Positions 1-64,000 of a stretch of DNA of 64,000 nt are shown here, piece by piece (position 1 is the stretch's first letter; every line of letters starts with the position of its first letter). The notes beneath the pieces are model-generated. The model saw only the letters and a list, made by a program, of their open reading frames with translations, was not told where the DNA came from and made no database searches. Source of the stretch: Pristionchus mayeri (Eukaryota; Nematoda; Chromadorea; Rhabditida; Neodiplogasteridae); contig BTRK01000006.1 of the NCBI GenBank assembly GCA_036245805.1, positions 5,373,613 to 5,437,612 on the forward strand, given 5' to 3'. A program made the position numbers and the translations under genes.

Positions 1-139
1 TATATAAAACATGATTTGATATATGCATGATTAGCCGATGCTGCAGCAATCGCGGCCAATCGTGCTGCAAATTCTGTTTCAGGATTGATCATCATTAAAT
101 AACATGTCGGCCTTGTCACTACATTATTCTATTCGAACA

Positions 140-429
140 TACATACATACATATTTATTCAATAAATCAGGGTCTGGGCCTGTTGAATGATGGCAGCGTT
201 CCATACATCAGGGTCTCTTCTGCACTTAGTAGCCCAGTTGACTCCGAGATTTCTGACTATCTCATCTCTCCATCGCGTTTTGGGTCTTCCTATCAGTCGA
301 GTGTGTTCAAGTGGCGTCCATTCAAGTATTCTTTTCGACCATCTCTCGTCTTCGATTAGTGCCAGCCTTCGTGCCCATTTCCACCTCTCATCATCGCTTG
401 AACTCTTACATCGGGGAGCGGAACACACA
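140..429 (-). mobile_element. 5'-truncated RTE-like LINE, 3' end only
   Basis: This fragment encodes only the C-terminal tail of an endonuclease/reverse-transcriptase polyprotein: a basic GRPKTRWRD motif followed by a DPDVWN motif. The same motifs end the larger LINE at 9.8-12.6 kb. On the minus strand it runs into a (CATA)n-like tail at about 132-152. The 11-bp direct repeat CTATTCGAACA at 129-139 and 430-440 flanks it exactly, which is the signature of target-primed reverse transcription. It is dead on arrival, with no RT core or endonuclease. Confidence 0.8.
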
Positions 430-449
430 CTATTCGAACACTCATACAC

Positions 450-1396
450 TATTCGGTTTCAGTAGATTTCCAAATTTGGCTAGTGGCAGCATCGCCAGTA
501 AAGAGGTCTTTTTCTTTCTAAAATATAAGCAATATGAATCAATGGGAATGAAAATTTAACCTTCAGTTTATCGCTGCTCCAGAATTTAAAGAAAAAAGTG
601 GGGTGCTAATGTAGTAAATGAGAACGTTAACTCACACTTTACAAGTGCATCATTGATGCCGCCTCCGCTCACTATGTAGGGAACATCGATGGCAGCTAAT
701 CCGCAGTAGATATATCAGCTACACATCAGAATTTTGTAAAGTGCTGGGGAAACTCGCAAAATCTGGTACCAAAAAGATGTTAAACGGGAACTTATGTAGT
801 TCTTGTTTCAAAATAATTTTGATTTTACTTTCCACAACCTACGATGCTCATTTTTCACTCTTTCTGAAGATTGAAGTTGCACGATTATATCAACATAAGG
901 GCACAGGATCTTCAACTATACATCTGCCTTTGCAAAACATGATTGGACTCACTCTAATTACTGCTATAATTCGGATTCATTACAAATTAATTTCAATGAA
1001 AAACCAATTACCAACTAATTCACAAAAAAATGCAAACGGATAATGCATGCTGAATAGTGACGTATCATTTGACGATGTTGTGTACCATATATAGTATTCT
1101 GCTAATCAACAAGCATGCGCAATTTCCGTTTTTTTCTAATGTTCAAGGATTCTAGAAATGCATGCCCTTGATGCACGATTGCAGCGAAACACACGTCATT
1201 CAAACAACTCAATATCTGTTGAAGAAAGGAAGTCGATATTATAGCTGCAGGTCTCAGTCGAAGCACTGCATGGCCAGGGCTGGGTTGAGATCAGCAGAGC
1301 GGTGCTGAATAATCTTACAATTGGGAAATGAAAAGCTATTGTTGATGTCGAAAATGTGTTGAAAGGTACTTCCACGTCAAGATACTTTATAGCCGT
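450..1396. other. No gene recognised
   Basis: AT-rich sequence with short open frames only. The stretch 1130-1250 is a degenerate relative of 2405-2480 (shared TTCAAGG, CGAAATG and CCTTGA words), so part of the region is an old duplication. I see no coding signal that survives a splice-site and phase check. Confidence 0.5.
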
Positions 1397-1691
1397 TAAA
1401 GGGGTGATCCGGGGAATGTTCAGTCACCTACAGTGAACGTGTGGACATCGTAGAGGGTACTCATCCGATCAAAAATCACTTTGTACGAAGTTGCACAGGC
1501 GCCTCTGAGGCTATTTACATGTGCGCAAAGTTCATTGATAGCGCAGGGTCGCGCCTAGGTGGTTTATGTTTCACTTGCTCTACATATTTTTCGTATGTTT
1601 CTCAAGTTAAATGTGTTACAGTTTACCATTGAGAGCGCAGAATTTTCGTGGTGGGACTCCGTAGCATTCATTCCCCGGAGCACTCCTTTAA
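1397..1691. mobile_element. Small inverted-repeat element (MITE-like)
   Basis: Imperfect terminal inverted repeats of about 21 bp, left TAAAGGGGTGATCCGGGG and right CCCCGGAGCACTCCTTTA, enclose about 295 bp. No transposase is present and I could not define a target-site duplication. Confidence 0.5.
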
Positions 1692-1987
1692 GAGGGCAGG
1701 GTTAGGTGTGACAGACGTAAAGGTATTTTTTAAAAATTAAAATTCACACCCACGAATTTGATGTTACACTATTGCTTTGTATAACAGAATAGCGAATGAG
1801 AAAGGGGAATGTTTTAGAAAAAATTTTTCGGCCAGAACATGGAAAAAAGTGAGCGCTTGGGGTCATTTTTTGATGATGTTTGATACAGATAATATTCTCC
1901 AAATCCACGAGCATGCGAAATTTCCGTTTCAGAATTATGTGAAATGTAGTTTGCGACTGTTTTGTTAATACACGGTGCTTCAGCTGT

Positions 1988-2593
1988 TCAATGAAAAGCA
2001 CTCCAATAACAATAATTCCTGTCGCACAATTCCAGCCCGAGGTTTCGAGCTGCGCTTGTAGCTCGTAAGAAGGTAAACAATGCGACAGTAATTCTGTACA
2101 CGTTAATCGGATTTTAAATTAACTTACACTTCGAAGAAGTGGAGTCACAGTCATTCCAGCTGCAAGCCGCGTCCATTCGGCAGTTGCACCGATCGAAGCG
2201 AGCGAGGACCTGCGAATATTTCTTTTGACTATTTAGTGTTCACGAAATCAGGAATCGAATGGAATGGGACGGTATGAATGAATTTTCTTTTCAGAATATG
2301 TTTCTCCTGCGATCAATTTGCTATACAAATCCCAAATTCAAAAAAAGACAAAAAGTGGAGCACACTAATTCGACCCGAATACAGTGCTAGAAACATTTTC
2401 ATTGTAGATTGTTCAAGGGTTCTCGAAATGAATGTCCTTGAGTTTCTCGCAGCATGATTATATCGAAAGAAGGGGGCACCGTGTAATAAATAAGATAAAT
2501 AAGAAGTGATATGTCATGCGAAAAACTCACCAATGCTGCTGCAGAGAGGAGTTGATGCAGTAGCGGTAGATCAATTTATTGCAGAGTTCATGT
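1988..2593 (-). pseudogene. Candidate minus-strand exons, reading frame unresolved
   Basis: Three exon-like blocks have good worm splice signals on the minus strand: about 2526-2610 (acceptor TTTACAG, donor GTGAGT), 2128-2209 (acceptor TTCGCAG, donor GTAAGT) and a block starting at 2049 (acceptor GCGCAG). Two frames cross the last intron (2050-2127, 78 bp). One gives a short cysteine-rich peptide ending at 1988. The other gives a hydrophobic segment GIIVIGVLFI that could be a membrane helix. The most upstream block has a stop codon in every frame, so this may be a broken gene or a 5' untranslated exon. No family was recognised. Confidence 0.3.
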
Positions 2594-2991
2594 TATTGAC
2601 CATCCCTGCTCTGAGCCTGTAAACGTACTGACAGCTAGTGTGAGTGTGTGAGTGACATCACCTTCTCATCGTTTTTATGCATAATTGTGTATGTTCCCTT
2701 AAAATGAAACTTTTTTTACATTGTTTTGATCATTTTACATTTTGGTGAGTATTCTATGCCTTAGCTGCGGCGTATTAACTGAGAACGTTGTGATTGTCTT
2801 TCGAAATAAGTGTGTAGCATGAATCTAAAGTGTGTGCTTGTTAAAATTCAATCATGTTCAATTGATTTCGTTATTCTATTGAAAACGTAAGTATTTTGGA
2901 TAGGGATGAACAAAACGTCATTATTTGTTGTAGGAACGCTTCTCGTGTGCCCGTTTGATAATATAACACACGTCTTCTGGGAGATCACAGG

Positions 2992-3906
2992 TGGGGTTTG
3001 GCAAAATGTTCAACGTGGTCCAATCTCCACAAAATTTTCATGGATGATACATCTGAGGCCCACCAACGTTTATGTAACATGTTGCAGCCGGGAATTGAAA
3101 AGTGTCTAAAAGCCGGCTCTGGATATTTTGAAAATTCAAAAATTCTTTTTTACCCCAGGCGACATTTTTTCAGGAAAATCAAAGATGTAATATGTTTCCA
3201 TTTTTGGCCTCAAACATGGCGAACCTCGTGTTTTCATGCAAAATCGAAAATTTCATGATGTCATATTTGAGTAATCAATTTTTTTCTCAGATTTCATGAT
3301 CTTATGAAGTATTGAAATCTTCGGGTTTTTCAATGGAAATCGGTATGAATAGGTCAGAAAACATTGAAAACGGAAAGAAAAGATATCCACGAGCGAGAAT
3401 TACTCAAATATGACATGAAATTTTCGATTTTGCATGAAAACACGAGGTTCGCCATGTTTGAGGCCAAAAGTGGAAACATATGACACCTTAGATTTTCCTG
3501 AAAAAAATTCACCTGGGGTAAAAAAGGTTATAGATTCCGAATCTGACGAAATCAGCTGGACACTAATAGCTTTATTTTTCACGACGGCCATTTTTATGCA
3601 ATTTTTGGTGATGAAAAAATTATTTTTTCAACTTTTCATATTTTCTTGTTTTATCAACACAAAAAGTGTCAACAGAAAAGTTATTCTACTCGTCGAGTGG
3701 ATTCTTTCTGTTTTTTCATTGACCTTTTTTACTCAAATTTGAAGCATTTTATGAATTTTTGAATTTTCAAAATTTCCAGAGCCGGATTTTAGGCACTTTT
3801 CAATTCCCGGCTTCAAAATGTTACATAAACGTTGGTGGGCCTCAGATGTATCATCCATGAAAATGTTGTGGAGATTGGACCACGTTGAACATTTTGTCAA
3901 ACAGGG
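2992..3906. mobile_element. Foldback element, about 0.9 kb
   Basis: The outer arms (2994-3140 against 3762-3905) and inner arms (3140-3280 against 3397-3530) are reverse complements, for example CAACGTGGTCCAATCTCCAC against its complement. The right arm carries about 230 bp of extra sequence (3530-3760) absent from the left. Open frames inside are palindrome artefacts. Confidence 0.8.
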
Positions 3907-3943
3907 GGCTAGGATTCATGCAATCTGTCAGAAGACGTGGAGT

Positions 3944-4110
3944 CTATTGTAGGGGGAGGGGACGAATTTACAAACTAGTTCAACCCGATAAGGGGGTTGT
4001 AATACTTGAAATTGAACAATCATTACAGTGTAATAACCAAATATTAAATTGTAATGATTCAATTATTACAACCCCCTTATCCGGTTTGTAAATTCGCCAT
4101 CCTACAATAG
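3944..4110. mobile_element. Small palindromic MITE
   Basis: CTATTGTAGG with CGAATTTACAAAC on the left is mirrored by GTTTGTAAATTCG with CCTACAATAG on the right. The inner arms (GATAAGGGGGTTGTAATA) also pair. It is non-coding. Confidence 0.75.
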
Positions 4111-5019
4111 ATTCCCCTTATATCGTGATATCCGATTTCGTTCAAGTAAGATGGGCAGATTCTACAGATGCAACTGCTCAGTGGAGATTAGCCAAGAGAG
4201 ACAAGTACATTATTGCAATAAACGACTGGCACAGTCGTTTATTCGGCCAGACTACGCCAACTCGATTACTGTGCCATAAAAAACAGTTTCGAAATCAGGG
4301 AGTGATACTTCTAGAACTGTGTCTCTATTATTCAGTATAAAATTCATATTTACAAATAACATGCAACAATTAGGTTCATGCTTCACCTCCATTTCGAAAC
4401 GCAAACGACGTAGCTTGAAACAATTTGGTCTACTTTCTTGAGTTTAGATCACTTACAACCATATCAGTTTTTGCAACAACTATGTTGCATGTTGATGATG
4501 CATGTAAACTCCGCTAACTCTGCTGCAAGCAACATCTACGACAGTGAATAATGGGAGCCTCTAATTTTTTTTTAATTTCTTTTTTTTCTATAAAAGTTTT
4601 AAAAAAACAGCAAACAATCAGTAAAAAGCGCGTTTCATCAATGTTTCAAAGTCTTTCTAAAAAGTCTTTCTAAAATGTTTCCTTCAGTATCTGTGTGCCA
4701 CCTTAGCGTGAAAAATATAATTCCCACAACATGCGATTCACACATTCTTGTCTATGATTTGCGGTACTGTAGGGTTTTAAAAGAAAGTCAGGAGCAATAA
4801 ATATTCAAACATTAAATCAATTCCATGTACACATCGCACTACGAATAATCAGAAAATAAATTAAAATCACACCCGCGGGTTTACCGATTTTAACTCGACT
4901 CATAACGTGACGTACACCAGTACTACATTTCACATGATCGCTTGAAAACAATTCAAAAAATGAAATAGGAAATATTGTTCACTGAATTGAAGGACCGAAT
5001 TGAAAAAGGAAGTTACTGC
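4111..5019. other. No gene recognised
   Basis: AT-rich sequence without convincing exons. A 71-codon open frame at 4125-4340 has no recognisable motif and no flanking signals. Confidence 0.4.
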
Positions 5020-5937
5020 ATGAGCTGCAGATCGCAGCACTGCTTGTCATCGTGCATCAGAGGTGAGTGACAAGGAAAGGCCGCGAGGGTAGGAGAGTTT
5101 TTGAACGAGACCTAGCGGGATCGAAAGAGGATCAAATTCTATGATCTTTTACGGTTTTCGTATATGCTGAAGGCCTACGTGGATGCCTGTACTCATAGTC
5201 ACTACCGCCCAGCCATCCGCAGATGCCTTCAGCAGATATTTCTTAGAATTTGATCCTCTTTCGATCCCGCTAAGTCGTGTTTTAAAACTTCAACGCACCC
5301 TCGTGGCCATTACTGGTAAGTGAAGATCAACCGAGTGATAGTCGAATAACATTCAAAGTATAAATTAGGAGGCAGCCATCCAAGGGAGTGACGAGAAAGG
5401 GCCTGCAATTAATATTGGGTGTTACTCCTTATTTTGTATCATGAGAAAATTACTATGAACCATTGATCAAGATAATATCCCTGTCCCTATAACAATATAC
5501 TTGTAAAGTTTGTGTTTCAACCGATAGTCGAATGCAGCAGGTAGCAGCCATGAACAATGAACCCGAATTTGCTTGCCTTAGTACTCAATAATAATGCATC
5601 GTAAATTAAAAGTCACATTCCGGTAACATATAAGATTTGAGTTACACCTGTGTTCCAACAGAAGGCAACAAGCAATATTGTGGATGGCTCGATCATCCTT
5701 TTGTAATTCGTAAATATGGCTTAATTTCTGATACACCAGCAATTCCTAAATCTTGTGGTCCATCAGGGTACGATTTTCATTGTGAATTAATAGAAACAAA
5801 AACCAGTCAGCACCATTATTGCGACTTCTCGTCCCATGGAAGTAAGGTTAAGATATCATAACTGCTGCACCCTGCCGCAGAACTGCAGATCGATGTCGCA
5901 GCAAAATGTGCATCCACTCGGCTGGATGGAATGGCAA
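5020..5937 (+). CDS. Candidate cysteine-rich peptide gene (2-3 exons)
   Basis: Exon A (5020-5062) starts at ATG and reads MSCRSQHCLSSCIR before a strong donor (AGAG/GTGAGT). Exon B (5662-5841) follows acceptor TTCCAACAG, matches exon A in phase, and holds five cysteines among 60 residues before donor GTAAGG. A possible exon C (5881-5937) fits the phase, but the intron before it would be only 39 bp. The A-B intron contains the MITE at 5080-5309. No signal peptide is visible and no family was recognised. Splice signals, phase match and cysteine density support it; no homology does. Confidence 0.35.
5080..5309. mobile_element. MITE with GACCTAGCG/TCGAAAGAGGA arms
   Basis: Inverted arms of about 75 bp run from GGCCGCGAGGGT to ACCCTCGTGGCC and include GAGACCTAGCGGGATCGAAA. 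The same arm sequence recurs in the MITEs at 37209-37518 and 40901-41208, so this is a multicopy family. Confidence 0.75.
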
Positions 5938-5947
5938 GTGAGCATGA

Positions 5948-6113
5948 GGGAGTTCCACCATGCAGCTATTGCGCGACCAATGCGAAACTGCAACGAATTT
6001 AGCCCATAGCGATAATAGATCGTTAGGACAATGAAGGAACAGACTTGAAATGCACTCGATGCATTGCTGTTTCCCGGGCTCTCGATTTATCCAAACTACT
6101 AACTTTTATTCTA
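5948..6113. repeat. 165-bp dispersed repeat, copy 1
   Basis: Nearly identical to 21661-21823 (about two differences noticed), and its last 40 bp (GGCTCTCGATTTATTCAAA) recur at 56637-56663. In the second and third copies a TTTTTCAG acceptor-like site follows. It does not look like coding sequence and has no terminal repeats; it could be a SINE-like or Helitron-end fragment. Confidence 0.7.
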
Positions 6114-6825
6114 TTGGGCGATCCGAAAAAGTTGGAATGGGGCAAAGCTGCGGGGAATGAGAGCAGGTTGGGAAACATTTTTGAATAAATTCCGCAAGGA
6201 ATGTCAGTCAACCACGTTTGGTACCAGTTTTATGCAAGGAGATATAATTGTAAGCGACTGGTCAGAGCCTGCTTAAAACGTTGTAAAAGGCTCGTGAGGC
6301 CTCGGGCGATCCGAAAAAGGCTCTCACCAGTCGTGGACAAGATTTATCCTTATCACACAACCCCGCGAGCCACGTAGCGACCGAAGGTCGCTAGTTTCAT
6401 GTAGAAGAACATGTATATTCTGTCATTCAAACGCACAATGTATGCATACAAAATCGTGCACACCTTCGAGATTCATAAATGATTAAAAATAATGAAAATA
6501 CTATACGCAATGTAGCTAGTTTTAGTGTTCCGCAAGTGAGACAATTCTGAAAAAGCGAACAAAGTATATCAATTTGTCTTCATTTTCTATAGGAGACGGA
6601 GACGTATCCCTTTGTTCTGAAATGTAATTGATTTTATCTCATTTATTGATTATATTAGGTTGGTGCAAAAGTTTCTTTCTTTTTTCTTGCACCTACATTC
6701 TGACCTCCCCAGGTAGTTGTAATGAGCCAATCAAAGAATTGTTTTTGATGTTGATACGGACATGGGTACACACTATAGCGAATACTATATTGCGTTGATT
6801 CGATCAATTAGAATAGAGCATTTTA

Positions 6826-8132
6826 CAGGGTGTCCAAAAAGTATTGTTACACTTTTGAAACGCGAATTTTTTTAACATGTAGGTCGAGTTGTCAAAACCT
6901 GTAATAACACGTTTGAGCCCACCCTTCGGTGCGTTGAGGGAACCTACTAATTAGTTTCCCATAGTCATGGTTCGTCCAAATCGCTATCGTCAAACTATTA
7001 TCAACCTTTGGACCCTCGGCGACCCCCCAGATTCCATCAGGAGGAAGCTTCGTATTTCCCGAATGACAGTCTATCGCACCATCTCCCGTTTCAAGCAGTT
7101 GGGCACTGCGAAGGACCGTCCAAGATCAGGAAGACCCAAGACCGCTCTCACTCAGAAGAACAGGAGAATCGTGGAGAAGAGAATGAATCGCAATGCCAAA
7201 CGATCCATCAGGAAGATGGCTAAGGATCTCAAGATCTCCAAAGGATCCGTGTGTGCCATCGTTCATTCTCTTCTCAAGTCCTACCCCTACAAGATGAGAA
7301 AGGGCCATGGCCTCACTGATGTCCACAAGCAGAAGCGCCTGGAGAGATGCAAGCTGCTCCTTCAGCGGGCCGATCGTGGGGAGCACTTGACTACCGTTTA
7401 CTCTGACGAGAAGCTGTTACTCTGACGAGAAGTTCTCAGTCGAGGAGGTCTACAACAGTCAGAACACCAGGATCATCGCCAAGTCTCCTCAGCAAGCTGA
7501 CGCCAGAGGTAGAACCATCTCTCGCATTGCCCACCTCCAGGCACTGATGGTTTGGGCTGGTGTGTGCTCGACGGGCAAGACTCCTCTCGTGTTCGTGGAT
7601 CCCGGGGTCAAGATCAACAAGGAGTACTACACCAGGGCAATTCTCCAGAAGGCCCTTCTCCCCTGGTCCCGCTCCCACTTCAAAGGGGCTCGCTGGACCT
7701 TCCAACAGGATTCAGCGCCTGCTCACTCGGCAAAAGTGACGCAGGCATGGTGTCGCGCCCATCTGCCCGACTTCATCTCGAGTGAGGAATGGCCCTCGAA
7801 CTCCCCCGATCTCAACCCTCTGGACTTCAGCATTTGGTCAGTGTTGGAGAAGGAGGCCTGCTCTACTCGCCACAAGAACCGCGATTCCCTCAAGGCAGCC
7901 CTTCTCAAGGCATGGGAGAAGATCGACGTCCCTTACCTGCGGGCCGTCATCGACTCGGTCCCTCGTCGTCTCAGAGAGGTCATCGCGGCCAATGGAGGCC
8001 AGATCGAGTGATCGTGCATTGTTATGTTCATATGGTCACTGATAAATACTGTGCCCCGTTTGAGTTGTCTATGTTGCTTTTAAAGAAAGATACATGGTTT
8101 TATCCGTGTAACAATACTTTTTGGACACCCTG
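6826..8132 (+). mobile_element. Inner mariner element, 1307 bp, DD37D type
   Basis: Perfect inverted repeats of about 27 bp begin CAGGGTGTCCAAAAAGTATT and end with the exact complement at 8132; both ends abut TA (6824-6825, 8133-8134). Length and organisation are those of a complete mariner. The intact ends and GC-rich transposase suggest a young insertion. It sits inside the 6658-8859 element. Confidence 0.93.
6967..8011 (+). pseudogene. Mariner transposase (DD37D) with one 19-bp frameshifting duplication
   Basis: Cut-and-paste transposase that would bind the element ends and insert at TA. The N-terminal half (from ATG 6967) has two helix-turn-helix regions and a SGRPKT linker motif. The catalytic half shows the first aspartate in VYSDEK, the second in FQQDSAPAH and the third in NPLDF. 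Thirty-seven residues separate the second and third, which is the maT/DD37D spacing rather than classical mariner DD34D. A tandem duplication of 19 bp (7399-7417 repeated from 7418) shifts the frame at the first catalytic aspartate. Apart from that lesion the frame is open for about 341 codons, normal for the family. The element may still be mobilised in trans. Confidence 0.9.
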
Positions 8133-9185
8133 TAGTTCGGAAGTAATCGGACCAGGTCAAGCAATCTGGCTTTTCAATTGCTCTAAGCTCCGAGGGGAAT
8201 AGCGCAAATGATACATTTAGCATATTTTCACAAAGTACTTTGACTGGGTGTGTCATACGACATGGCCCACCAAATCTGCCATGAAAAACCTACTAGAAAT
8301 GTTGGCCCAATTACAGAACTACTGTCTTTGAAAATCATAGGTCACAAATTGCTGAGCGCAACTTACTTACACAGCATTGATGAATGCTCAATTTCGATGG
8401 GTTGTGAAGTACTTTCCCCTGTAAGTATGCAAACAAATTTAGGAAAGGATAGGACTTCCCGTTGAAGAACTGCTGATTTCGAAATAAACGTGTACTGATT
8501 CATCCGCTGAAATCAGCACTTTTTGGATTCCCCTGTCTCCCACACGCGTTAGAATCCGGATTTTTTGTGCTTAGTAGGACAAATAACTCCTGCCCAAGTG
8601 TTCCTCAATTGGGTTAAATCAGAATCCCACAAGTATTCCGTAGCCTGAATTTATCCCAAAACACTCAAAATAGCCGTTTTCCGATGTTAATTTTCTGAGT
8701 CTTATCAACTTCTCACGATGATGCGTAGATCCAAATCAAATGTATGGTAGTAATCTACCGTCATGGCCATAACACTTGGTATTCATAAAATCATGAGAGT
8801 CCAGGCACGCCAACAGAAATTTGAAAAATAAAAAAAAGAAAGAAACTTATGCACCAACCTAATAAAAGGGGGAGGATGTCTCTCCATTCCATTCTCTCCT
8901 CTCCACTGTGAGCTGCCCCTTCCCATTGTAAAAAAAACCCATTAAGTTTCAGCGCAAAACAATAATAACAATTCCATTTTATCGTTGGAAATGAGCAATT
9001 CTAGGTATGATATTGTGAATAGAATGAGCGAAAAACAATGGGCGAACAAAGGAAAAAGAGACAAATTGTCTCCCATTAATAATTGATCTGGATACGTCTC
9101 CGCGAGAGACAGGAAAGAAAGGAGACAGTAATTGAATTATTGTCTCAAAAAAAAATTGTCTCACTTGCGGAACCCAACTAGTTTT

Positions 9186-9760
9186 CTCATTTTATGAGGA
9201 GGTGCAATAGAGTGATCATGGAAGAGTGTGCAAAGCGACATGAAAATCCTTCGTGGTTGCTCATTTTACAGTAGTATAAGGGAGGCCTCAAGCAATGGGC
9301 CATCACAGCCATCTGCTAGATCCATTCAGATATAACGAAGGCATATACGCAATTGTTACCGATGAGCTTGTAATGCGCAATCCAGTAGAAGTAGACCGGC
9401 TAATCGCTTTTTGATTCTGGGCACAGCAGTAATCTTGCGTAATTGACGTTTCAAGGCTATGGCAAATATAAATGATGATTATTATTGAGATCAGTTTTCC
9501 TAGCAAATACCTAGAAATGCTCACAGTAGATGGTGGTGCAAGAACCGCAGAACCAAGTGAGGCTAGCTCGAACTTGAAACAAATGCCTGTTCATGATCAG
9601 TTCACTACGTCCATTTATGTTTGTTTTAGTTTCAAAACCCGGAGGAATACCTCTCGTCAATCAGTCCTCTTTAATGTGTTAGCATAATGAACCATAATGG
9701 TACCGCTGTGACAAAACCCCTTTTTCGTCGGTACTGTAAATATTTACGCTGTAAATTTCC
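9186..9760. other. No gene recognised
   Basis: Unique-looking AT-rich DNA between the nested transposons and the LINE. Open frames on both strands (9303-9524, 9472-9687) have no motif or splice support. Confidence 0.4.
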
Positions 9761-9764
9761 TTAC

Positions 9765-12640
9765 ATATACATATTTTATTCAATATTCAGGGTCTGGGCC
9801 TGTTGAATGATACATGAATTCCATGCATCGGGGTCTCCTCTACAGTTGCTTGCCCAGTTCACTCCTAGTAAACGATCCATGTCATCGCGCCATCTCGTAT
9901 TAGGTCTTCCTATAGGTCTATTGCGATCCCACGCCGACCACTCCATGATTCTCTTCGTCCATCTATCATCGTCAATAATTGCGAGTCTTCTGGCACAGTT
10001 CCATTTCCTCTGCATAGCTTGAACTCGAATATCGGGTATCGGCACTTTTTGAGATAGCCATTCGTTCGTCCTCCTATCAAATCGAGTTGTTCCAGCTATC
10101 TTTCGCATCATGGCTCTCTGCGCTACAATAAGGCGATTCCGTATTTTCTTAGTTGTATTCCATAGTTCACATCCATACAGCAGGGCAGGTTGTACACACA
10201 TTCGATAAACCCTCGCTTTAAATCCCATTTCGATTCTTCGGTTGGTTAAAAAATCGTAGAAGCGGTTAAATCCTCTCCATGCGGAACCAATTCGGCGATT
10301 CACTTCCAACATTAAGTTTTGATCAAAGGAAACTCTCACTCCTAGGTAGATAAAACTGTTGACATACGCAATGGAATCATGATCGATATACAGTTGGTTT
10401 GGAGTACGATTGCTCATTGCAACAGTCTTCTTCTTATTCACAATTAAGCCAACCTTCTTGCTTTCACGGCATAGATCTTCAACCATTCTTTTCATTTCGT
10501 TTGGGTCGTGGGATATTAAAACTAGGTCGTCGGCGTATCTGAGATGACTCAGTCTCTTCCCGTCAATATTGACGCCATAGTTTTTCCAATCGACGCTTCT
10601 CATACATTCTTCAAGAACAGAATTAAATAAGTGCGGGGATAAAGGATCGCCTTGTTTGACACCTCGCTCCACATCGATCTTAACTTTGCAATTCCCCATC
10701 CTCACGCATACTTTTCCTCTGTTGTAAATATCCTTGAGAATGTTGATGAGTTTAGCATGAACTCCATGATTCAGCAATGATTTCCATACAGCTCCAAATT
10801 CAATGGAATCGAAAGCTTTGAGGTAATCCACAAATACGAAACACAGAGGGAAATCAAATTCGATGGACCGGCTTATCAGCTCAGATATTGCAAATGTGTG
10901 ATCAGTCGTCGCATAATCTCTTCTGAATCCTGCTTGCTCGTGTGGTTGATTGGCATTTAGCGTGCTTTCGATTCGAGTGTCAATAGTTGAGGTTAGAACC
11001 TTGTAAATTAGATTAAGAAGAGAAATTGGCCGATAATTAGATATGTCCAATTGATTGCCTTTCTTGAAAATGAGTGATATGATCAAGTCCGGAAGTGAAT
11101 TGGGGACTTCGCCAGACTGGATCCAATTGTTGTACAGAGGGCATAATGGGTTTACAAGAACGTCAACACCGCATTTGAGCATCTCCGCCGTGATTGTATC
11201 TGGTCCAGCTGAATTGCCATTTTTCAACTTCATTATTGCGTGTTTCACTTCACATGGTAAGATCTCCATGAAAGGTTCGTTAGATTTGGCAATTATTCTC
11301 GGCGATCGTAAAGTTCTCTTGTATAACTTATTGTAAAAGGTTTGAACTACGACATTCATTTCATTCTTCGTTGATGCAATAGATCCGTCGTCTTTCTGTA
11401 GTTGATTCAACTGGATACGACCAATTTGCGATGATTGGAGGGCTTTTTTTTCGTACTGTATCCATATCGAACTGCTTCTCTTACTACTTCCAAGTGCCGC
11501 TTTTTCAGATCTTCAGTAATTGAATAACGAAGAGCTTTGCTTGTCAAATAGTACTCCAGCCTCGTTCTTCCGTCTATCACTTTATTCTTCACTTCTTTTC
11601 TCTGTACAAACAAGTCTTTCGTTCTTTGGGAAAATCTTTCACGTTTTGCTATTGGCATCATAGGGTCTTTCCCAATCGATCGTAACTCCTGTGCGATGGT
11701 ATCATAACTGTTCAGTGGACGAGTTATCGTGTGGATCCTTCTCGTGAATTCTCGCTTGTCGAACTAGGCTTGACGTCGAGGTCGGTGATAAAACTGTTTC
11801 GAGTTTGTAACCAGTTTCAATCTTGCCATTATTAGCCTGTGATCGCTTACAAAGTTGAGGCTTCCTACAATCGAGACATCTTGTACTTTTGAGGTATTTC
11901 GAGACATAATATAATCGATCTGGTTCCTGGTTGTCATATTCGGCGACTCCCAAGTCCATTTCCGCGTGTCTCTCTTCATGAACCTCGTGTTGTGTACAAA
12001 AGTTTCATTTCAGCGCAAAAATCGATCAGTTTTTGCCCTCGTTCGTTTCTTGCTCCAAGTCCATGTTTTCCAATGTACACTTCTTCATCCGACAATCTTG
12101 ATCCCACTTTAGCATTGAAATCACCGCAGACTACTATGTGACCTCTCCCGCCACCCGGTAGATGAACACGATTAACAGATGAGGTCACAAGAGTCGCCAG
12201 TTCATTCAGTAGCTTATCATAATCTTGGTCCGGATGGCTTGACGTAGGTGCATACACGTTGATTACGCGAAGACCGAGAGGTGGGATGTCACAGTATGAC
12301 AATCTATCGTTGACTGAGTGGAAAATTGCGTGAGGTGCCCATTGATTTCCAATTAAGAATCCGGTTCCGTGAGCGGCACGGACACCGTAACCCACTAGCA
12401 GATGGCCACTTGCTGCTAGGGTAAGAGACGTTCGGTCAGTCCTCCTCAGTTCTTGCAAGGCAATGATATCAAAGGGCAGGGCACTCACAGCATCCTCCAA
12501 CTCAGCTACACGAGAGTCCGACTTGAGCGTGCGCGTGTTGAGGCTTCCAATGCGGATGGTGGAGACTTGCATCCAACGGACAGGCGACCCGTGAGGTTGT
12601 CCAGGCGACTCGACGGGGACTCCCACTCGATCGCAGGCTG
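9765..12640 (-). mobile_element. RTE-like LINE, nearly full length, degenerate
   Basis: A non-LTR retrotransposon on the minus strand in the order AP-type endonuclease, linker, reverse transcriptase and basic C-terminal tail. It ends at about 9765 in a short TATACATA-rich tail with almost no 3' untranslated region, like RTE elements. Fragments at 140-429 and 43540-44465 belong to related families. Duplicated units lie upstream of its 5' end (12690-13084). Confidence 0.88.
9776..12626 (-). pseudogene. RTE-like endonuclease/reverse transcriptase, frameshifted
   Basis: The endonuclease part (12626-11976) shows the conserved asparagine (LNTRTL), glutamate (ALQELR), INVYAP, GDFNAKVG and, after a frameshift, SDHRL. 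A linker (11661-11407) follows in another frame. The reverse transcriptase frame (11410-9776, 544 codons) is intact, with fingers motif NYRPISLL, catalytic FVDYLKAFD, the SPHLFN block and the YADDLVLIS active site, then a C-terminal RPNTRWRDD tail. There are frame changes near 11980 and 11765, a stop near 11702, and a shift near 11445 at a run of eight A in the plus-strand complement. This copy cannot make one polyprotein, although the RT domain alone is open. Confidence 0.9.
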
Positions 12641-12689
12641 AGAGAGAAGTGGGAACCGACCACTCCTCACCCGCTCTCGAATGGAGAAT

Positions 12690-13084
12690 GGAGAATGGAG
12701 AATGGAGAATGGAGAATGGAGAATGGAGAATGGAGAATCGAGAATCGAGAATCGAGAATCGAGAATCGAGAATCGAGAATAGAGAATGGAGAATCGATAA
12801 AAAAACGATGAACCTGCACGTGTGAGATTCTTGAGCGCTACTAACGCAAAAGCAAGCAGTAGCCCCTCCTTCAATTAGAATTGTTCAACACACACGGGCG
12901 TTGAATGGAGAATGGAGAATGGAGAATGGAGAATCGAGAATCGAGAATCGAGAATCGAGAATAGAGAATGGAGAATCGATAAAAAAACGATGAACCTGCA
13001 CGTGTGAGATTCTTGAGCGCTACTAACGCAAAAGCAAGCAGTAGCCCCTCCTTCAATTAGAATTGTTCAACACACACGGGCGTT
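12690..13084 (-). repeat. Duplicated 182-bp units with (GAGAATN)n at the LINE 5' end
   Basis: A 7-bp minisatellite (GGAGAAT/CGAGAAT variants) followed by a conserved segment ending in CACACACGGGCGTT is present twice, at about 12721-12902 and 12903-13084. The units lie immediately upstream of the LINE coding start on its own strand, the place where some LINEs carry tandem promoter monomers. Confidence 0.8.
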
Positions 13085-14108
13085 TCACGCACAAATATAC
13101 CGGAGTTGCTGCATGTTTCACATCTCTGTAGCACGAAAGCACTTCGCGTGCAGGTACTGAAGGGCCTCGATGATTCGATTGTATAATTATTTTAATCTGA
13201 TATTTCGTCGCCAATGCACAGCGTGTCGGAGTGGGAAGAAAAACTAATTTGCGTGGCGAAAGAGATCGATAGTCATTGTTTCCCTCTCCTTTTCGAAATG
13301 GAGTGAAACATATTGTTTTGCCATCTGTTACTGAAAGAACCAACAAATCTTTTTTAATGTCACCTGAAACTCATCCAGTTTTCCGAGCAAAACAATGGTT
13401 TAGAAACTTAAAAAAGATTCCACGCAAAAACTATCTCCTCCGAGCAGAATAATGGGAGACCCTTCATCTAGGACCTTTTCTGAATCATATGTGTATGTGA
13501 ACATATGTGAACTACAAAATGGCTAACTCGGATTTTTAAATATTCATTTTACTTTCTTTTTTTACTTGACTTATCGTGATAAGTTTCCGCCGCTAATTTC
13601 CACAACACCGCGCAGCGGCGGGCAATTTCGAGAAATGATCCAAAGGAGGTTCGCCTCTCAAACACGCTGTGCAATGTAAGAAATAAAATCCACAAGAACT
13701 AGTAAGAGTCGGGTTTCAAAAATTGCCCAAAACTTGCGAAATGTTTTCTATGATTGTTCAGTATCGTTTCCAAGATAAAGCAAAAATCAATTAGAAAAAA
13801 ACAGTGACCACAAGTGTTTCAAACCGGGGACAGAGAAATATTAAAACCTGGGACAAACCTGGGATGGAAATTTTTTTTTCTGAAAACATAAACAGACATT
13901 TCTGCTCCCAATAACATGAATTTTAAGCTCTGCGAGAAACATCTCTCCTATTTCAACATTCGCATTACTCGATTTGCAACTCGATACGAATGCATTTTCT
14001 TGCATATCATCTAATATTTATTCATTTATACCTTAACGCCAATGAAAGGAATAAATGAATATATTTACGGATATAATCATCAGACTTTAGAGTTGTTCAG
14101 CGAAATAT
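13085..14108. other. No gene recognised
   Basis: Intergenic AT-rich DNA between the LINE and the small mariner MITE downstream of the CED-9-like gene. Short hairpins only (for example around 14020-14065). Confidence 0.4.
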
Positions 14109-14109
14109 A

Positions 14110-14344
14110 AGGTTGTTGCAAAATTCTTGTGTTTTTTTGGGACCGTACTTTGAACGATCATAACTCACGTGTCTCAAATCTCAATAGCTAACAAACATGG
14201 TATTGTTTAGGGGTATGCTTGAATTGTGTTCACATATATTTCGCAAGCAATTGTGATTAACCTAATTGCAAACAATGAAAAGTGCATCGATCAAACGAAA
14301 AGGAAGATGGAAGGCAAAATATCAAAAGACTTTTGCAACAACCT
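14110..14344. mobile_element. 235-bp mariner-type MITE
   Basis: Inverted repeats AGGTTGTTGCAAAA and TTTTGCAACAACCT with TA on both sides (14108-14109, 14345-14346). The ends resemble those of the 6658-8859 element. It lies just downstream of the last predicted exon of the CED-9-like gene, possibly in its 3' untranslated region. Confidence 0.85.
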
Positions 14345-14448
14345 TATATATATGAAGGAGATGTGTAGTTATTGGAAGATACAAAAAAACAGCAAATACT
14401 TAGTATGGTCAAATACAGACTGAGAGAGAAGATCATTTGAATGAACAC

Positions 14449-17400
14449 TTAAACTTTTCGATCAGTTTGGAGTTGCGAACATGATTGGGACATAACCGCG
14501 TAGTGGCATATGACACAAAGTCGTTCTGGAAAAATTACATTGCCGCAAACACATCGCATCAAAAGCAATATGTAATACATACAAATTATTACATAATCCC
14601 TTCTTCATATTTTCGCTCAGAAGTGGTTGACTCACTCGTGAAAGGTCCCCACATTTTGTTCATTCCGGCTTCAATATGCTCTGTAAAATACTGTGCTATC
14701 TCATCAATTTCCGACATTTTGCACTTGCGGGCCCTTTCGACACTGATCACACCAACTAAAGAGATGCTGATAATCTGCAATTAGGTACTCGGATGAAACC
14801 TACTATACTGTACAAATGCCCCTACGGTTTCAAATACAAGTATCGCCAAAATAATTCTTAATAGTTCTTATTAGGGCTGTAAGAACGGATCACGGGTCGA
14901 CCTTGTGACCCTCTAAAACGGGTCAGATACGGGTCGGTCAGACCGTCGGATACGGGTCAGACACGGGTCAAGGGTGAGAGCGAGAAAGGAAGAGGTAGAC
15001 CGAGAGATTGCGGTAAATATTTATGATATTTCGTTCGAAATAACGTTAACAAAATTGAAATAGAATAGGCAAGTAATGACAGTTACAGTGAGGAGTGGAC
15101 AATGGGGTCAGGGGGATCTACTCAGGGGAACTGGCTTGATTCTCGGAATTTACTAAAAGCCTTACCGCTCTTGAAAAGAAGCTATTGTGTCAGTAGTTGT
15201 GGTTCGATCCAGGATTATTGAAGGTCATTCCGTTTCGAGTGTAGTAAATTTTGAAATAATGTGGTTTTCGGTTGGAAATACTATATTTGCCTCGGATGAG
15301 ATTTGTTGCTACTCTCATATCAATCGCTATTCTACGCTTCTCTATGCACTCAATGCCTAGTTTCTTGTTGCGATCGAGAGCAGAGGGCATGTTTTCCCAA
15401 GTGTGATTGAAACAGCGCATAAATAAGCGCCTTGTGAAGTAGTTCTGTACTTTTTCGAGTTCTTTTTATCATTACTTTGGTACGGGTTGAATACGGAGGA
15501 AGCGCTTTCTAAAATCGGTCTAATATACATTGAGTACGTTTTGAGAAGTACTTCTATATTTTTGGTTCGTAAGGCTCTGAGGATAGTATGGCAGGCAGTT
15601 TTGCCTTTAGTGGATACGGTAAAACAATGGTCGAAGAATGAGAGGTTTTTTCTGAATAACAAAGCCGAGGTCTTTCACTTTTTCTTTTTGTTCTAGAGTT
15701 GTGGTTCCAATAGCATATGTTCGCTTTGTATTTGCTCTGCCTAGGTGCAATGAGTTACACTTATGCGCAGCAAGCGGGAGTTGCCACTCTTCAGACCAGT
15801 TTACTATAGTGTCAATCGCAGTTTGTAGAGGGGCAGGCGAATTTCCCTTCCTAAAGGATCGATATATTTTTATGTCATCGGCATACATTCTCGCAACGAC
15901 TCCGTGGTTTTGAACTAGGGCAGGAATTTCTGAGGTGTAGATAAGGAATAGCAAAGGGCCTATGACTGAGCCCTGTGGAACGCCGCTAGTTACAGGCATC
16001 GAGGTAGAAAGCACATCTCTTACTCTCACTTGGAATGATCTATGTGTGAGATATCCTGTTATCCAGTTGATTGTATTATCGGAGAGACCTATGGTGGTGA
16101 GCTTGAGTTTTAGCTTGGGATGAGAGACTCTATCAAATGCTTTCGCAAAATCAAAATAGATAACGTCAACTGGTTTCCCATCACTAATAGAGGCTGTCCA
16201 GTGTTCGAGGACTTCGAGCATTTGAAGTTCACGCGATCGTTTCTTACGGAATCCGTATTGCTCATCGGGGAAAATATCTAATTGTTCACAATGGGTGATA
16301 ATGGATTTACACAAGATGCGCTCAAAAACTCGACAAAAGAAGGATATAATTGAGATGGGCCTGTAGTTTAGGGGATTGGAAAAATGGGGTGATTTCTTCA
16401 CTGTGGTTACAATGGAATGTCTCCAATGGGCGGGGACCGTTACAGATTGATAGGAGTTCCTAAAAATGATTTCAAGTGCTTCAGAAATAGGTACAGCAAT
16501 TCGTTTTATGAAGGTTAGGTCAATGTTCTCAGGGGTTTTACAGGAGGAGCGTTTCCATTTTTCAATAATAGCACAGATTTCATGATTTCATGATTTCATG
16601 CCTAATTTCACTAACTGGCATTTTTCCATCATCGATGGTGAACACGCTAATAAAAGTTTCGGCAAGTAAGTGTGCTTTACTTAAGTCATCCATTACTAAA
16701 GTGCCATTAGCTCTCTTTAGGCCTTCTGCTCCCTTGGATTTATTAGAACAACGTTTCATGAAACAAAAGAACTTGGTCTTATCATCGCTTTCGATCACTT
16801 TTTTCTCAATGGTTTTATGATATCGTTGTAACTCTTTACGAAACTTTTTGTTTAGAATCTCGAATTCATGCTCATCGTTTGGGTCGTTGCTATTAATCGA
16901 TTTGTGCCAGGCTTGAAAACGCTTTCCTAATAGACGTTCAATATGAGGAGGGAGTTTCCCGTGGGAGAGGCTCACTTTAGTCCATGGAACATGGATGTCT
17001 ATTGATTTTTGAATGACGCTTATCAAGAGGTCGTACATGAGATCAACATTTGATATTTTAGAAAATGCGCATGCCCAATCGATGTTTGCTAATTGTGAGT
17101 TAATGAGGTCATAGTTAGCATTTCTGTAGTCACGCCTAAGAGTGAAAGCGGGCGTCGAATGACTCATTGTGAATTTGAATTCGACCGTTGAATGGTCAGA
17201 CATTTCGAAAGGGGGACCAATTTCAGTTTGGGAGAGAGGCCGGGATGGTTGCACAGTAGTAAATCAAGGATATTTTCTTTTCTGGTAGGTTCTTGGACAA
17301 ATTGGGCTAGTTTTGCTGAGTTACAGAGATCGAGGAATGATTGTGAAGGAGGGGTAACTGATTTTTTCTGTGGAATGGGGAAGATTGACCAGTCGATATC

Positions 17401-20400
17401 GGGAATATTAAAGTCGCCAGTAACTATTGTTGGTTGAGGACATGAGCAAAGGTTAAGAATTGACTTAGTAAGAGAGGCAGTTTGTATCGTACTCGCTTTG
17501 GGATTACGGTAAGCGCACACAATCCTAATTAGGTCACCATCGACTGCCAATAATTCATGGGATTCAGGTACTGTTTCATCAGCAATCTGTGCTGCACTTA
17601 TGGACGAGTGTAGGATGATCGCTACACCACCGCCTCTAGAGTTCCTATCTCTTCTGAATACATTGTAGTACTGATCTTGGTCACCTAGGAGAAGTGAGGT
17701 AGGAAAGGATGGAGAGAGCCAAGTCTCAGTGAGGCAAATCATATCATACTTTTTAGAAAGGGTTTGCGAAAGATACTGTAGTTTGTTTTGGACGGAGCGG
17801 CAGTTGGCTAAAATGGCGGAGAATGAAAGTGAGTTTCTGTCTGAGTGATTATTTTTGGGCCGGTGAATCAGTACCAGTTTCCCTGGGCTCCGAAATTGGG
17901 TGGGGCACCGAACTGAGAAATGTGAGCCATGAAGAGGTTATGGTGGGGTTACGGAATGGGGAAAGGGTTCATTGGCATCGGGATATTGAAGAGGGGGCGG
18001 AGGGGCTCCATAACCATTCATCTTGTGCATGGGGTTCCGGGAATGGGTCAGAGGAGGGCGGCTCATTCGGGGGATCTGCGGTCGCTCATTTGGATGGCCA
18101 GGACCACGATTGTTGGAGAAGACTGAATCGCGGCGACTTCTGGTCCTGTTCCGATAGGTGTCATCGTTGAGTTGAGGGCGGGTCTGGGTCTGATTGAGGG
18201 GGGGCGGACGAGTGAGCGAGGGCTGAAGGAGGCGCAGGTCCATTCCTTCCACAAGCCTTGCCAGGGATCTTTCGTCTCGATCCACATAGGAAGGACGAAT
18301 GTAAACATCTCTGAAGAATGGATCGCGGGAGACGCGATTCGCATTCTTCACAAAGAGTTGCGCGTGTTTTCGGGTCGGAAGTACAACTTTGGTAAGTCGC
18401 GAATGGGGACTATCCACATCTGCAGGTGGCATCCTGTACACGGTAATAGGGAGACAGGGGTACCCAGTGAGTGCGGTGAGGGATATCACTTGGTTGTAGT
18501 CTTGACGGACTTGCGCTTCAGGACTCAAGGATGAGTCAGTAGGTAGACGGGCGATCACTACGCTCCGTTCGAGGTCAGACTCGTGGGGGGAGGGGGAGGG
18601 AGGGGAGGGCGGATCAGTGCGGGGAATGTCATTACGAAGGAAAGAATCCATCTCTTCATCCTCATCAATGGTACGCTACTCGGGAGGAGGGTCAAGACGG
18701 GTCTCCAACTTCACGAGTCTGCTAGTGTATTCGACTTGCTGCTCGAACTGGGAGTTGAGACGGAGACAGTAGCGGAAGAGATCCTCGACTGAGGTCGAGA
18801 TGAACTGAGATCCTCTCCTTTTCTTCGAAGATGGTCCGACTGGCGAGAGAGCGGGCGTCATGTCTGAGAAAGAGGGGTGGCAGGCGGGGAAGGATCACCG
18901 TTGAGGGTACGGAATCAAGGGGTATGCACAGTCGGTACGCTATGCCGGCGAAATCCCTCAAGGGAGGATGGGAAGGGCAGGGACGAGAGAGCGTGTGGAA
19001 TAGAGAGAGTGCGGAGAGAGAGGTAGAGACACCTCTCTCGATGAGGGATGAGAATAGACTGAGGGATGAGAATAGACTGAGCGATGGGAATAGACAAATG
19101 GAGAGAGCGCCGAGAGACGAGTCTCTCGGCGCTCTCTCCATTTACCGCACACTCTCGGTCTTGCTCTTCCTTTCGAGAGGGAGTGAGAGCCGCTTCTAAC
19201 CCGAATTTACGGGTCAGACACGGGTCAGGTTCATAAAATCGGGTGACCCGGCGGAATGGTGAATAGCGCGGATCACCCGTGACCCGTTCTTGCCGCCCTA
19301 GTTCTTATGCCAAACCAACACATAAATTGCTGTTGAGAAAAACTAACCACGCCACCGTAATGAATCCATACGTCATGTTTCTCCAACTTCTCAAATACCT
19401 GAATAGATATGAGCCTGGTTGCGTAAGAATCGAACAAAGTTCTAAAGGGTCTGGCACAACAATTTAGCGAAAACTTGAGGAAAGGGGTTCTCGAGGGTGC
19501 TGATCATAATGATCAACTTCATTTTGCACCATCTCGACCGGTTGAGCCAGGCTGCATGTAGGCTGCATCTACGTTTTTGTCGATAACTCTGCAACCGATT
19601 GAGGAATCACCTTCAAATTTGAATAGTGGGTAATTCTCACTACCTTTAATCCGATTTTTGCTAATTCTTTAATTATCTTAATTTTTAAAAATATGAAAAG
19701 TTGGATCTCGAATATGAAGAATTAGTAAGGTTAATGAAATACATAGAAAGATGCGCCATATTCTGAGGATCATTTTTCGGATACATAGTAGGGGAAACAA
19801 GCTAATCACTTTTGTGCTATGATTAGTTTTCTGATGCATTTTCCACTCTTCGCCGCGCTAATTGGGAGGAGAGTGAGAAATGAGATTGAGTTTCACTGCC
19901 AACTATACTCTCAGATCTATTTATCTCGTGGCGAGTGACGAGGAGGGTATATGTGGCCGTGAAACTCATTCTAATTTCTCATTTACCATTCGTTCAGCAC
20001 GGTGAAGTGTGGAAAATGAATCAGAAAACTAATCGTAGCAAAAAAGTGATTAGCTTTTTCCCCTACTATGTATCCGAAAAATGATCCTCATAATATGGCG
20101 CACTTTTCTATATATTTCATTGACCGTACTAATTCTTTCTATTCAAGAACCAACTTTTCATATTTTTTTAAAATTAAGAAAATTAAAGAATTAACAAACA
20201 TCGGATTAAAGGTAGTGAGAATTACCCACTGTTCAAATTTGAAGGTGATTCTTCATTCGGTTGCAGAGTTATCGACAAAAACGTAGATGCAGCCTACATG
20301 CAGCCTGGCTCAACCGGTCGAGATGGTGCAAAATGAAGTTGACCATGATGATCAGCATCCTCGAGAACCCCTTTCCTCAAGTTTTCGAAAATTTGCTGTG

Positions 20401-20963
20401 CCAGATCTTGTTTGATTCTTACGCAACCGGGCTCATATATTATTGTAAATATTTAAATTGAATATCGATTTGTATAATTTAACTCACACCGCGGTAATCA
20501 ACAATCCAGTCACTCATAAAGAACTTGTATTCACGCTCGAACATCTCACAAACGATTCTGAATTAAAATTATCGAATGATTGATAAGTGAATAAATGTCA
20601 AACAAATCAGTCCTAGTGAGAGTGTTAAGAAACCAAGGTATCGTTTCATGAATAGACTCCTATTTTTGGAAATGGAACTCCATTCATGCAGTATCTTCTC
20701 ACCTCATAGCTTTATGCTCCCTTTCAGCTCCCTTTTGTACTATTGGAGCATTTGGCCTATAATAAACAAGAAAGTTACATATTATTATATGCCAAAACGT
20801 AATGAATGATACCATTCAAAACCTGCCACGGCAAGTCTCCAGATGATGTAATCATCTACAAATCCCTTCACAGATAGCCGAGGATCCTGAGAAGAATGGT
20901 TGTCTCTAGCATGCAGCTCACAATATCCGGTACCTCCCAATCATTGGCGTACACAACAGCCAT
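14449..20963 (-). CDS. ced-9: CED-9-like Bcl-2 family protein, seven exons
   Basis: Exons on the minus strand: 20963-20934, 20886-20813, 20756-20703, 20557-20488, 19398-19348, 14774-14636, 14525-14449. Phases agree at every junction and give 164 residues. A BH4-like segment (residues 16-35) reads VKGFVDDY..W.L...GFEW. A BH3 segment (45-67) contains MRIVCEMFE, matching hydrophobic-x2-hydrophobic-small-acidic-x-Phe. A BH1-like segment (88-104) has HYGG followed by IISISLVG. A BH2-like segment has MNKMWGPF. In C. elegans CED-9 sits on mitochondria, restrains CED-4 and is released by EGL-1. Intron 1 is 47 bp. Introns 4 and 5 are swollen by transposons to 1.1 and 4.6 kb. The last exon is least certain and no clear C-terminal membrane anchor is seen, so the C-terminus may be incomplete. 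The product is shorter than CED-9 (280 residues). Confidence 0.78.
15190..18861 (-). pseudogene. CR1-like LINE: ORF1, endonuclease and reverse transcriptase, degenerate
   Basis: ORF1 (18861-17938) has an N-terminal heptad-like stretch, an in-frame TAG at 18676, a nucleic-acid-binding-like middle (RSVVIARLP) and a proline/arginine-rich tail. The next open stretch begins straight after the ORF1 TAA (17938-17940) in the same frame and holds the endonuclease: CLTETWL, AYRNP, GDFNIPDIDW; SDHS follows in another frame near 17190. The RT domain (16401-15607) has NYRPISI, FDFAKAFDR, SGVPQGSVIGPLLF and YADDIKIY. A triplicated TCATGATT near 16577-16598 and further shifts near 15610 and 15400 break ORF2. 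Domain order and motifs fit the CR1/Jockey group. Confidence 0.85.
19096..19143. repeat. Perfect 23-bp hairpin
   Basis: The arms at 19096-19118 and 19121-19143 are exact reverse complements with a 2-nt loop (GA). The hairpin sits just inside the right inverted repeat of the hAT-like element, upstream of the LINE. Confidence 0.9.
19411..20434. mobile_element. GAGCC-family foldback, 1.02 kb
   Basis: Left end GAGCCTGGTTGCGTAAGAAT and right end its near complement; the arms pair for about 480 bp around a small loop near 19925. It lies inside intron 4 of the CED-9-like gene; without it that intron would be 65 bp. Related ends occur at 25268-26282, near 31945, and near 42140-42172. Confidence 0.9.
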
Positions 20964-21002
20964 TTTGCAGCAGCAGTATACGGTTATGTTGATCTACTGT
21001 CT

Positions 21003-21012
21003 TCTGAAAAAA
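21003..21012 (-). promoter_or_regulatory. Probable trans-splice acceptor of the CED-9-like gene
   Basis: On the minus strand TATTTTTTTCAG precedes AAGACAG, 40 nt upstream of the start codon at 20963. A stop lies in frame between the two, so the ATG at 20963 is the first usable start. This is the arrangement expected for spliced-leader addition. Confidence 0.5.
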
Positions 21013-21660
21013 ATAGAACACTGATCTCTTGACGTCACTCAATATTTTACGAGGGCAAATTATGAACAAGCGAAGAATAGGGGAGGCTACTGTTAAATAT
21101 GATAAATCATTTCTTACTACAAATTAACTCATTCTCTCGAGGCACAATGCATATTTCACGAATAGCTCGCACCTATGTTCAATGTACTGAACTAACTCGG
21201 TTGTCAATAGAGGGATATTTTGGAGCTCATAAAGCCCTTTCATCATCTTCCATTATTAATGCGCGCCTTAAAATTACAAAAATTTGCATTTGGCGCCAAC
21301 AATTTAAAATCGTATATATTAATTGTGTTTGTTTGAACAAATTTTAGTAAGACACCGGTTATTCGAATATTTTACCCTCTTCTGTCATTAGAACTTTTTC
21401 GCACGCCCCTGTCATGCCGGGTCTGCCAATGGCAAGAATGGCAAAGTCGTTACATAGTCAAAAAAACTTATCTTTCGCGTCATATATTAACATTGATCAT
21501 CACGCTTACGCTATTTGCACATGATAAACCCGTCCTATTTTTGGGTATTCGGCGCGTACCACCATACATTTATTAATTTGAAGATAATTATCAATTAACC
21601 ATCACTTATTAATTTGAAGATAATTATCAATTAAAGAACGGATAGCGGGAATCAATTCAA

Positions 21661-21823
21661 GGGAGTTCCACCATGCAGCTATTGCGCGACCAATGCGAAA
21701 CTGCAACGAATTTAGCCCATAGCGATAATAGATCGTTAGGACAATGAAGGAACAGACTTGAAATGCACTCGATGCGTTGCTGTTTCCCGGGCTCTCGATT
21801 TATTCAAACTACTAACTTTTATT
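21661..21823. repeat. 165-bp dispersed repeat, copy 2
   Basis: Near-identical to 5948-6113 and followed by a TATATTTTTCAG acceptor-like sequence at about 21823-21834. Confidence 0.7.
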
Positions 21824-22107
21824 ATATTTTTCAGTTACTTAACGATGGGATCATGTCGCTAAAGAGAGGGAATAGTTCTCGTTTCGCAGGCGGAGTGAGC
21901 GTTCGCATAAATAGACTGGAGAGAGCGCGCGCTCTAATTTCACCGGGTTAAGGTGAGGGCAGACTAGCGCTTTGCGTGCGTTCAAGGTCTACCTTAACGA
22001 GTCGTGAGTTGAAAGAGTGGAACACAAACGAACTAAATACGAAAATTTTTTAATTGTGCTTTGAATGTTCGTAAACGACCAAAAGGCATGAGAATCACTT
22101 TATGTGA

Positions 22108-22228
22108 TGGTGCAAAAGACTTCCTTCGCCTCTCTCTTTCTGCATGATCTCTCGCTTTTCTCTTATCGTTTGAGAAAGGGAAAAATCGTGCAGAAAGATA
22201 GAGGCGAGATTTTGCGCCCCGACATCTT
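22108..22228. repeat. Hairpin-forming element
   Basis: GGTGCAAAAGACTTCCTTCG with CTCTCTTTCTGCA pairs with TGCAGAAAGATAGAGGCG and ATTTTGCGCCCC. It may be a small MITE; it lies upstream of the F-box-like gene. Confidence 0.6.
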
Positions 22229-22467
22229 TGAAAAAGTGATTTATGATCGGGCGGCTGGCTTCATAAAAAAATACTACTAATTTGTTTTCTAGTACTCTTT
22301 GAAAATCGCTTTCGAAATAGTCAATAGCTGTGCATTAATCTGATGTTGTTCATTAATCTGATGTAATCAACTGGGGTGGCCTACCTGATGTGTTGATTAT
22401 CATTGTCATTATAGTATTTAATTTTGAAATCGTCGTAACTGCAAATTTAATGATCGTGTGTTTATAG

Positions 22468-25400
22468 ATGAGTGGCTCACCTTCCACGAGGAATGTGTTC
22501 AAGAGAGCTTTAAATTATCTTATTTTCCCATTTGCCAAATTCATCAGAAATCAGGAGAGGAACACAACCGGGAAATCAAATTCATTGAATGCAATAGCAT
22601 CCGATTTGCATTCGACCGAAAACAATTCTCCAAATATCATTGAGTCCGAGAGTATTTCCCTCTCAAATATTCCTTGCGATATAATCCGAATGATCGTTTC
22701 AATGACTGCAGATCCACTTCGATTAAGAACGGTTAGTTATTTCCTTTTTGAAAAGGTGTAGCGCAAATTCGCTCAATTAGGACTACGTATGAGAAACTTT
22801 CTGAGAAAACTGAGCAATACTACCTATAGACCATACAACGAAAAATAAGGTGTTGATTTTAACATCACTAGGGGTAACTTTTCACGTAGAATTCGAAAAT
22901 CGACCTTAGAAAGCCGTATCTCGAACACATCATTTCGCGTTTTTCGCCGAATTTGGGGGTCGGTTTTTGTATTTTTTGAACGGATCATCCAAACTCCTTA
23001 CATGTATAGTAATGCTGAAAGATCTCGAGGAGAGAAACATTTTTACTGTTGAAAATGAAATGCTAGCTAATCTGTGAAAAAAAGTTATGAGCCTTTGAAA
23101 TGTAAAATTCCCGCCCTGAAAATTTTCCGTGGGAGGGAGTTTTTTAATTTGTACGCATTCGATTCAGCGTGAAAAAGTACCCCTAGGGTCAACTTTTTAG
23201 TCCCAAAAGCATGAACCATTTAGGTCATTGGATACGCCAAAGTGTTCCGAATAGCATATTTTCGCAAAATCGAATGTTCCAATTTGTTTGAAATGTCGAC
23301 CACTGATCTCATAATTAATCACAAAACTTAAATAAGCTCTGAAATGAAAAGAATAACTCGTTCCGAGTACTTTTAAGCACTGGATACCCGATTATTGTAA
23401 CTTTTCGGAGGTTGCAAATTTTACGGCGGTTTCCGTTCTTAGATCGGTTTCCCTGTCTGGGGAACTTGAGCAAACCTCCATATCAAGTGGTACCAGGACT
23501 AAGTGGTACCAGGTGAGCACCCTCTGGAACCAGGTAGGTACCACGTGGCATGAGAAAGGCAGCAAGAGGTTCCATGTCAGTACCAATAAGCATCAGGCCA
23601 GTTCTAAGTTCGTCAGTTCCAAGTGGTTCCAGGTATACACTAAATGGTACCAGACTAGCACCAAGTGATACCAGGCTAGCACCAAGTGCTACCAGGTCAG
23701 TACCACATGGTACCGCTCCGAAGCATAACCGGGATACCAACATGTACCAAACAGCATGGCATCCGTCATCAGAATTGAAAATGCCAAAAAATTTAACAAA
23801 ATCAAACTCGGCAAAAGATCAATGCATCGGATGGGATTTAACCTGCGCAGGTTTTAACCCCCCCCCCCCATCGCCCCATGTGGTAGCAGCACCACCAAGC
23901 ACCAGGTCAGCACCATATGGTACCAAGTCCTTTTCATGCTGGACCAGGTCCAAACGTAACGAGGCCCGTATCAACTGGAACCACCATAAGTGTACATTCA
24001 GTACCGGTTGGTACCACTTTGGAAGGACTTGGTTTTTCCTGGTTACGGTATGTCTCCGTCTTGCCTCGTACGTTACGGATCTGGTGCCGTTTGGTATGTG
24101 CCAGGAATCATTGGATTAGTTATTTATGTTCGGCACTTGTTGGTATGGATCAGGCTACACATGCAACGGAGTGGTACCACGTGACACAGACCGGGTACAT
24201 GTTGTTACTTACCTGTGACTACATGATACTGACCTGGTAGCACTTGGTGCTAGCCTGGTACCATTTAGTGTATTCATGGAACCACTTGGAACTGACATGG
24301 GACAACTTAGAACTGACCTCATGCTTATTGGTACTGACATGGCACCTCTTGCTGCCTTTCTCATGCCACGTGGTACCTACCTGGTTCCAGAGGGTGCTCA
24401 CTTGGTACCACTTAGTCCTGGTACCAGTTGATATGGAGGTTTACTCAAGTTCCCCAGGCAGGGAAACCGATCTAACATGGACATGGTCAGAACTCACATA
24501 TCCCGATCTGTACAATATTTCACGGTTGAAATTTGGTCCCTATGAGATTCTCAAAACCGTTTTCTAAAGTTCCAAAATATTCCTGGGAGTTGAATTATGA
24601 ACCTTAATAAGTTTTAGTGGAAAATCCTCACGCAATCTCTCCGGCACTCTTCATCAGCCTTTCACACCAACGGCTCAACAGCAGCGGTGGTATAGTGGTT
24701 TTTTGGAAGGTTGTCATTGCAAGTCCAATTTTCCGAAGTATTGAAATTAGAATGTTTTGAAAATTTACGGCTGCATTTGAATTGATATGTTCGAGAGATT
24801 CGAGAAAAGTGTTTCGAAATCATGCTTTCATCTTCATGTGCAGGAAGATGTAGAGGATCCATCTTGTTATCATGATAATAGCGAAAAACGTTCCAAATGT
24901 TAACAGCGGTAAATGAAGCCCATTTACAGTAAAATAGTAAAACTGCAAGAGTAAGGGAGTGTGTCGAATGATCACGATTCAGAAAGTTCGAAATATTTTC
25001 TTTTTTTATTCAATTCCAGATAAATTCAAATGTAACCGTAAATTGTCAAAACATGCTAATTTCAATACGTAGTAACATTAGACTTGCAATGACAACCTTC
25101 CAAAAACGGGCAAAAAGTTTCGCACGGAGGAGGAACGAACCACATCCTTTGCCACACCGCCACACATCACTACCACTGTACCACCGCTGCTGTTGAGCCG
25201 TTGGTGTGAAAGGCTGATGAAGAGTGCTGGAGAGATTGCGTGAGGATTTTGCACTAAAACTTATTAAGAGCCCGTTCGCGTAAGAGTCGGACAAACCTTG
25301 GCACATCAAATTTTCGAAAATTTGCCTAATGGGGTTTTCGAGGGTGCTGATCATCATGATCAACTTCATTTTGAACCATCTCGATCGGTTGAGCGAGGCT

Positions 25401-28400
25401 GCATGTAGGCTGCATCTATACTTAAGCACGTATCTCAGCAAACGTTTTATGAAACGATTTGTAATTTGTACATGTGATAGATAAGACCCTAACGATGTTT
25501 TAGAAATATAATACTCATATTTTATTACGCGACAAACTCATGAAATCGACGTTCTCGAATATAAGGCAAAACTTAAAACCGAAAACTATATGGTAAGATG
25601 CGTCTTATGCTGGGGATCATTTTTGGTATGCTATGTTGGGTATTTGAGTTAATCGCTTTTTTGCAACAATTCGTTTTCTGATGTCAGATTCGTCTCTGCC
25701 AAGAGAGTCTTGCGCTTTCGATTTGTTTTCCGGTTATGTTTCAACTTGGATTCATATATTTCTTGCCAGGGGCAATGTGTTTGGGGAAAATATATTAATC
25801 GAAGTTGAAACTTAACCGGAAAACTAATCGAAAGCACAAGACTCTCTTGACAGAAGTGAATCTGACATCAGAAAACGACTTGTAGCAAAAAAAGCGATTA
25901 ACTCAAATACCCAACATAGCATACGAAAAATGATCCCAAGAATAAGACGCATCTTACCATACAGTTCTCGGTTTTAAGTTTTGCCTTATATTCGAGAACG
26001 TCGATTTCATGTGATTGTCGCGTAATAAAATATGAGTATTTTTTTTCTAAAACATCGTTAGGGTCATATCTATCACATGTACAAATTACAAATCGTTTCA
26101 TAAAACGGTTGCCGAGATACGTGCTTAAGTATAGATGCAGCCTACATGCAGCCTGGCTCAACCGATCGAGATGGTTCAAAATAAAGTTGATCATGATGAT
26201 CAGCACCCTCGAAAACCCCATTAGGTAAATTTTCCAAAATTTGATGTGCCAAGGTTTGTCCGACTCTTACGCGAACGGGCTCATAAGTCAACTCCCAGGA
26301 ACATTTTGGAACTTTAGAAAACGGTTTTGAGAATCCCATACGGACCAAATTCCAACCGTGAAATATTGTACAGATCGGGATATGTGAGTTGTGACCATGT
26401 CCATGTAAGAATGGAAACCGCCGTAAAATTTGCAACCTCCGAAAAGTTACAATAATCGGGTATCCAGTGCTTAAAAGTACTCGGAACGAGTTATTCTTTT
26501 CATTTCAGAGCTTATTTAAGTTTTGTGAATAATTATGAGATCACTGGTCGGCATTTCAAAAAAAATTAGAACATTCGATTTTTCGAAAATATGCTATTCG
26601 GAACACTTTGGCGTATCCAATGACCTAAATGGTTCATGCTTTTGGGACTGAAAATTTGACCTTAGGGGTACTTTTTCACGCTGAATCGAATGCGCACAAA
26701 TTAACAAACTCCCTCCCACGGAAAATTTTCAGGGCGGGAATTTTAACATTTCAAAGGCTCATAACTTTTTTCACAAATGAGCTAGCATTTCACTTCCAAC
26801 AGTAAAAATGTTTCTCTCATCGAGATCTTTCAGAATTACTATACACGTAAGGAGTTTGGATGATCCGTTCAAAAAACACAAAAATTCGGCGAAAAACGCG
26901 AAATGAGGGGTTCGAGATACGGCTTTCTAAGGTAGATTTTCGAACTCTACGTGAAAAGTTACACCTAGGGACATCTTAAAATCAACACCTTATTTTTCGT
27001 TGTACGGCCTATGGTGAATCCTACCAGATAGTCTCTTGTATGACTTTGCAAAGATAAAACGCACCATCTCAGAAAACCAAAATATTCCTGGCACTGGCCG
27101 AAAATTTGAATTCCTTCTGACTTCACCAAGGTAGTACTCAACGAGAGAAACATACGAGCGTCGATAGAATTTCGATCCGCATCCGCGCGGGCGCGGGCGC
27201 GGATCAGGCGAAAACTACAGTAATCTCGGAAAATTTTTATATCGACTCAGATCGCTTTCGCGGTAGGGGCGCTGCATTCCTTGACAAATTCTAAGACTTT
27301 TTTACTTCGAGGAGTTTATCGATCAGATTTGAGCTACGGTCCGAAATCGAAATTTCGACTTTTCATTCCGACATTTATGCAATTCCCCGAAAAGTTTTCA
27401 AGAACCTCCACACTTTTTATTGGCGATTCTGTTTCTACATGCACTTATACACATTTCATTAGAATATTAGAATTTTAAAAAAATATAGTATTCGATAAGA
27501 ATGCGGAAATAGGTGACCAACTTGAATTGTGGTGTAAAAAATACTGTAACCGCTTTTTCCGAATTTGCAAATTTTCCATAAAATCACTTGATTTCTGCTT
27601 CCGCATTGACTGTTCGACATCGGCGGCACCAGTGGATCATAAAACAAGCCTTTTTATTGAAAAATAGCAGGTATTGGAAAAAGCGGTTACAGTATTTTTT
27701 ACACCACAATTCAAGTTGGTCACCTATTTCCGCATTTTTTATCGAATACTATATTTTTTAAAAATTCTAATATTCTAATGAAATGTGTATAAGTGCATGT
27801 AGAAACAGAATCGCCAATAAAAAGTGTGGAGGTTCTTGAAACATTTTCGGGGAATTGCATAAATGTCGGAATTAAAAGTCGAAATTTTTGACCGTAGCTC
27901 AAATCTGATCGATAAACTCCTCGAAGTAAAAAAGTCTTAGAATTTCTCAAGGAATGCAGCGCCTCTACCGCGAAAGTGATCTGAGTCGATTTAAAAACTT
28001 TCCTAGATTACTGTAGTTTTCGCTCAGTTTCACGCCCGCGCCCGCGCGGATGCGGATCGAAATTCTTTCTACGCTCGTAAGTTTCTCTCGTCGAGTACTA
28101 CCTATTGGTGAAGTCAGAAGGAATTCGAACTTTCGGCTAGTGCCAAGTCGCTGAAGAAATATGTTGATTGTCTCAGATAGTGTGTATTAAAGTGTTGCGA
28201 ATTTAAGAGACCTACTCCGTAAGACTCAACCATTTCGGTCACCTCGCGGACACATTTGAACTAGCAACGGGAACCGTGGGGTCCCCCTTTGGTGGGAGGA
28301 GTTTATGTGACCCGCATTATGAAATTCGATACTAATTACATGTTACGGTCATTAATCAAGAAGAAAATTTAAATAATAGGGGAAATGCCGAAAAATTCAT

Positions 28401-31400
28401 AATTTCTTTTTGATGCGAAATTTGCTCAAAACTCAAAATGAATTTTACTCGTGGTGTCCGGAAGTTGATAAAAACGTGTTTAGTGCAAAATCCGATCGAT
28501 TCTAAATATCACTTTTTGAACTAAAATTTGATTTTTTCTGCATATCTAGTCCATTTCGGACCGAATCCCTTAGCTTTTTGAATCCCGTTGCACTCTGGGC
28601 TATGTTGCGTCATACGTACATAGTAGCGAATCTCGGGAGATTTTCCATTTTCGAGAAATAATTTTCAAACCGTCTGTGAACAGTAACATAACAATTCAAA
28701 AATTAATTTTTGCCAATCCATTGAGAATACTTATTAGATTTTAACGCTTTCAGACACTACTTACCCAGATATAATTTCTAGCACTATATTAGATCACAAT
28801 TTCACTCGTTACAAAAATGCAGTTTTCACAACTTCGAATTTATCAATATTTGGACAGTATTTTCTCGTCCCACATAATCGCAATCCCACCAATTCCGTAT
28901 ACCAATTGTAGAATATCTTGAAGTAATTAAGAAAATCACAAGGTGGTTGCCAACTGTCATGCCCAAAATTCGAATCGTTGTCTCAAATCAGTGGAAAATC
29001 GAAATTTTGATTAATAACGTTTTTCGATTTCACAAAATATATCACTCAATTCGGATAGTAGTAAATTCTAAGCAATGCATTATTACGAGGAAAGTTATGT
29101 GAAAGTGAAAGAACATATTTTTGTACGTTTTCCTATATTTATGGTACATTCCCTAGCAAACCACGATCCCAATCCCTTAGCTTTTGAAATACCGATATAC
29201 ACTCTGATACCCTACCTCACAATTACTTTACAGAAATTCTCGATAGGCTTTCCATTTTCGGGCAGTTACTTTCGAACATTCCCCTTTATCGTGTTTCACA
29301 AAACAACGCTGAGGGGGGCATGTTCGAAAGTAATTGCCCGAAAATGGAAAGCCTATAGAGATGTTCTGTAAGGTAATTGTGAGGTGGGGTATCAGAGTGT
29401 ATATCTGTATTGCAAAAGCTAATGGATTTGGATCGTGGTTTGCTAGGGTTTGCTAATGTACCATAAAAATAGGAAAATGAAGAATTTTCGGTTTTTTTGA
29501 AAGCGTACAAAAATATGTTCTTTCACTTTCACATAACTTTCCTCGTACTAATGCATTGCTTAGAATTTACTACTATCCGAATTGAGTGACATTTTTTGTA
29601 AAGTCGAAAAAAGTTATTAAACAAAATTTCGATTTTCCACTGATTTGAGACAACGATTCAAATTTTTGGCATGTCGGTTGGCAACCATCTTGTGATTTTC
29701 TTAATTACTTCAAGGTATTCTACAATTGATATACGGAATTGGTGGGATTGCGATTATGTGGGACGAGAAAATACTGTCCAAATATTGATAAATTCGAAGT
29801 TGTGAAAAGTGCATTTTTGTAACGAGTGAAATTGTGATCTAATATAGTGCTAGAAATTATATCTAGATAAGTAGTGTCTGAAAGCGTTAAAATCTAATAA
29901 GTATTCTCAATGGATTGGCAAAAATTAATTTTTGAATTGTTATGTTACTGTTCACAGACGGTTTGAAAATTATTTCTCGAAAATGGAAAATCTCCCGAGA
30001 TTCGCTGCCATGTACGTATGAAGCAACATAGCCCAGAGTTCAACGGGATTCAAAAAGCTAAGGGATTCGGTCCGAAATGGACTAGATATGCAGAAAAAAG
30101 TCAAATTTTAGTTCAAAAAGTGATGTTTAGAATCGATCGGATTTTGCACTAAACACGTTTTTATCAACTTCCGTACACCACGAGTAAAATTCATTTTTAG
30201 TTTTGAGCAACTTTCGCATCAAAAAGAAATTATGATTTTTTCGTCATTTCCCCTATTATTTCAATTTTCTCCTTGATTAATGACCGTAACATATGATTAG
30301 TATCGAATTTCATAATGCGGGCCACATACACTCCTCCCACCAAAGGGGGACCCCGCGGTTCCCGTTGCTAGTTCAAACGTGTCCACGAGGTGGTCGATTC
30401 TTACGGAGCGGGTCTCTTTACCCCTGAAAGATTTGAAAAATTTATTGTGTATTCCCTCCGTTAGCATCGCTTCCTCATTTCACGCAGAGAAGTGAAATGA
30501 TCCACTGTATGCGTTATTTATATATCCAACCGAGTATGCTTTTCAGTGTTCTCCGAGATGGAATAGACTGGTTCTTGAAGCTAAATTCATTCCAATTGAC
30601 GGTCTCTACCTCATCTTCGGGAAAAACGATAAATTATCAATCGTTGCGAGGCTTCCATTGGCCTTTATATTTCGATTCGGGGCGGATAAATGGAAGAAGG
30701 GGGGATTTGATAAGCAGAATAAGAAATGGAAGGCGAGAGATTTTCTCGTTAATATCAGGGGAATAAACAGTACCGTGAAAAAGTATTGCAACAATATTTT
30801 TTGCCATTGCTGTCCTTTATTATGAGATATCGACTCATGGTTTGGAGTGATCAGTAGGTAAACATCACGAGAATATAACAAGGGTGTTAACCTGTATATC
30901 GAGCTCTGGATTGGTATCCATTATTTATATTTTCGATCATGAAAAAATATGTGGGGTTTTTTCCTTTATATTAAAAAAATATGTAGAGATTTTCGATCGT
31001 TGAAAAATTATGCACCGATTTTTGTCCAATGATAGGAAGGCATGATAGGAAAATCGGTGTACAATACATATTTTTCCATTACCGATAACATATCCAGGTT
31101 AACCATCCTGATATATTCGAGTGATGCCATTGATCACTCCAAACTATGAGTCGATATCTCATTCAAGAGGAATGTTATGGCAAAAATATTTTTGTTTTTT
31201 GCAATTATTTTGCACGGTACTGTAACCTACTTAAATTCATTCTAATTTTAGGGATGTAATCAAACATCATTCCTAGATGTTCCAATCGACCGAAAAAAAT
31301 TACTATATTTAAAAACAGAATATATTTTCAGCTTGTCTACATCGGGTCAGTGCGTAGTTACAATTTGAGCGACGCCACTGACGTCATAATCGAGACGCTC

Positions 31401-31646
31401 AAAATAATGCCAGTCAAAAGAATATGGATCGAAAATGTGGACGAGAATACCTTCGATTGTGTTAGACCTTGCCTCAGAACTGTTGAATTTGAACAAGTAA
31501 CAATTCGTGTGAAAAAGGAAGAGTCCGATATGGTGCTCAGGTAAAACAATAGTTTGTTTATTCCGAATTATTATTTTTTTTTTTGTTTCAGAAATATCGA
31601 GGAAAGCGCAAAAGAAATAATTGCGAATTATTGTGTCGTCGTTTAA
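22468..31646 (+). CDS. F-box-like protein, four exons, palindrome-filled first intron
   Basis: Exon 1 (22468-22731) starts with ATG directly after a TTTATAG acceptor, consistent with trans-splicing. It ends in the first half of an F-box: residues 65-88 include LSNIPCDIIRMIV and DPLRLRT, before donor GTTAGT. Exon 2 (30547-30774, or to 30747) follows CTTTTCAG and opens CSPRWNRLVLEA, the usual end of an F-box. Exon 3 (31332-31540) and exon 4 (31592-31646, stop TAA) are phase-consistent and read through IIETLKIMPVKRIWIENV, reminiscent of the C-terminal repeats of nematode F-box proteins. The product is about 250 residues. F-box proteins bring substrates to SCF ubiquitin ligases through SKP1. Intron 1 is 7.8 kb but only about 0.3 kb once three palindromes are removed. 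Confidence 0.7.
23442..24472. mobile_element. GGTACC-rich foldback inserted at TA
   Basis: Ends GATCGGTTTCCCTG and CAGGGAAACCGATC with TA on both sides. The uninterrupted counterpart near 26405-26415 reads through without the element, giving a built-in empty site. The arms are packed with GGTACCA, ACCAAGTG and CCAGGT words; the long frames in it are artefacts of this simple composition. A run of 12 or more C lies near 23860. Confidence 0.85.
24604..25267. mobile_element. 664-bp inverted-repeat element carrying a tRNA-like box pair
   Basis: Perfect 16-bp ends TTAATAAGTTTTAGTG and CACTAAAACTTATTAA, inside arms pairing for about 85 bp. The flanks GAACC (24599-24603) and GAGCC (25268-25272) look like a target duplication with one change. 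Only the right arm carries the tRNA-like segment at 25124-25187. Confidence 0.75.
25124..25187 (-). other. tRNA-like A-box/B-box segment
   Basis: On the minus strand TGGTACAGTGGTAG (A-box-like) is followed about 33 nt later by GGTTCGTTCC (B-box-like). The cloverleaf is poor, so this is a tRNA-derived polymerase III promoter rather than a tRNA gene. Confidence 0.4.
25268..26282. mobile_element. GAGCC-family foldback, 1.0 kb
   Basis: Ends GAGCCCGTTCGCGTAAGAGT and its complement; long pairing arms around a centre near 25775. Same family as 19411-20434, with shared internal words such as CTGATCAT.ATGATCAACTT and GGCTGCATGTAGGCTGCATCT. Confidence 0.88.
27055..28175. mobile_element. Foldback of about 1.1 kb
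   Basis: The arms (about 27055-27565 and 27672-28175) are inverted copies enclosing a loop of about 105 bp. They include a GC-rich GCGGGCGCGGGCGCGGATC block in the left arm and its complement in the right. Located in intron 1 of the F-box-like gene. Confidence 0.85.
28206..30417. mobile_element. 2.2-kb near-perfect palindrome
   Basis: Ends AGAGACC(T/C)(A/G)CTCCGTAAGA with TTA on both sides (28203-28205, 30418-30420); the arms pair almost end to end around a centre near 29312. The end sequence resembles the GAGCC family (shared CGTAAGA). Non-coding; open frames in it are mirror artefacts. Confidence 0.9.
30768..31222. mobile_element. CAGTACCGTG inverted-repeat MITE
   Basis: CAGTACCGTGAAAAAGTATT on the left is mirrored by the complement ending CACGGTACTG at 31222; the inner arms (GATATCGACTCAT.GTTTGGAGTGATCA) also pair. 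It occupies most of intron 2 of the F-box-like gene and one candidate donor lies inside its left end. Confidence 0.85.
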
Positions 31647-32017
31647 TCCAATGCATGGAATATGAACATCAAGAGACCCTTCACGAGAGTCTGAAAATCC
31701 AATAATTTCCATTTATTTTTTTGTGCAGTTGCCAGGTGCTGATTGATGGCCGCCATAGCTAAGTGCGGAGGTCTTGTTGATAAAAAAAGAATTTCCACAT
31801 TACATGTAACGAAACTCCGGTTGAATCTTTGAATAATTAGAAAATCCATTGTATTTTCGTCAAAAATCGTACATTATTGAGGTGTGGACAATTTAAAATT
31901 ATTGGGTACTTCGTCATTTATCTCCTAGTTCATTACAAAAAAGAGCCCGTTTGCGTAAGAATTGGAGAAATCTGCGTAAGAATCGAGATTTGACACAGGT
32001 TCAAAAAGGTCGAATAG
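31647..32017. other. 3' flank of the F-box-like gene
   Basis: Presumed 3' untranslated and intergenic DNA. A GAGCCCGTTTGCGTAAGAAT end of the GAGCC foldback family starts near 31943 and is followed by unrelated sequence, so it is a fragment. Confidence 0.45.
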
Positions 32018-32025
32018 CTGAAACT

Positions 32026-32556
32026 GGGTAGTGGACAAAACGGCAATGGACAAAACGGCAACAATTCGCCGTTCGCTTGCGATTCAAGGCAGCGACTTGT
32101 TAGTTGCTTCATTGTTACCAGTGTGTGTGCTCCCCTACATTTACATATGCAAATCCCGTTACCAAGCGATCTTGAGTTTACTCCATATCTATGTATAGGG
32201 GTTCATGGTCCAAAATTGGCAATTTGAGTGGAAAATCAAGGTTAGATTTTCATCAAAACCCGTAACCAATTGATCTACATGTTACTTGTTTAGAGTAGTT
32301 TCTGGAGTACCGGCTTATCGATTGGTTACATCATTTGGCAATTATTTAACCAACAAATTACACTCAAATTGCCAATTTTGGACCATGTACATAAATATGG
32401 AGTGAAACTCAAGTTCGCCTGGTAACGGGATTTGCATATGCAAATGTAGGGGAGCACACACTGGTAACTATGAAACAACTCCCAAGTCGCTTCCTTGAAT
32501 CGCAAGCGAACGGCGAATTGTTGCCGTTTTGTCCATTGCCGTTTTGTCCACTACCC
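32026..32556. mobile_element. 531-bp palindromic hAT-like MITE
   Basis: Ends GGGTAGTGGACAAAACGGCA and its complement; flanked by the perfect 8-bp repeat CTGAAACT at 32018-32025 and 32557-32564. The arms pair for over 200 bp. TGGACAAAACGGCAA is itself tandemly repeated at each end. Confidence 0.9.
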
Positions 32557-32809
32557 CTGAAACTTTGTAATTTGGGGTTATCTGATCTGCTGATCACGAT
32601 AGGCTTGTTCATTTTGGTCAAAAATCTGTCGTTGACCCCAGACGCCGTGACTTCGAAATGTGCCAATTTCGCACATCTGAGTTTCGGATGTCTCTAAAAT
32701 TAACCCAAGATATATTCCGGTGCAGAATTTGAAGGAATCACGCCCGTCTAATTTATTTTTTTAGGAAAAATTTATAGTAATGAGTAAAATGCAACTTTTT
32801 GAACGTCGC

Positions 32810-32811
<2 letters not shown>

Positions 32812-32897
<86 letters not shown>

Positions 32898-33120
32898 GAG
32901 GAGAGAGGAGATAGAGAAGGAGAAGGAGAGAGATGGAGAGGGAGAAACGGAGAGATAGGAAGAGAGGAAGTGAGATGAAAAGTGGGAGAGAGAGGAAGAG
33001 AGAGAGGAGGAGGAGGAGAGAGGAGAGAGAGAAGGAGAATGAAACAGAGGGGGGAGAGAGAGGGGGGAGAAGGAGAGAGAGAGGGAGGGACGGAGAGAGG
33101 GGGAGAGAGGGAAGGATAAA
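32812..33120. repeat. (GA)n microsatellite and purine-rich tract
   Basis: About 80 bp of uninterrupted GA followed by about 220 bp of G/A-rich sequence with GGGAGA and GGAGGA variants. Open frames rich in Arg/Glu or Ser/Leu here are composition artefacts. Confidence 0.95.
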
Positions 33121-33204
33121 TGTTAAGGAAGGGAGTGTAAGAGAGATATTGTGAATCCGAAATAAATAAGACTAAGCCAACCAATAAAACACCCCCGAAG
33201 CACG

Positions 33205-33244
33205 CCAGTCGATTGCGCGCGCCGAGGCGCGCGCAATCGGCTGG
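33205..33244. repeat. GC-rich hairpin with alternating CG
   Basis: CCAGTCGATTGCGCGCGCC pairs with GGCGCGCGCAATCGGCTGG with a single mismatch and a 2-nt loop. The alternating CG arms stand out in AT-rich DNA. Confidence 0.85.
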
Positions 33245-33732
33245 TTCTAACATAAAACATTGTTGTATAATCTCATATAGTGGAGTGGCAAGCCCGTTGG
33301 ATGAACTTTCTAAAACTATATTGGATCTAGTTGTTGCTTCAATATATCACAACTTACAGATCATTGAAATCGATTATTCGTGAATAATCATTGATCAAAG
33401 GATTGTTGATCTTGATTAGAGAATCAAACATGCTAGCTTCATCTTAAGTGCCTTCACATCTACTACCATGGGGCTTTATATCATAAAGGAATAATGGAAC
33501 ATAGCCTTTTCCGCTTCCAGAAAATTGATATTTTCTGAAATTTTGAATCATGGTCATCACCGCCAAAATATTGGAATTCGGTGTACATAGTTCGATTCGA
33601 TCTCCTCAAAAGGAAGCTATCCCCTGACTAGGACAAGCCAATAAGTGATAGAGAAAGAGTTGCTTGTCCAGTAAACAATATACCACAGGTATCATGAGTC
33701 AGTGAAGGAAGCCGCGAACAATTTTTTTCAAA

Positions 33733-35710
33733 CCATAAATGCATTGTTTCCAGCATACAAGATAGCTCAGATTGTATCACATGTATCACGAGTCGATGAA
33801 GCAAAAACAGCACCATCGCGAACAATTTTTTTCAAACCCGTCCAAAATCGAGCGTACTATGGTGGGATGATATACTAGTGAGAAGATTTCGAACGAGTAG
33901 GGCCATTTGCCCCAGAGCCGGCTTTTAGGAAATTTCCGGTTTTTACGTCGGATTTGCTGTATTTCAGCTCCCAGATGAGCTACAGAGATGGCGTTGAGCT
34001 CAAAATCTGCGGAAAATCATTTCCTGAAACTTTATGTTGGAAGGAAAGCTTGAAAAGCTACATTTTAAGAATATAGAGCTGGAATAGTGCAATCAGAACA
34101 TGAAAATAAATGTTTTCGCCATGACGGAAGTCGAGTCAATGGAATTTTATTGCATATTATTGAAGTTGATGAGTCCTCATACATAATAAAAATCTAAAAG
34201 TGGAAATCGATTGAGGCATGTTTTTTGATATTTCACATTCAATGTTGATCAGTGGCTATTTTGCACAAGGAAATTGCTCGTTCTTTTTTCCGCTTCTTCA
34301 ATGCACATCAATGCAACAAAAACGAGAGCTGCTAGGCCAAGTAAGTTATATTATGCTCCAAAATCGAAGTTCTATTGATATCTAAAAAATCGTATTTCAG
34401 CACCTCCAAACACCTCCAAAAGTTTGCGTATCAATAATTCAAGATTCTCAAAAGAGTAGATGCTGATTCAATATACAAGTTGTAGTAGGTATAACGATAA
34501 GTAAAAATTTGTACATAAAGGCCGTTCAAATTATACATAAGGTATAGATATTTTTGTTAGAAAACTCAAAAATCGGATGTCACATATGAGAAAATATTTA
34601 TTTCTGAGCTTAGTTTTGTTACAATTGATAATCTTTGTAGGTCAATAATTATATTTAAGGGAGTGTAATCGCATAGCATTGTTGTAATAGCAGTTTACAT
34701 TATTACACAAATTTCGAAATATTTAATATTGAAATTTGTAGATTTTTTAGAATCGATAAAATTCACGCGTTCCGCAATGGCTTCCGAATTATCTCCTTCA
34801 GATATAATTATTGACCCACAAATATTAACAATTGTAACAAAACTAAGATCAAAAATAATTATTTTCACATATGTCATATCCGATTTTTCAGTTTTCTAAC
34901 AAACATATCTATACCTTATGTTTGATTTGAACGGCCTTTATGTACGAATTTTTACTTATTTTTATACCTACTACAACTTTAATATTGAATCAGCATCTAC
35001 TCTTTTGAGAATCTTGAATTATTGATGCGTAAACTTGGGATTTTTGGAGCAGCTGAAATACGATTTTTTAGATATCAATAAAACTTCGATTTTAGAGCAT
35101 AATATTACTTATTTGGCCTAGCAACTCTCGTTTTTGTTGCATTTATGTGCATTTAATAAGCGGGAAAAAAGAACGAGCAATTTCCTAGCCACCGATCAAC
35201 TTTGAATGTGAAATATCAAAAAACATGCCTCAATCAATTTCCACTTTTATATTTTTATTATGTATGAGGACTCATCAACTTCAATACTATGAAATAAAAT
35301 TTCATGGACTCGACTTCCGTAATGGTGAAAACATTTATTTTCATGTTCTGATTGCACTATTCCAGCTCTATATTCTTAACGGTAGCTTTTCAAGCTTTCC
35401 TTCCAACATAAAAGTTTCAGGAAATAATTTTCCGCACATTTTGAGCTCAACGCCATTTCTGAAGCTCCACTGAGAGCTGAAATACAGCACATCCGGCAGT
35501 AAAACCGGAAATTTCCTAAAAGCCGGCTCTGGGGCAAATGGCCCTACTCGTTCGAAATCTTCTCACTAGTATATCATCCCACCATAGTACGCTCGATTTT
35601 GGACGGGTTTGAAAAAATTTTTTGCGATGGTGCTGTTTTTGCTTCATCGACTCGTGATACATGTGATACAATCTGAGCTATCTTGTATGCTGGAAACAAT
35701 GCATTTATGG
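33733..35710. mobile_element. 2-kb palindrome
   Basis: Starts CCATAAATGCATTGTTTCC and ends with its complement; the arms pair around a centre near 34722. A partial extra copy of the terminal segment (GCGAACAATTTTTTTCAAA) lies at about 33713-33732, so the left end has a small duplication. Non-coding. Confidence 0.9.
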
Positions 35711-36901
35711 AAACATCAATTTCGACACATTAATATCAGTATCTGAGTATGCAATATTGCATTTTTTAAAAGAATCATTTCAAGTCCACTTGAAAATAAA
35801 TGTGAGCTTACCATGGAAGGCACTTAAAGTTTAAATGCATTTGAAATAGATAGACTTACGGCTACGGCTATGCGGTGTAAGAAACTGATTCCGACCAAGC
35901 CCTTTTTGACGAAAGATCAAAAAAGACCTGAGTTTCTGTAACGCTTTCTGTGGTAATCCCTATTTAGATATTTCTTTATTGTGCTTGCTCATCACACTTT
36001 CCAAATATACCTTGATATTTGCGTTATAACGGATGTCCGTAGAGTGCTGATCCCAAATGTAGTTCAGATATCAAAAGCAGTAACTTTAACTTTGAAATGT
36101 GACCATGATATCAAAAGGTTTCGTTTATACTAATGTGTGATAGAAAGAGTATCCAATCACTCAACGAATATAGGAAACAGTATGAAAAGATCTTGAGAAT
36201 AAAAGACGGCGTATGCTTAAAACGAAAATTGGAAAATCGGGAAAAACTTTTGTTACAACCTGATATCATCATCTCAGATCATATGAAGGCGTCAAAAAAT
36301 ATATTGTGACATTAAACATAAATAAAAACAATTAAAACCTCCATGCGAGGTAAAAAAAAAACTTGGCAAAAACTTTCCGTCGCCGACGGGAATCGAACCC
36401 TGGTCGGCGATTGCGCGCTAGTTTTTCGAGGAAAAGTCAGATGCTCTTTCGAATGGTGTATAACTTGTGGGGTCAAAATCAATATGAAAATTTTCGATCT
36501 GAAAGTTCAAAGATCAACTTTGGGGTCTAGTTTTTTGGATGAAGTGTATCCCACCCCTAAGCACTCTATCCATAAAGTATAAAGCTCCGGTGACGATTTT
36601 GAAAGATTGTGCCACTCCGCCTTTCAAATCTGACTTTCTTAGGGAGACAGCGTTATAAATCGTGTTGAACTAATTGTTTTATTTTTTATTTTTGAGAAAT
36701 TTGTTTTGAACTTTCAACGGTTTTTTTAGAAACGGGTTTTCGAGACCGCTGAACATCATGGTATGCTTCATTTTGCACTAAACCGACCGGTGTAGCGGGG
36801 CTGCACATTGCTCCATTTTGGATTTTCCTAAATAACTCAAAAACGAAGCAACCGATTGACTTTCAATTTTCAGAGGTGGCCAATTTGATGATTAAAATTG
36901 A
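35711..36901. other. No gene recognised; tRNA 3'-half remnant and foldback fragment
   Basis: At 36379-36412 the minus strand reads CCAGGGTTCGATTCCCGTCGG, a perfect T-arm-like segment without a 5' half. From about 36700 the sequence is one arm of a foldback related to the GAGCC family, continuing at 42019-42172 on the far side of the LTR element that split it. Confidence 0.45.
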
Positions 36902-37179
36902 TGTTGTATAGTAAATATGATAAGCAAGCAACCCTATTTAAATCATAAGTATGACACGCCGTAACCCACATTATTCAAGTACGCTAGTAATAGTATTCCA
37001 TGTTACTGTAAATAGCGTGCTCCCGATTTCCCGCGTTCCTTCTAGAGACTTTCTGGTCTCTGTCTCTCTCTCTCGTTTGGAACGTCATCGTAGTGATTCT
37101 ACTGGATTTTAATGTCGTCTGAATAAACTGTACCATCTACTCCACTCTCCATCGGTTATCAGCTAAGGAATACACAACA
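36902..37179 (+). repeat. LTR 1 of gag-protease retrotransposon
   Basis: Begins TGTTGTATAG and ends CACAACA; 278 bp, matching 40592-40871 almost exactly (a two-base change in a TCTC run). Preceded by ATTGA, comparable to ATTGT after the last LTR piece at 42019. Confidence 0.92.
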
Positions 37180-37208
37180 TACTGGCGTTCAGGATCAACT
37201 CGGACTCA

Positions 37209-37518
37209 CAAGGGGTCGTCGCGGAGTGTCCATGGAGTTTCATAACGAGACCTAGCGCATTCGAAAGAGGAGAAAATTCTAAGAACTTCTGTTGTTTTCA
37301 AATTTGCTAAACGATCTTGTGGAGGTCTGGGCTGTCTGGAAATTTAGAGAAATAGCCTCAGAAATAGACTGGTTTTGGCCTTTCCCCACTATGAGCCCAG
37401 ACTTCCACATGATCGTTTAGCAAATTTAAAAATAACGGAAGTTCTTAGAATTTTCTCCTCTTTCGAATGCGCTAGGTCTTGTTATGAAACTCCATGGACA
37501 CTCCGCGACGACCCCTTG
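37209..37518. mobile_element. MITE in the first leader
   Basis: Inverted arms CAAGGGGTCGTCGCGGAGTG to its complement; family of 5080-5309. Also present at 40901-41208, so it inserted before the LTR unit was duplicated. Confidence 0.85.
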
Positions 37519-37876
37519 TCAGGGAAGTGATTTTTTTCGCTTTTTTGTTTTTCGTTTATTTTTCTTCTCGTTCCTTGGCTGAAAAGCGGGTTCCACATAA
37601 GGTGCGACTCGTCAGAGTATCTCCACAAAGGTGCGGATATTCTGTATTACCTTACCGGTGTGTCACTCCACATAACTAGATCTAGATCCGAGACCTGAAT
37701 TGTTTTTTCGTTTTGTGTACACTAAGTGCTGCCAAAATTCTGATTTCGGGCAGATAGCACTGTGTGACGAGCGTAAAATCAGTTGCTGAATTCGTTTTGG
37801 GTACACCAAGTGCTGCCAAAATTCTGATTTTGGGCAGATAACTTGTCGAGTAGCCAAACGTACGGAACAATAAGAA

Positions 37877-38371
37877 ATGGGAGAGGTTGTGGAGGACGAG
37901 CAGCAGAGCTCACCGCAACTGGCTCTCATGACAGACATGCAGGATATGAAAGCGACTATGGCGATGATGGCCAAGCTTCTCTAGAAGCAAAGTGAGAGCA
38001 CATCTGAGGCAGGAAATCGATCGATTGAGACATCGATTGCATCAGTGAGCGCCATCGAGTAGAGAATCCAGGAGTTTGTGTACTCCCCGGAGGATGGCTC
38101 GACATTCGAGAGATGGTGGAACAGACATGAGGGCATCTTCGAGATTTATCTCAAGCATTGGGACGAAGTGAAGAAGATCAGACTCTTACTCAGATACGTG
38201 ACTACGTCAGTTGAGAGGACGTTCACGGAGTCGGTAGCCCCTGTAAAGTGGATCGATATGACTCTCAAGGAAGTCAAGGAGAAGATGCTGACGCTGCTCG
38301 GTGACAACACGTCAATCTTCGATCGAAGACGATCAATGCTCGATCTGAAAATGAGCAGAGAGGGCATCTGA
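37877..38371 (+). pseudogene. Gag N-terminal region, interrupted by stops
   Basis: The reading frame starts MGEVVEDEQQSS, passes two TAG codons (about 37982 and 38060) and continues through SPEDGSTFERWWNRHE, a motif seen in gag-like regions of Gypsy-type elements. It stops at 38371. The second copy (41567 onward) lacks the first stop but keeps the second. The frame is then lost in an inserted segment. Confidence 0.65.
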
Positions 38372-39065
38372 AGAGGATACGCCCTAGCGATCCCCTATTC
38401 TGTAATTACCTCTAATAATTATGTAATTTATCACTATTTTCTGTGTCTGGCCTACCCAGTCCACCCTTTCCCATAGAGCCGTAAGCACATCCGTCAAATA
38501 GTGTAGTGTGCATGCACGCGGGTGCATGTTTGTTCCGACTTCCCCCAATATTCTCGCACTTTACTTCTCCCTATTAATTGGAGTTTCCCTAGGATTGATT
38601 GAGTTTCCCTGGAGTCGGAGTGATTCTTCTGATTGAGTAGTTGACACGTAGTCGTCGAGTTGTTGTGTTTACTGCGTAGAATCTAGATTAGTCTCCACCT
38701 AAATTTGTTTATCATGCTATTTCTCTTTTATAAATTCTATTTTAATTAAACAAACCTCTTTTGTCTCTTACCTTCTCCAAGTGGTTCGCAACCACTGAAT
38801 TACCTCTTGCTCTGTTCGTGAAAAGCGGGTTCCACATAAGGTGCGACTCGTCAGAGTATCTCCACATAAGGTGCGGATACTCTGTCTTAATCTCGGTATC
38901 ACTCCACATACGGTGCGGTGACTAGATCGGAGAACTCAACCAGTGATTTGCTGAGGTACGCCGAAGGCGCTGCTCAAATCTTCATTTTGATTAAGGAGAG
39001 CGTGGACGGAATCTGGGTTGGTGTGGTTTCCTGATCTGGGTATCGGTGCCAATCAACTAGAAACA
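38372..39065 (+). repeat. Inserted segment with a second leader-like motif
   Basis: This stretch separates the two gag pieces. From 38821 it repeats the leader seen at 37582 (AAAAGCGGGTTCCACATAAG), and CCACATAAGGTGCG occurs again near 38860 and, altered, near 38905. I read it as remains of a related element or a recombination joint; the 38375-38820 part may be a diverged LTR. Confidence 0.4.
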
Positions 39066-39082
39066 CCACCTCGTACTCTTTT

Positions 39083-40433
39083 CACATCGATGATGTCAGA
39101 GTAATCGCTGCGCGCGTTAACCAAACGGTGGAGAATGCGCAAGTGAAAGAGGCAACGGAAGATGAGTGGAAAGTGCTCACGTTCCTGCACGCACTCGACC
39201 TACCACGATACTCTGACATCCATCTGAAGATGATGCAGACTGCCCAGCAGAAGGGCAAGGAATGTACTCTGGGTGATCTGCTAGTGGTGTTCAATGACAT
39301 CTCGCAGCTCAAGAAAGATTCTCGAACCATCACAGATTCACATCGAGAAGTGAACTACGTGGGGAGGAAATCGAGAGCGAGCAATGAGAATAAGAGAGAT
39401 ACGAGACACCACAAGCGAGACACTAGAGAAAGCAGTGCAGACAGCGACAGATCGTCCCAGGCAGGATAATCTGCGTGTTTCGGCTGTAGAAGCGAGGAGC
39501 ATCGGCGCTCCAAGTGTCCCTTCAAGTCTGCCAGATGCAATCGATGTCGAAACAAGGGTCACATCGCACGTGTGTGCAGGACCCCGGAGGTCAATACGAT
39601 CACAGTGGCAAGTGTCGCCACTACGGATTACCGTATCCCAGTAGAAATCAACGGGCAGGAGACGCTCATTGCGATCGATACTGGAGCAGATATCACGATT
39701 ATCTCCGATGCATTTTGGAAGCAACTCGGCAAGCCCGACCACCAGTGACTCAGTGAAGTGTGCGAATGGAGATGATCTCAGGCTGAGAGGAAGTTTCTCT
39801 GCAAGGATAGAGTATGGTGGCATGAGTGCTACCAGCGACGTGTACGTGACACACGGTCGTGGGGACATCCTGGGCAAGAATTTCATCAAGCTGTTGCAAC
39901 TCGTCAAGGTCAGAGAATCCGAGGCGAAAGTGAACAAACTCGTCAAGGTTACAGTACCCGAGGCGAAAAAGTGTGAGCTTGTGAAGGCCGATGCGCCCGA
40001 GGCAACTCAAGGACTTCCGATGTGCCGAAGTCCGGTGAATGGTGCGACAATGAACGAGGTCACCACGCCTCGATCAGGAGAGTACACTGAAAGTGTGAAG
40101 CGGGAGTTACCCGAGGCCACGACTGCTCAGATGGACACGATGATCAAAGTGGAGTCTCTCCAGTGCCGAGAGAATGATGCGGCGGTGGACCGGATGTCCA
40201 TCGTCAATCAAGCGGATCCTGTGAGGGATCAGATGATCAGTTATGTGAGTAATGGAGTGGTATCTCCTATGAGTGCAGAGATGAACTCGAAAAGGTTCAT
40301 GAGTCCGGTCTCCCGGATGGGAACAATGTTTCCAATGGCTACAACGTCCACTCGCCATCGCCCGCTTCTGCCTCGTCGCCATCCCGCTCAGTCTACGTCG
40401 ATACGATCATCGTCAAGAAGGAAGAGTACGTGA
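39083..40433 (+). pseudogene. Gag C-terminus, two zinc knuckles and retropepsin, frame-broken
   Basis: The first frame ends with a TAA at 39467, and the same frame continues into two CX2CX4HX4C zinc knuckles (CFGCRSEEHRRSKC, CNRCRNKGHIARVC) of a nucleocapsid. An aspartic protease follows with LIAIDTGADITIIS as the active-site loop. A shift near 39745 moves into another frame (to 40433) that supplies the protease C-terminal part (THGRGDILGKNF) and then a tail of repetitive VK.PEA segments. No polymerase follows before the polypurine tract at 40582. Confidence 0.8.
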
Positions 40434-40591
40434 AGGAAGACGCCGTCATCGTGTACAATGATGGAAGAACGACCGTTCAAGATTGATATATCATCCGAGA
40501 ATGATATCCCCGACCAATTGTTCTACCTTCACCTCACCTCTTTCCCCATTTTTTTCTCGTAAGATCGGCAAGGCCAATATTGAAGGGGAGG

Positions 40592-40871
40592 TGTTGTATA
40601 GTAAATATGATAAGCAAGCAACCCTATTTAAATCATAAGTATGACACGCCGTAACCCACATTATTCAAGTACGCTAGTAATAGTATTCCATGTTACTGTA
40701 AATAGCGTGCTCCCGATTTCCCGCGTTCCTTCTAGAGACTTTCTGGTCTCTGTCTCTCTCTCTCTCGTTTGGAACGTCATCGTAGTGATTCTACTGGATT
40801 TTAATGTCGTCTGAATAAACTGTACCATCTACTCCACTCTCCATCGGTTATCAGCTAAGGAATACACAACA
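40592..40871 (+). repeat. LTR 2 (shared between the two units)
   Basis: 280 bp, TGTTG...CAACA; preceded by the polypurine tract GAAGGGGAGG at 40582-40591. Confidence 0.93.
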
Positions 40872-40900
40872 TACTGGCGTTCAGGATCAACTCGGACTCA

Positions 40901-41208
40901 CAAGGGGTCGTCGCGGAGTGTCCATGGAGTTTCATAACGAGACCTAGCGCATTCGAAAGAGGAGAAAATTCTAAGAACTTCTGTTGTTTTCAAATTTGCT
41001 AAACGATCTTGTGGAGGTCTGGGCTGTCTGGAAATTTAGAGAAAGCCTCAGAAATAGACTGGTTTTGGCCTTTCCCCACTATGAGCCCAGACTTCCACAT
41101 GATCGTTTAGCAAATTTAAAAATAACGGAAGTTCTTAGAATTTTCTCCTCTTTCGAATGCGCTAGGTCTTGTTATGAAACTCCATGGACACTCCGCGACG
41201 ACCCCTTG
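40901..41208. mobile_element. MITE in the second leader
   Basis: Same insertion as 37209-37518, carried along in the duplicated unit. Confidence 0.85.
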
Positions 41209-41566
41209 TCAGGGAAGTGAATTTTTTCGCTTTTTTGTTTTTCGTTTATTTTTCTTCTCGTTCCTTGGCTGAAAAGCGGGTTCCACATAAGGTGCGACTC
41301 GTCAGAGTATCTCCACAAAGGTGCGGATATTCTGTATTACCTTACCGGTGTGTCACTCCACATAACTAGATCTAGATCCGAGACCTGAATTGTTTTTTCG
41401 TTTTGTGTACACTAAGTGCTGCCAAAATTCTGATTTCGGGCAGATAGCACTGTGTGACGAGCGTAAAATCAGTTGCTGAATTCGTTTTGGGTACACGAAG
41501 TGCTGCCAAAATTCTGATTTTGGGCAGATAACTTGTCGAGTAGCCAAACGTACGGAACAATAAGAA

Positions 41567-41936
41567 ATGGGAGAGGTTGTGGAGGACGAGCAGCAGAGCT
41601 CACCGCAACTGGCTCTCATGACAGACATGCAGGATATGAAAGCGACTATGGCGATGATGGCCAAGCTTCTCCAGAAGCAAAGTGAGAGCACATCTGAGGC
41701 AGGAAATCGATCGATTGAAACATCGATTGCATCAGTGAGCACCATCGAGTAGAGAATCCAGGAGTTTGTAAACTCCCCGGAGGATGGCTCGACATTCGAG
41801 AGATGGTGGAACAGACATGAGTGCATCTTCGAAATTTATCTCAAGCATTGGGACGAAGTGAAGAAGATCAGACTCTTACTCAGATACGTGACGACGTCAG
41901 TTGAGAGGACGTTCACGGAGTCGGTAGCCCCTGTAT
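41567..41936 (+). pseudogene. Second gag copy, truncated
   Basis: Copy of 37877-38240 (MGEVVEDEQ onward). It breaks off at GTAGCCCCTG, where sequence joins directly to the last part of an LTR. Confidence 0.8.
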
Positions 41937-42019
41937 TCTACTGGATTTTAATGTCGTCTGAATAAACTGCATCATCTACTCCACTCTCCATCGGTTATCA
42001 GCTAAGGAATACACAACAA
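41937..42019 (+). repeat. LTR 3, last 83 bp only
   Basis: TTCTACTGGATTTTAATGTC through CACAACA matches the end of LTRs 1 and 2. Confidence 0.9.
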
Positions 42020-42480
42020 TTGTAATAGAATATTTAGAACGATAACCGGTCGGTTTGGTGCAAAAATTAAGCATACTATGATGATCATTGCACTCGAAAA
42101 CACGTTTCTAAATTTTGAGGTACCAGATACCACACACGTTGTTCGACTCTTCGGCAACCGGCCTCATATTGCCTAAATCTATTCCAGAGTGCATTTGAAC
42201 AAAAAGGAGAAAGTATATGCAAAGCTCTATGAAACATATTCGAAAGTGCCAATTTGTCTGCATAAAAATAATTTTTATAATATTTTTAAAAAATTTAAAC
42301 AATTGAGCACTTTTTCCCAAGAGATACTTTTAAAGACGATTTAAAATATTATGATCATGTTTTGAAGCATATGAAAACTTCATCGCATACATATATTTTT
42401 CAAGAGCAATCGAAATACACAATTTTCCATTCTGTATCGAGCGAGCTTTTTGGTTCCATCGATTTTTTTTGGCAGAATAC

Positions 42481-42843
42481 TAGGGTTTCAATTTTCAGGT
42501 AATTTGACCTGTTCAGGTAAAAATGATCGGGCGGAATTTCCTGATCAGGTAATGCAAATCTACATTACCTGATCAGGTAATTGTCCTTTGTTACCTGATC
42601 AGGTCATTCTGAGCAATTTGCCTCATTCGCACAAATTGAATCGTTGAAACATAACTAATTCGTCATTTCGATTGACCGGGAAAACCACTCTTTTGCGAGA
42701 AATTACGGGATCAGGCGCCTAGGCCGCCTATTAATCAATTACATTCTCTCTCGTTCAGGTCAATTAGGCTTTATTCATCGCATTGTGAGCGGGGGATAAT
42801 GAGTTTCAGGCGGCCTAGGCGCCACCTGAAAATGGAAACGCTA
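42481..42843. mobile_element. 363-bp hAT-like MITE with repeated TTACCTGATCAGGTAA palindromes
   Basis: Ends TAGGGTTTCAATTTTCAGGT and the complement of TAGCGTTTCCATTTTCAGGT; perfect 8-bp flank CAGAATAC at 42473-42480 and 42844-42851. Inside the left half CAGGTAA or its complement occurs at least five times within about 100 bp, including one perfect 16-bp palindrome. Confidence 0.9.
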
Positions 42844-43539
42844 CAGAATACGGTCGTAATTGATTATTTCCAATTTGACGATGTGAAAATTTCTCGAAAT
42901 GAAATACACAGCGTGTCCTAGTTTGTTTTGGGCGGCGCTCTGCCGCTCGTGAAACATAAGAGAGACTTTCCGACTCAGTGAACATTTGATTGGCAAAGTG
43001 CAAAAACTCGAAATCTCCTAAAATGTGCCCACATGTAGTACTCAATGAGACTAGTTCACCCAGCACTAATGGAGGGATCTAGACCACTACTAATAAAGTT
43101 TTAGCGTGATACCGTAATCAGAAGAAATTTAGATTTCGCTATTGATCATAGCTACGTATATCTCAAAAGGTGCGTCGTTGCCTGCTAATCAACCATACAA
43201 GATTGCATCCACACAGCGTGTCAGATCAGACAATTTCCTTTGTTCTCGCGACGGGCGATTCCTCTCCATTCATCTCCATTGAGCGCTGAAATGATGGAGG
43301 ACGTGGTTGAAACATACACGATAATTTAATTAAGAAATTTAATTTTAATAATGCGGTTAAGCCATTGTTTCAAGCAATGAGGCACGAACCTACTGTAAAA
43401 TTTTGGGATTTTTTTTCTCGATTTCTGGCTTCATGATACCACAATTACTAGTATTTATACATTTTGTGCTTCAAATTGGAACTCGTCCGAGCACAATATC
43501 GACAGACCCCATTTGCGGGAACTTTTCTGAATCCTCATG

Positions 43540-44465
43540 AGTAGCTCTACAGTTTGTAGAGCTGTCGAGGAGTCCGCCAAGGGGATACCCTCTCCCCTCG
43601 TCTCTTCAACGCAGTGCTACGATCAGCCATGGACAACATTGACTGGGAGTCAGATGGAATTAGAATCGACGGAAGGAACCTTTGCCACTTGGAGTATGCC
43701 GATGACGTGGCTCTCGTTGCCAAATCTCGACCCGAGCTGGAACGAATGCTGAAGAAGCTGATGGACGCGTGCAGCCGAGTTGGTCTCGAAGTGAATGCAA
43801 GCAAGACCAACCTCCTCACCTCCTGCACCTCTACCCGCAATCCAATAATCATCGGCAATCTGCGATTCGAATTCGTCGATAGCGCCACCTATCTCGGATT
43901 AAGAATAGCTCTTCCCTTGGATCATTCCGACGAAATAGAACACCGGATTCGATTAGGGTGGCTGGCCTGGAGTAAGCTCTCGCACCTCCTATCTTCTCGA
44001 ATTCTGTCCATCAAGATCAGGAGGAGAGTCTTCGAGAGCTGCATCACGGCTACAGTTCTCTATGGGTGTGAAGTATGGGCTCTGAGATCTAGCGAGAAGG
44101 AGAGGCTGAGAGTCACCCAGAGGAAGATGGAAAGAAAGATGCTTTTAGTCACGCTGAGGGACAGATGGAGGAATGACCGCGTGAGAGGGATTACCAAGCT
44201 GAGAGACTGGAATGAGGAAGGATTGAATCGAAAAGCGCTCTGGGCCCTCAAGATCAGAAGAATGGGAGTGGAACAGTGGAGCCGTGCGACAACTGTCTGG
44301 ACTCCATTCAATAGGACTCGTCCCCCCGGAAAGCCTCGCGCGCGATGGAGAGACGACCTATCCCGAGCTATTGGCAGCCATTGGTGGAGTGCAACTTATG
44401 AAGACTACCGACCTATCATCTTCTGAGCGTTTCCGCCTGATAAGATAAATTGATTGATTGATTGA
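43540..44465 (+). pseudogene. 5'-truncated RTE-like LINE, reverse transcriptase end
   Basis: Open from about 43566: RGVRQGDTLSPRLFNAVL, then the YADDVALVAKS active site, a thumb region and the C-terminal GKPRARWRDDL motif, with a stop at 44426. A short 3' end with the microsatellite tail (ATTG)n at 44448-44463 follows. The N-terminal endonuclease and first RT blocks are missing. The frame itself is intact for about 285 codons. It differs from the 9.8-kb LINE, so it is a second RTE-like family. Confidence 0.88.
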
Positions 44466-44590
44466 GTGGTGTATGTCGTTATTGTGCTCAGACTAGTTCT
44501 CATTTGGAAATCATCATGTGGTGCTTTTGGAAATAGCAGTTTTGAAATGAGCTTTACAAGACAAATAAATTATGTCCTTATACTTTGCTC

Positions 44591-44655
44591 TTGATCCCTC
44601 AAGTTGGAATATGTTTCACTGAATATATTGAACAGATTTCAACTTGAGGGATCAA
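44591..44655. repeat. 16-bp perfect inverted repeat
   Basis: TTGATCCCTCAAGTTG at 44591-44606 and its exact complement at 44640-44655 with a 33-nt loop. Confidence 0.85.
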
Positions 44656-44930
44656 TTAATTAATCTCGATATAGTGCAATCGAGAGTACGAAACTTTCTC
44701 TATGCCGTCAGATTGTCTGGACTGGCACGCTGAGATCCAATTTGAATTTTAGCCCGTCGAAAAAAATCGAAAACTCGACTATGTTGTACCTATTTTGCGT
44801 TATATATTGTTCTGATAGGTCGGTAGATACGGCTTGTTTATTCCATCGTGTTGTAGTGCAGTTTACGGGCTGTATGCACTGAGCGTACAAGCGAAATAAA
44901 AAAATAAGTTTTAGAGAAACATAGCAATTA

Positions 44931-47900
44931 CGGTAACCCAAGCTACAGTAGCCTACATCGGCAGTTCTCTGCGGCGCGCAGTCCTTCCACAACCTCACCT
45001 CCACATCTGGAACGAAAGAGCCGATATAGATCTCGTGGGAGAGAGAGAAAAGAATACAGTCAGAATCTTACAGTAACCCAAGCTACAGTAGCCTACATCT
45101 GCAGTTCTTTGCGGCGCGCAGTCCTTCCACAACCTCACCTACACATCTGGAACGAAAGAGCCGATATAGATCTCGTGGGAGAGAGGGAAAAGAATACAGT
45201 CAGAATCCTACAGTAACCCAAGCTACAGTAGCCTACACCTGCAGTTCTCTGCGGCGCGCAGTCCTTCCACAACCTCACCTACACATCTGGCACGAAAGAG
45301 CCGATATAGATCTCGTAGGAGAGAGGGAAAAGAATACAGTCAGAATCCTACAGTAACCCAAGCTACAGTAGCCTACACCTGCAGTTCTCTGCGGCGCGCA
45401 GTCCTTCCACAACCTCACCTACACATCTGGCACGAAAGAGCCGATATAGATCTCGTGGGAGAGAGAGAAAAGAATACAGTCAGAATCTTACAGTAACCCA
45501 AGCTACAGTAGCCTACATCTGCAGTTCTTTGCGGCGCGCAGTCCTTCCACAACCTCACCTACACATCTGGAACGAAAGAGCCGATATAGATCTCGTGGGA
45601 GAGAGGGAAAAGAATACAGTCAGAATCCTACAGTAACCCAAGCTACATTAGCCTACACCTGCAGTTCTTTGCGGCGCGCAGTCCTTCCACAACCTCACCT
45701 ACACATCTGGAACGAAAGAGCCAATATAGATCTCGTGGGAGAGAGGGAAAAGAATACAGTCAGAATCTTGCAGTAACCCAAGCTACAGTAGCCTACATCT
45801 GCAGTTCTCTGCGGCGCGCAGTCCTTCCACAACCTCACCTGGCACGAAAGATCTGGCACGAAAGAGAATCTGGCACAAAAGAGCCGATATAGATCTCGTG
45901 GGAGAGAGGGAAAAGAATACAGTCAGAATCCTACAGTAACCCAAGCTACAGTAGCCTACACCTGCAGTTCTCTGCGGCGCGCAGTCCTTCCACAACCTCA
46001 CCTGGCACGAAAGATCTGGCACGAAAGAGAATCTGGCACGAAAGAGCCGATATAGATCTCGTGGGAGAGAGAGAAAAGAATGCAGTCAGAATCCTACAGT
46101 AACCCAAGCTACAGTAGCCTACACCTGCAGTTCTTTGCGGCGCGCAGTCCTTCCACAACCTCACCTGGCACGAAAGATCTGGCACGAAAGAGCCGATATA
46201 GATCTCGTGGGAGAGAGGGAAAAGAATACAGTCAGAATCTTACAGTAACCCAAGCTACAGTAGCCTACACCTGCAGTTCTCTGCGGCGCGCAGTCCTTCC
46301 ACAACCTCACCTGGCACGAAAGATCTGGCACGAAAGAGAATCTGGCACGAAAGAGCCGATATAGATCTCGTGGGAGAGAGAGAAAAGAATACAGTCAGAA
46401 TCCTACAGTAACCCAAGCTACAGTAGCCTACACCTGCAGTTCTTTGCGGCGCGCAGTCCTTCCACAACCTCACCTACACATCTGGAACGAAAGAGCCGAT
46501 ATAGATCTCGTGGGAGAGAGGGAAAAGAATACAGTCAGAATCCTACAGTAACCCAAGCTACAGTAGCCTACACCTGCAGTTCTCTGCGGCGCGCAGTCCT
46601 TCCACAACCTCACCTACACATCTGGAACGAAAGAGCCGATATAGATCTCGTGGGAGAGAGGGAAAAGAATACAGTCAGAATCCTACAGTAACCCAAGCTA
46701 CAGTAGCCTACACCTGCAGTTCTCTGCGGCGCGCAGTCCTTCCACAACCTCACCTGGCACGAAAGATCTGGCACGAAAGAGAATCTGGCACAAAAGAGCC
46801 GATATAGATCTCGTGGGAGAGAGGGAAAAGAATACAGTCAGAATCCTACAGTAACCCAAGCTACAGTAGCCTACACCTGCAGTTCTCTGCGGCGCGCAGT
46901 CCTTCCACAACCTCACCTACACATCTGGAACGAAAGAGCCGATATAGATCTCGTGGGAGAGAGGGAAAAGAATACAGTCAGAATCCTACAGTAACCCAAG
47001 CTACAGTAGCCTACACCTGCAGTTCTCTGCGGCGCGCAGTCCTTCCACAACCTCACCTGGCACGAAAGATCTGGCACGAAAGAGAATCTGGCACGAAAGA
47101 GAATCTGGCACCAAAGAACCGATATAGATCTCGTGGGAGAGAGGGAAAAGAATACAGTCAGAATCCTACAGTAACCCAAGCTACAGTAGCCTACACCTGC
47201 AGTTCTCTGCGGCGCGCAGTCCTTCCACAACCTCACCTACACATCTGGAACGAAAGAGCCGATATAGATCTCGTGGGAGAGAGAGAAAAGAATACAGTCA
47301 GAATCCTACAGTAACCCAAGCTACAGTAGCCTACACCTGCAGTTCTCTGCGGCGCGCAGTCCTTCCACAACCTCACCTGGCACGAAAGATCTGGCACGAA
47401 AGAGAATCTGGCACGAAAGAGCCGATATAGATCTCGTGGGAGAGAGAGAAAAGAATACAGTCAGAATCCTACAGTAACCCAAGCTACAGTAGCCTACACA
47501 TGCAGTTCTTTGCGGCGCGCAGTCCTTCCACAACCTCACCTACACATCTGGAACGAAAGAGCCGATATAGATCTCGTGGGAGAGAGGGAAAAGAATACAG
47601 TCAGAATCCTACAGTAACCCAAGCTACAGTAGCCTACACCTGCAGTTCTCTGCGGCGCGCAGTCCTTCCACAACCTCACCTACACATCTGGAACGAAAGA
47701 ACCGATATAGATCTCGTGGGAGAGAGGGAAAAGAATACAGTCAGAATCCTACAGTAACCCAAGCTACTGTAGCCTACATCTGCAGTTCTTTGCGGCGCGC
47801 AGTCTCTCCACAACCTCACCTACACATCTGGAACGAAAGAGCCGATATAGATCTCGTGGGAGAGAGAGAAAAGAATACAGTCAGAATCTTACAGTAACCC

Positions 47901-48042
47901 AAGCTACTGTAGCCTACATCTGCAGTTCTTTGCGGCGCGCAGTCTCTCCACAACCTCACCTACACATCTGGAACGAAAGAGCCGATATAGATCTCGTGGG
48001 AGAGAGAGAAAAGAATACAGTCTGAATCTTACAGTAACCCAA
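44931..48042. repeat. Satellite array, basic period 140 bp, 21 units
   Basis: Units beginning CAGTAACCCAAGCTACAGTA start at 44931, 45071, 45211, 45351, 45491, 45631, 45771, 45934, 46097, 46243, 46406, 46546, 46686, 46849, 46989, 47169, 47309, 47472, 47612, 47752, 47892, with a partial one at 48032. Spacings are 140, 163, 146 or 180 bp. Longer units gain copies of a 17-bp subrepeat AATCTGGCACGAAAGAG. Repeated short frames in it change phase from unit to unit and are not genes. Confidence 0.97.
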
Positions 48043-48905
48043 AATAAGACGAAGAAACTTGGATAAGTGATGAGCAGGCAACGGCGAATCGTTTGAGATA
48101 TGCGCCGCTCAGATCAATGTTGAAATCGAAACTTCATCTGATTACGGTAACACGAATAAACCTTTTTAATGGTGACCTAGATGAAGCATATGTGCACTGA
48201 GTGGGAAAATATCTCATAAGAGATTAAGGCTATTACTCAAATTCTCCCTGCTACCCTTCCCACATCCGTCCCTTCTCAATCCCCATCGGCTGGTTTAGGG
48301 TGGTCCGCAGTCTGCTCGCGTCAGGGGGCTAATGAAGATGGGAGGAATCAAAGCATCACATACTCCTGTTTGATTTCCCTCAACACTGAGGGTCGTCTCT
48401 CAAGGAAGATCAGCAACAGCTCTACTCGCTCAGATATTATACCGATTACACCGACAATTTTACCGAGATAATATTGTCGAAGATAGGAAACACGATGATG
48501 CTTCTACAAGTTTTATCTATTCAAACCGAAAAAGAAACCACGAGTCAGAAGGGAGAGCATAAACAAAGAATTAACTAAAATAGTGGATGGCCAAAATTCA
48601 ATTAGATAAAGAGGACTCCGATCTTCTCATAGAACATGTAGAAGATGAATGGAGTTTAAGTGTCGATGACCAATCGATGAATGGAGAAGGATCAGTCGAG
48701 CGCATCCTCAAATATATTATGCCAATATGAGAGAAAAAAGTAGTGGCGAACAAACACTTCTTGAGTTTCCACCTATCTATTCCTCCCAATTCTCTCCCAG
48801 GAAAAATAGCCTTCAGAGGAGGAAGTCCGTTGTTGTAAAAGCTTCACAAAATATTCATCTACCATATCCAACAGACTTGGGCAAATATAAATTAATAATT
48901 CCAAC
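48043..48905. other. Flank of satellite and 3' region of the next gene
   Basis: Intergenic sequence. Further exons of the minus-strand gene at 48906 could lie here (an open frame follows a weak TCTGAAG acceptor at about 48807), but I cannot settle the 3' end. Confidence 0.35.
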
Positions 48906-50625
48906 CTTGAGGTTATTGGCAGCTTCTCCATAGGCAGCAGCCAGTCGGAAATACTCGTTTCGCTTAGTCTTGTATTGAGCTGAGCCGACCACCCAATCGA
49001 GCATCTTACTGAACGACTCAACCACTCCTCTCTTCGTTTCTTCGTAGGCATCCGTCTTGGCACCTCTCGAGGGACTGAGAACTCCCAATGCCTGATAATG
49101 AAGTACGTTAGAATGAACGTATGGAATTTTTTATGCGAATCATCTACTTCCCAAATATTTCAGTAAACATACATTTAGAGTTTTAACAAAGAGAACCCCA
49201 TGCCCCAATATAACCTTCAGCTGCCCTCCCTCTATTCCCAATCAAAAAGCGACAATACCGATAACTTTTTTGACATCACCCACTCGATTCGTCACTGCAC
49301 TTGCTCTCCTCTCGAGGCCACTAATCGACAGCGACGCCACTGCAGGATTTCCGAACCCCTGAAAGTACGCATGCATTCATGATGAACTATGTGCCTTCAA
49401 TTCGGGGAAATTCAAAATCACTTTTCGAAGGTTAAAAATGGAGGTTATTTCTCTGGGAATAAAATCAAACTAGACAAAAAATATAAATTTTGAACGAAGA
49501 AGTAAATCGAAAATAGGCAATAATACCTTCATGGCAAATGCCAGAAGGACGGCCAAACTCTTCTGCTCGTCAATTTCTTCGAACGTCGAATTGAGTGCCT
49601 AAAATCAAAATAAGTATCATATTCTGAATTCGAATATTTGCCTGAGCAGTACTCTAGATATACGACAAGGGGTACATAAATTGATAGATTTTCTCATTAT
49701 AGGTTTGATGATCAATAGCCCAATCGATCCCCATGACTCCCTGCTCTTGGTTGAGCATGATCGGCCAACTAAATCATGATTCTGACCCAACGCTACGGTA
49801 TACTGTAGCTTTCCGTTAAGGTAGTAGTATGATTTTTTTGCGTCGATCCGCTGATGACATCATAAATCTGACCCAGCTTTGCGTTTGACAGTCTATCGCG
49901 TAAGCCACTCCATCATGATAATTGCATTAATATATTCAAACAATTTTTAATTAAATGACAGTCATGATGCACCAAACACACATGCGTTTCACAAAAAAAT
50001 CATAAAGTCGCGCCATGGAAAATTCGTTGACCGGACTTTTGAGGAATACAGTAATCGATCGGTTCGGGTCTTTGAGGAAACGAGCCTCGGCCAGGCACAG
50101 AACAAAGATTGTATCTGATGTTCCCACATTATTTGCTTTTTACGCCAGACAGTGTGTTCTATGTTGATTATCCCCAACGGAAAAAAATATTTAAAAAAAA
50201 TAACTAAGCGTAACTTAAGCGCTCCGCTGCGACAACTTGAGTCCATCGTCTGCAAACCTCGTCGAATCCATTGTGCAGAGCATCCAGGGAAGCACGCGAC
50301 TTGTTGTCGTTGTACGTCTAAATTGAAATTGTAATAGGTCGGTAGCAATAGTGTGCTCACAGTACAAGCGGCAGCGAAGTCCTTCTTGCTGTCGGAGAAC
50401 AGTCCACGGGACTCCTGAAACAGAAATTGACCAACATATCTCTATGTAGACCCATCATCATCAATTGCAAATTTAGTAATTGAAAAAAAGAGAAAAATCA
50501 TGCAAGCATTTAGAATCATAATAAGTAAAATATCATGAGATCAAAGAGAAGATTGATAACTCACAGTGACAACCCGACTGGCCCTTTGGGCAGCTCCATT
50601 GTGAAGCATGATATTGACTGTGAGG
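48906..50625 (-). CDS. Unrecognised small helical protein, at least four exons
   Basis: Exons 50625-50565, 50414-50361, 49598-49527 and 49091-48906 have clean splice signals (acceptors TTTGTAG, GTTTCAG, TTTTTAG, TTATCAG; donors GTGAGT, GTGAGC, GTATTA, GTTGGA). They join in phase to give about 120 residues. If trans-spliced at the first acceptor, translation starts at 50609 (MLHNGAAQ). Residues are mostly helix-forming, with an Ala/Leu-rich stretch (EQKSLAVLLAFAMKALGVL) and FSKMLDWVVGSAQ; no signal peptide is seen. The 3' end is open: without splicing at 48905 the frame stops at 48855. I do not recognise the family. Small phase-0 exons with codon-level structure make a real gene likely. Confidence 0.6.
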
Positions 50626-52150
50626 CTACAAATATTTCAGAATAATTGAACTATTATGGTTCCGATTTTCATGCTACTCCTTCTTCAAATATTGACTCTT
50701 ATAATTTTAAATATGCTTCCACCCCCTCCCCCACTCGGTCTAACTCTGTTGCCACGGCACCAATCGAGCGGGTTCGTGAAAAATTTTAAAAGAAAAAAAT
50801 AAGAAAATTTTAGAGACTACCCACTATCGAGAAAAGATCAGGAGCAAAAGAAAGCCTAAATAAAATCTCTAGATATTCGCAAACAAACTCGAGTCTAACA
50901 TTGCTGGCAAGGATCGAAATAGTTGAATAATTACTTATTTAAACCTTGTGATCTACAGCGAGAATGCAGGCCGAGTCAATCGAACGGATTTAATTTAGAG
51001 CTCTCAGAAAAGGAGATTCTTCAGTTGACTATACTCCTGCAAAATAAAACTATAATTATAAAGACAACATGGCCGTTTGGGATATGTAAATGGGGAAGTG
51101 CGCAAGGTCACCATAGATGATAGAAAATATTAAGCAAGCTAAAGCCTGTAATTGGAGAAGGGAAAATTATCGGCCTAGACGGCGTTGCGAAAGAGGCGTG
51201 ATCTGCGCATCGAGTATGAGGCAGCCTGGCTATAAGCAAAGGCCTGTTTCTCCATTTGTACAAGATCAGGGCATCGAAAAGAGCAGAAATGAGGAAAATC
51301 AGGCCCTACCATGATTGGAAAACGGAACAACACGCTGGAGGCGCTATTTTACTGACTACAGGCAACAATCTCAATAAGTTAAGTGGTCTGAAAATAACAT
51401 CGGAAGGAATCTGAAGCGATAGCGTTTCTGCGCAGATCGAGGCTGGAGAGATAGTAAGGCCAACACGAATAGGTTAATTCGAGGAACCAATCAAAATAAA
51501 ATGCGCATGAGAAAAGCCGATAAAATCGATAAATCAATATTTGCGTAGGAAAAGCCGAAATTTTCCTATTTTTATCCCCAATAAATATAGTAAAAACTCA
51601 TTGTACATTTGTTTAATTTTCTTTAATTAAAAATACCCTCGTGCTATTTCATCAACATCATATTGCATAAAACATCTATTTGCATTTTTTTAAAATCTGT
51701 AAAAAAATTGTCGCAGTTAAAAAAATGAACAAAATACTTTCAGGATTTATCCGACACACTAACTCCGCCCCTTTGTATCGATCGGATGTTTCGAATCTGT
51801 ACTCCTTTAATTTTCGTTCACTGTCATGTTTATACTCAATATTCCATCTGTCGAGCTCTGTCAAAAGCTCTCGTGTCCCCACTTCCCTGGTTCATCGCTG
51901 CGTCGCTCCTCCCTTAACCGCACTCTAATACCCATTCAATTGCACACGGTCACTATCGCGTCCGCCACTATTCATTTTTTCTATGGATTCATTCTTGGAA
52001 TACACCCCTCGGCTTTTGGTTTCAAAAAGTTGTCATATCCTAATTATTTCTGCTGGATCGATCTTCCGGTTGCTCACAGCTCTAAAATTACATTTATTAT
52101 GATTTGAGATTTGGCAAAGGATTGATCACGTTTTATATTGGGCGGATGAG
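50626..52150. other. No gene recognised
   Basis: AT-rich intergenic DNA; possibly the upstream region of the minus-strand gene. The frames seen are short and lack splice support. Confidence 0.4.
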
Positions 52151-52179
52151 AGGTTATTTGGGTGAATCTTATTACTTGA

Positions 52180-52663
52180 AATTTGCCAGGACTCCCTCCT
52201 TCTCACCGCCTTGCCCCCGCACTGTTACTGTTTCCCCTACTCCCATAATCGTCCACTCTTTTCCACTCATTTATTTTTCTCGACTCTCTTTCCTACTCCT
52301 TCTTTTCCGCATTTTTGTTCCCGTTTTAATATGCCGTGAGTATTTCCGATGTCCCCCCTTGATTGAAGAAGCCTTCTCCGATCCTATCAGACCGATTTCC
52401 TCCCCTCTCCTCCCCTTCTCTGCTCTCCTCCCTTCTCCTCTCCCTTCCTCTGCCCTCTAGCCTCCCCTCAAGGGGGCGGGCTTCCAGTGGCTCTCTCTTT
52501 CAACCTCACTCGATTGCGAACCTTCCTCTCATCTTGTCTCTCTCTCTATGTCTTAACCCGCTGATTTATCGCTCCTTATTTTGCTCTTAATGTTCTACCG
52601 CGTTGCATTCTGATTGTCGAGATTCTGTACGGGCGTAATCAAGGTTGTTTCTCCCCTTTGCAG
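52180..52663 (+). promoter_or_regulatory. Pyrimidine-rich candidate promoter region
   Basis: About 400 bp of T/C-rich sequence with a GGGGGCGGGC box near 52472, ending in TTTCTCCCCTTTGCAG, a strong acceptor-like site before a GC-rich exon-like block. It stands out sharply from the AT-rich surroundings. Confidence 0.4.
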
Positions 52664-52966
52664 CCGGATCAATCCGATTCACCCGCAGCAGCTGCAGCCA
52701 TGGCATCGCCGCGCCCTCTCCTCGACACTTTTCATGTTTGTTTTTAATTATTATTAGTATTTGTTAAATGTTTACTTTGTTTTGTGGTGACATTACAGAA
52801 AACGGGTAAAATCATCTCAATTTCGTGCTCTGACGCAGCCGGTTTAGTTACGTTTTGCGAAATCTATACATGGCTGCGTTCTCGGCCAACCCGATGTTCT
52901 CTACACAATTGCTTCAGTACTGATCAGTCATTGTTCCGAATAATTAACATGATTAATTTCAATTAA
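52664..52966 (+). CDS. Candidate two-exon reading frame or alternative 5' exons
   Basis: Block 52664-52735 follows a strong acceptor and reads MASPRPLLDTFH from ATG 52700 to a GTTTGT donor. After a 58-bp intron, 52794-52966 (acceptor ATTACAG) stays open in phase to a stop, total about 70 residues. It could be a separate small gene or an untranslated leader of the gene that continues at 52988. No family was recognised. Confidence 0.3.
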
Positions 52967-53047
52967 TTTTTATCTCTTCCCCTTCAGTCCTTGGTGGATC
53001 CGGCCTCGTAGTCCTCCTCCTCCGCCTTCTTCCTCCCGCCCACGACG

Positions 53048-53153
53048 ATGACGTCGTCTGCATCGGCATCGAAGATGACGGCGCCCTCGCTCGTCGCCGA
53101 CCACTCGACTACCGCCGGCGACGCCGCGGCCGCAGCCCAGCTGCACAATGGAC
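53048..53153 (+). CDS. Duplicated first coding exon, copy A
   Basis: Starts ATG 53048 in GC-rich sequence after acceptor CTTCCCCTTCAG (exon edge 52988) and ends AATGGAC before GTGAGT. It encodes 35 residues rich in Ala/Ser, ending AAAAAQLHNG, 27 of 35 identical to copy B at 62663-62768. The phase at the donor is the same, so it could splice to the exon at 63888 as an alternative first exon, across a 10.7-kb intron. Upstream of the ATG the in-frame codon TAG confirms the start. Confidence 0.55.
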
Positions 53154-53714
53154 GTGAGTGGATGACCAGATTATTGATTTATTGATTTGTCGAAAAAGGG
53201 AGGGGATACGGTAGATGCTTTGACGGGGAGGCGACCGCGTGAGTAGGTGCTTCACCCGCGGAAGTAGACCGGGAATTTCTCTAGTTTCCCGGTATCGCCG
53301 TCTCGGCGTGAACAAGGTGCTTTTAGGTTTTGCAGTGTATACATAGTGCGAGTATGGATGAGTAGTTGCGCGGAGCCGAGTTACGCCTGTGCGGCAGTTT
53401 TGTCCGCGCGGTTTGCGTAGTTTCTGGCGCGGCGCCCGTAGTATGTCAATAGGGATTACTGTATCTCTCGATTTTTGAACAATCCGCTCCACCACTGTGA
53501 TTGGGGTTTCGTTGTGCATTGATAGTCTTACAAGGAATGGCCGCGGGGATAGGCTGGAGTTTCGGAATGAAACCCTGAGCGATGGAAAGGTACCCCGATA
53601 GGCATCCGGAATCGACTCGCGAAAACTGCTGTGGAGCCTCAGGGCATGAGTAAATCGATAATTCATATTTCATTGAGCCTTCGTAAAGCCTTCCACATCT
53701 CCTAGCCATCAATG

Positions 53715-53782
53715 TTCGGTGGTGTAGAGGTAACAGTGGGATCTTGAAATCAAGAGGTTGAGGGTTCGTTTCCCGCTGTCGA
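53715..53782 (+). other. tRNA-like segment, left arm
   Basis: A-box-like TGGTGTAGAGGTAACAGTG, a CTTGAAATCAAG stem and B-box-like GGGTTCGTTTCCC. Anticodon and acceptor stems do not fold properly; a tRNA-derived promoter relic. Confidence 0.45.
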
Positions 53783-55101
53783 AACTATTTTGCACATCTT
53801 CGATACTTTTTAAATTAATGTTTTAATGAGAAAAACACTCATTGCAATTGCTGAATACGTTCGTGAAAATGTACAATGTGGCGCGAGATGTTCATAGATT
53901 TTTTTAAATTTTCAAATTTTGTTTTTTTTTATGCACAATCCACCGCCAGATGACCTTTGTGACTTCAATCAAAAAAGTATCCTTGAAAAGTATTGTGCTG
54001 CACAGCGTGTCGAGGAGATCGACTTCTTTGTTTGCCACGGCGCTGAGGATTTTCCGTTGTTTTCCCACCCTCCTATATAATTCAGACGAAACCTATTTTA
54101 AATTCTGATTTTTAGCGACCTGCACGGTCGATCTAATTGGAAAATGAGAGCGAATCGTAGTCTCCAACAATGAATGGAATATGTTTCATTCGTAATTTTT
54201 AGCGAATCGCACAAGGTAATATAGATTGCTCGTGAAACTTATTTCATCTTTGAGGGCGACCCCTTTCGACGGTATTAGAGAAATTAAAATCGGAAGTTTG
54301 GGATCATGATGTGCCCCAACGAGAACCTAATTCGAAAATTTGTCTAAAAAATTTGATTGTAGCCATGACCGGAAAAAATTTGATTGTAGCCATGACCGGA
54401 TTGTATATCTCTATGAAAACCGTTTTCCATTTTAAGCCTTAGTTAAGAAAAAAACGTTACTCAAACATGCCTCCATCCTCCAAAAATGCGGCATTTTCAA
54501 AACGCAGCTGCACTCTTAAAATTTCACTAAATCCATCACCTAAAGAACGAGATCGACGTAGAATTGTTAGCTCTACACGATGCGCTGACAATTTAGGTGC
54601 CAATATTCAAATGTAAACAGTAGCACTTTATAATTTCCCATTTTTGATCGATTTGCCTACTTAGAGAACGTTTTTTCGGTCGTGGAAAAAGATCATTTTA
54701 ATCCCCTTTCGTAGGTCTCTTGATCAACCCTTTTTTAAGACTTCCTACAGACAGAATTTCGACTTTTCTATTTGTTGCTGCGTTGCATGAGATATTGTGG
54801 ACCCATTCTGATATGAGCTAAATTAAAAATTTAACATAACTTAAATTCTAACATGTCGATCTTATTCATATTTCATTAGGAGGCTGATATAGGTGATGCC
54901 CATCAATCGGTATTTTGGTTGTATTTTTTATTATCTATTTAGAGCAAGTTATGGTCTTTCAAAATTTTCATTTCTTCCCTCTTATTGACCGCTCCGCGAG
55001 TAATTGGAAATGGAGCGCCGCGACGAACAAAGGAACTCGATCTCTCTGACACGCTGTGTGCTGTTATAAAACAAAGGTTTTTCGAAGAGAGGCAAAATAG
55101 T

Positions 55102-55172
55102 TGAGGCAGCGGGGAACGAACCCGCAACCTCTTGATTTCAAGATCCCACTGTTACCACTAGACCACAGACGA
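55102..55172 (-). other. tRNA-like segment, right arm
   Basis: Minus strand: TGGTCTAGTGGTAACAGTG, then a perfect T-arm GCGGG TTCGTTC CCCGC. It is better preserved than the left-arm copy but has no proper acceptor stem. Confidence 0.5.
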
Positions 55173-55639
55173 TTGGTGGCTAGGAGGTGTGAAAGGCTTT
55201 ACGAAGGCTCGATGAAATATAAATTATCGATTTTCTCATGCCCTGAGGGGGTCCATACCAAAACGTCCCCCCTCTCTAAAAGGGCACTACCAAAACGTCC
55301 CCTCCGCGCGCTACCAAAACGTCCCCTTGCCCTCCCTCGCCATCCCTCCCCCTCCCTCCCCCTCCTTTGCCAGCGGGTGTGAACTCATGATCCCTTGTCG
55401 GTCAATTCAATTGATCAGTACTCGGAGTTATCCAACGATAATGGAAGGCACCAACTCGGGCCCATCCAATGATAAAGGGATATTCCAGCTCTCTCCCTCC
55501 ATTGTCCATTATATGACAGGGATCGCATGATAATCGATCAATGTGGGTAAATGAAAAATAAATAACTTTTAAAATTCTGTTAAAACCGCTAAAAGTATTT
55601 CGAAAAAAAAGCTGATTGGAAATAGTGCCTACCGAAATT

Positions 55640-56788
55640 GTTCCCTCTAATTTTCAACCTCCTCTCCTAAGGGAGGCAAAGCAATGTAGAGTTACTCCGC
55701 GACATTCTCGCCGTCACATAGTAAAAATTTATTTATTTTCAGAGGCTTACGACCAAAAATTATAGAAGTACACCGATCAGGGTGTGCGACAATTCACTTG
55801 CCGCTTGCCGAATGTGCCGAAATTACCAACGCCTTCTTCTGCTAAAGCTGAATAAGAGTAACAGTCGTCTGAAGCAAAAACACTTGCCATCTCATTTATA
55901 ATCCGAATTGTGGATCGAGAAATCCATACCTACTATGTAGTGTTTTTTCTCTTTTATTACAGATTCAGAAAATCATTTTTTTCGAACGGCCCTCTCATTA
56001 GCATTCCGACGCTCAGATCCTGTTATAAAGGAATTGAAAAATGCTTTTACAGAACTGGCAGTCTTCTAACGTTGGGAAGGGTCATATGCAAAGCTATGCC
56101 TTTTCCTGTCTTTGAAAATTGTCAATCAATAGTACGAAGTAAAATATGCATGTAAAAGTGTTAGGCATTTACACGCAAGGGTGGGCTGTGCCACCCTATC
56201 GGTTATGTTGCAACGAGGTCCTATCCTGGATATTAGTGGAATGTTGCGAGACTTCAAACCGCCCGTGTTGTGTGCGCTTGGTTGGGGATTTTAATTACAA
56301 TGATGTCGGATCACTACCAACATTGCTTCAATCCCTTGGTGTGGGTGGATCTGTGGACGCGGGTGGCGGTCGAACTCGTGAACCTTTGATGGCACTCAAC
56401 CTCTGCGCCACCCGGCCATTTTCCATCCTCGGATTAAAAAGATGGCAAGTGTTGTCGCTTCAAACGACTGTTACTCTTATTCGGCTTTAGCAGTAGAAGG
56501 AGTTGGCAATTTCGGCAAATTCGTAAGGTTGGCAATTTATTTTCTTTGTACGGATGGCAATTTCGGCAAATTCTGCAAGCGGCAAGTGAAACGGCTCGTT
56601 AGGAAGAATTATACCTGAAAGGCACGCGACGCATGGCTGCTTCCCGGGCTCTCGATTTATTCAAAACACCAAGATTTATGTTATTTTTCAGTGAGAGGGT
56701 TCTTACTGTGTGACGGCGAGAATGTCGCGGAGTAATTCTACATTGCTTTGTCTCCCTTAGGAGAGGAGGTTCAAAACTAGAGAGGAAC
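55640..56788. mobile_element. 1.15-kb foldback
   Basis: GTTCCCTCTAATTTTCAACC pairs with GGTTCAAAACTAGAGAGGAAC; the arms share CTCCGCGACATTCTCGCCGTC and ACGCC.TCTTCTGCTAAAGC blocks. The right arm contains the third, partial copy of the 165-bp repeat (56617-56700) with a TTTTTCAG. Confidence 0.85.
56361..56418 (-). other. tRNA-like segment
   Basis: Minus strand GGCCGGGTGGCGCAGAGGTT followed by GAGTTCGACC: A- and B-box-like motifs at tRNA spacing, without a good cloverleaf. Confidence 0.4.
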
Positions 56789-57399
56789 TACGCTCGCTAA
56801 ATGTTAGCATTCCGTTTTCCATCAAACAAACGGCCAACAACTTGCGATGGGGAAACGAACAGCCAATCTTCTATTTTCAACTCACGTGATTTACCCGGTT
56901 CAAAATGCATCTCAAACGTCTTTATAAATTGAGTTATTTATCATGCAACGGCGATCTATTGCAAAAATAATATTAAAATCAACATGCAAAAATTCGCCAT
57001 TTTCCGATTTTTTCAATGCGACCAATTCTGCTATTTAGATATAACGTAATCAGAATATGTAGAAACTAATTAATAATAATTAGTTTAGCAATTAATAAAA
57101 CCAATAAACACATCAAAATCAGTGTTCTGATGCACACGGAAAAATTGCCCAAAACTACCGTAATCAAGCGGACGGACAGACGCACAAACTCTACATTTTC
57201 GCGTATCCTTCTTATATTTTATGTTAAACTCTAGTTTTTACGCTTGAAATTGATAAATTGGGCGTAGGCCGTCAACTTGCGAGCGTTCGAACTAAATCGA
57301 GTGTCTATAACACGTTGAAAAGGAAGTTCGGAAAATGGCCGTTCTCCGGACAGACAAAATGACATCACTTTATTGAGATTGCCTCAATATTTTTCAATT
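56789..57399. other. No gene recognised
   Basis: Between two foldbacks; AT-rich with no exon signals seen. Confidence 0.4.
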
Positions 57400-58645
57400 A
57401 AAGATCCCCTGCACACAAAGTTTTTTCGAATTCGCTCCAAATGTATGATCCGCAATTTCTAGCGCGCAATTTCAAATAGTGTACACTATGATACTGTAGA
57501 TCGAGTGCAGGAGGGGTGGTGCACAAGGAACGTATTTTCGGGCCATGGTCGATAATTGTGCCATGGTAGGTCAAGACTAAGTACCGTACCAAATCGATCG
57601 CACAGTACCCCCAGATACCGTATGATGCTACCGTAACCCAGAATATCGAGAACTAACTTTATTTTCAAGAAGCGAATATACTGTACCCAATCGAACCTAC
57701 AGTAACCAAACCGTAGCCCTGTGTACAGTACCCCTTGTTACCGTAATCCACACCACTGCGGTCAATCGTAAACTGACTTTTTTTTCAAAAACATTTTTCA
57801 TTGAGTTGATTATTGCTCTATACCGTACCCAATCAATCGAACATTACCCCCAGATACCGTATACCGCTACCGTAACCCCGATTATCGCAACTAACTATAT
57901 TTTTAAAAGGTCCTGGCACCATTCCCAATCGATTATAAAGTACCCAAGTAACAACCGTAACACAGTTCCTTGGGTCAAACATTTTTCTAAAATTCCAAAA
58001 TCGATTTTAAAATTTTTAAAGGTATTCTACCTCATATGTGATTATTGTATAATCATTTTATGATCAATTCTGGATTTTTAGAAAAATATATGCAATTTTT
58101 AGAAAAATGTTTGACCCAAGGAACTGGATCTGACCCAATGAACTGGGTTACGGTAGTTACTTGGGTACTGTATAATCGATTGGGAACGGTGCCAGGACTT
58201 TTAAAAAATATAGTTAGTTTGCGATAATCGGGGTTACGGTAGCGGTATACGGTATCTGGGGGTACTGTACGATCGATTGGGTACGGTATGGTGTGGATTA
58301 CGGTAACAAGGGGTACTTTACACAGGGCTACGGTATGGTTACTGTAGGTTCGATTAGGTACAGTATATTCGCTTATTAAAAATAAAGTTAGTTCTCGATA
58401 TTCTGGGTTACGGTAGCATCATACGGTATCTGGGGGTACTGTGCGATCGATTTGGTACGGTACTTAGTCTTGACCTACCATGGCACAATTATCGACCATT
58501 GCCCGAAAATACGTTCCTTGTGCACCACCCCTCCTGCACTCGATCTACAGTATCATAGTGTTCACTATTTGAAATTGCGCGCTAGAAATTGCGGATCATA
58601 CATTTGCAGCGAATTCGAAAAAACTTTGTGTGCAGGGGATCTTTA
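57400..58645. mobile_element. 1.25-kb foldback rich in TACCGTA words
   Basis: AAGATCCCCTGCACACAAAG pairs with its complement near 58622-58641; the arms are full of CGTAACCC, TACGGTA and AGTACCCC repeats. Identical short peptides appear on both strands because the element is a mirror of itself. Confidence 0.88.
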
Positions 58646-59012
58646 AAGAAGGAGTGTCAGCAAAGTTAAATTTTTGACGCTTTCATAACCATGCCCTAGA
58701 CAATCATCCAACGATCATAGTGCGAGCTAAGAGGATACGCAAATGTCAACCGCATAGCTCAGTGGTAGAGCAGCCGCCGCGTAATCGGAAGGTTGCGGGT
58801 TCGAATCCCATCAGTTTTTGAAAAATCTTCTAGATATTTGAATTCCCGCACGTCCCTTCCCTTCAAGCCCTCCTTGGAATTCTGCCAACGAATGATAACT
58901 CGGTTCAAAATAGAGATACGCATTTGAAATTTTTAGAATCTCTTATGGTTGTACAAAGGTCGGTCATGGTTATGATAACGTCAAAATTTCAACTTTGCTG
59001 ACAGTCCTTCTT
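58646..59012. mobile_element. 367-bp MITE carrying a tRNA-like segment
   Basis: AAGAAGGAGTGTCAGCAAAG on the left pairs with CTTTGCTGACAGTCCTTCTT on the right; TA on both sides (58644-58645, 59013-59014). The tRNA-like segment lies at 58749-58817. Confidence 0.85.
58749..58817 (+). other. tRNA-like segment with T5 terminator
   Basis: TAGCTCAGTGGTAGAGC is a perfect D-arm/A-box and GGTTCGAATCCC a perfect B-box, followed by TTTTT. The anticodon loop would read CGT but lacks U33, and the anticodon and acceptor stems are mismatched. A transcribable relic rather than a working tRNA. Confidence 0.5.
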
Positions 59013-59977
59013 TAAGCTAGGGGTTTTTTGTTTGTTACTCGTTACATACCACGCCTGCGCACCTATTCGCAAGATTTCATATACCTACCTGCTCTGGGTC
59101 GAATAAGCTTACGGTTTAAGGTAAAGTAGTAATTAGAGGGAACAATTTCGGTAGGCACTATTTCCAATCAGCTTTTTTTCGAAATACTTTTAGCGGTTTT
59201 AACAGAATTTTAAAAGTTATTTATTTTTAATTTACCCACATTGATCGATTATCATGTGATCCCTGTCATATAATGGACAACGGAGGGAGAGAGCTGGAAT
59301 ATCCCTTTATCATTGGATGGGCCCGAGTTGGTGCCTTCCATTATCGTTGGATGACTCCGAGTACTGATCAATTGAATTGACCGACAAGGGATCATGAGTT
59401 CACACCCCACAGTATTATGCGCCAGGCAGTCCACGGACAAACCGAAATGCCCACCTAATACTTTAATTTTCTATGAAACGAATGAATCGACCACTTCCGT
59501 GCTTCGAAACAGATTAGGATCATTTGTGTTTCACAAACACTATGAAATGGAAACGGTATTAGAGACCCAATTGTTCTAGGTTTCACAATTGGTTCATATT
59601 AAAACTCGATACAGTAAGCTAAAATTCCGTGCAAGATCAAATTCGCTGCTTTTTGAATTTGAAAAGGAGCGCGAAATGAGTTTTTGCTTTTGCACGGGGC
59701 TTAATACTGTGACCCGCTGGCAAAGGAGGGGGAGGGATGGCGAGGGAGGGCAAGGGGACGTTTTGGTAGAGGGGGGACGTTTTGGTAGCGCGCGGAGGGG
59801 ACGTTTTGGTAGTGCCCCTTTAGAGATGGGGGACGTTTTGGTATGGACCCGCCCTGAGGCTCCTCAGCAGTTTTCAAGAGTCGATTCCGGATGCCTATCT
59901 GGGTATCCTTCGATCCCTTAGGGTTTAATTCCGAAACTCCATCCTATCCCCGCGGCCATTCCTTGTTAGTGGGGAGT

Positions 59978-60202
59978 CAGGGCTGGGATTTTTTTTGATT
60001 TTGAATTTTTTGACCATTTCAAAAAAATTCAAAATCAACAAATTTGTTCAAAAACTCGAATGCAAAAATTCCGTTACATTTTGTTTTTGCTAATCTTAGA
60101 AATTCGACGAACAAAATGATTTTCTCGAAAAAATGGTATTCTTAAAATTATGTTTTTTTATTTAAAAAATATTTGATTTTTTTTTCAAAAATCCCAGCCT
60201 TA
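59978..60202. mobile_element. 225-bp hAT-like MITE
   Basis: CAGGGCTGGGATTTTT on the left, AAAAATCCCAGCC on the right; flanks GTGGGGAG and GTGAGGAT are only 6 of 8 identical. The interior is AT-rich with GAATTTTTTGA/TTCAAAA-type pairing. Confidence 0.6.
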
Positions 60203-61350
60203 GTGAGGATTGAGTAGTTTCGCGGAGCGGCTTTAGTTGCGGTGTCTGCAGACGTCGTCTGCGCAGCTGCGCAAGCGCGGCACCCCCCGTATGACACGAC
60301 TTTTCTTATTTATTGCTGTCACTATCTCTGGTGCCGCGCGAGCAACAGTTAACACAGTGAAAGTGGGTGGAACGTGGCGAGAGAGGGATCCTAGATTACG
60401 GTAGGTCCTCTCTCACTTGTGTTACTATACACATTTCTTCAGAGATACCGATGTGCTACACAGCTCTTGCGCTTTCCCAACTTTGCAATGTGGACGAACG
60501 TGGGAATTGAATAACTGGATTACGGTAGATACTACGTACAAAATTGATGGGGTGTTGCCGTCGAGCGCTTCTACGATTCGCTGCTCGCGAACCGGGTCTG
60601 TGGCGGTATTTTATTTTGAAGTGACTCTGCCGCAGCTCAAACAGAGCGTGAGAGCAGGACAGAGCTAGCTAGTGTGGGCCGCCTCGTCGGAAGAGGTTTC
60701 GCACTTGCGCGAGGTTGCATCGACGTTGTTGCAGCTGCGGCTGTCGAGCACGCCGCTGGAAATCGCAGTCGGGATGTACTTTGGGGACCTTCGTGCCAGA
60801 TATGGTTGCGCGGTTGTGGCTGTTTTGCACGCCGCTGACACCCTCAGGCGTGGGTTACTGTAGACATGGCTTTATCTCCTCGCGCGCACACCAGTCATTT
60901 ATATAGAGGGGAGAAACCGCAATGTAATTTCGAATGAGGAGTGAGATCGAGAAGATTAGAGATAGCTCGGTGAGCAGGAGCTCTTTTTGGTCTGGTATGG
61001 CTGCACTGGCTGCTTGGCGCTTCAACAGGTCCGGACATTGCCGGGCGCGAATCAAGAGTAGTTCATCCACTGCCTTTATGAAAAGTATATATGTATCTAT
61101 GAATTTGTTGACCGTTTATTGCTTAATGAATAAATGGTATTTATCGGAGGCAGCGTTGAATTTCTGATATTTTTTCTAAAAAGTCTCACCCTCCTATTTT
61201 TTATACAACTGTTATCCAAGACAGTATGGGCATTGGAAAGGGGAAGTGAACGTTCTAGCGCCCGCTTGCGCAAACACAGCTGCTTGATTGCCGCTTCACA
61301 GGGAGCTTGAGTTGGACGCGCATTTCGTTTTCAGTATTTGTCCTGACATC
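60203..61350. other. Intron sequence, part of the duplicated block
   Basis: Segment 60890-61055 resembles 62924-63075 (ACCGCAATGTAATTT, GCTGCTTGGCGCTTCA), so the exon duplication extends into the intron. GC-rich short frames (60672-60863) have no splice support. Confidence 0.5.
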
Positions 61351-61523
61351 ATAGGTGGGTACCATCGAAGCCAGCTGTGAAACAGCCCCGGCTCTCGGAT
61401 TGGGCACCCCCGGTTTTTGGAAAATTTTGTCACAAAAAAGATAATTTACGATCACCCCCCCCCCTTTTTGACCCTAAACACCCCCGGTTTTCGATTTCCA
61501 GCTTCAACCCCCGCCCACCTATG
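61351..61523. mobile_element. 173-bp element with 9-bp target duplication
   Basis: ATAGGTGGG...CCCACCTATG ends; exact 9-bp flanks CCTGACATC at 61342-61350 and 61524-61532. Contains C-runs (CACCCCCGG twice and 13 C near 61446). The flank length suggests MULE-like insertion. Confidence 0.75.
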
Positions 61524-61934
61524 CCTGACATCTTATTGGAAAAAATGTTGGAAAACGATTTTCCGATCGGTGAATCATCCGGTGAACTAGAGATACTGAT
61601 GCGGCTTGAATCCGCCTCTTTTACATTTTTGCGAGCATTTGTACAATTGGTCAATGATTAATCACAAGGCGATTTTTCCTGTCTATCCAATGTGGACGGA
61701 CGCAGGAAGTGAGTTATTGGGTTACGGTCGATCACAGGAAGCTGTTGTGATTCGCTTCTCAGGAATTGCCTATGTTGCTGTATGTTTTAAGCGATCAGGC
61801 TGCAGGATTTGAACCATTGTGCCGGCGCGGCAATTGAGACCTACTACGAGGTGAAATTCAATGTCGAAGAAATCGAGTGATTTTATGCAGGCGGGATTCC
61901 CAGAAGGTGTCCAGGTTTCGCTCTCTCCCCAGCA

Positions 61935-62009
61935 CAAGCAGGATGGCCGAGCAGGTAAGGCTCTAGGCACAAGAACCGTCTCTCTTGGGTTCGAGTCCCA
62001 ATCCGTGCA
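61935..62009 (+). other. tRNA-like segment (Leu/Ser-type A box)
   Basis: GGATGGCCGAGCAGGTAAGG, then GGGTTCGAGTCCCAATCC. The T-arm is sound but the acceptor stem pairs poorly. The mirror copy lies at 62364-62441. Confidence 0.45.
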
Positions 62010-62363
62010 TTGCTTTTGCTATTTTTCTCGAGCTGCAGTAACCTATATTTGCAGTATCCACCACTGTCTTGGGTTGAGAAAGCTTGTTGGAGCATGAGAA
62101 AGTGCTCTAGCACATAACATTTATACTAACCGTTAATTTTATTATTTCCTTATTCATATTATGCTAACCTCTGAAGTATTATGTTAACTTGTTTGGCGTA
62201 GCTATCGTGTTATTTTGATAATATGATCTGGGAATTTTTATATGCTACACAAATTTTAGTCCCAGAAATAAATATTAAAATTAACGGTTAGCTTTCTCAA
62301 CGCAAAACAGTGGTGGATACTGCAAATATAGGTTACTGCAGCTCAAAAAAATGAGCAAAAACA

Positions 62364-62441
62364 ATGCACGGATGGGGAATCGAACCCACGATAGACGGTT
62401 CTTGTGCCTCGTGCCATACCTGCTCTACTAACCTGCTTGTG
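62364..62441 (-). other. tRNA-like segment, mirror copy
   Basis: Minus strand CAAGCAGGTTAGTAGAGCAG ... GTGGGTTCGATTCCCCATCC; the A box has diverged from the plus-strand copy while the B box is intact. Confidence 0.45.
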
Positions 62442-62662
62442 CTGAGGAGAGAGTGAAACCTGGACACCCTTCTCGGAATTGCGCCTAAACAAAATCACTC
62501 GAATTCTTCGACATCGAATTTCCCCTCTTAGTAGGTCTATCGGAAAACTTCTGAAAATGGGAGCACATACTCTAGCCAAGATTATCGATTCAATCCCATT
62601 CAGTTCTTGGTGGCCGATCCGGCCTCGTCCTCCTCCTCCGCCTTCTTCCTCCCGCCTCGACG

Positions 62663-64000
62663 ATGGCGCCGTCTGCATCGACATCGAAGATAACGGCCCC
62701 CTCGCTCGTCGTCGACCACTCGTCTGCCTCCGGCGACGCCGCGGCCGCAGCCCAGCTGCACAATGGACGTGAGTCGGATTATTCATTGATTTTCCAAAAT
62801 GGGATGGGGATACGGTGATGTCTTGGCGGAGTAGCAACCGCTTTAGTAGGTGCTGCTCCTGCATAATTAGACCCGGGATTATGAAACGGTCTTGCCGCGC
62901 CAGCAGCGTAGTATTTTGTCCCATTTATATCGAGGGGGTGAAATCGCAATGTAATTTTTAGAAAGAGGGAAAAATATCGGAAAAAGAGATTGCGCGGGGT
63001 AGCTTTTTTTGGTGTAGCGTGACGGTGCTGGCTGCTTGGCGCTTCATCAGTTTATGATAGTGCCGGGCGAACATTTTGAGAAAGAGAGAGAGAGAGTTCT
63101 TGCGTTGGTTGGCTCAACGCAGGTGCTCAATTGCCTATTCATTATGAGGTTGAATTAGACACGCACCAGATTTTCACTAATCGGTGCTGTTCTTCCGTTC
63201 GCTAAGCCGTTCTGATTTGCCTGACACTTGAACTTAACTATTGATATCTCATAGGGTTGGCATTTTGAATCTTCGACTCCAAATAATCAGAGTTTTTCGA
63301 AACTGTCTATCGCTTTCGCTATTCGAGAATGTCCTGAAACATAACTGATTTTGTTCTTTTTCGTCTCCCACAAAATTAATTTAATTTTGAAAGCCAATTT
63401 CAGATACTTATTTTTAAATATGAATAAATTTGTTCAATCTGTCTGCAATTTATTTTTACAGACTTGCATAACGATGTTAATGCATCGTAACATTTTGTAC
63501 AAAATTCATTGAAAATACACTGAGTTATGACCTTGGGAATCCGGGATACCCAGATTCGACGATTCTTGGAATCATTGATTCTGGGATTCGCCCGCTCCAA
63601 TCGGACTCGGATCCGAGTGATCGGGATCAAAAGAATCTGGGATTCATTGAAGAGTTAAAATGCCTACCCTAATGTCTCAGTGTTGTGGCGAGACTAGGCT
63701 AACATATTGATGCTTCTTGGGCAGTTGGAAATAAGCGGGTGTGTGGCATAATCGAATGTTTCTCTAACCAATTGTAGTATTTCAAATTCTAAAAATGTTT
63801 TTCTACCGGCTTAGTTGTTATTAGGTCTTATAAAGTATGTTAATTGCTAATTAATTAATTAATCAATAACTTAATTATTATTTCAGTGTGCGCGTCGGGT
63901 GGCTGTGGATGGTGCGTGAGGCGGGACCGCGTGGCGACGCGTCTCCGCGAGCTCGCGGACGCCTTCGATAGCGAGTTCTTCCGCGAGCCGCAGCAGGAGG
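62663..64000 (+). CDS. BH3-motif protein, 5' part (runs off the window)
   Basis: Exon copy B (62663-62768, after acceptor CCCATTCAG at 62604) gives 35 residues and joins in phase, across a 1.1-kb intron with GTGAGT/ATTTCAG ends, to an exon from 63888 to beyond 64000. Residues 51-63 read VATRLRELADAFD and fit the BH3 pattern at every position: hydrophobic, x3, Leu, x2, Leu, small, Asp, x, Phe, Asp. A cysteine cluster (CASGGCGWC) precedes it. The upstream LVVD and QLHNG words are faintly like a BH4 region, which would make it a multidomain Bcl-2 protein rather than BH3-only; the sequence after residue 73 is needed to tell. BH3 peptides bind the groove of Bcl-2 proteins such as CED-9. The motif is short, so chance is possible. 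Confidence 0.5.
63077..63887. other. Last intron of the BH3-motif gene
   Basis: AT-rich intron ending in a TTATTTCAG acceptor. Words such as GGGAT(T/A)C with GGAATC recur at 63537-63650 (short repeats of a GAATCTGGGAT type). No exon seen. Confidence 0.55.

Follow-up and report, generated by a model that had tools for sequence, protein, structure and literature searches.

A frameshifted paralogue of ced-9 with transposon-laden introns in a duplication cluster of a rhabditine nematode

Does a chain of very small exons, interrupted by transposons, encode a complete Bcl-2 family protein, and is that protein the CED-9 of the worm that carries it? The question is raised by a locus in a 64,000-nucleotide stretch of nematode DNA, hereafter the window. 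C. elegans has a single Bcl-2 gene, CED-9, which is the basis of the classic work on apoptosis. The genome studied here has SL2 RNA genes, and the worm therefore belongs to Rhabditina (clade V). According to the accessible part of a 2020 survey of 89 nematode taxa, multiple BCL-2 genes are restricted to clades I and III (PMC7456325). Among literature titles on ced-9 duplication this survey was the only one found, and a literature search returned nothing on a ced-9 operon in Pristionchus or on a polycistronic cyt-1/ced-9.

Results

Exon chain and intron insertions

The sequence-only reading had proposed seven minus-strand exons joined in phase. Direct reading found all seven in place, with GT..AG borders in 6/6 introns and a frame that is open throughout, from the ATG at 20963 to a stop codon whose last base is 14449, with a translation of 164 residues. 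The coding part of exon 1 (20934..20963, minus strand, as are all exons) begins at this ATG and ends in a phase 0 junction, as in the ced-9 gene that the worm has on contig C3. Upstream of the ATG, an AG acceptor in a T-rich context ends at 21004 and is a candidate site for trans-splicing. Exon 2 (20813..20886), which covers BH4 and helix 1 and has a phase 2 junction as in C3, and exon 3 (20703..20756) both match CED-9. Exon 4 (20488..20557) carries a BH3-like segment and is shorter by 11 codons than its C3 counterpart. Exon 5 (19348..19398) encodes the first part of BH1 and is flanked by two phase 0 introns, as in C3. It lacks four codons relative to C3, which would suit a loss of the CED-9 helix 4-5 loop in the C6 type, yet the alignment places the gap for the missing residues further upstream. 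Exon 6 (14636..14774; 139 bp) runs from BH1 to helix 6, and exon 7 was first drawn at 14449..14525. The junction phases of introns 1-5 (0, 2, 2, 0, 0) are equal to those of C3 ced-9, and introns 1-3 and 5 interrupt the same aligned residue in both genes; intron 4 agrees in phase, but the sequence around it aligns with gaps, and in one alignment its position is shifted by three columns.

Introns 4 and 5 are long because of transposable element insertions. Intron 4, which measures 57 bp without its element, contains a fold-back (MITE-like) element with inverted arms (19407..20438, unstranded), whose relatives are found within 25265-26285, at 36729-36805 and in the C1 paralogue. Intron 5, 136 bp without its insertion, holds an unstranded element (14872..19300) whose ends are TAGGGC/GCCCTA and which is flanked by an 8-bp target duplication (19301-19308 and 14864-14871), features from which we take it to be hAT-like. 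This insertion contains a LINE, with a reverse transcriptase frame at 15610..16587 (PF00078, 115.9 bits) and an endonuclease frame at 17167..17937 (PF03372, 45.2 bits), both on the minus strand. The gene had been described as lying between transposons, which holds in substance: introns 4 and 5 contain the elements. Neither Rfam, searched at gathering scores over the window, nor a tRNA scan of it gave a hit.

Relationship to CED-9 and the Bcl-2 family

Residues 7-63 of the model match C. elegans CED-9 in a sequence search (7.4e-12), so the window gene is not a product of chance and its earlier assignment to the CED-9/Bcl-2 family, as a gene in small exons, is supported. The BH4 and BH3 segments align with CED-9. 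Profile searches gave an ambiguous answer: against the clear CED-9 match stands a score of 13.0 bits with Pfam Bcl-2 (PF00452), below the 31.4 cut-off. Neither the 164-residue model nor its out-of-phase variant had any Pfam match over the cut-off, and Pfam lists no Bcl-2 match for a sister-copy model.

In comparisons with the relatives on C3, C1 and C2, residues 64-171 of a sister-copy model outscored each of 2,000 shuffles, and so did the exon 5-6 segment, which contains BH1. Compared with CED-9, the exon 5-6 segment was not above shuffles (293/2,000 reached its score), and the score of the C-terminal half of the 164-residue model against CED-9 alone was reached by 195/1,000 shuffles. Spliced alignment with a five-protein Bcl-2 profile followed exons 1-3 and the start of exon 4, and then took false paths because introns are cheap in the scoring. 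On the empty-site sequence, the whole profile recovered exons 1-6 in one of six settings (three ended in exon 4 and two in exon 2), and the C-terminal part of the profile alone recovered the exon 5-6 junction in two of six.

A duplication cluster on contig C6

The window gene is one paralogue copy within a recent duplication cluster on contig C6, which also contains two other full-length copies (A and B), a copy D and two 3' fragments. More ced-9 loci are present on C1, C2, C4 and C5, the last with broken copies, which together with C3 and C6 makes six contigs. A tree of modest support grouped the six loci together (82/75), leaving CED-9 outside, and also grouped the five non-C3 loci (86/87); of the nematode rows, C6A had the longest branch. 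Sequence identity between a C6 sister copy and C3 ced-9 is 34%.

Conservation within the cluster is uneven. The peptide of exon 1 is identical in 3/3 other C6 copies holding that exon (A, B and D), as is the peptide of exon 2 in the 3/3 other copies that contain it, and exon 3 shows zero nucleotide changes in relation to copy D, although divergence from D is about 10% in flanks and introns. In exons 1-3, the window copy and D differ at 2/158 coding sites (dN 0), against 98/1,008 in flanks and introns (p = 9e-5, leaving out 43 exon 1 leader bases with 4 changes; p = 6e-5 when these are counted as non-coding). Exon 4 looks neutral in the same comparison (dN 0.088, dS 0.090). Constraint is seen for exons 1-3 only. 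Copies A and B stand at 97-99% identity, same insertions included, with all exons open and AG/GT kept at each exon border of introns 1-6. Each of them differs from the window copy at 1/538 exon sites, where flanks and introns differ at about 1% (p = 0.09 and 0.06), a low exon divergence that is not significant with the transposon parts counted as non-coding (p = 0.26 and 0.72).

These data bear on the strongest competing explanation, in which the C6 cluster is dead throughout: a ced-9 duplicate decayed, was passively copied with its transposon-rich surroundings, and gives no useful protein from any copy. The neutral exon 4, the 15 codons by which exons 4 and 5 together are shorter than in C3, the absence of exons 5-7 within 5.3 kb downstream of copy D, the reduction of two extra copies to 3' fragments, the broken C5 copies, and the frameshift and the unseen tail anchor described below all point that way. 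We nevertheless consider it unlikely, given the open exons and splice borders of A and B and the conservation of exons 1-3 in relation to D; the low exon divergence of A and B argues in the same direction, although this fades once transposon columns are included. A diverged paralogue amplified on C6, with A and B open, is the explanation we prefer.

A five-base frameshift removes BH2 from the window copy

The 3' end of exon 6 is five bases shorter in the window copy than in 4/4 sister copies (the two full-length copies and the two 3' fragments), and alignment shows that these bases are missing in only one of five C6 copies. With the extra bases, exon 7 of the four other exon 6-7 pairs falls in a BH2-like frame, with a stop a few codons later. 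The junction before exon 7 is in phase 0 in C3 and C1, directly after the BH2 tryptophan, and in phase 1 in the window. Since 4/4 sister copies have five more bases, the window copy is frameshifted; exon 7 is out of frame, BH2 is therefore lost, and the last 25 residues of the 164-residue model are out of frame. Of the BH4-BH3-BH1-BH2 order first proposed, the first three segments stand, and the BH2-like segment is in the wrong frame. The 25-residue tail in the frame originally read has no resemblance to BH2, and the BH2 tail of a sister copy, taken alone, was not above shuffles against CED-9, Bcl-xL, C3 or C1. A homopolymer or an alternative donor as the origin of the tail was set aside after the sister-copy alignment.

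Most probably the window copy has recently become a pseudogene, and at the most it gives a protein without BH2; it is probably dead or dying. It might still be functional if the missing bases were an assembly error, which could occur in one copy of a near-identical repeat, or if the new 25-residue tail were used; splice sites and an open frame to the last-exon stop are kept, and the transcript need not be destroyed. The five bases present in 4/4 sister copies and a tail unlike BH2 (though the sister tail alone is no better than shuffles) make this improbable, more so than a dead cluster. We retain a paralogue whose window copy is frameshifted.

A C-terminal hydrophobic anchor is present in most Bcl-2 family members, not in all. 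The window model has no hydrophobic C-terminal tail, and inspection by eye of 1.4 kb around and below exons 6-7 for a tail anchor found only a hydrophobic stretch after the stop, which was rejected since joining it would take an intron of 29 bp and indels interrupt it among the copies. An additional exon may still encode an anchor.

The positional orthologue on contig C3

The C3 ced-9 is full length, matches CED-9 at 1e-30, scores 41.1 bits with Pfam Bcl-2, over the cut-off, and shows both BH2 and a hydrophobic C-terminal stretch. SDHC, a complex-II gene, lies about 0.3 kb upstream on the same strand; in C. elegans, too, we take SDHC (cyt-1/mev-1) to adjoin ced-9 in an operon. Judged by gene order, the positional ced-9 orthologue is this C3 gene downstream of SDHC. 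The window gene had been taken for the CED-9 orthologue, which suits its Bcl-2 family membership but fails, and is now most improbable, in view of the intact C3 gene, the frameshift and the lack, in six frames of the window, of an SDHC hallmark pattern; it is a diverged, frameshifted C6 paralogue.

Discussion

The best explanation, which we hold to be reasonably probable, is a non-operonic CED-9 paralogue that was duplicated as DNA, diverged and was amplified on C6, the window copy being frameshifted and A and B possibly encoding a soluble CED-9-like protein. Duplication at the DNA level is suggested because the introns are kept, and most simply it would have started from C3 ced-9 beside SDHC. 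Divergence from C3 to 34% identity would have followed, with about 15 residues lost between BH3 and BH1 and no hydrophobic tail seen; transposons would have entered two introns, and the locus would have been copied within about 215 kb of C6. In the window copy, the five-base frameshift removes BH2. Copies A and B, open through BH2 and with no hydrophobic tail seen, may give a short soluble CED-9-like protein, which could modulate the main CED-9 by binding BH3-only proteins or CED-4. More tentatively, the worm may be pictured as a member of Rhabditina with a ced-9 family on six contigs, including a type that has multiplied locally, seems to have no tail and is about 15 residues shorter from BH3 to BH1 (where CED-9 has its CED-4-release loop); as a soluble protein, this type perhaps modifies the cell-death switch or serves as a decoy in it.

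The expansion of the ced-9 family is of more interest than the window copy itself. It provides natural variants in which the BH3-BH1 region is shortened, BH2 is missing or no tail is visible. Furthermore, the locus illustrates how an exon chain that looks correct may turn out to be a frameshifted duplicate, revealed only by its sister copies.

Among known systems, C. elegans CED-9 (PDB 1ohu, 2a5y, 1ty4) resembles the window gene in the N-terminal segment through BH3 (residues 7-63) and in the BH4-BH3-BH1 order. In contrast to CED-9, the window gene has no long N-terminal extension and is shorter between BH3 and BH1, and the window copy has no BH2 frame, no visible hydrophobic tail and no SDHC beside it in the window. 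The C3 ced-9 shares the position and phase of introns 1-3 and 5, and the phase of intron 4, but differs in its full length, BH2, hydrophobic C-terminal stretch, passing Pfam score and 34% identity to the C6 sister. Nematodes with multiple BCL-2 genes are alike in having more than one BCL-2-like gene each; the accessible part of the survey places them in clades I and III only, whereas the present genome, with its SL2 genes, is of clade V (PMC7456325). A clade V genome in which a complete ced-9 stands beside SDHC and five more contigs carry relatives runs against that pattern, as far as this part of the survey describes it.

Exon structure and transposon insertions of the window gene

The sequence-only reading described a CED-9-like Bcl-2 gene of seven minus-strand exons at 14449-21006 of the window, and all seven were found at those places, with six introns that all show GT..AG borders. 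Direct reading gives an open frame of 164 residues from the ATG at 20963. A search against solved structures paired residues 7-63 with C. elegans CED-9 at 7.4e-12 (1ohu), 9.4e-12 (2a5y) and 1.8e-11 (1ty4). Vertebrate Bcl-2 chains matched weakly, starting at 0.022, and four designed repeat proteins at 0.0008-0.003, none with a single stretch passing alone. The profile search suggested as a check of the 164-residue model was ambiguous: Pfam Bcl-2 covers residues 59-130 at 13.0 bits, under the cut-off of 31.4. Against CED-9, the C-terminal half is not above chance, its score being reached by 195 of 1,000 shuffles. Taken together, the CED-9 match, the sub-cut-off Pfam score and the shuffles leave exons 1-3 and the BH3-coding stretch of exon 4 as the secure part of the prediction from the window alone, and the remainder as not secure.

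The predicted association with transposons was borne out, with elements inside introns 4 and 5. A fold-back element (19407-20438) occupies intron 4, which is 57 bp without it. Relatives are found elsewhere in the window (parts of 25265-26285, and 36729-36805) and at C1:6222669-6222887, just beyond where the last exon of the contig C1 ced-9 paralogue begins. The insertion in intron 5 ends in TAGGGC/GCCCTA with an 8-bp target duplication, a pattern from which we take it to be hAT-like, and carries LINE frames for a reverse transcriptase and an endonuclease; taking it out leaves an intron of 136 bp. Furthermore, the window shows a LINE reverse transcriptase (9779-11512) and a LINE endonuclease (11979-12884) on the minus strand, and on the plus strand a LINE reverse transcriptase (43560-44423) and, by eye, a Tc1/mariner-like transposase in two overlapping frames (6955-8008), with helix-turn-helix matches over the cut-off and DDE_3 at 26.1 bits, under its cut-off of 28.6. 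A satellite-like array at 44700-48100 has frames repeating a peptide of ERADIDLVGEREKN type.

A complete ced-9 on contig C3

Searching the genome at the protein level (E up to 10) located ced-9-like exons on contigs C1, C2, C3, C4, C5 and C6. The 31 matches came from 30 scored candidates, both counts being lower bounds, and the two weakest are at E 0.18 and 6.6. The C3 gene, with exons read and aligned by script, encodes 221 residues with BH4, BH3, BH1 and BH2 in place and a C-terminal stretch judged by eye to be hydrophobic. Its residues 4-166 match CED-9 at 1e-30, and it passes the Pfam Bcl-2 cut-off at 41.1 bits. Exons of the complex-II gene SDHC lie upstream of it on the same strand; a weak, sub-cut-off profile match (17.4 bits, E 0.67) located them, and they can be read as far as about 22905124, with the ced-9 start at 22904806. 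The joined SDHC pieces match the complex-II subunit 3vr8_C, of a structure presumably of Ascaris origin, at 1.1e-53. In C. elegans, we take the SDHC gene (cyt-1, also mev-1) to be followed by ced-9 in one operon. A six-frame pattern scan of the window found no SDHC hallmark. By its position and completeness, the C3 gene is the ced-9 orthologue, and this complete gene downstream of SDHC contradicts the proposal that the window gene holds that role.

The C3 gene has six introns of phases 0,2,2,0,0,0; those of the window model are 0,2,2,0,0 for introns 1-5, and 1 for the sixth. Introns 1-3 and 5 fall at the same aligned residue in both, and intron 4, within a gapped part of the alignment, is offset by three columns. 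The shared intron 5 confirms exons 5 and 6, beyond what CED-9 similarity alone gave.

In a protein tree of nine rows, based on our own gene models, the six loci of the genome group together (82/75), with CED-9 outside, and so do the five loci other than C3 (86/87), both with modest support; the models for C4 and C5b are partial, and those for C1, C2, C4 and C5b have no settled ends. Contig C5 has four very similar matches to ced-9 exon 6 (5054711, 5382493, 5393576 and 5401621), the first two of which were read by eye and are disrupted.

Duplicated copies on C6 and the frameshift before BH2

DNA of exons 1-4 is found at four places on C6 (the window, 5519513, 5500882 and 5306834, the last being copy D, 90%) and that of exons 6-7 at five (the window, 5510623, 5503418 on the opposite strand, 5513227 and 5495052); of the 40 exon 6-7 matches listed, from 732 candidates, the remaining 35 are confined to a short repeat close to the query edge. 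Copies A (5494935-5502222) and B (5513110-5521700) are full genes with the insertions of the window copy, A missing a few hundred LINE bases, and both show AG/GT at every border of introns 1-6. Copy D has exons 1-4 alone within the downstream stretch read, and 3' fragments lie in an inverted (5503418) and a direct (5510623) duplication. Nested direct and inverted duplications, mostly of 98-99.8% identity, surround the ced-9 copies at C6:5492000-5521700.

When the five copies of exons 6-7 are aligned, exon 6 of the window copy comes out five bases short at its end relative to all four others (139 bp, against 144 bp in A and B). In those four, the last exon 6 residue is the tryptophan found just before the BH2 junction of C3 and C1, and the frame of exon 7 is then BH2-like, up to a stop a few codons past the one first proposed, without a visible hydrophobic tail. 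The window copy reads exon 7 in another frame, so its 25-residue tail is not the BH2-like segment it was taken for; the exons, splice sites and CED-9 match of the rebuilt gene stand, and these last residues do not. The BH2 frame is assigned because of the shared phase and the sister copies; neither tail alone, in the window or the sister frame, scores above shuffles against known BH2 tails. From residue 64 onward, the sister-copy model outscores every one of 2,000 shuffles in the comparisons with C3, C1 and C2, and its score is reached by 4 (C4), 10 (C5b), 7 (CED-9), 2 (Bcl-xL) and 70 (Bcl-w) of 2,000. Relative to C3, the C6 type has 11 codons fewer in exon 4 and 4 fewer in exon 5.

Selection on the C6 copies

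In coding exons 1-3, 2 of 158 sites separate the window copy from D, with zero amino acid changes, against 98 of 1,008 in flanks and introns (p = 9e-5); the exon 1 leader (43 bases, 4 changes) was left out, and p is 6e-5 if it is counted as non-coding. Exon 4 shows 6 differences in 70 sites, with a dN of 0.088 and a dS of 0.090. Exons of the window copy differ from A and from B at 1 of 538 sites each, with p = 0.09 (A) and 0.06 (B) against flanks and introns, rising to 0.26 and 0.72 once transposon columns join the non-coding set. At the sequence level, these comparisons show constraint on exons 1-3 only, not on the other exons.

The window gene is most likely one frameshifted copy of a CED-9 paralogue that has diverged and been amplified. 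The sister copies would encode a short soluble CED-9-like protein, which may modify a switch set by the C3 protein. The main alternative is a wholly dead C6 cluster.

Comparison with other nematodes

The assembly spans 290.8 Mb in 73 contigs, and the window lies on its contig C6 at 5373613-5437612. Two SL2 RNA genes score above the gathering score (49.9 bits against 41) among the 48 scored of 32,468 first-look candidates; Rhabditina (clade V) is the sole home of SL2-like leaders as described in PMC1657053. One match to the caspase family was found among four scored candidates, so the ced-9 expansion has no caspase parallel at the search sensitivity used. A search of the open literature turned up no report of a clade V ced-9 duplication, although one may exist. 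In the nematode BCL-2 survey (PMC7456325), the 15 species reported to have two to five BCL-2 proteins belong exclusively to clades I and III, and several ced-9 loci in one clade V genome depart from the pattern given there.
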